From Crocinitomicaceae bacterium (lineage in GTDB: Bacteria > Bacteroidota > Bacteroidia > Flavobacteriales_D > Parvicellaceae), in assembly GCA_002716065.1 (NCBI GenBank), contig PAZE01000052.1:1-35025 (forward strand): a stretch of 35,025 nucleotides of DNA. Reading direction: 5' to 3'. The first letter of the stretch is position 1. Each line of letters starts with the position of its first letter. The notes beneath the pieces were generated by a model that was given only the letters and a program-made list of their open reading frames with translations, made no database searches and had not been told where the DNA came from. The translations under genes were made by a program, and so were the position numbers. Positions 1-35,025 of this stretch are shown here, piece by piece.

Positions 1-750
1 ACAACGATTTACACGGTAACGGGAACGGATGGTAACGGTTGTGTAAATACGGATCAGGTGGCTATAACAGTAAACGCACTACCTACAGTAGATGCTGGGA
101 TCGATCAAACTGTTTGCTTTGGATCGAGTGTGATTTTATCGGGATCAGGAGCTACAAGCTACTTATGGGATAATGGAGTGATAGATGGTGTATCGTTTAC
201 TCCTACAGTTGGAACAACGACCTATACGGTAACGGGAACGGATGGTAACGGTTGTGTAAATACAGATCAGGTAGCAGTAACAGTAAATGCACTACCCACA
301 GTAGATGCTGGAGTAGACCAATCGGTATGTATAGGATCGAGTGTGACTTTATCGGGGTCAGGAGCTACAAGTTATGTATGGGATAATGGAGTGATAGACG
401 GTGTGTCGTTTACAGCATCTACGCTTGGCACAACGATTTACACGGTAACGGGAACGGATGGTAACGGTTGTGTAAATACGGATCAGGTGGCTATAATAGT
501 AAACGCACTACCTACAGTAGATGCTGGGATCGATCAAATAGTATGCAATGGATTTGCCGTTGTGCTTAATGGATCTGGTGCTGTTAATTACAATTGGAAC
601 AATGGAGTGGTAAATGGGTTAGCATTTGTTCCTCCTGTTGGTTCTACCAATTACATTGTGATTGGAACAGATGCTAATGGATGTTTGAATTCAGATACCA
701 TGACAGTTTCTGTAAATTCTCAACTCAATATTGATATGATTTCTGATTCT
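1..750 (+). repeat. Tandem ~213/216-base coding repeats
   Basis: Equivalent points of successive units fall at 1, 214, 430 and 643, giving spacings of 213, 216 and 213 bases. Units at 1 and 430 match at 108 of 109 bases (1-109 against 430-538; the only difference is C68/T497). The unit at 214 is closely similar, and the unit at 643 is strongly diverged. Each unit encodes one 71-72 aa domain of the surface protein. Confidence 0.9.
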
Positions 751-3033
751 ATTATTTGTTTGGGAAATTCAATTGATTTATATGCTGATACAAATGGGAT
801 GTTGGTAGAACAATTTACAATGACATTTGATAGTCCTTTTAGCTATTCAACAATTAATACCAATCTTCCTGGAAGTTATTACATTAAAGTTAGTGGCGTT
901 TACACGGCAACAGGAATGCCTTTAAATAGAGATGGTGCTTTTAATTTTGGAAATAATCCACCTACACAAAACTATGAGTGGAAGTGGAATGGTCAAAATC
1001 CAAGTACTCAAACAGCTTCAATTCCATCTTATAATGCTTCTCATGTTTATACATTAGCATTCAATGGTGGATTATCTCAAACTTTTTCTTTCTCTGAAAA
1101 TATAAATGCCCCAGGTTATAATCCTTCTTGGTGGAATGATAACTTTGGAAGTTTGAATTTTGAAATATATTATTTTGGAAATATTCTATGGTCTAACGGA
1201 GATACCAACTCAATTACTAATGTATCTCCAAATCAAACGACTAATTATTCTGTAATAATCGATTATGGTAGTGGATGTTCATCAAGCGGAAATGTTGATA
1301 TAACGGTTTCTAATCCTTTATACACCGAAACCATTACTAATGCAAATTGTGGTTTTTCGGATGGTGAGATTACCCTTACAGCAAGTAATGGAATAGTGCC
1401 ATATCAATACTCAATTGATGGCGGGGTAAGTTTTCAAAATTCTGGACTTTTTACGAATTTATTTGGTGGAGTTTATTCTGTTGTTGTTGAAGATTCTGTA
1501 GGTTGTCAGGCATCGGGGTCGATAAATCTTATTGCTAATCCTGGACCAACTATCGATAATGTTGCTCTTACAGATGAATTATGTAATGGTGATTGTCTTG
1601 GTTCTATTGCTATAATGTCTCCCAATGCTGTTGCATATAGCTTAGATAATATAACTTTCCAGAGTTCCAATTTATTTGACACTTTGTGTGCTGGAATTTA
1701 TATAGTTTATGCACAAAATTCCATAGGTTGTGTTACTGTAGATACTGTTGAGTTATTTTCCCCTTTATCGTTGTCACTAAATATTTCTAATGATACTATA
1801 ATTTGTCAAGGAACATCAGTTCAGTTAGAAGCCATATGTCAGGGTGGAGTAGGTGGTTATGCTTATCATTGGGATAATGGTTTTACAACTTCATCAATTA
1901 ACGTATCACCTTCTTCTAATCAAACCTATTGTGTTGGCGTTTCTGATGCTAATGGTTGTGAAACCAATCAATTGTGTGTTAGTGTGGATTTACATCCATC
2001 GTTAAATTTAAATAGTTTAACGGATACTTTGATATGCGATGGTGATTCAGCTCAAATAACTGCATTAGCTACATTAGGTGATGGGGGTCCATATAATTAT
2101 GTTTGGGATCAGGGATTAGGAAATGGTCAAAGCCATTATGTTAGTCCTTCATCAACTACAACGTACAATGTTGTTGTTTCTGATGGATGTGAGTCATTAA
2201 ATTCTAGTTTAACGGTTTCAGTAAGTCCAATACCAGCGATTAGTTTTACTGCATCTAATTTAGATGGTTGTATGCCAGTAGATGTTACCTTTTATGATTT
2301 AAATGTTCCTCCAGGGGCACAATGTTTATGGGATTTTGGCGATGGTGGAACAAGTGTAACTTGTGATTCTGTTAGTTATCAGTTTACTACACCTGGTTGT
2401 TGGGATATTGCACTTAACATAACTACTGCTGATGGGTGTTTATCTTCTCATATTGAATCACAATATGTATGTGTTTATGAATATCCAACTGCAAGTTTTT
2501 CATTTACACCTAATCCAACAACTTTATTGAATACTGAAATTAATTTTCAAAATTACAGTACTAGTGCTTCAAATTATCTATGGACTTTTGATGTTAATGG
2601 AAATCCTGCAAGTTCAACTAATGAAAATCCGATATATACATTTAGTGATACTCAAGAAGGAGAATATGTGGTTTGTTTAGATGCCATTAGCTCTAATGGG
2701 TGTATTGATGTTTCATGTCAGACAGTTGAAATTAATGATGTGTTTTTGGTTTATGTTCCAAATGCATTTACTCCTGGTGGTGACGATAACATAAACGATA
2801 TTTTTATTCCTGTTGTCAATGGCGCTAGTGTTAAAAACTTTGATTTTTATGTTTTTAATAGATGGGGTGAGCTGGTTTTTGAATCTCACCACGAAAGTGA
2901 GGGTTGGGATGGTTTTTATAAAGGAAAATTAGCTAAGCAGGATGCTTATGTATGGAAACTTAATTTAGTAGACGAGGCTACAAATAATTTTCATCAGTAT
3001 ACAGGAAATGTACTTCTTTTAGGAAAGAAATAA
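1..3033 (+). CDS. Secreted T9SS type B (gliding-associated C-terminal domain) repeat protein, 5' truncated
   Basis: The frame is open from base 1, and the first possible start (GTG at 58) lies inside a repeat, so the true start is upstream of the window. The visible protein begins with tandem Ig/PKD-like repeats of 71-72 residues. Each has a Cys near the start (as in VDAGVDQSVC), a YxWDNGV strand and a TGTDGNGC segment. Further degenerate repeats follow, then a PKD-type domain around residues 750-830 with WDFGDGG. The last ~90 residues (VPNAFTPGGDDNINDIF, FNRWGELVFES, WDG, DAYVWKL) match the gliding motility-associated C-terminal domain (CHU_C), the type B T9SS sorting signal. From family knowledge it should be exported by the Sec system, then by T9SS, and attached to or released from the surface, with adhesion likely. 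The first repeats use ACG threonine codons heavily, unlike the rest of the gene. The family call is secure; the specific role is unknown. Confidence 0.9.
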   Translation, partial: TTIYTVTGTDGNGCVNTDQVAITVNALPTVDAGIDQTVCFGSSVILSGSGATSYLWDNGVIDGVSFTPTVGTTTYTVTGTDGNGCVNTDQVAVTVNALPTVDAGVDQSVCIGSSVTLSGSGATSYVWDNGVIDGVSFTASTLGTTIYTVTGTDGNGCVNTDQVAIIVNALPTVDAGIDQIVCNGFAVVLNGSGAVNYNWNNGVVNGLAFVPPVGSTNYIVIGTDANGCLNSDTMTVSVNSQLNIDMISDSIICLGNSIDLYADTNGMLVEQFTMTFDSPFSYSTINTNLPGSYYIKVSGVYTATGMPLNRDGAFNFGNNPPTQNYEWKWNGQNPSTQTASIPSYNASHVYTLAFNGGLSQTFSFSENINAPGYNPSWWNDNFGSLNFEIYYFGNILWSNGDTNSITNVSPNQTTNYSVIIDYGSGCSSSGNVDITVSNPLYTETITNANCGFSDGEITLTASNGIVPYQYSIDGGVSFQNSGLFTNLFGGVYSVVVEDSVGCQASGSINLIANPGPTIDNVALTDELCNGDCLGSIAIMSPNAVAYSLDNITFQSSNLFDTLCAGIYIVYAQNSIGCVTVDTVELFSPLSLSLNISNDTIICQGTSVQLEAICQGGVGGYAYHWDNGFTTSSINVSPSSNQTYCVGVSDANGCETNQLCVSVDLHPSLNLNSLTDTLICDGDSAQITALATLGDGGPYNYVWDQGLGNGQSHYVSPSSTTTYNVVVSDGCESLNSSLTVSVSPIPAISFTASNLDGCMPVDVTFYDLNVPPGAQCLWDFGDGGTSVTCDSVSYQFTTPGCWDIALNITTADGCLSSHIESQYVCVYEYPTASFSFTPNPTTLLNTEINFQNYSTSASNYLWTFDVNGNPASSTNENPIYTFSDTQEGEYVVCLDAISSNGCIDVSCQTVEINDVFLVYVPNAFTPGGDDNINDIFIPVVNGASVKNFDFYVFNRWGELVFESHHESEGWDGFYKGKLAKQDAYVWKLNLVDEATNNFHQYTGNVLLLGKK

Positions 3034-3040
3034 GTTTTTT

Positions 3041-3907
3041 TTAAGGTGAGTTATAGGGTCTTTTATCTACGCTTGACTGCTGTACATCAATATCTTGAAT
3101 GTATATCCACTTTCCTTTTTCCAATTTAAAAGCATCAAAACTTAGATCTGTTACATACCAGTCTTTCATTCCTTCTAAATTTGGTGATTTTGGAGTAAGA
3201 TGATCAAAAATAATTAGCTCTTGTTTTTTTGATTTTTTGTATTTCAATGACATGTAAGAGTTTTTGTTGTATTGAAAAATAACTCGTCTTTTAGTTCTAA
3301 AATCATCAGAAATAAAAATAGGTAAACCGAATTTTACAGCATCTTTTTTATGAAATGCCATAGACTCAATAATTTTTTTATTAGAAAATTGATTATTCCC
3401 ATCCCAACCTAAAAGAGTGTATATGGTACTGTTTGGTTTTTTTATAGGAATAATTTTATAATAAAGAGCTCCATACCATGTTTTATCACTGTAAGATAAA
3501 TATTCTGGGTCGAAAGCAGACGCAGATTTGTCCTGTAGTTTTATAATAGAATATTGTTTAGATTTTGGATTGTACTTTAGTATTAAACAGTGATAAATAT
3601 GCTCTTGTTTAGGAAGCTCAATATTCCAATTAAAAATTCTAAAAGCATTATCTGGAGAAGTTATTGTACTCATCATTTTAGAAAGAGAGTCAAATTTAAA
3701 TGTAAATGCCTGATCATGGCTTAGTACCTTTCTAAGGTAATTTTCAAAATCAATATTTAATTCAAATGCTTTTTTTAAATCTTTTTCATTTCTAGTTTTT
3801 GTTAACAAAGAAATGAGGGTGTCTTCATGAAATATAAGTGAGTTGGTTTTTTGACTAAAACAACATGTACTTAAAAAAAGAAGAGCTATTAGATAAATTG
3901 ATTTCAT
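3041..3907 (-). CDS. Exported protein of unknown function
   Basis: 288 aa beginning with a signal peptide: MKSIYLIALLF, then STCCFSQ. Cleavage before SQK by signal peptidase I is likely. A lipobox reading using one of the two cysteines is possible but weaker. The mature part is soluble and basic, with central motifs WYGALYYKI and YTLLGWDGNN, which I recall from conserved but uncharacterised Bacteroidota proteins. No catalytic motif is recognised. It ends 8 bases from the convergent surface-protein gene and is followed upstream by the ferredoxin gene on the same strand (65-base gap). Start is the ATG at 3907, directly in front of the hydrophobic signal. No function is proposed. Confidence 0.75.
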   Translation of the reverse strand: MKSIYLIALLFLSTCCFSQKTNSLIFHEDTLISLLTKTRNEKDLKKAFELNIDFENYLRKVLSHDQAFTFKFDSLSKMMSTITSPDNAFRIFNWNIELPKQEHIYHCLILKYNPKSKQYSIIKLQDKSASAFDPEYLSYSDKTWYGALYYKIIPIKKPNSTIYTLLGWDGNNQFSNKKIIESMAFHKKDAVKFGLPIFISDDFRTKRRVIFQYNKNSYMSLKYKKSKKQELIIFDHLTPKSPNLEGMKDWYVTDLSFDAFKLEKGKWIYIQDIDVQQSSVDKRPYNSP

Positions 3908-3971
3908 GGATTTGAAGGGTCTAAAATATGTCTAAAGAAACATAACGATAGAATTGACAAGAAGTTACTCT

Positions 3972-4331
3972 TTAAGATTGAGAATTATGAAGACTATCTT
4001 TTTTTGCTAGTAATTCTTCTTCAGATTCTTGAAAATTTTCATCATCAACACAGCAATCTACAGGACATACTGCTGCACATTGTGGTTCTTCATGGAATCC
4101 AACACACTCAGTACATTTATCAGTTACGATATAGTACACATCCATATCAACTGGTTCATTTGATTCATCAGCATCTTTTTTTAGTTTAGAATTGTGTCCG
4201 TTATAGAATCCTTTTATAGATGTACCTTGGGAAAAGGTCCATTCTGCTCCACCTTCATAAATGGCATTGTTAGGGCACTCAGGTTCACAAGCCCCACAAT
4301 TTATACATTCATCTGTAATTTTAATAGCCAT
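3972..4331 (-). CDS. 4Fe-4S dicluster ferredoxin
   Basis: 119 aa. Cluster one is bound by [12 protein letters not shown] near the N-terminus (CxxCxxCxxxCP). The second set, [18 protein letters not shown], has the extended CxxC-x8-CxxxCP spacing of Alv-type bacterial ferredoxins, and the two sets should hold two low-potential [4Fe-4S] clusters. The tail is acidic. There is no signal peptide, so it should act in the cytoplasm as an electron carrier. It is transcribed divergently from the LuxC-like acyl-CoA reductase with only 41 bases between the start codons. I recall this pairing in other Bacteroidota, which suggests (not proven) a shared redox role. Start is the ATG at 4331, with a TAnnTTTG box 27 bases upstream. 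Confidence 0.92.
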
Positions 4332-4344
4332 TTATAAATGTTGT

Positions 4345-4352
4345 TATTTTTG
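4345..4352 (+). promoter_or_regulatory. Predicted -7 box of the acyl-CoA reductase gene
   Basis: TATTTTTG matches the Bacteroidota -7 consensus TAnnTTTG and lies 20 bases before the ATG at 4373. It would give a leader of about 15 nt. No clear -33 TTG is seen. Confidence 0.55.
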
Positions 4353-4357
4353 CACTG

Positions 4358-4365
4358 CAAAGATA
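4358..4365 (-). promoter_or_regulatory. Predicted -7 box of the ferredoxin gene
   Basis: On the minus strand this reads TATCTTTG (TAnnTTTG), 26 bases ahead of the ferredoxin ATG. It faces away from the plus-strand box at 4345-4352. Both sit on a perfect inverted repeat, TTTGCA-C-TGCAAA, at 4349-4361. Confidence 0.6.
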
Positions 4366-4372
4366 TATAAAA

Positions 4373-5431
4373 ATGGTTTTTTCTTCTTTAGGTAAAAAAA
4401 TATCTACACTAATTGAGCTAGGAAATGTGTTTAGAGCTATTGGTAATAATTTAAAATGGCCTGGTTATTCTTTAGGAATAAATGAAGTAGAATATGTCTC
4501 ATTTCAGGATTTAATTCCTTCGGTTAAGAGCCATAATGGATGGTTCACAATGGATGCAATTATGTACTGTTTAAATGGATGGGCTAATTTATTTACCAAA
4601 GAAAAGTTAGATCTATGGGTTGCTAATTATTCTTTTGATGAAAAAAATGAGGCTAAAACTGTAGCTTTAATATGTGCTGGTAATATTCCTATGGTTGGAT
4701 TTCATGACTTGATATGTGGGTATTTAGCTGGTAAAAAATTAATTATAAAGTTATCTTCAGATGATAATGTTTTAATCCCTGCCGTTGTTGATCTAATGAG
4801 TAAATATGACGAAAATGTTCATTCTCAGATTGTTTTTGAGAAAAATAAATTAAAAAAATTTGATGCAGTTGTTGCTACCGGTAGTAATAATACTTCTCGA
4901 TATTTTAAGGATTATTTTGGGAAATACCCTAATATTATTAGAAAAAGCAGGACCTCTATTGCGGTTTTGGATGGTAGTGAGTCAGATGAAGACTTAGAAG
5001 ATTTTTCTGAAGATGTTTTTACCTATTATGGTCTAGGTTGTAGGAATGTTACCAAAGTTTACCTGCCTGAAGGATTTGATATTAATCGAATTTTTAAAGG
5101 GTTTTTTAAAAAAAGTGATGTAATTCATAATAATAAATATGCAAATAATTATGATTACCATAAAGCCATTTTTTTGTTGGAAAATTATTCATTATTAGAA
5201 AATGGATTTATTCTTCTTAAAGAAGATAAATCAATATTTTCACCCATTGGAACCCTTTATTATGAGTTTTACAATAATTTAAAAAATCTAGAAGATTTAA
5301 TTGATCAAAATAGAGATCAGATTCAATGTAGAGTTGGAATAAATGGAATTCCATTTGGTAAGGCCCAAAAACCTGAATTGTGGGATTATGCTGATAAGGT
5401 AGATACAATGAAATTTTTAAGCTCAATTTAA
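4373..5431 (+). CDS. LuxC-family acyl-CoA reductase
   Basis: 352 aa, shorter than LuxC of luminous bacteria (about 480 aa) but as usual for the Bacteroidota branch. LuxC enzymes reduce acyl-CoA or acyl-enzyme to a fatty aldehyde with NADPH. Landmarks: ALICAGNIPMVGFHD near residues 98-112 (nucleotide-binding part of the aldehyde dehydrogenase-like fold), VVATGSNNTSRYF near 167-178, and TYYGLGCRNVTK, in which Cys223 is the predicted acyl-accepting nucleophile. No luxA, luxB, luxD or luxE is present, so this is not a luminescence operon. The next gene is convergent. The ATG at 4373 follows a -7 box closely. The neighbouring ferredoxin may supply or accept electrons in the same pathway (inference). 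The physiological substrate is unknown. Confidence 0.87.
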   Translation: MVFSSLGKKISTLIELGNVFRAIGNNLKWPGYSLGINEVEYVSFQDLIPSVKSHNGWFTMDAIMYCLNGWANLFTKEKLDLWVANYSFDEKNEAKTVALICAGNIPMVGFHDLICGYLAGKKLIIKLSSDDNVLIPAVVDLMSKYDENVHSQIVFEKNKLKKFDAVVATGSNNTSRYFKDYFGKYPNIIRKSRTSIAVLDGSESDEDLEDFSEDVFTYYGLGCRNVTKVYLPEGFDINRIFKGFFKKSDVIHNNKYANNYDYHKAIFLLENYSLLENGFILLKEDKSIFSPIGTLYYEFYNNLKNLEDLIDQNRDQIQCRVGINGIPFGKAQKPELWDYADKVDTMKFLSSI

Positions 5432-5473
5432 ATTCTAAAATTCTGGTATTTAATAAATGTTAAAGGAAATTTC

Positions 5474-5977
5474 TTAATGCAGGTAAGCTTCGATTTTATC
5501 TTTATTGAACTCAACAGTAATGTGTTCTTGAAGAGTAGTAGATAAAGTTAATCCAACCCAATCAGCTCTAATAGGAAACTTTCTGTGTCTTCTGTCAATT
5601 AATACAACTGTATTAATTTGTTTAGCGCCTTTTTGAGTAATTACACTTGCTGCATGCATCAATGTTTTTCCAGAGTTTAAAACATCATCAATAAGAACAA
5701 CAGTTTTATTTTTCAATTCAACTTCTGGTTGAATTGAAATGGGCTCACTTAATGGGTCTTTTTTATTTACTTTAAGTTCGATTAGATTTACATTAATTGA
5801 GCTTACAAGGGAAAAGTTAGTTAATATCTTTTCAGATAATACAAAACCTTTGGATGAAATTCCGACAAAAATTAGATCCTTTTCAAGATGATATTTTTCA
5901 ACTATTTGATAGGCAATTCTTTTGATTTTTTGGTTTGCTGAATTGCTATCTAGTATTAAGGTTTTTTGATCTACCAT
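5474..5977 (-). CDS. Phosphoribosyltransferase (PyrR/Hpt-like)
   Basis: 167 aa, the normal size for a type I phosphoribosyltransferase. VVLIDDVLNSGKT at residues 93-105 is the PRPP-binding loop: two acidic residues, then the small-residue turn that grips the phosphate. VGISSKGF near 38-45 fits the pyrophosphate-binding loop. Such enzymes join PRPP to a base (hypoxanthine, guanine, uracil) or, as PyrR, regulate pyrimidine genes. The sequence alone does not settle the substrate, and no pyr or purine gene is nearby. It is a single-gene unit convergent with the acyl-CoA reductase gene. A TAnnTTTG box lies about 20 bases upstream of the ATG at 5977. Confidence 0.87.
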   Translation of the reverse strand: MVDQKTLILDSNSANQKIKRIAYQIVEKYHLEKDLIFVGISSKGFVLSEKILTNFSLVSSINVNLIELKVNKKDPLSEPISIQPEVELKNKTVVLIDDVLNSGKTLMHAASVITQKGAKQINTVVLIDRRHRKFPIRADWVGLTLSTTLQEHITVEFNKDKIEAYLH

Positions 5978-5996
5978 TTTTGTGAAATTAATAGTT

Positions 5997-6004
5997 CAAA
6001 TGTA
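5997..6004 (-). promoter_or_regulatory. Predicted -7 box of the phosphoribosyltransferase gene
   Basis: Minus strand reads TACATTTG, an exact TAnnTTTG, 19 bases before the ATG. It falls immediately after the stop of the lipoprotein gene (6010), so the phosphoribosyltransferase can be expressed apart from the TonB operon. Confidence 0.55.
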
Positions 6005-6009
6005 GTTTA

Positions 6010-6468
6010 TTATTTTCTAATAAAAATGAACTCTACAGAATATCCTGAAGGAATTTTGGGAACTAATACACAATTGTCAATTTTGTTTTCTTCAATACAA
6101 TTTCCACATTCAATAAGTTCAATAGTAAAAATATATTGCTGTTGTTCAGGATTGATTTCAAGGTATCTTTTTACTTTGAATTTACATTGCCCCCATATTG
6201 TTTTACCCAATAGGGTGAATTTACTGAAATCTATTTCATTGAACAGGCATATAGTCTGGTTACTATGGGCATAGGTTGATAAAAGGTTGTATTCATCAAT
6301 GGAATTAATAACAAAACAACTATCGGGGTTTACAAGTAATGAGCAGTTAGAGCATGGATTAATAGTTGATATTTCTTGGCTGTTTAATTCTTTTTTTCCC
6401 CAACATTTTGGTGATTTATGACAAGAAGATAATCCAAAAAGTAAAAAAATATATAGTAATAAGCGCAT
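6010..6468 (-). CDS. Cysteine-rich lipoprotein, last gene of TonB operon
   Basis: 152 aa from the ATG at 6468. The frame stays open for 30 codons upstream, inside the TonB receptor gene, but this ATG is the better start: it overlaps the receptor stop as TAATG (translational coupling) and begins a clean lipoprotein signal, MRLLLYIFLLFGLSSC, with lipobox LSSC. Besides the lipidated Cys there are nine others, including CSNC, ECGNC and DSC, which could form disulfides in the periplasm or bind metal. No known family is recognised. Context implies work alongside the outer-membrane receptor encoded just upstream. It is not SusD-like: far too short, and it lacks SusD features. Confidence 0.72.
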   Translation of the reverse strand: MRLLLYIFLLFGLSSCHKSPKCWGKKELNSQEISTINPCSNCSLLVNPDSCFVINSIDEYNLLSTYAHSNQTICLFNEIDFSKFTLLGKTIWGQCKFKVKRYLEINPEQQQYIFTIELIECGNCIEENKIDNCVLVPKIPSGYSVEFIFIRK

Positions 6469-9122
6469 TAAAATTGAACTACTAATTTTAAGTTTAATCT
6501 TCTTGAAGTTAGAAAATTTGGAACTGAATATTGCCTTCCAGTAACATCTTTTATCCACGAATAGTTGGTGGTATTTGAAATATCTAGAAGGTTAAAAACT
6601 TCAAAAGCAATCCACATATGGTTAATTTTATTCAAAAATGATTTTTCTTTGAATTTAGACTTATCGGTTTGGTTGTTAATAATATCTTTAGAAAAACCGA
6701 TGTCTAGTCTTCTATAAAATGACGATCTTAAGGTGTCTGAGAATCGTTCGGCAGAGGGAGGGCCATAAGGAAGTCTAGTGCCAAAGAGCATATTTAAATT
6801 CACTTTAAATGTACTCCATTTTACTTTCTCAGTATCCCATTCTTTAGGCATTTGATCTTGGAAGAATAAGGCAAAAGATACTCTTTGATCTGTAGGTCTT
6901 GGAATATATCCGGGAAAAGTAATGGTGCTGTCTACTGGTATATTATCTAAAGTATAACCATTTATTATTTGCTCATTCTGTGAGTTGTAATAGGTCCAGT
7001 AATAATCATTAAGTATATCTTCTTGAGTTTTTAACCAGCTTAAAGAAGCATAGGATTCGATTCCTTTAACAAACTCTCCATTTAATTTTAAATCAATTCC
7101 AGTGGCATATCCTTTAGCATTGTTTTCACCGTAATATCGAACTCTGATGTTGTCAATTTTATAGGGGATAATATCACTAAGATGTTTGTAGTAGATTTCA
7201 CTTCCGAATTTAAAGGGTCTATCCCATAGCTCAAAAATGTAATCACCACCAAGTACAAAATGAATAGACTTTTGGGCTCTTATTGAAGGGTTTAAATCTC
7301 CGTTAAAATTTCTTATGGCACGATAAAAAGGTGGTTGATAGTAATATCCTGTAGCGAGTCTAAAAACAACATTTTCTCTATAAACTTTACCTTTTTTTAA
7401 TTTATACCATGCCGGTTTTAGCTGTAGGCTTATTCTTGGAGAAACAACGAGTTGGTTATTGTAGTCCCAGTAGTGAGCTCGTGTGCCAATAGTAAAAGAA
7501 AGGAATCTATATCCCATAAAGGAGGTGTCTGTAAAAGTTTGGATTCCATCAATAACACTGCTGTCTGTAATTGTTATTGATTTTTCCTTAGATAGTTTTA
7601 CTCGATCTTGAAAATAGCCTGAAATTCGGCTGCTTTGAATGGCGTTAGTTGCTTTTATACTATTGCTTAAATGTAGGTATTGATATGGGATATTACTTGG
7701 GATCGTATAGCCTATACTGTCTTGTGGATGAGGGACATTGAATCTAGCTGAATCAATATGATTCCATTCAGTTATTTGATCGTTGATTATTTCATGTTGA
7801 AATTTTGCTCCCCATTCAAAGGTTTGATTGTAATTGATTAATTTCCCCTTGTGGTAGGCATTGTATACGGTGGCATCAATTCTATTCCTTGCGTGGTTTA
7901 AAAATGCACCAACTCCTCTGTTAAATGCTACTTCTCCATATTCATCACTTCCAAGATCTCTTTCTAGCTCATCTAGGCGATACTCTCCAAGAATGTCAAA
8001 ATATTCCTTTTCATGGGTTTCATATATGGAAGATATAAATTTAAGTTTTAGGTTGTCATTAGGTTCATTTGATAATGATATAGCACCCATGTAGGTTTCA
8101 TATTGTGTTATTTCTTGACCTTCGTAATAAACAGTAAATCGAAGTGCTTCATTGATGCTTCCCCAATTGGTTTCTCTATTGGATGGAACAATCCTGAAGT
8201 TGTTGTTGGAGTAGGTGCCAAAAAAGCTCATTTTCCAATTTTCATTTAGGTAGTAATTAAAGAAGCCTTGATAATCAACAAAACTAGGCTTGTAATCACC
8301 TTTTGTATCCAGTGAGTTTAACAGGTAAGCATTTTTTCTGAATCTAATACTAGTGTTAAAATTAAATCTTGTAGATGGTCTGTCTTGAACGTGAACATGT
8401 GTGCCCATTAAACTAGCGATAAAAGAAGAATTGAATTTTTTGGGTTCTGTGTATTCAATATCTAAAACACTTGATAGTTTATCTCCATATTTAGCATCAA
8501 ATCCACCCGCAGAAAATAAAATATTACTAATCATACTTGGGTTGATAAAGCTTAACCCTTCTTGCTGACCAGATCTTGCCAAGAAAGGTCTATACACCTC
8601 AATGTCGTTAACATAGATTAAATTTTCATCAAAATTACCTCCTCTAACATTATAACCCGCAGATAATTCATTATTCTGAGAAACTCCAAATCCTAGGGCT
8701 GGTAGTAAGCCTTCAATATTTGATGAGGGTAAAGAAATAGAGGCAGCATCGATTTTGTTTATAGATTCAATAGGGGATGTGCCTTGCTCTTTATATCTGA
8801 TTTCTACCTCGTCTAATGTTGGAATAGATAGTTGAATCTCTAAATCTACATGCTGTCCACTTTTTAATTTTAGTGTGGTTTTTTTGGGTAAAAATTGAAC
8901 ATGAGAAACTTTAATAGTTATTTTTTTATCGATTGGTACATTAAGCTCAAAACCACCATCTTTATTAGATACTGTACCAAGTCTTGTGCCTAAAATTATA
9001 ATATTGGCATTTTCAACAGCACTTAAGTTGTCATCAACAATTCGTCCATAGATGGTTCCTAATTCTTGAGCAGATAAGTTGTGAATTAAAAAAAATGATA
9101 TTATAAAGAAAAAATACTTCAA
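6468..9122 (-). CDS. TonB-dependent outer-membrane receptor
   Basis: 884 aa. Signal peptide MKYFFFIISFFLIHNLSAQ; then a CarboxypepD_reg-like beta-sandwich (about 20-105, with GTIYGRIVDD and NAIVLGTRLGT-like strands); a plug domain (about 115-225, with GYNVRGGNFDENLIYVNDI); then a 22-strand-type barrel rich in aromatic residues, ending in a typical outer-membrane terminal strand (LNLKLVVQF). TonB-ExbBD-energised receptors of this form import large or scarce ligands such as metal complexes or glycans. The ligand cannot be read from the sequence, and no SusD partner is present, which argues against a canonical glycan utilisation system. The start is a TTG at 9122, three bases after the stop of the previous gene. 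It is the only start that gives an intact signal peptide. Confidence 0.9.
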   Translation of the reverse strand: MKYFFFIISFFLIHNLSAQELGTIYGRIVDDNLSAVENANIIILGTRLGTVSNKDGGFELNVPIDKKITIKVSHVQFLPKKTTLKLKSGQHVDLEIQLSIPTLDEVEIRYKEQGTSPIESINKIDAASISLPSSNIEGLLPALGFGVSQNNELSAGYNVRGGNFDENLIYVNDIEVYRPFLARSGQQEGLSFINPSMISNILFSAGGFDAKYGDKLSSVLDIEYTEPKKFNSSFIASLMGTHVHVQDRPSTRFNFNTSIRFRKNAYLLNSLDTKGDYKPSFVDYQGFFNYYLNENWKMSFFGTYSNNNFRIVPSNRETNWGSINEALRFTVYYEGQEITQYETYMGAISLSNEPNDNLKLKFISSIYETHEKEYFDILGEYRLDELERDLGSDEYGEVAFNRGVGAFLNHARNRIDATVYNAYHKGKLINYNQTFEWGAKFQHEIINDQITEWNHIDSARFNVPHPQDSIGYTIPSNIPYQYLHLSNSIKATNAIQSSRISGYFQDRVKLSKEKSITITDSSVIDGIQTFTDTSFMGYRFLSFTIGTRAHYWDYNNQLVVSPRISLQLKPAWYKLKKGKVYRENVVFRLATGYYYQPPFYRAIRNFNGDLNPSIRAQKSIHFVLGGDYIFELWDRPFKFGSEIYYKHLSDIIPYKIDNIRVRYYGENNAKGYATGIDLKLNGEFVKGIESYASLSWLKTQEDILNDYYWTYYNSQNEQIINGYTLDNIPVDSTITFPGYIPRPTDQRVSFALFFQDQMPKEWDTEKVKWSTFKVNLNMLFGTRLPYGPPSAERFSDTLRSSFYRRLDIGFSKDIINNQTDKSKFKEKSFLNKINHMWIAFEVFNLLDISNTTNYSWIKDVTGRQYSVPNFLTSRRLNLKLVVQF

Positions 9123-9125
9123 GAA

Positions 9126-9767
9126 TTAGTTGTCTTTTCTTTTAAAGTCCCCATTTTTCCAAGCTTTTATGAATTGTGCCCAAGCTATTGGATTCATTAA
9201 GTTGTTTGGGGGATATTGACCAGCATAATACAATTTGCTTTGAATTTGTTGTTGTTGCCATTTAAAATTCATTGCTCCATTCATAGGAATAGCATCCATT
9301 CTATCTTTCATTTCAGCACGTTCTAAATTAGCAAGAGCTCTTCTGTAATCATCATTAGGTATTTTTGTGTTTACAAAAGCATCGGCAAATTGTTCTTTTG
9401 AAGGCCATGGATAGATAACAGCAGTTTGAAGTAAGATAGTGTCTTCATACATAAGTTGAATAAGCGAATATTTATTAGTGGTTAATGAGTCAGGTATTAC
9501 AAATTGTGCTTTTTTATACCCTACGCTACTGAATTTTAAGGTGTCTCCTTTTCGAGCAACAAAAGAAAAATACCCAAAATAATCAGATGTTGTTCCCCTA
9601 GAGGTTGCTACATCAATAATACTACAATAGGGAACAGGTTTTAAGCTGTCACTTGAAATAACTACACCACTGAATTGTATTAAATCTTTAGATTTAAAAT
9701 TAGTCTGGCATATTGCAGATAAAGTGAAGATTAATAATAATATGGCAATACTTATTCTCTTTAGCAT
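9126..9767 (-). CDS. CarboxypepD_reg-like domain exported protein
   Basis: 213 aa. Signal peptide MLKRISIAILLLIFTLSAICQ, then FSGVVISSDSLKPVPYCSI...GTTSDYFGYFSF...VGYKKAQF. This is the carboxypeptidase regulatory-like beta-sandwich common in Bacteroidota cell-envelope proteins. After it comes a helical region containing IPNDDYRRALANLERAEM, then FKWQQQQIQSKLYYAGQ. No enzyme motif is seen. It heads a three-gene operon and ends three bases before the TonB receptor start, so a role in the same outer-membrane complex is likely. Start is the ATG at 9767. No exact TAnnTTTG box is visible in the 97 bases separating it from the divergent gene. Confidence 0.78.
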   Translation of the reverse strand: MLKRISIAILLLIFTLSAICQTNFKSKDLIQFSGVVISSDSLKPVPYCSIIDVATSRGTTSDYFGYFSFVARKGDTLKFSSVGYKKAQFVIPDSLTTNKYSLIQLMYEDTILLQTAVIYPWPSKEQFADAFVNTKIPNDDYRRALANLERAEMKDRMDAIPMNGAMNFKWQQQQIQSKLYYAGQYPPNNLMNPIAWAQFIKAWKNGDFKRKDN

Positions 9768-9864
9768 AAGGGTATAAACTCTATTGTCTTCCTATTTAGT
9801 ATATTCAAGACTGCTAAATTAACAAAAAGTAATTGTCGTATATTTAGCTTCATTAAAATTGATT

Positions 9865-10902
9865 ATGAAACTACTCTCTATTTTTTTACTTATTCCCTTT
9901 TTTTCAATTGGACAAATTGTTATCACAAGTTCTGATTTACCATCAAGTGGTCAAAACTATTATTACTCAACTATTTTAAATACACTTTCATTTGATGTTA
10001 ATCTAACTGGACAAAATTATACATGGGACATTTCTTCATTACAAGCTGACGCACAGGATTCTTTAATAACTGTTCCTGTTTCAAGTACACCGCTTGCGTA
10101 TCAGCTTTATTTTAATAACTTTTTGCTTTATCCTGATTATTTGGCTTCTTATGCTCAACAAGGAAATGATTTGTCTTTAATGAGTACGGTTACCATAACT
10201 GATAGATATGATTATTATAAAGTATCTTCAAATTCATTTAGTATCGTTGGTTTTGGTGCAAATGTAAATGGGTTACCCACGTCAGTTAAATACGATGTTA
10301 TTGATGAGCTTTTTTCATTGCCTTTAGTATATGGTATTGTTGATTCATCATCTTCCAATTACTTGTCAACTATACCATCAATTGGTAGTTATGGTCAATG
10401 GATTAATAGATATATTGAAGTAGATGGATGGGGTCAGTTAATAACACCAAACTCTTCATTTGATGTGTTAAGATTGAAAACTACATTATCTTTAAAAGAT
10501 ACTGTTTTTGTTGATCAGCTTAATTTAGGCACGTCTTTTAATCGACCGGTTGAAACCATATATGAGTGGTATTCTAATGGAGTTGGTCCTCCCGTTTTTT
10601 CTGTAACTGTTCAAGCTGGCGTAATTACCCAAATGAAATATCTCAATCAAATAGGAAGTTCATTGAATCAACAAGAAGATTTGCCGATTGTCCTTTATCC
10701 TAATCCTATTGTTGATGAATTGTTTATTGATGTAAATTCAATTCAAATCGAAACGATTTCTATTTGTAGTATTGATGGAAGCTTAATTAGAGAATTTAAC
10801 AACCAAAATAAACTTTCTTTAAGTTTTCTTGAGAGTGGCTGTTATATTTTAAATGTAAGAACGATAAAAGGTACGTTTACTAAAAAGTTTATCAAGCTTT
10901 AA
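9865..10902 (+). CDS. T9SS type A sorting domain protein
   Basis: 345 aa from the ATG at 9865; an in-frame TTG two codons upstream is less likely. Signal peptide MKLLSIFLLIPFFSIGQ. The body is a beta-rich domain of unknown fold (SSDLPSSGQNYYYST, YTWDISSLQ, YDVIDELFSLPLVYG, YIEVDGWGQLITP). This layout resembles uncharacterised secreted Bacteroidota proteins. The C-terminal ~70 residues (VLYPNPIVDELFID, ICSIDGSLIREF, SGCYILNVRTIKGTFTKKFIKL) are the Por_Secre_tail type A signal, which T9SS cleaves and exchanges for a lipid-linked sugar. It is transcribed divergently from the TonB operon. Its last 4 bases overlap the convergent ZIP transporter gene. Confidence 0.85.
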   Translation: MKLLSIFLLIPFFSIGQIVITSSDLPSSGQNYYYSTILNTLSFDVNLTGQNYTWDISSLQADAQDSLITVPVSSTPLAYQLYFNNFLLYPDYLASYAQQGNDLSLMSTVTITDRYDYYKVSSNSFSIVGFGANVNGLPTSVKYDVIDELFSLPLVYGIVDSSSSNYLSTIPSIGSYGQWINRYIEVDGWGQLITPNSSFDVLRLKTTLSLKDTVFVDQLNLGTSFNRPVETIYEWYSNGVGPPVFSVTVQAGVITQMKYLNQIGSSLNQQEDLPIVLYPNPIVDELFIDVNSIQIETISICSIDGSLIREFNNQNKLSLSFLESGCYILNVRTIKGTFTKKFIKL

Positions 10903-11648
10903 GAATAGATAATTACGCCTAAAAATAATCCTCCAATTATTAATCCAATAGTAATCCACTTTTGTTGAGGGTTATGGTATTTTTCAAAAACAAGTAGTGT
11001 GGCTATGTGAATAAGCATTCCTGTAGAAAGGGCAAGCAAAAGAGTACTCAGTTCTGCTATTTCTGATGTTTCAGAAAGATAAAAACCAAAAACAGCACCT
11101 AGGGGAGCAGTTAAAGCAAATAACAGTAATAAGGCATATCTATTCCATATGGATTTAATGTGTTGAATTAAAAAAAACATGAGAATTGCGGCAATTGGTA
11201 GTTTGTGAACTAAAATCATGGTGAAATAAACTTCTCCGATTTCATTTGCGTGGTTGTGATGGTGAGCATGGCCAATAGTTGATTCTGTTGAAATTAACGG
11301 CATTCCTTCAATAAATGAATGCAAACAAAGACCAAGCATCAACGGTAAAATTAGCTTTATTCCTGTGTGATTTTTTGGAGCGTGCACATGGCCATGTTCT
11401 ATACCTTTAGAGAGTAATTCTAATACAATTTGAAGGGCAAATCCAATGACAAAAAATAATCCAACAAGGTGATTTTGTGATTCATATAATTCTGGAAGGA
11501 TGTGAATAAAGATTAAAGAGAGAATAAAGGCAATTCCAAAAGGAATTACAAACTTGTTTAGGAAGCTGATTTTTTTTTGAAAAAAATCAGCTGTAATTCC
11601 TGCCAATATAACAGAAAAGAAAATAATATATAATGTTTCTGGATTCAT
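10899..11648 (-). CDS. ZIP family divalent metal transporter
   Basis: 249 aa with about eight membrane helices. The metal site of ZIP proteins is visible as HSFIEGMPL (helix 4, the HNxxEG-type motif with Ser for Asn) and HKLPIA (helix 5, the HKxPE-type motif ending in Ala rather than Glu). Histidine clusters HGHVHAPKNH and HAHHHNH lie in loops and could collect zinc or a similar ion. ZIP proteins move Zn2+, Fe2+ or Mn2+ into the cytoplasm. The direction and ion are not certain here. It shares an ATGA overlap (11645-11648) with the upstream methyltransferase gene, so the two are coupled. No Zur-like operator is recognised. Confidence 0.85.
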   Translation of the reverse strand: MNPETLYIIFFSVILAGITADFFQKKISFLNKFVIPFGIAFILSLIFIHILPELYESQNHLVGLFFVIGFALQIVLELLSKGIEHGHVHAPKNHTGIKLILPLMLGLCLHSFIEGMPLISTESTIGHAHHHNHANEIGEVYFTMILVHKLPIAAILMFFLIQHIKSIWNRYALLLLFALTAPLGAVFGFYLSETSEIAELSTLLLALSTGMLIHIATLLVFEKYHNPQQKWITIGLIIGGLFLGVIIYS

Positions 11649-12379
11649 GTCTTTTTAGCTATCAATATTAATCTGTTAGAATGGTTGGGATTGTAAGTGT
11701 CTAAATTGTAATCTCCAAAAGTATTGATTAGTTTAAAATTACTTTTTGAAAATAAGTAGGTAAAGTCCTTTAAAGTTAATAGTTGTACACTTTCTATGTA
11801 AGAATATGGTTGGTTATTATCCTTAAATTGAATCGTTTTAACCACTCTTTGGTCAATAATTGTTCTTTTGATGTAAAAAGATATTTCATCAATGGTTTTA
11901 ACTTCATTTTTTATAAGTTCGTTTTTTACTTTATTGGCATTAAAGAAATCTATAATTAATAACCCCTTTTCATTAAGGTTTGTGTAACATTGTTTTAGCA
12001 CCTTCAAATTGTCATCAATAGAGCTGAAATAACCAAAACTTGTAAATAGATTAAAGATGCCGTCAACTTTATGATTCAACTTAAATTCTCTCATATCTTG
12101 AACCGAAAATGAGAGCCCATGTGAAGTCGTTTTTTTAGCTTCATTAATACTTTGACTAGATAAATCTATTCCAATTACATTTTTATATATTTTACTAAGT
12201 TCTATAGAGTGTCTTCCTTTTCCACATCCTAAATCTAGAACGGAGGAATTTTCAGCTAAGTTGATATTTTTCGTTAGTTTTCTGATAAAAGCTTTTGCTT
12301 CACTATTGTCTCTATTTTTATAAAGAATGTGATAATACTTGGAGTCGAACCAACCTATAAACCAATCATTTTCTTTCAT
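11645..12379 (-). CDS. Class I SAM-dependent methyltransferase
   Basis: 244 aa from the ATG at 12379; a TTG at 12388 is in frame but lies within the predicted promoter. Motif I is SVLDLGCGKGRHSIELSK (about residues 45-62), followed by NVIGIDLSSQSI with the acidic residue that binds the ribose of S-adenosylmethionine. Motif II/III regions read VDGIFNLFTSFGYF and NEKGLLIIDFFNA. The family acts on small molecules, and the substrate is unknown. The N-terminal pattern NDWFIGWFDSKYYHILYKNRD is typical of a conserved Bacteroidota subgroup. It forms a two-gene operon with the ZIP transporter, which may be only a house arrangement. Confidence 0.87.
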   Translation of the reverse strand: MKENDWFIGWFDSKYYHILYKNRDNSEAKAFIRKLTKNINLAENSSVLDLGCGKGRHSIELSKIYKNVIGIDLSSQSINEAKKTTSHGLSFSVQDMREFKLNHKVDGIFNLFTSFGYFSSIDDNLKVLKQCYTNLNEKGLLIIDFFNANKVKNELIKNEVKTIDEISFYIKRTIIDQRVVKTIQFKDNNQPYSYIESVQLLTLKDFTYLFSKSNFKLINTFGDYNLDTYNPNHSNRLILIAKKT

Positions 12380-12385
12380 CGTTTG

Positions 12386-12393
12386 CAAATATA
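12386..12393 (-). promoter_or_regulatory. Predicted -7 box of the methyltransferase-ZIP operon
   Basis: Minus strand reads TATATTTG, an exact TAnnTTTG. It ends only 6 bases before the ATG at 12379, so transcription would start at or within a couple of bases of the start codon. Confidence 0.55.
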
Positions 12394-12429
12394 GGGTTTG
12401 ATTATTGATTTTCTTGCTACTTTTAAAAC

Positions 12430-13212
12430 GTGAAATATATATTTTATACTGCCTTATTTATTGCACTATTTTCTTCTTGCAGAAATAACGAATCTAGAAG
12501 TATTCAAACAGCAAAAGACTACTTACATATTTCTAATCATCTTTCTACAGTTGTTCCTTTTGTAATTAAAGTTTCAGAAGATTCCACATATCTTAAACAG
12601 TTGCTTTCTAATCAATCAGATACTAGCTTCAGCTGTGCCTCTTTTAATTATATTTCTGGAGATACTTCCAGTATGGAAGGACCTATAGAATTTGAAATTG
12701 ATTTTTATCAGGGTTGTGTGGATAAGGATGGTATTGCAAAAGCTGGTTTGGTGTACTGTATTCTACAGCAGCCTGTTTCTAATATCGATGCGGTCTGTCA
12801 GGTGCAATTTGATGGATTTAAAATTTCAAATGATTTTTTTTGGGGAGGCTTTAATTTAACAACTAAAGATATTAATAAGTGGAAGGTGATTACAACTGAT
12901 TATTCCATACAATCTGTAAAAAAACAAACTACACTTTTAGATACGCTTTTATTTTGTAAGGTTTCTTCAAATCCTTTTAATAGTCTTGATGATCAATTTA
13001 TAATTTCTTCAAAAGGGTTGCTGAACCAATCAGTTGAAGGTTATTCAACAGATTTAGTAAAAATAGTAGGATGCAATTGGTTTTCTCAGGGAATTATCGA
13101 GTTGGATATTGAAGATCAAACAAAGCAAATAATAAATCTTGGTGCTGGTGATTGTGATAATGAGGCCCTACTGGAAATTGGTGCATATGATTTTGTTGTA
13201 CAAATGAATTAA
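12430..13212 (+). CDS. Lipoprotein of unknown function
   Basis: 260 aa from a GTG at 12430. MKYIFYTALFIALFSSC is a lipoprotein signal with lipobox FSSC, so it should be anchored in the outer or inner membrane facing the periplasm. The mature part has several Cys residues (SFSCASF, YQGCVDKDG, VYCILQQ, AVCQVQF, VGCNW, GDCDNEALLEIG), probably forming disulfides. The final GAGDCDNEA...Y.F.VQM segment resembles the end of other Bacteroidota lipoproteins, but I cannot name the family. It stands alone: divergent from the methyltransferase, and 57 bases before siaB, which has its own promoter box. Confidence 0.75.
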   Translation: MKYIFYTALFIALFSSCRNNESRSIQTAKDYLHISNHLSTVVPFVIKVSEDSTYLKQLLSNQSDTSFSCASFNYISGDTSSMEGPIEFEIDFYQGCVDKDGIAKAGLVYCILQQPVSNIDAVCQVQFDGFKISNDFFWGGFNLTTKDINKWKVITTDYSIQSVKKQTTLLDTLLFCKVSSNPFNSLDDQFIISSKGLLNQSVEGYSTDLVKIVGCNWFSQGIIELDIEDQTKQIINLGAGDCDNEALLEIGAYDFVVQMN

Positions 13213-13239
13213 TTCGATATAATTTTTAACCTAAATGAT

Positions 13240-13247
13240 TATATTTG
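13240..13247 (+). promoter_or_regulatory. Predicted -7 box of siaB-siaC
   Basis: TATATTTG, an exact TAnnTTTG, 22 bases before the siaB ATG. The 57-base gap also supports an independent start for this pair. Confidence 0.6.
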
Positions 13248-13269
13248 CTCAACTAATGAAAAAAAGTTA

Positions 13270-13824
13270 ATGGACGCTTTTAATTTATACTCCCAAATGG
13301 AACGTGATGACGTTCTAATTGCATTTAAAGGGTCTATAACATCTGAGTTGCTAACCTCTGTCTTACAGATTATGGAAACAAAGATGGAAGATTTACACGA
13401 AGCCCCTAGAACAAGAAAGAAAGTTTTTAATGTTCTTGTTGAATGTTTGCAAAATCTATATCATCATATTGATGAGTTTGAAGTAGTTGGAACACCAGAA
13501 GAGATTTCTGAAAAAAAGTCAGCTATTTTTAGTATTAGTCGATCTGTTGAATCTTACAATATTGTTACCGGTAATTTTGTTTCTAAGGATAATGTTAATA
13601 ATTTAACTGGTAAAATAAATAAGGTTAATGATTTAAATAGAGAGGAGTTAAAAGCATACTACAAACAAGTTCTCAATAATGGAGAGATTAGTGATAAAGG
13701 AGGCGGAGGTTTAGGTTTTATAGATATTGCTAAAAAGTCAGGCGAAAAATTAGTTTATAATATAAGAGAGATAGATGAAAACTATTCTTTTTTTACGTTA
13801 ACAGTTAAAATATCACAAATTTGA
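13270..13824 (+). CDS. siaB: SiaB-family protein kinase
   Basis: 184 aa. It matches the SiaB/DUF6272 family, kinases with a GHKL (histidine-kinase-like) ATP-binding fold that phosphorylate SiaC. The N-box is visible as NVLVECLQNLYHH (about residues 55-67, Glu and Asn for Mg-ATP). The G-box is DKGGGGLGFIDIAKKSG (about 139-155). There is no sensor or membrane segment, so it is cytoplasmic. Its stop is 5 bases before the siaC ATG, making a tight two-gene operon. In Pseudomonas aeruginosa SiaABCD controls a diguanylate cyclase and aggregation. Neither the phosphatase SiaA nor SiaD is nearby here, so the input and output are unknown. The family call is firm; the symbol is by homology. Confidence 0.85.
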   Translation: MDAFNLYSQMERDDVLIAFKGSITSELLTSVLQIMETKMEDLHEAPRTRKKVFNVLVECLQNLYHHIDEFEVVGTPEEISEKKSAIFSISRSVESYNIVTGNFVSKDNVNNLTGKINKVNDLNREELKAYYKQVLNNGEISDKGGGGLGFIDIAKKSGEKLVYNIREIDENYSFFTLTVKISQI

Positions 13825-13829
13825 TTATA

Positions 13830-14204
13830 ATGGAAGATTTAAGTTTAGAAGGTACAGCTAAAACACCAACGGTTGATTTTAAATCCGCGGGTGAATTATT
13901 AATTAAAGGTCGTTCAATTCCAGAAAACTCAATTGAGTTTTATAAACCTTTAATTGATTGGATTGCTGCTTACAGTGATAATCCAAAGGAAAATACGTTG
14001 GTAAATATTCAATTGGAGTATTTTAATACAAGTTCTTCGAAATGTATTCTTGATGTATTTAAAAAATTAGAATCTATTAGTGATAGTACTGTTTCAGTAA
14101 AATGGTACTACGAAGAAGATGATGAAGATATGCTAGAAGCTGGTGAAGATTATGAAGCTATTATTGATTTATCATTTGAGATGATTGAAGTTGAAGAGCT
14201 TTAA
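13830..14204 (+). CDS. siaC: SiaC-family regulatory phosphoprotein (DUF1987)
   Basis: 124 aa from the ATG at 13830; an upstream TTG in frame overlaps the siaB stop and is less likely. It begins with the usual DUF1987 pattern: LEGTAKTPTVDF, then GRSIPENSIEFYKPLIDWI. The motif LEYFNTSSSKCILD holds Thr67, which aligns with the Thr68 reported as the phosphosite in P. aeruginosa SiaC. The tail is strongly acidic (YYEEDDEDMLEAGEDYEA). Known SiaC proteins switch binding partner on phosphorylation by SiaB. A strong intrinsic terminator follows at 14227. Confidence 0.87.
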   Translation: MEDLSLEGTAKTPTVDFKSAGELLIKGRSIPENSIEFYKPLIDWIAAYSDNPKENTLVNIQLEYFNTSSSKCILDVFKKLESISDSTVSVKWYYEEDDEDMLEAGEDYEAIIDLSFEMIEVEEL

Positions 14205-14226
14205 TTGTAAAATTTTTACTTTTTTC

Positions 14227-14257
14227 AGGCTGTTCAATATGAGCAGCCTTTTTTTTG
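14227..14257 (+). terminator. Intrinsic terminator after siaC, touching cmk
   Basis: Stem AGGCTGTTC / GAGCAGCCT (9 pairs with one G-U) at 14227-14235 and 14241-14249, loop AATAT, then eight T. The T-run ends 4 bases before the cmk ATG. Confidence 0.85.
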
Positions 14258-14260
14258 CTT

Positions 14261-14953
14261 ATGGATAAAATAACGATAACTCTTGATGGACATTCTGGGT
14301 GTGGGAAAAGTACTCTTGCAAAATTAATCGCCCAAGAATTAGACTACATTTATGTAGATACAGGAGCAATGTATAGAGCTATAACTTATTATTATTTATC
14401 TAACGGATTGCTTCAAAATAATTTATTTATTGAGGGTTGGGAGAGTCATCTTGACTCAATTGTTCTTTCATTTGAAAAGCATAAAAATTACAATACTAAT
14501 GTTATTTTTCTAAATGGAGAATGTGTTGAGCATAAAATAAGAACAATGCAGGTTTCTTCATTGGTTTCCTATGTTAGTAAACAAGCTATAATTAGAGAAA
14601 AGCTTGTTGATTTTCAGCGATTTATTGGGAAAAATAGTGGGGTGGTAATGGATGGTAGAGATATCGGTAGTGTAGTATTTCCGAATGCTGAGATTAAATT
14701 TTGGGTTACTGCAAGTGCTAGGGTAAGAGCTCAAAGAAGATATGAGGAAATTATTAATAGCGGACTTTCGGTAGATTTTGAAGATGTTTTACAGAACCTT
14801 AAGGATAGGGATTTTGAAGATTCTAATCGAAAAATAAGTCCACTGAAAAGACCTGAGGATTCTTATTTAGTTGATAGTTCAAATTTAACTATACAGCAAA
14901 CGCTAAATTATTCAATGGATTTTATAAATTCTTATTTTGAGAAAAAAAATTGA
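14261..14953 (+). CDS. cmk: Cytidylate kinase
   Basis: 230 aa, normal length. It phosphorylates CMP and dCMP to the diphosphates with ATP. The P-loop is TLDGHSGCGKSTLAK (about 5-19). DTGAMYRAI (about 34-42) is the hallmark of Cmk substrate binding, and MDGRDIGSVVFPNAEIKFWV (around 130-150) with ARVRAQRRYEE supplies the phosphate-binding arginines. The ATG at 14261 is chosen; an in-frame TTG at 14255 lies in the terminator T-run. It ends overlapping the truA start (TTGA). No ribosome-binding site can fit except within the terminator hairpin, which is odd. Expression must come from readthrough or an unseen promoter. Confidence 0.95.
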   Translation: MDKITITLDGHSGCGKSTLAKLIAQELDYIYVDTGAMYRAITYYYLSNGLLQNNLFIEGWESHLDSIVLSFEKHKNYNTNVIFLNGECVEHKIRTMQVSSLVSYVSKQAIIREKLVDFQRFIGKNSGVVMDGRDIGSVVFPNAEIKFWVTASARVRAQRRYEEIINSGLSVDFEDVLQNLKDRDFEDSNRKISPLKRPEDSYLVDSSNLTIQQTLNYSMDFINSYFEKKN

Positions 14954-15699
14954 GGTATTTTTTTGAAATAGCATACAAGGGAACAAATTATCATGGTTGG
15001 CAAAGGCAAAAAAATGCAATTTCTGTTCAGCAGGTAATTGAAGAAAAATTGACTTCACTTTATAGCGGAAAAAGTATAGGTATTACCGGTTGTGGTAGAA
15101 CTGATACTGGAGTCCATGCAAGAAAGTTTTTTTTTCACGTGGATTTAGATGCAATTGATAAAAATAAGTTGATGTTTCAGCTTAACAACATGCTCCCTGT
15201 TGATATCTGTATTTTAAATATTCATTTGGTCAATGATTCTGCTCATGCCAGATTTGATGCTGATTGTAGAACCTACAGATACTATATACACACTAAAAAG
15301 GATCCTTTTGTTAATTCATCTTCCCTTTATTGCAATCAGTCAATCAATATTGAGGATATGAATAAATCTTGTGCTTTTTTTTTAGGAAATCAAGATTTCA
15401 CTTCTTTTAGTAAATTACATACAGATGTTAAAACTAATTTTTGTGTAATTTCTTCAATTCAATGGAAATCATTAAAACAGGGTAGAATTGTATTTGAAAT
15501 TTCTGCAAATCGATTTTTACGTAATATGGTTCGTGCTATTGTTGGTACCATGCTAGAAATTGGTACTGGAAAAATTAAACCCGAAAGTGTTGTAGATATT
15601 ATTAATGCTAAAGATCGTTCATTGGCTGGTTATTCAGTTTCTGCTCATGGTTTATTTTTAGAGAATGTAAGCTATCCTTATATAAATTCCATTAATTAA
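14950..15699 (+). CDS. truA: tRNA pseudouridine(38-40) synthase
   Basis: 249 aa. It converts uridines 38-40 in the tRNA anticodon arm to pseudouridine. The catalytic Asp lies in GCGRTDTGVHARKFFFHVD (around residues 47-65). Other family landmarks are YKGTNYHGWQRQ at the start, FTSFSK, and RFLRNMVRAIVGTMLEIGTGK near 192-212. The start is a TTG at 14950 overlapping the cmk stop by 4 bases; MRYFFEIAYKG is exactly where the family begins, and no ATG is available before the motif. It is translationally coupled to cmk and followed 8 bases later by the ABC exporter gene. Confidence 0.95.
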   Translation: MRYFFEIAYKGTNYHGWQRQKNAISVQQVIEEKLTSLYSGKSIGITGCGRTDTGVHARKFFFHVDLDAIDKNKLMFQLNNMLPVDICILNIHLVNDSAHARFDADCRTYRYYIHTKKDPFVNSSSLYCNQSINIEDMNKSCAFFLGNQDFTSFSKLHTDVKTNFCVISSIQWKSLKQGRIVFEISANRFLRNMVRAIVGTMLEIGTGKIKPESVVDIINAKDRSLAGYSVSAHGLFLENVSYPYINSIN

Positions 15700-15707
15700 C
15701 TTTTACT

Positions 15708-17477
15708 ATGAGTGATGTTACAGGAAAAACTTGGGATGGGCAATTATTTAAACGTATACTAGCGTATTCTTTTCCTCATAAAAAGTTGTTGGTTTCTGGA
15801 TTGTTTATGACAGTGGTTTTAGCTGTACTTTCTTCAATACGACCATGGTTAATTGGACTAATGATTGGGGATTTTGTTACACTGGGATTAAAACAAGAGT
15901 TGTTTTATTGGACATTAATGATTGTTGGTTTTTTGGTAGTGGAATCGCTTGTTCAATTTTATTTTTCTTACACTGCAAACGAACTTGGACAGTTTGTTGT
16001 TAAAGATTTAAGAGTACAGCTATTTAAGCACATAACTAGACTTAAACTAGCGTATTTTGATAAGCATCCAATTGGAATGCTAGTTACAAGAGCAATTAGT
16101 GATATTGAAACAATTGCTGAAATTTTTTCTCAGGGAATTTTGATCATTTTTGGTGATTTGTTAAAACTTTCAGCTGTATTAGCTTTTATGTTTTACATGA
16201 ATTGGGAATTAACATTAATAGTGCTTATTCCCATTCCATTACTTCTAGTTGCAACAACTATTTTTAAAAGAGTCATTAAGCGCTCTTTTCAACAAGTTAG
16301 AAATCAAGTTGCCAATTTGAATTCATTTGTTCAAGAGCATATAACTGGGATGAATATTGTTCAGATTTTTAATCGTGAGCGAAAAGAAGCTGAATTATTT
16401 CGGCAAATTAACCAAAAGCATAAACAGGCACATATAAAAGGAATTATGGCTTACTCAGTTTTTTTTCCTGTTGTGGAAATTTTAAGTGCATTATCTATTG
16501 CAATATTGATTTTATATTCTGTTAACAAGGTAGGTTTTTCTGGAGTTAGATTTGAAGAAATTATTGGAGATCTAACCGCATTTATACTTTATGTTCATCT
16601 TTTGTTTCGTCCTATTAGAATGCTTGCAGATCGTTTTAATACCCTTCAAATGGGTATGGTTGGTTCATCTAGAGTTTTTGCTGTTTTAGATACTCAAGAG
16701 GAAATTTTTCAAAACGATGATTTTAAAAAAGAAAAATTAAATGGAGATATTGTTTTTGATAATATAGGTTTCTCCTATAAAGAAGGTACAGAGGTTTTAA
16801 AAAACCTTTCTTTTAGCATCAAATCTGGTGAAACTATGGCAATTGTTGGTGCTACTGGTTCGGGGAAAACATCAATTATTAATTTATTGTGTCGGTTTTA
16901 TGAATTTCAAAAAGGTAAAATTACTCTAGATGGTTTAGATTTAAGAGATTATAATATTTCTGTTTTAAGAGATAGAATTTCGGTTGTTTTACAAGATGTG
17001 TTTTTATATTCTGACAGTATATATAAGAACATTACTTTAGGAGATTCTTCTATTTCAAAACAGGATGTTATTGCTGCTGCCAAGCAAATAGGAGTGCATA
17101 AGTTTATTGAATCGCTACCGGATTCTTATCACTTTAATGTTAAGGAGCGGGGAGGGGTGCTTTCAACTGGACAACGCCAACTTCTTTCTTTTTTACGTTC
17201 ATACGTATATAATCCAGATATTTTGATTTTGGATGAGGCTACTTCATCCATAGATACGGAGACTGAAGAGTTAATTCAAGAGGCTATTAAAAAAATCACA
17301 TCGGGAAGAACTGCGGTTATTATCGCACATCGTCTTTCAACCATAAAAAATGCAGATCATATATTGGTTTTAGATAAAGGAGTGGTAGTTGAAACAGGAA
17401 CACATGAGCAATTACTTAAAAATAAAAACTATTATAGTCAGCTATATGATGTTCAGTTTTCTAAAGATTCTTTATAG
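15708..17477 (+). CDS. ABC exporter, fused membrane and ATPase domains (MsbA-like)
   Basis: 589 aa half-transporter working as a homodimer. Residues ~20-310 hold six membrane helices of a type IV (exporter) fold. The ATPase follows: Walker A GATGSGKTS (~379-387), signature LSTGQRQLLSFLR (~484-496, Thr replacing the usual second Gly), Walker B DILILDEATSSID (~504-516) and the H-loop IIAHRLS. Members export lipids (MsbA), peptides or drugs; the substrate here is not determinable. It is the third gene of the cmk-truA unit. Its last 6 bases overlap the convergent uvrA gene, so no separate terminator exists between the two. Confidence 0.9.
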   Translation: MSDVTGKTWDGQLFKRILAYSFPHKKLLVSGLFMTVVLAVLSSIRPWLIGLMIGDFVTLGLKQELFYWTLMIVGFLVVESLVQFYFSYTANELGQFVVKDLRVQLFKHITRLKLAYFDKHPIGMLVTRAISDIETIAEIFSQGILIIFGDLLKLSAVLAFMFYMNWELTLIVLIPIPLLLVATTIFKRVIKRSFQQVRNQVANLNSFVQEHITGMNIVQIFNRERKEAELFRQINQKHKQAHIKGIMAYSVFFPVVEILSALSIAILILYSVNKVGFSGVRFEEIIGDLTAFILYVHLLFRPIRMLADRFNTLQMGMVGSSRVFAVLDTQEEIFQNDDFKKEKLNGDIVFDNIGFSYKEGTEVLKNLSFSIKSGETMAIVGATGSGKTSIINLLCRFYEFQKGKITLDGLDLRDYNISVLRDRISVVLQDVFLYSDSIYKNITLGDSSISKQDVIAAAKQIGVHKFIESLPDSYHFNVKERGGVLSTGQRQLLSFLRSYVYNPDILILDEATSSIDTETEELIQEAIKKITSGRTAVIIAHRLSTIKNADHILVLDKGVVVETGTHEQLLKNKNYYSQLYDVQFSKDSL

Positions 17478-20264
17478 TTTATTTTTTAAATATTCGCCAG
17501 TATATGATTTTTTACACTGAATTAAGTTTTCAGGGGTACCTTCAAAAACAATTTCTCCTCCTTTTTTTCCTCCTTCAGGTCCAATGTCAATTACCCAATC
17601 GGCAGATTTTATAATTTCCGAATTGTGCTCAATTATTACTACATGATTTCCCTTATCAACTAAAGCATTTAATGCTTTTAATAGTGTTTTTATATCATGA
17701 AAATGTAAACCTGTTGTTGGTTCATCGAATATAAAAAGTGTTTTTTTTGTTGTGTTTTTCAAACCTAAAAAAGAGGCCATTTTTATTCTTTGAGACTCAC
17801 CACCACTTAATGTGCTAGAAGATTGACCTAGCTGAAGGTAACCTAAGCCTACATCTTGCAGAGGTTTGATTTTATCGTGAATTTTGCTTTCAAATTTGTC
17901 TTCTTTATTGGAGAAAAAAGCAATAGATTCATTAACTGTCATATTTAAAATGTCAGTAATGTTTTTCTCTTTATATTTTACGTCTAATACTTCTTGTTTA
18001 TATCTTTTGCCACCGCAACTTTCGCAAGTTAGAAGCACATCTGCCATAAATTGCATTCCTATTTTAATCGTTCCTTCTCCTTCACAATCTTCACACCTTC
18101 CACCTGGAACATTAAAGCTGAAATGTTTCGATTTAAATCCGTTTATTTTTGATAACTGTTGATTGGCAAATAATGCTCTTATTTCATCAAAAGCTTTAAG
18201 ATAAGTTACTGGATTTGATCTAGAGCTTTTCCCAATTGGATTTTGATTAATGAATTCTATCTGATCTACCAAATGGATGTCACCATTAATATCAGTACAG
18301 TTTACGGGTTTTTTAATTTGAGTGTCGAGATATCTTTTAAGAAAGTTGTATAGTACATCATTTATTAAAGATGATTTACCACTACCACTAACACCAGTTA
18401 TTACTGTCATAATATTTAGAGGGATTTTAACACTAATATTTTTTAAGTTATTAGCACTGGCACTATCGATAAAAAGAAAATCCTTCCATTTTCTTCTGTT
18501 TTTTGGAACTTCAATTTTAATTTTTTTGGTAAGGTATTGGGCAGTTAAACTTTGGGTTGATTTATTAAGTTCATTATTGGTTCCTTGAAAAATTATCTCA
18601 CCTCCTTTGTGCCCAGCAAAAGGACCGATGTCAATAATCTCATCTGCACAACGCATAATTTCTTCTTCATGTTCAACAATAATAACTGAATTGCCAATGT
18701 CTTTGAGTTTTTTTAATACTTTGATTAATCGATTAGTATCTCTGGGATGAAGACCAATGGAGGGTTCATCGAGAATATACATGGAACCAATAAGGCTACT
18801 TCCTAAAGAAGTTGCTAAATTTATTCTTTGAGATTCACCTCCAGAAAGTGAATTGGATAATCTACTTAGTGATAAATATCCCAGCCCTACGTTGTTTAAA
18901 TATTCTAATCTGTTGCTAATTTCAATAAGGATTCTACTGGCAATTTTGGAGTCATATTTATTAAGTGTCAACGTGTTAAAAAAAACTTGAGCTTCTTCAA
19001 TAGAAAGGCTACAAATGTCAGTAATGGAGCTATTCCCAATTTTCACATGCTGGGCATCTTTTCGAAGTCTTGTTCCATTACAGCTTTTACAGATGGTTTT
19101 ACCTCTATATCGTGAAAGCATTACCCTATATTGAATTTTATAATTCTTACGCTCTAGGTAGTTGAAAAAAGAATGTAACCCATGAAAATTTTCATTGCCA
19201 TTCCAAAGTAGGTTATATTGATCTTTGGTTAGTTGGTTAATTGGTTGATGAATGGGAAGTTCATTGTCTTGAACATTGCCAATTAAATCATTTTTCCATT
19301 TGCTCATTTTTTCACCTCTCCAACAAGCAATAGCGTTTTCGTAAATTGATAAATTTTGATTTGGAATAACTAAATTTTCATCAATACCCATTACTTTTCC
19401 ATAACCTTCACATGTTGGGCACGCACCAATTGGGTTGTTAAAGGAAAAGAAATCAACACTTGGCTCCTCATAGGTGACTCCATTTTCTTCAAATTTATTT
19501 GTGAGCAGGTAGTTACTAATTTTTTTTTCGAATACAACTAATTGGCATATTCCATTTCCTTCATTAAATGCAGCAGTTGAAGATTCTATTATCCTAGATT
19601 CATTCTCTTTGCTCATTGAACAGGTTATTCGGTCGATAATTAGAAATGTATTTTTTAGTGCATTTTTTTCTTCTAAAGAGGGATCTTCAATAGAAATTAT
19701 TTTTCCATTTATGAAGAGTTTGTTAAACCCTTGATCTTTGTAAATTTTTAATTGTTCTTTATTGCTTCTTCCTTTTGGAATGGTAAATGGACATGTAATT
19801 AAAGCTTTGGTTTGTTCTGGGTACTTACTTAAAATTGAAAGCGAGTCTTCAGGATTGTCTTTTTTTATTTCTTTTCCTGTAAAAGGGGATATTGTTTTGC
19901 CTATTCTAGCATAGAGAAGTTTTAGATAGTCGTAAATTTCTGTGCTTGTTCCTACAGTACTTCTTGGATTGGAAGTGTTTACTTTTTGTTCAATAGCAAT
20001 TGCTGGAGAAATGCCTTTTATTTGATCAACATCAGGCTTGTCAAGTCTTCCAAGAAATAGCCTTGCATATGCACTAAGGCTCTCAACATATCTACGTTGT
20101 CCTTCAGCATATAATGTGTCAAATGCCAATGATGATTTTCCAGATCCAGAAACTCCGGTTACTACCGTAAGTTTATTTCTTTGAATAGCTAAATCAATAT
20201 TTTTTAGATTATGTACTCTAGCACCTTTAATTATTATATGAGATTCTGTGCTTATTTCACCCAT
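17472..20264 (-). CDS. uvrA: Excinuclease ABC subunit A
   Basis: 930 aa, full length. It is the damage-sensing ATPase of nucleotide excision repair, loading UvrB on lesions. The first ATPase has Walker A TGVSGSGKSSLAFDTLYAEG (from about residue 36) and signature LSGGESQRINLA. The second has GVSGSGKSSLINDVL and LSGGESQRIKMAS. Zinc modules are CPTCEGYGKV paired with CKSCNGTRL, and CEDCEGEGTI paired with CESCGGKRY. RRYVESLSAYARLFL and the DNA-binding hairpin region QKVNTSNPRSTVGT are conserved. Start is the ATG at 20264. It lies 6 bases after the stop of a small lipoprotein gene, so the two are probably co-transcribed. No LexA-type box is recognised. Confidence 0.97.
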   Translation of the reverse strand: MGEISTESHIIIKGARVHNLKNIDLAIQRNKLTVVTGVSGSGKSSLAFDTLYAEGQRRYVESLSAYARLFLGRLDKPDVDQIKGISPAIAIEQKVNTSNPRSTVGTSTEIYDYLKLLYARIGKTISPFTGKEIKKDNPEDSLSILSKYPEQTKALITCPFTIPKGRSNKEQLKIYKDQGFNKLFINGKIISIEDPSLEEKNALKNTFLIIDRITCSMSKENESRIIESSTAAFNEGNGICQLVVFEKKISNYLLTNKFEENGVTYEEPSVDFFSFNNPIGACPTCEGYGKVMGIDENLVIPNQNLSIYENAIACWRGEKMSKWKNDLIGNVQDNELPIHQPINQLTKDQYNLLWNGNENFHGLHSFFNYLERKNYKIQYRVMLSRYRGKTICKSCNGTRLRKDAQHVKIGNSSITDICSLSIEEAQVFFNTLTLNKYDSKIASRILIEISNRLEYLNNVGLGYLSLSRLSNSLSGGESQRINLATSLGSSLIGSMYILDEPSIGLHPRDTNRLIKVLKKLKDIGNSVIIVEHEEEIMRCADEIIDIGPFAGHKGGEIIFQGTNNELNKSTQSLTAQYLTKKIKIEVPKNRRKWKDFLFIDSASANNLKNISVKIPLNIMTVITGVSGSGKSSLINDVLYNFLKRYLDTQIKKPVNCTDINGDIHLVDQIEFINQNPIGKSSRSNPVTYLKAFDEIRALFANQQLSKINGFKSKHFSFNVPGGRCEDCEGEGTIKIGMQFMADVLLTCESCGGKRYKQEVLDVKYKEKNITDILNMTVNESIAFFSNKEDKFESKIHDKIKPLQDVGLGYLQLGQSSSTLSGGESQRIKMASFLGLKNTTKKTLFIFDEPTTGLHFHDIKTLLKALNALVDKGNHVVIIEHNSEIIKSADWVIDIGPEGGKKGGEIVFEGTPENLIQCKKSYTGEYLKNKL

Positions 20265-20270
20265 GTTTTT

Positions 20271-20546
20271 TCATTCTGTTTTGTCGTCTGCATACTTGTT
20301 CTTCTTCTTACAACGAGCTTCTATTTTTTTTGCTTTTAAACTCATATAGTATCTCATATTACCTAATAAAAAATTGTAATCTGTAGCTTGATCAAAAGTT
20401 AAATTACCTTTTAAATAATCTTGTTCAATCCATCTTTCCATTGTACTTATGTTAGAGAGATTTTTCTTTATGTTTTCACTGAAATACATTTGTTTTTTAG
20501 TTACACAGCTACATAAAGTTAATCCTATTAATATTACTTTTTTCAT
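20271..20546 (-). CDS. Small lipoprotein of unknown function, upstream of uvrA
   Basis: 91 aa. The signal MKKVILIGLTLCSC gives a lipobox at LCSC (or TLC). The mature part is helical and highly charged (NIKKNLSNISTMERWIEQDY, FDQATDYNFLLGNMRYYM), ending in a lysine-rich tail (KKIEARCKKKNKYADDK). No family is recognised. It sits in front of uvrA with a 6-base gap, most simply an accidental operon sharing a promoter. No exact TAnnTTTG box is seen upstream. Confidence 0.65.
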   Translation of the reverse strand: MKKVILIGLTLCSCVTKKQMYFSENIKKNLSNISTMERWIEQDYLKGNLTFDQATDYNFLLGNMRYYMSLKAKKIEARCKKKNKYADDKTE

Positions 20547-20628
20547 CTTATTAGTTTAAAGAATACTATCTATTTCTCAAAAAATGCTAAAATAAGTTAA
20601 AATATAGAACAGTTTTAGTCTGTTTTTT

Positions 20629-20636
20629 TATATTTG
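20629..20636 (+). promoter_or_regulatory. Predicted -7 box of the ECF sigma gene
   Basis: TATATTTG, an exact TAnnTTTG, 150 bases before the ATG. If used, it gives a leader of about 145 nt, long for this genome and containing the hairpins at 20728-20784. Confidence 0.5.
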
Positions 20637-20727
20637 ATTCAGAAAAAATAACCACAGCTAGGAAACCTTTTGTAGTTAATTAACGTCTATATAAGGAATC
20701 TTAACAAAAAATATTGCCTATAGAACA

Positions 20728-20784
20728 CATCTACGCTTAATTTAATTAACACAAGTCTTTCCTAAAGACTATTAAAAGTAGATG
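20728..20784 (+). promoter_or_regulatory. Nested hairpin in the leader of the sigma gene
   Basis: Three nested pairings end right at the start codon: CATCTAC (20728-20734) with GTAGATG (20778-20784), TTTAAT (20741-20746) with ATTAAA (20771-20776), and AGTCTTT (20754-20760) with AAAGACT (20764-20770). The outer arm occupies positions -9 to -3 before the ATG at 20787, so folding would hide the initiation region. The function is inferred. Confidence 0.45.
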
Positions 20785-20786
20785 CT

Positions 20787-21389
20787 ATGGCAAACAATCA
20801 CCTAGCGGACAAACAATTGGTTCGTAATTACCTTGATGGAAACGATTATTCATTTGAAGTCTTATTAAAAAGGCACCAAGATCGTGTTTTTAATTATATC
20901 AATAAATTGGTTAAAGATTCAGATGTAGCAAATGATATTTTTCAGGACACGTTTATAAAAGTTATTTCTACCTTAAAAAGAGGAATGTACAATGAGGAAG
21001 GAAAGTTTCTTCCTTGGGTTATGAGAATAGCTCATAATTTAGTGATAGATTATTTTAGAAATTCTTCTAAAATGCCTGTTGTTGGTAGAAAAAATTCTTC
21101 TGAAAATGATGAATTTGATATTTTTCAAATTCTAAAGCTTGAAGATTGCACTGTTGAAGATGAAATTGTAGAACAGCAAATTTTTAATGATGTAAGGTCA
21201 CTTGTTGAATTACTGCCTTTAGAGCAAAGAGAAGTGGTGAAAATGCGACATTTTATGGGAATGAGTTTTAAAGATATTGCAGATTCTAGCGGAGTGAGCA
21301 TTAATACCGCACTGGGAAGAATGAGGTATGCTTTAATCAATTTAAGAAAAATGATTAAGGAACACGACATTATGCTTACTGCTTCTTAA
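20787..21389 (+). CDS. ECF-type RNA polymerase sigma factor
   Basis: 200 aa. Region 2 spans about residues 17-90: FEVLLKRHQDRVFNYINKL, then DIFQDTFIKVI for core binding and WVMRIAHNLVIDYFRN for -10/-7 recognition. Region 4 is about 135-195: LPLEQREVVKMRHFMGMSFK, then SGVSINTALGRMRYALINLR, a helix-turn-helix. There is no region 3, so this is a group 4 (ECF) sigma. No anti-sigma gene (membrane protein with zinc or FecR domain) follows; the next gene is a 55-aa ORF. Control may instead lie in the long structured leader. The regulon is unknown. Confidence 0.9.
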   Translation: MANNHLADKQLVRNYLDGNDYSFEVLLKRHQDRVFNYINKLVKDSDVANDIFQDTFIKVISTLKRGMYNEEGKFLPWVMRIAHNLVIDYFRNSSKMPVVGRKNSSENDEFDIFQILKLEDCTVEDEIVEQQIFNDVRSLVELLPLEQREVVKMRHFMGMSFKDIADSSGVSINTALGRMRYALINLRKMIKEHDIMLTAS

Positions 21390-21413
21390 AATCATTTTTC
21401 TTTTTATGCAATA

Positions 21414-21466
21414 ATTGGTTTAAAAGTTCGTTTTAATAGGCATAAAACCAATATTTATGTGCCTAT
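21414..21466 (+). promoter_or_regulatory. Two mutually exclusive hairpins before the 55-aa ORF
   Basis: Hairpin A pairs ATTGGTTT (21414-21421) with AAACCAAT (21445-21452). Hairpin B pairs ATAGGCATAAA (21436-21446) with TTTA (21454-21457) plus TGCCTAT (21460-21466), with a 2-base bulge. A and B share 21445-21446 and interleave, so they cannot form together. B covers the first two bases of the ATG at 21465. The regulatory role is inferred. Confidence 0.4.
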
Positions 21467-21632
21467 GCCAAAAACATCTACTCGTTACAATTCAGATGAA
21501 TTTGTACTAAAAAACCAAAAAAACACTACCCGTTTAAAAACACATACCATAACAAGCATTTTGAATTTTTCAAAATCATTTAAGGTAGAATCAATTTCTG
21601 ATAACTCTAACGTAGAGTATAATCTAAATTAA
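21465..21632 (+). CDS. Small basic protein downstream of the sigma gene
   Basis: 55 aa starting MPKTSTRYNSDEFVLKNQ and ending VEYNLN. It is basic in the middle (LKTHTITSILNFSKSFKVE). The pattern TIxxILNFSKSF reminds me of short, uncharacterised proteins common in Flavobacteriia, though I cannot confirm this. There is no signal peptide or membrane segment. It lies 75 bases after the sigma gene on the same strand, and a strong terminator sits 8 bases after its stop, which supports it as the last gene of the transcript. Its start codon is inside a predicted hairpin. A modulator of the sigma factor is one idea, with no direct evidence. Confidence 0.6.
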   Translation: MPKTSTRYNSDEFVLKNQKNTTRLKTHTITSILNFSKSFKVESISDNSNVEYNLN

Positions 21633-21640
21633 GAACTTAA

Positions 21641-21667
21641 GGAGTGCTTTGTTAAGCGCTCCTTTTT
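21641..21667 (+). terminator. Intrinsic terminator after the 55-aa ORF
   Basis: Stem GGAGTGCTT / AAGCGCTCC (9 pairs with one G-U), loop TGTT, then five T. It also abuts the convergent dehydrogenase stop at 21666. Confidence 0.85.
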
Positions 21668-22553
21668 ATTTAAAACTGTCAGATACAATCAGTTCTTTGG
21701 TGCCATGTGACCATTGGTAGAACCCTTCTTTTGACTTTATCCCAAGCTTTCCAGCAGTAACCATATTTACTAATAAAGGACATGGAGCGTATTTGGGATT
21801 ACCAAATCCATCTTGTAGAACTCTTAATATAGCTAGACATACGTCTAAGCCAATAAAGTCTGCTAATTGAAGTGGCCCCATTGGATGAGCCATTCCGAGC
21901 TTCATTACAGTGTCTATTTCTTCTACACCAGCAACTCCTTCATAAAGAGTGATTATAGCTTCGTTAATCATAGGCATTAAAATCTTGTTGGCAACAAACC
22001 CAGGATAGTCATTAACTTCTACAGGAACCTTACCTAGGTTTTTTGATAATGACATGATTTTCTCAAGTACTTCTGCACTAGTAGAATATCCTTTTATTAC
22101 TTCTACAAGCTTCATTACCGGAACTGGGTTCATAAAATGCATTCCAATCACCTTTTCAGGTCGATTTGTTGCAGAAGCTATTTTTGTGATTGAAATAGAT
22201 GAAGTGTTGGTAGAAAGAATGGTTTTTTCAGGACACAACTCATCAAGTTGCTTAAAAATTTTAATTTTTAAGTCAGTGTTTTCTGTTGCTGCTTCAACAA
22301 CAAGGTCTGCATCCTTAACTCCTTCTTCAATGGATGTTACTGTAGATAGGTTATTTAGTGTTGCTGTTTTGTCGCTTTCGGATATTTTTTCTTTGGCAAC
22401 CATTCTATCAAGGTTCTTAGAAATTGTTTTCACTGCTTTTTCTAGAGCTTCAGCAGAGATGTCAACAAGGTTAACATTGAAATTATTTTGTGCAAAAACA
22501 TGAGCAATACCATTTCCCATTGTTCCTGCTCCTATTACGGTAATGTTATTCAT
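21666..22553 (-). CDS. 3-hydroxyacyl-CoA (3-hydroxybutyryl-CoA) dehydrogenase
   Basis: 295 aa from the ATG at 22553; a TTG seven codons upstream overlaps the promoter box. MNNITVIGAGTMGNGIAHVF is the NAD-binding Rossmann start of the FadB/HBD family. STNTSS and GMHFMNPVPVMKLVEVI (catalytic His ~139) follow, then NDYPGFVANKILMPMINEAI with the C-terminal dimerisation domain (MKLGMAHPMGPLQLADFIGL). It oxidises 3-hydroxyacyl-CoA to the 3-keto form, or the reverse, in beta-oxidation, butyrate or phenylacetate routes. Being single-domain, it resembles Hbd/PaaH, and no neighbour fixes the pathway. Confidence 0.93.
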   Translation of the reverse strand: MNNITVIGAGTMGNGIAHVFAQNNFNVNLVDISAEALEKAVKTISKNLDRMVAKEKISESDKTATLNNLSTVTSIEEGVKDADLVVEAATENTDLKIKIFKQLDELCPEKTILSTNTSSISITKIASATNRPEKVIGMHFMNPVPVMKLVEVIKGYSTSAEVLEKIMSLSKNLGKVPVEVNDYPGFVANKILMPMINEAIITLYEGVAGVEEIDTVMKLGMAHPMGPLQLADFIGLDVCLAILRVLQDGFGNPKYAPCPLLVNMVTAGKLGIKSKEGFYQWSHGTKELIVSDSFK

Positions 22554-22571
22554 TTTAAATTTATTTTTTAG

Positions 22572-22579
22572 CAAATATA
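22572..22579 (-). promoter_or_regulatory. Predicted -7 box of the hydroxyacyl-CoA dehydrogenase gene
   Basis: Minus strand reads TATATTTG, an exact TAnnTTTG, 18 bases before the ATG at 22553. Confidence 0.6.
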
Positions 22580-22593
22580 CTATTTGAGATTAT

Positions 22594-23994
22594 CTATTTT
22601 CCAGAACCTTTGCAAATAATGATAAGAGTGTAAAACATGATTTTAATATCTAATGAGATAGACATGTTTTCAACATAAAGAACGTCATATTTAAGCCTGT
22701 CAATCATTTGATCAACATTTTCAGCATAACCATATTTCACTTGTCCCCAGCTTGTTATTCCAGGTCTAACTTTCTCAAGATGTTTGTAGTGAGGAGCTCT
22801 CTCTTTAATTTTGTCTATATAAAATTGTCTTTCTGGTCTAGGTCCAACAATAGACATTTCTCCTTTTAGTACGTTAATGAACTGAGGAATTTCGTCTAAT
22901 CTTGTTTTTCGCATAATTTTCCCAACTTTAGTAATTCTTAAATCGGTTGAACTAGACAGTTGTGGACCATCCTTTTCGGCATTTTGCACCATGGACCTGA
23001 ACTTATAAATATTAAATCGTTTTCTTAGTCTTCCTACTCTTTCTTGCTTGTAAAGAATTGGACCTCTAGAAGAGTACCAAACGGTAAGGGCAAGAATAAT
23101 ACAAACAGGGAATAAAACGATTAGTGCAAGTATTGATATTACAATGTCCATTAATCTTTTAATAGACTTTTGCCAAGCGGGCATAATCTCAGGGTTTACC
23201 TCAATTAATGGAGCTCCAAAAATTGCCGTCATTTTAACCGAACCAGTTAAAATGTTATACATGTCTGGAATAACTTTTATACGAACATTTAAATCACTTA
23301 GGTCATTAATGATTTTGTTGATGCTTTCATGTTCTGATGCTTCTACTGCAATGATAACCTCTTCAATTTCTTGCTTAGAAATGGTATTTTTTAGATTTTG
23401 ATAATTTCCGTAGTTTGTAATAGGTGCCTTGTTAAGAGATCTATCTACACCATTGGTACTTAAAAAGCCTTTAAATAGATATCCAGGGGAATTTCTTATG
23501 GCTTCAATTTCTTTATAGATTTTCAGCGCTTTTTCATTCCCGCCAATAATAAGTGTATTAAATCCAATTTCTCTTCTATGAATTCTTTTTACGGTAGATG
23601 ATGTGAGGAAAAATCTTGGGATGAGCGTAAAACTCGTATGAACTAGAATCAGAAAGCCAAATAGGTTGTAGTAATCTTGGTAAGAACGAATTTCATCATC
23701 GAGAATTAAAATAAAGAATATGATTAGGTTGCCAATAAAAGAGGTTAATGCTGTTTGACCAATTTCTTTTATTCTGTGTTTTTTGTAAACATTTTTATAG
23801 TTACCTGTAGAAGAATATAGTAGGAGCCAAAAAAAAGGTATTACCATGAGCCCTAAAAAAAAGTTGTTGTCCATAACAAATTCAGAAGACTCAATAACGG
23901 TTTTTCTAAAGTAATAAAAACATATCCAGGAGATAACAGCCGTACTGAAATCTGAACTCATATATTTTATAGAAAGTATTCTTCTGTTTTTCAT
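22594..23994 (-). CDS. Polyprenyl-phosphate sugar-1-phosphate transferase (WcaJ-like)
   Basis: 466 aa from the ATG at 23994. Residues ~10-120 hold four membrane helices. A Rossmann-like CoA-binding-type domain follows (TLIIGGNEKALKIYKEIEAI, around 145-250), then a fifth helix and the catalytic bacterial sugar transferase domain (from ~270): YKQERVGRLRKRFNIYKFRS, TRLDEIPQFINVLKGEMSIV, GPRPERQFYI, RPGITSWGQV. Such enzymes load the first sugar phosphate on undecaprenyl phosphate to start exopolysaccharide, capsule or O-antigen repeat units. No glycosyltransferase cluster is in view, so the polymer is unknown. Its ATG overlaps the stop of the preceding lipoprotein gene (TGATG), indicating coupling. 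Confidence 0.92.
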   Translation of the reverse strand: MKNRRILSIKYMSSDFSTAVISWICFYYFRKTVIESSEFVMDNNFFLGLMVIPFFWLLLYSSTGNYKNVYKKHRIKEIGQTALTSFIGNLIIFFILILDDEIRSYQDYYNLFGFLILVHTSFTLIPRFFLTSSTVKRIHRREIGFNTLIIGGNEKALKIYKEIEAIRNSPGYLFKGFLSTNGVDRSLNKAPITNYGNYQNLKNTISKQEIEEVIIAVEASEHESINKIINDLSDLNVRIKVIPDMYNILTGSVKMTAIFGAPLIEVNPEIMPAWQKSIKRLMDIVISILALIVLFPVCIILALTVWYSSRGPILYKQERVGRLRKRFNIYKFRSMVQNAEKDGPQLSSSTDLRITKVGKIMRKTRLDEIPQFINVLKGEMSIVGPRPERQFYIDKIKERAPHYKHLEKVRPGITSWGQVKYGYAENVDQMIDRLKYDVLYVENMSISLDIKIMFYTLIIICKGSGK

Positions 23995-24878
23995 CAATTT
24001 CTATAAATCACTTTAATGTTGTCTAATCGAACTTCGATATTGTCTAATTGGGTAGGGTTTTGTATTGAAAAATAGATATCAAAAGCACTTGAGCTTGGAT
24101 AAAAATTGGTGACGTCAGAAAGGTATAAATAGGTTTTGTTCCATTGCATTTCTCCTAAGTTATCAGTAGTGGGATTTAAGGTAATAAGAGGTTCATTTAA
24201 ATAAGGTGTGGTTGCATTTTTATGTAGAATACCCACGATAAAAGGATGGTTGCATTTGTAATGCATTTCTAAATAGCATGGAATATTGGTATTGGTAGGA
24301 AAAACATTGAAATTTAATTCGTCAGTTCTTAATTCGCAAAGAAAGTTAGAAGAGCTTAAGCTTATTGCTCCCGCATCACCTTCAATTAGTTCATCTATGG
24401 GGCTGTCAATAATATAAATGGTGGTATCGCTAAATGGAGTAGCTTCAAATTTTGCTGAAGGATCTTCAAAATCTTCAATCCAGATGTATAAATTGTCTTC
24501 ATATTCAACTACTGGATTTATTTCAATTATACTATCAGGTATTAGGTTTATGTTTTGAGTGTAGGAAGTATAAAAACTATACTTTTCTCTGTCTCCTGAA
24601 ATGCCGTTTTTTTTAATTCCTGCATATATTTTCAGCTCATGCTCACCATCATATATCAAAGGGATTTTTTCTGCAGGAAGCTCATAAATTCCTTCCAAAT
24701 TACCATCAACATAAACCCATGCGTCAACTATAGCATGTTTGGATGTACCTTCATTGCTATTGTTAATTTGAAGTTCTATAGCATCTATTCGTATAAAAGA
24801 TGGAATCCTTTCAGGTGGATCAATAATTGAGCACCTAGAGAAAACACATAGAATAAATATTAAGGTGGTTATGCGCAT
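23994..24878 (-). CDS. Lipoprotein of unknown function, coupled to the sugar transferase
   Basis: 294 aa. MRITTLIFILCVFSRC is a lipoprotein signal with lipobox FSRC. The mature protein is beta-rich: FIRIDAIELQINN, IVDAWVYVDGNLEGIYELPA, GEHELKIYAGIKKNG (an Ig/PEGA-like portion), followed by a jelly-roll-like C-terminal half (CYLEMHYKC, LDNIEVRLDNIKVIYRN) that might bind carbohydrate. I recall similar uncharacterised lipoproteins in Flavobacteriales. It overlaps the sugar transferase gene by one base, so a role in making or anchoring a surface glycan is a reasonable guess. Start is the ATG at 24878, behind a TACGTTTG box. Confidence 0.75.
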   Translation of the reverse strand: MRITTLIFILCVFSRCSIIDPPERIPSFIRIDAIELQINNSNEGTSKHAIVDAWVYVDGNLEGIYELPAEKIPLIYDGEHELKIYAGIKKNGISGDREKYSFYTSYTQNINLIPDSIIEINPVVEYEDNLYIWIEDFEDPSAKFEATPFSDTTIYIIDSPIDELIEGDAGAISLSSSNFLCELRTDELNFNVFPTNTNIPCYLEMHYKCNHPFIVGILHKNATTPYLNEPLITLNPTTDNLGEMQWNKTYLYLSDVTNFYPSSSAFDIYFSIQNPTQLDNIEVRLDNIKVIYRN

Positions 24879-24891
24879 TATCCGATAAAAT

Positions 24892-24899
24892 CAAACGTA
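24892..24899 (-). promoter_or_regulatory. Predicted promoter of the lipoprotein-sugar transferase operon
   Basis: Minus strand reads TACGTTTG (TAnnTTTG) 13 bases before the ATG. A CTTG about 21 bases further upstream could serve as the -33 element. Confidence 0.55.
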
Positions 24900-24944
24900 A
24901 AATTAGAATTATTATTGCACCAAGATATAGATTTGATGCACATT

Positions 24945-25934
24945 TTAGATTTGCTTTTTATTGGGGTTGGTTTTTGCAATTTTAGTTGATATTTCTGTGG
25001 CTATAGCTAATGCTTGTTGTGCAGCGTACAAGTCGACAACTGGATTGTTATTGGTGTTTATTGATTCTATAAATGATTTCAGCTCTTCCTTGATTGCATT
25101 TTCTTCTGTTGGGGCATCTTCTTTTATCATGTTTAATTGTTTTTTTCCATTTTTTCCAAGGTCAATAATGGGAGCAAAGGGGTTGTTCTCAATATGGTCA
25201 GATAAATTGATTACCTCAAAATTCTTTTTTAGAAAATCAACTGCTACGTAGGCGTTGTTTTGAAAAAATCTTGATTTACGCATGTTTTTCATTGAAAATC
25301 TACTTGCTGTAAGGTTGGCTACACAACCATTAGAAAACTCTATTCTTGCATTAGCAATATCAGGATTTTCACTTACAATGCAAACGCCACTTGCGTGTAT
25401 GCTGTTAACAGGACTTTTCACTACACTAAGAATAATGTCTATATCGTGTATCATTAAATCTAAAACAACAGAAACATCAGTTCCTCTAGGGTTAAATTGA
25501 GCTAATCGGTGAGTTTCAATAAACATAGGGCTGTTTATGTGCTTGAAAGCTCTTTTAAAGGCTGGATTAAATCTTTCTACGTGACCTACTTGTACTTTTG
25601 TTCCTGCTTCTTCAGCTAGTTTAATAAGCGCTTTGGATTCTTCTAAAGTTTGAGTGACAGGTTTTTCAATAAATACATGTTTGGTTGCTTGAAGTGCTTT
25701 TTTAGCGCATTCAAAGTGAGCAGAAGTAGGAGTTACAATATCTATTATGTCTGAATCTTCAATTAGGTTATCTAAAGATGCGTAAGCTTTAATTCCAGAT
25801 GATTTGGAAAATTCTTCTCTTATTTTAGGGTCAGAATCGTAAAAACCAACAAGGTTAGTGAAGTCTACATCGTTTAAAATGTTAAGGTGAATTTTTCCAA
25901 GATGACCTGCGCCAAGAACTCCAGTTTTAAGCAT
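24945..25934 (-). CDS. Gfo/Idh/MocA-family oxidoreductase
   Basis: 329 aa. MLKTGVLGAGHLGKIHLNIL is the NAD(P)-binding Rossmann start; IDIVTPTSAHFECAKKAL and HVFIEKPVTQT carry the EKP motif whose Lys is catalytic. QVGHVERFNPAFKRAF and DLMIHDIDIILSV (His and Asp of the sugar-binding site) complete the family pattern. Members oxidise or reduce the hydroxyls of sugars, inositol or nucleotide sugars. The nearby sugar transferase suggests nucleotide-sugar work for surface glycan, but the gene has its own promoter box and the link is inference. Start is the ATG at 25934. Confidence 0.92.
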   Translation of the reverse strand: MLKTGVLGAGHLGKIHLNILNDVDFTNLVGFYDSDPKIREEFSKSSGIKAYASLDNLIEDSDIIDIVTPTSAHFECAKKALQATKHVFIEKPVTQTLEESKALIKLAEEAGTKVQVGHVERFNPAFKRAFKHINSPMFIETHRLAQFNPRGTDVSVVLDLMIHDIDIILSVVKSPVNSIHASGVCIVSENPDIANARIEFSNGCVANLTASRFSMKNMRKSRFFQNNAYVAVDFLKKNFEVINLSDHIENNPFAPIIDLGKNGKKQLNMIKEDAPTEENAIKEELKSFIESINTNNNPVVDLYAAQQALAIATEISTKIAKTNPNKKQI

Positions 25935-25954
25935 AATATATGTTAGAATTTTTA

Positions 25955-25962
25955 CAAAAATA
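25955..25962 (-). promoter_or_regulatory. Predicted -7 box of the Gfo/Idh/MocA gene
   Basis: Minus strand reads TATTTTTG (TAnnTTTG), 20 bases before the ATG at 25934. Confidence 0.5.
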
Positions 25963-26075
25963 CTATTCCTTTTAAGTGTCTTTTTCCCCTTTGAATCAAT
26001 TTATTAACACCAAATGTTGGGAATATTATTGAGTATGTCTTTGATTATACCTTTTCTCTTGTTTCATTTGTATTG

Positions 26076-26723
26076 ATGTATGATAATTTTAGATATCAAG
26101 GGTTAAGAGCTAAGCTTATTGAAAAACTTAAAAAGAAAGGCATTTCTGATGATAATGTTCTTAGGGTGATGAATGTTATTCCTAGACATATGTTTTTTGA
26201 TAAAGCTTTTCACGACAAATTTGCTTATGAAGATATTGCCTTCCCAATTGGGGAGGGTCAAACCATAAGCCAACCTTATACTGTTGCTTTTCAAACTTCG
26301 TTGCTTGAAGTGAAAAAAAGAGATAAAATTTTAGAAATAGGCACAGGTTGTGGGTATCAGACAGCTGTGCTATGTGAGTTGGAGGCTAGGGTTTTCACTA
26401 TTGAAAGACAACGTTTGCTTTTTCAGCAATCTGATCGATTGCTAAGAGCTATGGGATATAGAGCAAAAACATTTTTTGGAGATGGATTTAAAGGTAAAGA
26501 GGTTTTTGCTCCCTTTGATGGAATTATTGTTACTTGTGGTGCTCCTTTTGTGCCAGAAGCGTTAAAGTATCAGCTTAAAATTAACGGTAGAATGGTGATT
26601 CCTGTTGGTGGGTCAGATGCACAACAAATGAAGCTTATTGTACGTTTAGATAAAGATAATTTTTCTGAAAATGATTATGGCGAGTTTAGCTTTGTACCTA
26701 TGTTAAAAGACAAGTCTAAATAG
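26076..26723 (+). CDS. pcm: Protein-L-isoaspartate O-methyltransferase
   Basis: 215 aa from the ATG at 26076; the codon before it is a TTG in frame. It repairs isoaspartyl damage in aged proteins by SAM-dependent methylation. PIGEGQTISQPYTVAFQTSL (~57-77) is the family hallmark with the substrate Ser. ILEIGTGCGYQTAVL (~85-99) is the SAM motif, VFTIERQ the acidic ribose-binding strand, and FDGIIVTCGAPFVPEAL the later motif. There is no signal peptide, so it is cytoplasmic. It stands alone between the divergent oxidoreductase and the downstream outer-membrane protein gene 46 bases away. Confidence 0.94.
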   Translation: MYDNFRYQGLRAKLIEKLKKKGISDDNVLRVMNVIPRHMFFDKAFHDKFAYEDIAFPIGEGQTISQPYTVAFQTSLLEVKKRDKILEIGTGCGYQTAVLCELEARVFTIERQRLLFQQSDRLLRAMGYRAKTFFGDGFKGKEVFAPFDGIIVTCGAPFVPEALKYQLKINGRMVIPVGGSDAQQMKLIVRLDKDNFSENDYGEFSFVPMLKDKSK

Positions 26724-26769
26724 TTTATTATCAGTAAATTAAATTAGTTTAATTAAATAAATAGTTAAA

Positions 26770-27459
26770 ATGAAAAATAGTCACTTCACACTGGTTTTTT
26801 TATTGTTTAGTTTTGTTTGTTTTTCGCAAGATGATGCTGTGTTGTCTGATGAAAAAAAGATGAATGTGATGCTAGAATCACAGTTTTATCCAAGATTGAA
26901 TTCTGGTGTTTTTGAGCCTAATATTAAGGCTAGATTTTTATTTTCCGATGAGCATATTCTGCGAAGTAATTTTACCATGAGCTATCAAAATAACACCCGT
27001 GAAATTTTGGAATTAAATGGTAATGGTGTGGGTTCTGTAGAAACTCTAAATCAGGATTTACTTATGTCCTTGGGATATGAATATCTATTTAAAGGAAATA
27101 AGCTTCGTCCTTATTTAGGTTTTGAACTTCTATTTGGATTGGGTAAAAATGAGGTGTATGGATCTAGAACAGATTCTTTGATTTTTGTAGCCGATTTTAA
27201 TTACAGCTCTAAAGTTTCTTCTTCTCATATTGGAATGGGTGTTTTCTCTGGTTTTGATGTTGAAATTGTCGATGGTTTATACTTGGGTACTGAGATAGGT
27301 TTGCAATGGTTATCTACTAAATATTCTAGAGGAGAATTTAAACAGATGGACGCTAGCTCTACTACAGATCCTGAAATAATCACCTCTATTCCTGAGTATA
27401 AAGAGTCCTTTTTTGGTTCATCTGGAGTTGGGGTTGTACGTGTTGGTTGGAGATTTTAG
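26770..27459 (+). CDS. Outer-membrane beta-barrel protein
   Basis: 229 aa with signal peptide MKNSHFTLVFLLFSFVCFSQ. The rest shows alternating strands typical of a small OmpA/OmpW-type barrel: FYPRLNSGVFEPNIKARFLF, ILRSNFTMSYQ, MSLGYEYLFKGNKLRPYLGF, SHIGMGVFSGFDVEIVDG and YLGTEIGLQW. It ends SSGVGVVRVGWRF, with the terminal Phe used for barrel assembly by the BAM complex. The mature start, QDDAVL, resembles that of the next gene product (QDDNVL), suggesting related proteins. The ligand or structural role is unknown. Confidence 0.8.
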   Translation: MKNSHFTLVFLLFSFVCFSQDDAVLSDEKKMNVMLESQFYPRLNSGVFEPNIKARFLFSDEHILRSNFTMSYQNNTREILELNGNGVGSVETLNQDLLMSLGYEYLFKGNKLRPYLGFELLFGLGKNEVYGSRTDSLIFVADFNYSSKVSSSHIGMGVFSGFDVEIVDGLYLGTEIGLQWLSTKYSRGEFKQMDASSTTDPEIITSIPEYKESFFGSSGVGVVRVGWRF

Positions 27460-27654
27460 AATTTAACACTTAAAATCTTGTTATCAGCTTTGACTTTTAT
27501 TCTTTTTAGTTGCTTAAATTTCAATTAAATATATGCTAATATTTGCTATAAAATCCTTCATTAATTAACATTTAGTCGTTTAAAAAGGTTCCTTTGTTTG
27601 GTTAAAACGCTTGTTCATATTTAATATACTTGTTTAAACATAAAATTTACAATT

Positions 27655-28440
27655 ATGAAAACTAAAGTAATTTTACTAGCATTATTTGTTGGTTTTGGAT
27701 CAATTATTAATGCTCAAGATGACAATGTGTTAACCAATAAAAACGGGGCTGCTATTCTTCCAGCTGCAGGAGATTGGGGATTAGGCTTTGACGCTGCTCC
27801 GATTCTTAATTATGCGGGAAATATGCTCAATGGTAGCACAATGAATTCTATGGGCGCTGCTTTTGACAACAGTGATTTTGCAATTTCTGGAAAGTATTTT
27901 AATGATGCAACTACTGCTTACAGGGCTTCTTTACGTATAGGAATGGGCTCAATGTCTATGGATCAATTGTATGGTGGTGCTAATGGTGATTCTTTAACTA
28001 ATACTACTTCGATGTCTTCAAATGCCATTGTTTTAGGTGGTGGTATAGAAAAAAGAAGAGGTCATGGTAGGCTTCAAGGTTACTATGGAGGTGAGATGCT
28101 AATTGGTTTAGGCGGCTCTAAAGACTCCTATACTTATGCTGAAGCGCTTTCTGATAATAACCCTTTTTCAAGAACTATGGAAGAAGATTATGGTTCTTCC
28201 TTTGGAATTGGTGTTAGAGGGATTATTGGTGTAGAATATTTTATTTTGCCTAAGATTTCTTTAGGAGCTGAGTACGGCTGGGGCTTAACTTTTGCTTCAA
28301 TAGGACAAGGTTCAACTACTACTGAGTCTTGGAATGGTACTGCTGCAGTTACAACTACTACAAATACTGGTGGCGGTTCAATTTTCGGTATAGATACAGA
28401 TAATAATGGTGGAGCTATTCGATTAATGTTTCATTTCTAA
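27655..28440 (+). CDS. Conserved Bacteroidota outer-membrane protein
   Basis: 261 aa with signal peptide MKTKVILLALFVGFGSIINA. The mature start contains NKNGAAILPAAGDWGLGFDA, then PILNYAGNML, a pattern I know from an abundant, uncharacterised outer-membrane family in Bacteroidota. Strands (AYRASLRIGMGSMSM, AIVLGGGIEKRRG, LQGYYGGEMLIGLGG, SFGIGVRGIIGVEYF) form a barrel ending IRLMFHF. A serine/threonine-rich loop (GQGSTTTESWNGTAAVTTT) lies near the end. It has a 195-base upstream region and a strong terminator of its own, so it is probably expressed alone and at high level. The function is unknown. Confidence 0.83.
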   Translation: MKTKVILLALFVGFGSIINAQDDNVLTNKNGAAILPAAGDWGLGFDAAPILNYAGNMLNGSTMNSMGAAFDNSDFAISGKYFNDATTAYRASLRIGMGSMSMDQLYGGANGDSLTNTTSMSSNAIVLGGGIEKRRGHGRLQGYYGGEMLIGLGGSKDSYTYAEALSDNNPFSRTMEEDYGSSFGIGVRGIIGVEYFILPKISLGAEYGWGLTFASIGQGSTTTESWNGTAAVTTTTNTGGGSIFGIDTDNNGGAIRLMFHF

Positions 28441-28460
28441 TTTGTTAACTTAATATTATT

Positions 28461-28486
28461 AAAGCCTGCTTATGCAGGCTTTTTTT
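28461..28486 (+). terminator. Intrinsic terminator of the outer-membrane protein gene
   Basis: Perfect 9-pair stem AAAGCCTGC / GCAGGCTTT with loop TTAT, followed by T residues. Confidence 0.92.
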
Positions 28487-28527
28487 ATGCTTTTGTATTT
28501 TAGAATCTTTTATTAAGTAAAAAAGTA

Positions 28528-28535
28528 TATATTTG
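28528..28535 (+). promoter_or_regulatory. Predicted -7 box of rpsO
   Basis: TATATTTG, an exact TAnnTTTG, 40 bases before the rpsO ATG and 41 bases after the preceding terminator. Confidence 0.65.
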
Positions 28536-28575
28536 CACCGCATTTAGCATAACAATAACTAAAATAGTGTTGGAC

Positions 28576-28845
28576 ATGTATTTAGATTCAAAAAAGAAAA
28601 AAGAAATTTTTAAAAAGCACGGTAAGGGGGAGTCCGATACCGGCACAGCGGAAGGTCAAATTGCATTATTTTCTCATAGAATTAAGCATTTAACTAATCA
28701 TCTAAAAAGTAATAAAAAAGACTATAATACTCAGAGAGCATTGGTTCTTTTAGTTGGTAAAAGAAGAAATCAGCTAGATTACTTAAAGGCAAAAGATATT
28801 GAAAGATATAGAGCTATTATTAAGAAGCTTAATATCAGAAGATAA
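28576..28845 (+). CDS. rpsO: 30S ribosomal protein S15
   Basis: 89 aa from the ATG at 28576. GTG and TTG codons up to three positions upstream are in frame, but S15 of Bacteroidota begins MYL. KHGKGESDTGTAEGQIALFS and the helix RIKHLTNHLKSNKKDYNTQR, then LVGKRRNQLDYLKAKDIERY, are the conserved 16S rRNA-binding surfaces. S15 nucleates assembly of the central domain of the small subunit. It is followed by a terminator and then pnp, the same order as in many bacteria, where the pair is linked by mRNA turnover control. Confidence 0.97.
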   Translation: MYLDSKKKKEIFKKHGKGESDTGTAEGQIALFSHRIKHLTNHLKSNKKDYNTQRALVLLVGKRRNQLDYLKAKDIERYRAIIKKLNIRR

Positions 28846-28868
28846 TTGAAAAATTAACGTATTGGAGG

Positions 28869-28901
28869 GGACTATTGCGCAAGCGTAATAGTCCTTTTTT
28901 T
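28869..28901 (+). terminator. Intrinsic terminator between rpsO and pnp
   Basis: Stem GGACTATTGCG / CGTAATAGTCC (11 pairs with one G-U), loop CAAG, then seven T. It leaves 39 bases before the pnp ATG. Confidence 0.9.
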
Positions 28902-28940
28902 GTATAAACTGAACGTAATAAAATAGAAACAAATAATAAG

Positions 28941-31103
28941 ATGAATATAGTAAACCAAACAATTAACTTAGGTGGTGGAAAAGAAATTTCCATCGAGACG
29001 GGTAAGTTAGCAAAGCAGGCAGATGGGTCTGTAGTAGTTCGTATGGGTGATACCATGATTTTGGCAACAGCTGTTGCTAATGTAGATGTTAGAGACGGTG
29101 TGGATTTTATGCCACTTACTGTTGATTACAGAGAAAAATTTGCATCAACAGGAAAATTTCCTGGTGGATTTCTAAAAAGAGAGGCTAGACCTTCTGATGA
29201 AGAGATACTAACTATGAGATTAGTGGATAGAGCTTTAAGACCACTTTTCCCAGATGATTACCATGCGGAAACTCAGGTAATGTTACAACTAATGTCTTCA
29301 GATAAAGAAAATATGCCTGATGCATTGGCATGTTTAGCGGCATCTGCAGCATTAGCAGTTTCTGATATTCCTTTTAATGGTCCTGTATCTGAAGTGAGAA
29401 TAGCTAGAAAAGATGGTAACTTTTTGGTTAATCCAACTTTTGATGAGCTAAAAGGTGCTGAGTTGGATATGATGGTTGCTGGTACATTAGAAAGTATTGT
29501 TATGGTTGAAGGCGAAATGGATGAAGTTTCAGAAGCAGAAATGTTAGATGCCATCAAACAAGCTCATGCTGTTATTAAGGTACAGTGTCAGATGCAACTA
29601 GACTTAGCTGCTCAGGTGGAAAAAGCAAACCCTAAGAGAGAATATTGTCATGAAACTCATAATGAAGAATTAAGAGAGAAGATTCACGCATTTTCTTACC
29701 AAAGATGTTATGATATTGCTAAGCAAGGATTAGCAGATAAACACAAAAGAGCTGAACTTTTTGGTGCTGTTAAGGAGGATTTTAAGGCTACTTTATCTGA
29801 AGAAGAAATCACTGAAAATGGATTTTTGATAAGTGCTTACTTTAAAGCTGCTCAAAAGGAAGCTGTTCGTAGAGTAGTATTGGATGAAAAAATCAGATTA
29901 GACGGTAGAAAAACAACTGAAATTAGACCGATATGGTCTGAGGTAAGTTACTTGCCTGGTTATGTTCATGGTTCTGCTTTATTTACTAGAGGAGAAACAC
30001 AATCATTGACTACACTTACTTTGGGAAGTACTCAGGATGTTCAGCGTAAAGATGGTGCTCTTGCAGAAGATGATTTAGATTTCTTATTACATTATAATTT
30101 CCCTCCTTTTTCTACTGGTGAAGCAAGGATGAAATTTAGTGTTTCTAGAAGAGAGGTTGGGCATGGAAATTTAGCCTTAAGAGCGCTTAAGCCTATGATT
30201 CCTGGAAAACCTGAAAATCCATATACTATTCGTTTAGTTTCTGAAATTCTAGAATCTAATGGTTCTTCTTCTATGGCTACTGTTTGTGCTGGTACATTGG
30301 CACTTTTAGATGGTGGTGTTAAAATGAAAAGACCGGTTTCAGGAATTGCAATGGGGTTAATTACCGACAATGCTGGTAAATACGCTGTTCTTTCAGATAT
30401 ACTAGGTGATGAAGATCATCTTGGTGATATGGACTTTAAAGTAACTGGTACTGAAAAAGGAATTACTGCTTGCCAGATGGATATCAAAATTGATGGTTTG
30501 GATTACAATATGCTTGAACAAGCGTTAAATCAAGCTAAAGATGGAAGAATGCACATTTTAGGAGAGATGATGAAAACAATATCTGCTCCTAGAGAAGATT
30601 ATAAGCCACATGTTCCTAGAATTGAAAACATTTCTGTTCCTGAAGATTGTATTGGTGGAATTATTGGAAAAGGTGGTGAAACCATTCAAACTATTCAATC
30701 AGAAACTAATACGACAATTGGTATTGGTGATCCTGAAGATGGAATGGCAAATGTTGAAATTTTCGCTGAAGATGGTGAGGGTATGAAAGAAGCACTAAAA
30801 AGAATCAATCTTATAGCTTATCCTCCTGTAGCAGAAGTAGGAGAAACGTATGCTGGAAAAGTGAAAAACATTGTTGCTTTTGGAGCATTTTTAGAAATTC
30901 TGCCTGGAACAGATGCTCTTTTACATATTTCTGAAATTGCTCATGAAAGGGTAGAGAAAGTAGAAGATTACATTAAGCAAGGTGAGGTATTTGACGTTAA
31001 GGTAATTGGTAAAGATCCTAAAAATGGAAAATTGAAAATTTCTAGAAGGGCTTTATTGCCAAAACCTGAGGCTAAATCTCAACCTCAGCCAGAAGAAAAT
31101 TAA
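28941..31103 (+). CDS. pnp: Polyribonucleotide nucleotidyltransferase (PNPase)
   Basis: 720 aa. This phosphorolytic 3'-5' exoribonuclease trims and degrades mRNA and is often part of a degradosome. Domain order: first RNase PH domain (~5-135, [20 protein letters not shown]); a helical linker; second, catalytic RNase PH domain (~315-545, [49 protein letters not shown] with the catalytic acids); KH domain (~566-625, [16 protein letters not shown]); and S1 domain (~631-702, [20 protein letters not shown]). Start is the ATG at 28941. It lies behind the rpsO terminator, and no clear promoter box is visible in the gap, so readthrough from rpsO is likely. Confidence 0.98.
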
Positions 31104-31123
31104 TGATATTGGCACTATAATTT

Positions 31124-31153
31124 AAAGGGCTGCAACGTGTGGCCCTTTTTTTT
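31124..31153 (+). terminator. Intrinsic terminator of pnp
   Basis: Stem AAAGGGCTGC / GTGGCCCTTT (10 pairs including two wobble pairs), loop AACGT, then a T-run. Confidence 0.88.
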
Positions 31154-31234
31154 ATTGTAAATTAAGGCCAATAAATGAAACCTCTTCACTTAGTATTGCG
31201 TTATGTGTTGAGTTATCTATCCCCATAAAAGACT

Positions 31235-32101
31235 ATGAGACAGCTAAAAATAACCAAACAGGTAACGAATCGTGAAACCGCTTCGTTAGATAAATATCTT
31301 CAGGAAATAGGTCGTGTAGACCTTATTACTGCTGAGGAAGAAGTAGAATTAGCCAAAAGAATTAAAACTGGCGATCAGGATGCTCTAGAGCGGATGGTGA
31401 AGGCCAATCTTCGATTTGTGGTATCGGTTTCTAAGCAGTACCAAAATCAAGGGCTAACATTACCAGATTTAATTAATGAAGGTAATCTAGGATTAATAAA
31501 AGCGGCTCAACGTTTTGATGAAACTAGAGGTTTTAAATTTATTTCTTATGCCGTTTGGTGGATTCGTCAGAGCATACTACAGGCATTAGCTGAGCAATCT
31601 AGAATTGTTCGTCTTCCTTTAAATAAGATTGGTTCAATTAATAAAATTAACCGTGCTTTTTCTGATTTGGAACAAAAGTTTGGTCGACCACCAACACCTG
31701 AGGAAATAGCTGAATCTTTAGATGTTACCATTGCTGAGGTTAAGCAATCTATTGAGAACAGTGGAAGGCACTTGTCTATGGATGCTCCCCTTAAGGATAC
31801 GGAAGATAGTAGTAATATGTATGAGGTATTAACTTCAGACTCTTCTCCTAAACCAGACAAGGAGCTGATGAACGAATCGTTAAGAAAAGAGATTGAACGC
31901 TCTTTATCTACCTTAACTTTAAGAGAGGCAGATGTTATTCGTTTGTATTTTGGATTGAGTGGTTCTCATCCTATGACATTGGAAGAAATTGGAGAGCGAT
32001 TTGATTTAACTAGAGAGAGGGTTCGTCAAATTAAAGAAAAATCTATTCGTAGGTTAAAGCATACTTCTCGAAGTAAAATGCTAAAAGCCTATCTTGGTTA
32101 A
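31235..32101 (+). CDS. rpoD: Primary RNA polymerase sigma factor (sigma-70/SigA)
   Basis: 288 aa, the short Bacteroidota form lacking region 1.1. Region 1.2 is [20 protein letters not shown]. Region 2 (~55-125) contains [20 protein letters not shown], then [20 protein letters not shown], and the promoter-melting [20 protein letters not shown]. Region 3 is around [16 protein letters not shown], and region 4 (~222-288) has [13 protein letters not shown] and the helix-turn-helix [20 protein letters not shown]. It is the factor expected to read the TAnnTTTG boxes seen throughout the window. It is flanked by terminators on both sides, so it is a single-gene unit. Confidence 0.97.
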
Positions 32102-32118
32102 TAAGATTACTAAAAATT

Positions 32119-32146
32119 AAGTCTCGTTTTGCGAGACTTTTTTTTT
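32119..32146 (+). terminator. Intrinsic terminator of rpoD
   Basis: Perfect 8-pair stem AAGTCTCG / CGAGACTT with a 5-base loop and a long T-run, ending about 20 bases before the rpe ATG. Confidence 0.9.
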
Positions 32147-32165
32147 CTTTGTATAAAAATCAACT

Positions 32166-32816
32166 ATGGCTCACCTAATTGCTCCTTCATTATTGGCTTC
32201 AGACTTTGCTAATCTTCAACAAGAATGTGAAATGCTTAACAATAGTGAGGCAGATTGGTTTCATTTAGATGTTATGGATGGGCTTTTTGTTCCTAATATT
32301 TCTTTTGGTATTCCTGTTATTAAAGCCATTAACAAGCATACCTTAAAGCCATTAGATGTTCATTTGATGATTGAAAAACCAGAAAGATACATTTCTGAAT
32401 TTAAGGATGCTGGTGCAAATATTTTAACGGTTCATTACGAAGCTTCTACCCATTTACATAGAACTCTTCAGGCTATTAAGGCAGAAGGGATGAAAGCTGG
32501 TGTTGCGCTTAATCCGCACACTAGTGTAGATTTATTAATGCCTGTAATTGAAGAGGTAGATTTAGTTTGCTTAATGTCTGTTAATCCTGGTTTTGGAGGG
32601 CAGAAGTTTATCGAAGGTACTTACAGAAAAGTATCAAAGCTTAAAGAGTTAATTACAAAAGCTAATGTTTCTACCAAAATTGAAATTGATGGTGGAGTGA
32701 CATCCGCTAATGCAAAGGATTTAATTGAATGTGGTGCGGATGTTTTAGTTGCTGGTAGCTTTGTTTTTAAATCAGATAATCCTGCAGGTACTATTTCAGA
32801 ATTAAAAAATAGTTAA
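32166..32816 (+). CDS. rpe: Ribulose-phosphate 3-epimerase
   Basis: 216 aa TIM barrel. It interconverts ribulose 5-phosphate and xylulose 5-phosphate in the pentose phosphate pathway. Landmarks: LIAPSLLASDFANL at the start; WFHLDVMDGLFVPNISFG (metal-binding His and catalytic Asp); LDVHLMIEKPERYI; VNPGFGGQKF, the phosphate loop; and IEIDGGV with the second catalytic Asp. Start is the ATG at 32166. The gene begins just after the rpoD terminator, so some transcription may come by readthrough. It ends one base before the convergent dehydrogenase gene. Confidence 0.97.
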   Translation: MAHLIAPSLLASDFANLQQECEMLNNSEADWFHLDVMDGLFVPNISFGIPVIKAINKHTLKPLDVHLMIEKPERYISEFKDAGANILTVHYEASTHLHRTLQAIKAEGMKAGVALNPHTSVDLLMPVIEEVDLVCLMSVNPGFGGQKFIEGTYRKVSKLKELITKANVSTKIEIDGGVTSANAKDLIECGADVLVAGSFVFKSDNPAGTISELKNS

Positions 32817-32817
32817 C

Positions 32818-34023
32818 CTATCCGTTAACGTAATCTTGTAGGTAAGAAAAATAGGAGGTAAGCTTTCCATTCTTTGTTTGAGATGCTCTATCAATAATAT
32901 GTTGAGGGTCATTACCTCTTAATGGGTTAAGTACGTGTTCTATGAACATCTCGCCAAAATCTACTGAAGCGTCTTTTGGAAGCTCGCAAGGTAAGTTGTC
33001 TACTGCCATTACTCCAATGCTGTTTTTAGCATAAAAATCATCTTCTTTCTCTGTAGAAGGGTTATATCCATACAATGGATCTGCAATGGTCGATGGCCGA
33101 ATTGTGCTTGCTACAGCGCAGTCAATATCGCAAGATACATCTGCAACAACAGATATTTTCCATTCGTTATTTTTGGCATCTTCCCTTGAAAAAATAAAAG
33201 GTGCCCTGCTATCCCAGTAATGACAGGCAATGTACATGTCTGCAACCTTTGCGTATTTTAGAAAATCAGACTCGTAGTCTTTAGGGTCGTTAAAAAATTC
33301 TTTTTTGTTAAAGTTAGCACCATCTTTTCTTTTGTTGTAATCACCAACTTTAAGTTGAGTAAATACTGGATGATCATAATTATTCGATAAAAATTCTTCA
33401 GGGCTAACCTGTTTCATTCCCATTTTATGGATGATTTCTAGGGCTCCTCCACCAACTCTTCCACTTCCAGTTAGTACCAACTTAAAATTTGATGGAAGCT
33501 TAATGTTTTGTAGCTGATCTTCCATTTCGGTTCTGTCCTCGCAAGAATTAGCTCTTTTAAGAGAGTATAAGCCATGTTTAAGGCCGTAAGCAAGAAATCC
33601 ATTGTAGCAGCCTACAATTCCCGCATATCTACCAAATGCGATTAATCGCTGGCCTTTTTCATTGGTAATTACTTCCCAGTCAATTAGCTGGATGTTTTTT
33701 TCAAGAATAGCTCTGAGTAAATCTCTGTTGTAGGGTTGTTCTTTAAACGTGTGTGAGAAAAAAAGGTATTTTTTTCCTGAAATAAGCTCGTTTATAGGTA
33801 CTTCTTTTACACCAATTAGTACATCACAGTCTTGTACAGAATCTACAACTGGAACTCCAAGTGCTTGATATTGCTCATCTTTAAATTTTCTGATTTCGCT
33901 TTTTTGAACAGCTATTTCTACATCTTGGTAGTTGTCCATTATAAATCTACATTGCTCTGGAGTTAGTGCAACTCTTTTATCTGGTGGGGTTTTCCCTTCA
34001 CGAATAATTCCAAGCTTAAGCAT
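32818..34023 (-). CDS. Saccharopine dehydrogenase (LYS1)-like NAD(P) oxidoreductase
   Basis: 401 aa. The N-terminal half resembles the alanine dehydrogenase/transhydrogenase N-domain: KLGIIREGKTPPDKRVALTP, IGVKEVP, and FFSHTFKEQPYNRDLL, where His and Lys fit the LYS1 active site. The IDWEVITNEKGQRLIAFGRY-AGIVG stretch is close to the fungal LYS1 signature. LVLTGSGRVGGGALEIIHKMG is the dinucleotide-binding turn. Later motifs are CHYWDSRAPFIFS and VVADVSCDIDCAVASTIRPS. The family forms or splits saccharopine, but many bacterial relatives have unknown substrates, and no other lysine gene is near. Start is the ATG at 34023, behind a close TAnnTTTG box. Confidence 0.82.
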   Translation of the reverse strand: MLKLGIIREGKTPPDKRVALTPEQCRFIMDNYQDVEIAVQKSEIRKFKDEQYQALGVPVVDSVQDCDVLIGVKEVPINELISGKKYLFFSHTFKEQPYNRDLLRAILEKNIQLIDWEVITNEKGQRLIAFGRYAGIVGCYNGFLAYGLKHGLYSLKRANSCEDRTEMEDQLQNIKLPSNFKLVLTGSGRVGGGALEIIHKMGMKQVSPEEFLSNNYDHPVFTQLKVGDYNKRKDGANFNKKEFFNDPKDYESDFLKYAKVADMYIACHYWDSRAPFIFSREDAKNNEWKISVVADVSCDIDCAVASTIRPSTIADPLYGYNPSTEKEDDFYAKNSIGVMAVDNLPCELPKDASVDFGEMFIEHVLNPLRGNDPQHIIDRASQTKNGKLTSYFSYLQDYVNG

Positions 34024-34039
34024 AAAAACTAAATTTTCG

Positions 34040-34047
34040 CAAATATA
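34040..34047 (-). promoter_or_regulatory. Predicted -7 box of the LYS1-like gene
   Basis: Minus strand reads TATATTTG, an exact TAnnTTTG, 16 bases before the ATG at 34023, giving a leader of only about 10-12 nt. Confidence 0.6.
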
Positions 34048-34081
34048 ACTTTAAACAGTAAAATATCATCTAACGATTTAG

Positions 34082-34089
34082 TAACTTTG
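34082..34089 (+). promoter_or_regulatory. Predicted -7 box of ssrA
   Basis: TAACTTTG (TAnnTTTG), 13 bases before the mature tmRNA 5' end at 34103, as expected for a short precursor trimmed by RNase P. Confidence 0.6.
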
Positions 34090-34102
34090 TTTTTTCTTGT
34101 TT

Positions 34103-34499
34103 GGGGCCGATTTTGGATTTGACAGCAAGAGAAATTGTTATGTAAGCATGCCGAGTATTGTGAATGATCTCGTAAAAAACAATTCTCAAGTCTATAAACG
34201 ACAACAACAACTACGCGCTTGCAGCTTAATCACTAGGTGATTACGCCTAATCCCGCTGATAAGATCGGCCGGACAAGCTGCCCAGCTAGGGTTACCCGTT
34301 TAGCGGCCTTAGTAATTGGGTATCGTTGGTCTAAACTAAGTGATGTAAGGTCTTGATGCATCAACGAAAATTTAAAAGACTAAGTGGTAAGTGGGGTGTT
34401 TGTGCTCAGCTTACTATCGAAAATCAATTGCAAAATAAGCATGTAGAAAGCCTAATGGTTCCTTGTTTGGACGAGGGTTCGAAACCCTCCGGCTCCACC
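34103..34499 (+). ncRNA. ssrA: Transfer-messenger RNA (tmRNA)
   Basis: About 397 nt. The 5' end, GGGGCCGATTTTGGATTTGAC, is the tmRNA acceptor and D-like arm. GCATGCCGAG and CTCGTAAAAA mark pseudoknot 1. The tag frame reads AAC-GAC-AAC-AAC-AAC-TAC-GCG-CTT-GCA-GCT-TAA, giving NDNNNYALAA, with the C-terminal YALAA degron read by ClpXP. No Ala or Gly resume codon lies in that frame just upstream, so the first tag residue is uncertain (Ile from ATA or Asn are candidates). The 3' end has the T-arm GAGGGTTCGAAACCCTC and acceptor strand CGGCTCC. The discriminator A (34497) and CC are encoded, but the final A is not. tmRNA with SmpB frees stalled ribosomes. The 3' end is abutted by a recombinase gene. 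Confidence 0.96.
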
Positions 34500-34545
34500 T
34501 TGTGGGACAGTTTCAATTTTTTCGAAAACTGTCCCTTATTTTTTT
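34424..34545. mobile_element. Probable island boundary (attachment region) at the ssrA 3' end
   Basis: The recombinase gene enters from the right and ends across the ssrA terminator and 3' end. ssrA itself is intact. This is the standard geometry of an integrated element whose integrase gene lies beside the att site. The crossover core is not defined: no duplicate of the ssrA 3' end lies in the window, as expected if the other boundary is to the right. Confidence 0.55.
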
Positions 34546-35025
34546 CTTCTAAGTTCTTGTCTATCTGTAAGATATATCTAAGTGCATCGTTGATTCTTGG
34601 TGTTCGACATTTTTTTCCGTCAAATTGTAGTTTTTCTGGAAAAATCGAACTTATAATTTCCTGTTTTTGAGCTACAGTTGATTTATCATACAGTCTTTTA
34701 ATGATAGTTAACTCATCAAATCCCATTTTAAGCCAGTTCTTGAATTCTGCATCTTTAATATCACTTTCTCCAATTTTTAATTCAAGCTTTTGTTTTGTTT
34801 CTGAGTATCGAATCATTGTATTTTCATAATTATCATATTCAATCTTTCCATCTACAAGCAAATCCTGAAGTTTAGATATTCTATCCTTAATTTTTTTTAA
34901 TTCAATCTTTGATTTATTTAGATTTTTCTTATCATCTTTTTCTGTTGTATTTAAAATAGATTTTACAAATTCTGTGTAAAGTGTTTTGGTTGGTTTAGTG
35001 AATTTAAAATCATTTAGTATTTCAT
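34424..35025 (-). CDS. Serine recombinase (integrase) C-terminal part, 5' truncated by window end
   Basis: The frame is open from 35023 down to the TGA at 34424-34426, about 199 codons; the start and catalytic domain lie beyond the window. The first ~75 residues form a charged coiled coil (DDKKNLNKSKIELKKIKDRI, LQDLLVDGKIEYDNYENTM), as in the zinc-ribbon/coiled-coil region of large serine recombinases. GFDELTIIKRLYDKSTVAQK, then IISSIFPEKLQFDGKKCRTP and RINDALRYIL, match the usual end of Bacteroidota recombinase-family proteins. The last ~35 residues (SHKVEPEGFEPSSKQGTIRL...) are antisense ssrA terminator and T-arm, so this tail was probably created by insertion next to ssrA. The catalytic Ser is not visible, so the class rests on the C-terminal pattern. 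Confidence 0.75.
   Translation of the reverse strand, partial: EILNDFKFTKPTKTLYTEFVKSILNTTEKDDKKNLNKSKIELKKIKDRISKLQDLLVDGKIEYDNYENTMIRYSETKQKLELKIGESDIKDAEFKNWLKMGFDELTIIKRLYDKSTVAQKQEIISSIFPEKLQFDGKKCRTPRINDALRYILQIDKNLEEKNKGQFSKKLKLSHKVEPEGFEPSSKQGTIRLSTCLFCN
34504..34545 (+). terminator. Intrinsic terminator of ssrA
   Basis: Stem GGGACAGTTT / AAACTGTCCC (10 perfect pairs; 34504-34513 with 34526-34535), loop of about 12 bases, then a T-rich run. It starts 5 bases after the tmRNA 3' end and lies inside the antisense recombinase reading frame. Confidence 0.88.

Follow-up and report, generated by a model that had tools for sequence, protein, structure and literature searches.

Our analysis implies that the window, which is the entire contig C52 of a draft genome (35,025 bases, ending at position 35025), ends in an island that a large serine recombinase (LSR) placed at the ssrA 3' end, that the attP of this island lies inside the recombinase coding sequence, and that integration swaps the tail of the enzyme. 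We put the probability of this reading at about 80%. The LSR family, the open frame, the attachment core, the distal peptide and the 5-bp motif shift are demonstrated from the sequence, and the tail swap could, as a hypothesis, act as a switch for direction control.

The recombinase and the ssrA junction

The integration target, ssrA (tmRNA), is intact at 34103-34499 (+) according to ARAGORN and encodes the tag DNNNYALAA. The 3' part of the LSR gene occupies 34424-35023 on the minus strand as an open frame coming in from the contig end, while its N-terminal part falls past 35025 and is missing in the window. The frame stops at TGA (34426-34424, -) and overlaps ssrA over 76 nt, stop included. 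The earlier note had described a frame that runs from the window edge through the ssrA terminator and the T-arm without a stop, and this is confirmed over 199 open codons. Its figure of about 35 added residues has to be corrected: the antisense ssrA tail exists, but about 24 residues are antisense ssrA and the larger figure counts part of the terminator. The terminator hairpin of ssrA (34504-34536, +; fold of -14.3 kcal/mol in the window) is supplied by the island and lies within the recombinase coding sequence. The attachment core GTGGAGCCGGAGGG (34485-34498, -), which also occurs at distal ends in genomes G013 and G006, begins at the in-frame Val codon 34498-34496 (-). At 16 nt from this codon stands the antisense T-loop hexamer TCGAAC (34477-34482, -), the proposed attB motif for the zinc-ribbon domain. 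In the integrated form the host codes for the tail FEPSSKQGTIRLSTCLFCN and the stop (34424-34484, -), which are proposed to stand in for a circle-coded tail, and the integrated protein in the window ends ...KLKLSHKVEPEGFEPSSKQGTIRLSTCLFCN. In another genome (L054, G026 C27, 350-745, -) ARAGORN reads the tmRNA tag as DNNNYRLAA against the usual YALAA ending, which may be a sequence error.

The fragment in the window alone matches the PHROG 95 integrase profile (E=1.4e-5). Its best-matching full relative, found in G013, is 75% identical in amino acids over residues 1-171, begins with MKNAVIMSRVSSEEQ, carries the catalytic motif MSRVSSEEQ and the Pfam domains Resolvase (1.7e-26), Recombinase (2.2e-12) and Zn_ribbon (5.7e-8), and is frameshifted some 40 codons from its end. 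The domain order of large serine recombinases (Resolvase with the catalytic Ser, Recombinase, zinc ribbon) is present in this relative and in other homologs. The assignment of the window gene to the LSRs is thus supported, and the gene beside attL is of the serine type proposed in the earlier note and not a tyrosine integrase. On the island side past the recombinase in G013 (L034, 13550-17970) lie PKD-like repeat and secretion-tail proteins, which are possible cargo. Relatives of the recombinase are present in 107 of 295 genomes taken from across the class. Most homologs have the full length of 520-550 aa and keep the catalytic motifs, and the named relatives belong to Flavobacteriales and other Bacteroidota, among them the isolates Flavobacterium luteum, F. 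lacus and Winogradskyella haliclonae. The homologs adjoin the 3' ends of tmRNA and of at least 19 tRNA isoacceptors. No close relatives were found in viral contigs or in phage or plasmid collections.

An island to the right of ssrA had also been proposed, and this agrees with the comparison of close genomes: ssrA in G010 carries neither this island nor such a recombinase at that point, and what follows ssrA in G010 is similar to the displaced host flank beside the G013 and G006 distal ends. The distal end of the window's own island was searched for and not found in this genome, which is 85% complete. Distal ends of the ssrA type are present in G002 (same genus), G006, G013 and G017. The tails encoded there, each followed by a stop, are VEPEGQISNSLKSDLKRLIRFIYEFKEDK in G013, VEPEGQISNNLQSDLKRLIRFIYKFSS in G006 and VEPKLQFSNSFRSDLKRLMRFIYKFKS in G002, and the 14-nt ssrA core at the G013 and G006 distal ends is followed by ACAGATCTCGAAC... 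or ACAGATTTCGAAC... By analogy with these ends, the free form of the window island should end ...KLKLSHKVEPEGQISNSxxSDLKRLIRFIYxF...

Two probable ends of one gene

The window junction was compared with its homologs in a set of 101 junctions, all distinct, which form 79 clusters below 70% nucleotide identity. The antisense T-loop is read in one frame, as G-x-E-P or its equivalent, at 100 of them. The distance from the last conserved protein block/core to the T-loop takes ten in-register values (55, 58, 61, 64 ... 88 nt), and the single out-of-register junction has a distance of 72 nt. A stop occurs in the recombinase frame at 1 of the 101 junctions, and in the other two frames at 83 and 84. 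That the run into the RNA gene stays in frame beyond chance is confirmed. Read on the tRNA strand, the junction stretch folds into a strong hairpin (mean MFE of -19.7 kcal/mol over 70 junctions, against -6.4 kcal/mol for shuffles), and the new terminator of the target is supplied by the island from within the recombinase gene.

At the other end of the islands a conserved peptide, V-x6-S-N-x-F-x-x-D-L-x-x-L, is encoded in frame across the attachment core at each recognised distal end. It was first noticed at natural tandem-island junctions, VESEGDLSNFLEDDLKL and VEQEGGFSNFLEGDLEL, on one contig of the MAG UBA4466; at a further tandem junction, in G011, the recombinase runs past the core into VTSSGDSSNFLEDLKALE. 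A search with a C-terminal profile, followed by inspection of the matches, gave 18 junctions with the peptide, and the spacing from Val to S-N is exactly 7 codons in 17 of these. When a profile of the peptide was run over 983 kb of oriented island regions, ten matches of at least 12 bits were obtained on the recombinase strand (two training junctions, one match nearly identical to a training sequence and seven independent ones), and none at this threshold on the opposite strand or in the reversed or complemented sequence of the same 983 kb. The matches that were examined sit at the outer island edge and are preceded by bases that match the end of the cognate tRNA. The UBA4466 tandem islands carry two nearly identical recombinases and different cargo, and three related attachment junctions (L185 at 11512 and 15332, L188 at 11512) share a stretch of about 13.4 kb on a single contig of this MAG. 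The L188 and L210 contigs end inside or at the antisense T-loop of an att junction, which suggests assembly branching at repeated or mixed att states.

Pairs of attachment sites were delimited at tRNA-Leu (39.3 kb, core GTACCCC), tRNA-Met (18.3 kb), tRNA-Ser (34.4 kb), tRNA-Ala (32-47 kb, with three nested ends) and tRNA-Pro (36.5 kb). Their common core, at the RNA 3' end, measures 5-9 nt. Every attB rebuilt from these pairs folds as an intact tRNA, and in several cases a native terminator follows directly. Relatives of the window element thus have the marks of a genomic island, namely an RNA 3' end, attL and attR, and a restorable attB. For many other islands no distal end was found within 40-60 kb. 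When the entire tRNA 3' end was used to look for repeats, most islands gave no result, since their true core is no longer than 6-14 nt. The 16-19 nt identities from T-loop to CCA at tRNA-Val and tRNA-His in G004 were considered as attR and rejected; they come without the peptide and probably belong to other elements.

The earlier suggestion that the C-terminus differs between the integrated and the excised enzyme is borne out by these attL/attR pairs, by the tandem junctions and by the ssrA-type distal ends: attP is located inside the integrase frame, so that integration would change the C-terminus. The data support a scheme in which joined ends give the recombinase its conserved C-terminus and integration substitutes antisense-tRNA residues. 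On a free circle or in tandem copies the gene would pass the core (Val-x6) into S-N-x-F-x-x-D-L-x-x-L and then stop, and after integration the gene beside the target would read antisense tRNA (G-x-E-P ...). The crossover would fall at the start of the Val codon region, among its first few bases.

One would argue that the overlap is incidental, the C-terminus of the recombinase being dispensable and its tail without a role in either form. Integrated tails indeed differ freely in length and sequence, McMurdie et al. judged a function of the ssrA-encoded part unlikely in a comparable case (PMC3146451), and in the AlphaFold model of a natural circle-form protein (L185) the core is confident and tail residues 504-533 score below 50. 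However, a dispensable tail does not account for a frame that is kept at all but one junction and changes length in register only, nor for a distal peptide that is conserved with exact spacing. We therefore consider an incidental overlap rather unlikely.

Constraints on the distal segment

The position of the T-loop hexamer connects the junctions to the known behavior of large serine integrases. TCGAAC, the antisense T-loop, stands at Val+16 in 92 of the 101 attL and at Val+21 in 22 of the 35 distal ends, which represent the attP side. Its place in attP is thus 5 bp further outward than in attB, where the distance is taken from attL as 16 nt. In G011, where the target has the rarer T-loop TCAAAC, attP likewise has TCAAAC. 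In A118-type serine integrases, too, the zinc-ribbon motif of attB sits 5 bp nearer to the centre than its attP counterpart (PMC3783163). The same LSR property is found here in one half-site and with a putative motif, and the symmetric GTTCGA is absent from P-right. We infer that the T-loop serves the enzymes of the family as the zinc-ribbon motif of attB. The many targets are probably explained by GTTCGA, which is common to nearly all tRNAs, acting as this motif, and the G-x-E-P frame would follow from the fixed 16-nt distance.

These data raise the question of whether the distal segment is simply a DNA site, a P-arm with the zinc-ribbon motif, whose open frame arises as a by-product. The hexamer TCGAAC hardly varies and matches the T-loop variant of the target; it makes up most of the S-N codons and at that place is a DNA-level signal. 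Additionally, the nonsynonymous/synonymous ratio is 0.99 in the close ssrA-type set (G002, G006, G013, G017, G026), which was counted against a protein-level tail, and several copies in this set look like remnants. Beyond the hexamer, however, the second codon positions are the most conserved. Pairwise identity beyond the S-N codons of 26 diverse distal ends is 0.37, 0.48 and 0.33 at positions 1, 2 and 3, with position 2 somewhat inflated by the choice of part of the set by protein similarity, and 414 of the 786 same-residue pairs use different codons. The peak at position 2 together with the differing synonymous codons points to a protein-level constraint. A pure DNA site would also leave the register of the upstream coding frame unexplained. 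Thus it is not likely that the segment serves as DNA alone, and constraints on DNA and on protein may both be at work. A recombinase gene that died at an ssrA hotspot, with readthrough as a product of its decay, is more improbable still: G017 does have relics at ssrA and G026 has them at other places, and the G013 copy is frameshifted, but the window frame is open throughout and most homologs are complete with their catalytic motifs.

Returning to the tail swap, we propose with some reserve what it could do. The circle form would be the integration-competent enzyme, and the tail-swapped form would be weaker or biased towards excision. A widespread family of serine integrases would in this manner sense its own location: the native tail would exist only on the circle and be lost on integration at any tRNA or tmRNA gene, and a constant attachment motif mimicking the T-loop would let the family move between tRNA targets. 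We rate this wider proposal at somewhat less than an even chance.

Precedents and other elements at ssrA

The general statement that ssrA is used mainly by tyrosine recombinases holds, but in 2011 Dehalococcoides was reported to have a serine recombinase that overlaps ssrA (PMC3146451). In this enzyme, DsiB of the Dehalococcoides ssrA islands, the frame overlaps attL in every case and has its stop beyond the island border; its authors suggested that full function may need the circle, or a position downstream of a neighbouring island that holds the missing 3' fragment (McMurdie et al. 2011, PMC3146451). DsiB resembles the family in the window in being of the serine type, in its place at ssrA and in the overlap of its frame with attL. 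However, it belongs to Chloroflexi, has one target, is paired with DsiA, its insertion was placed in the T-loop, and no conserved circle-coded tail was demonstrated, whereas the family described here belongs to Bacteroidota, uses many tRNA targets with a core of 6-14 nt at the RNA 3' end and has a conserved tail.

Attachment sites within integrase genes occur in tyrosine recombinases as well. The archaeal SSV-type integrases are tyrosine recombinases with attP inside the gene, and integration at the tRNA target splits this gene into two large fragments; in contrast, the Bacteroidota family loses only the last 12-35 codons and its frame stays open. IntP of Myxococcus phage Mx8 is a tyrosine integrase of a single phage with two neighbouring attB sites. 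Like the window family, it has attP within the integrase coding sequence and receives a new 3' end on integration, which alters but does not abolish its activity (PMC6070905). Mx8 was characterised by experiment and the Bacteroidota recombinases by sequence only. Taken together, DsiB and Mx8 IntP are precedents for part of the tail-swap arrangement. A118/LI-type integrases are not known to take their last codons from attP or to target tRNA T-loops. These integrases share with the window family the domain order and the 5-bp shift of the zinc-ribbon motif (PMC3783163). What appears to be new is a large family in another phylum with many tRNA targets, the 5-bp motif shift and, at the distal end, a conserved segment that the integrated gene lacks. 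Our search of the literature, mainly of its open-access part, returned no report of the family, its range of tRNA targets, the distal segment or the motif shift.

Integration and excision by serine integrases are understood to be kept apart by separate directionality factors. If our proposal is true, a recombination that rewrites the end of its own enzyme would be a second, built-in means of direction control, and recognition of the T-loop would account for the large number of tRNA genes used by one family. For annotation, the last residues (...GxEP...) of these recombinases should be read as antisense tRNA. The missing 3' codons mark the distal island end, and islands can therefore be delimited despite a very short core.

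Another element shares the ssrA site in G017. Its tandem 25-nt ssrA repeats were tried as attR of the serine recombinase element and rejected, since the arm repeats and the adjacent tyrosine-type integrase indicate a different element. There (L033, G017 C3:25000-44999, 2522-14852) ssrA is followed by four segments, each ending in the same 25-nt ssrA 3' end and having a conserved left arm of about 75 nt with two TGTTTGACCT repeats. The first segment has the tyrosine-type integrase, the others have small cargo genes and no integrase, and the whole looks like a cassette array moved in trans. At the opposite end of the window, positions 1-3033 (+) cover the start of a long, repetitive protein of the surface type; its repeats are nearly identical (ITVNALPTVDAGIDQTVCFGSS...), and it is truncated where the contig begins.
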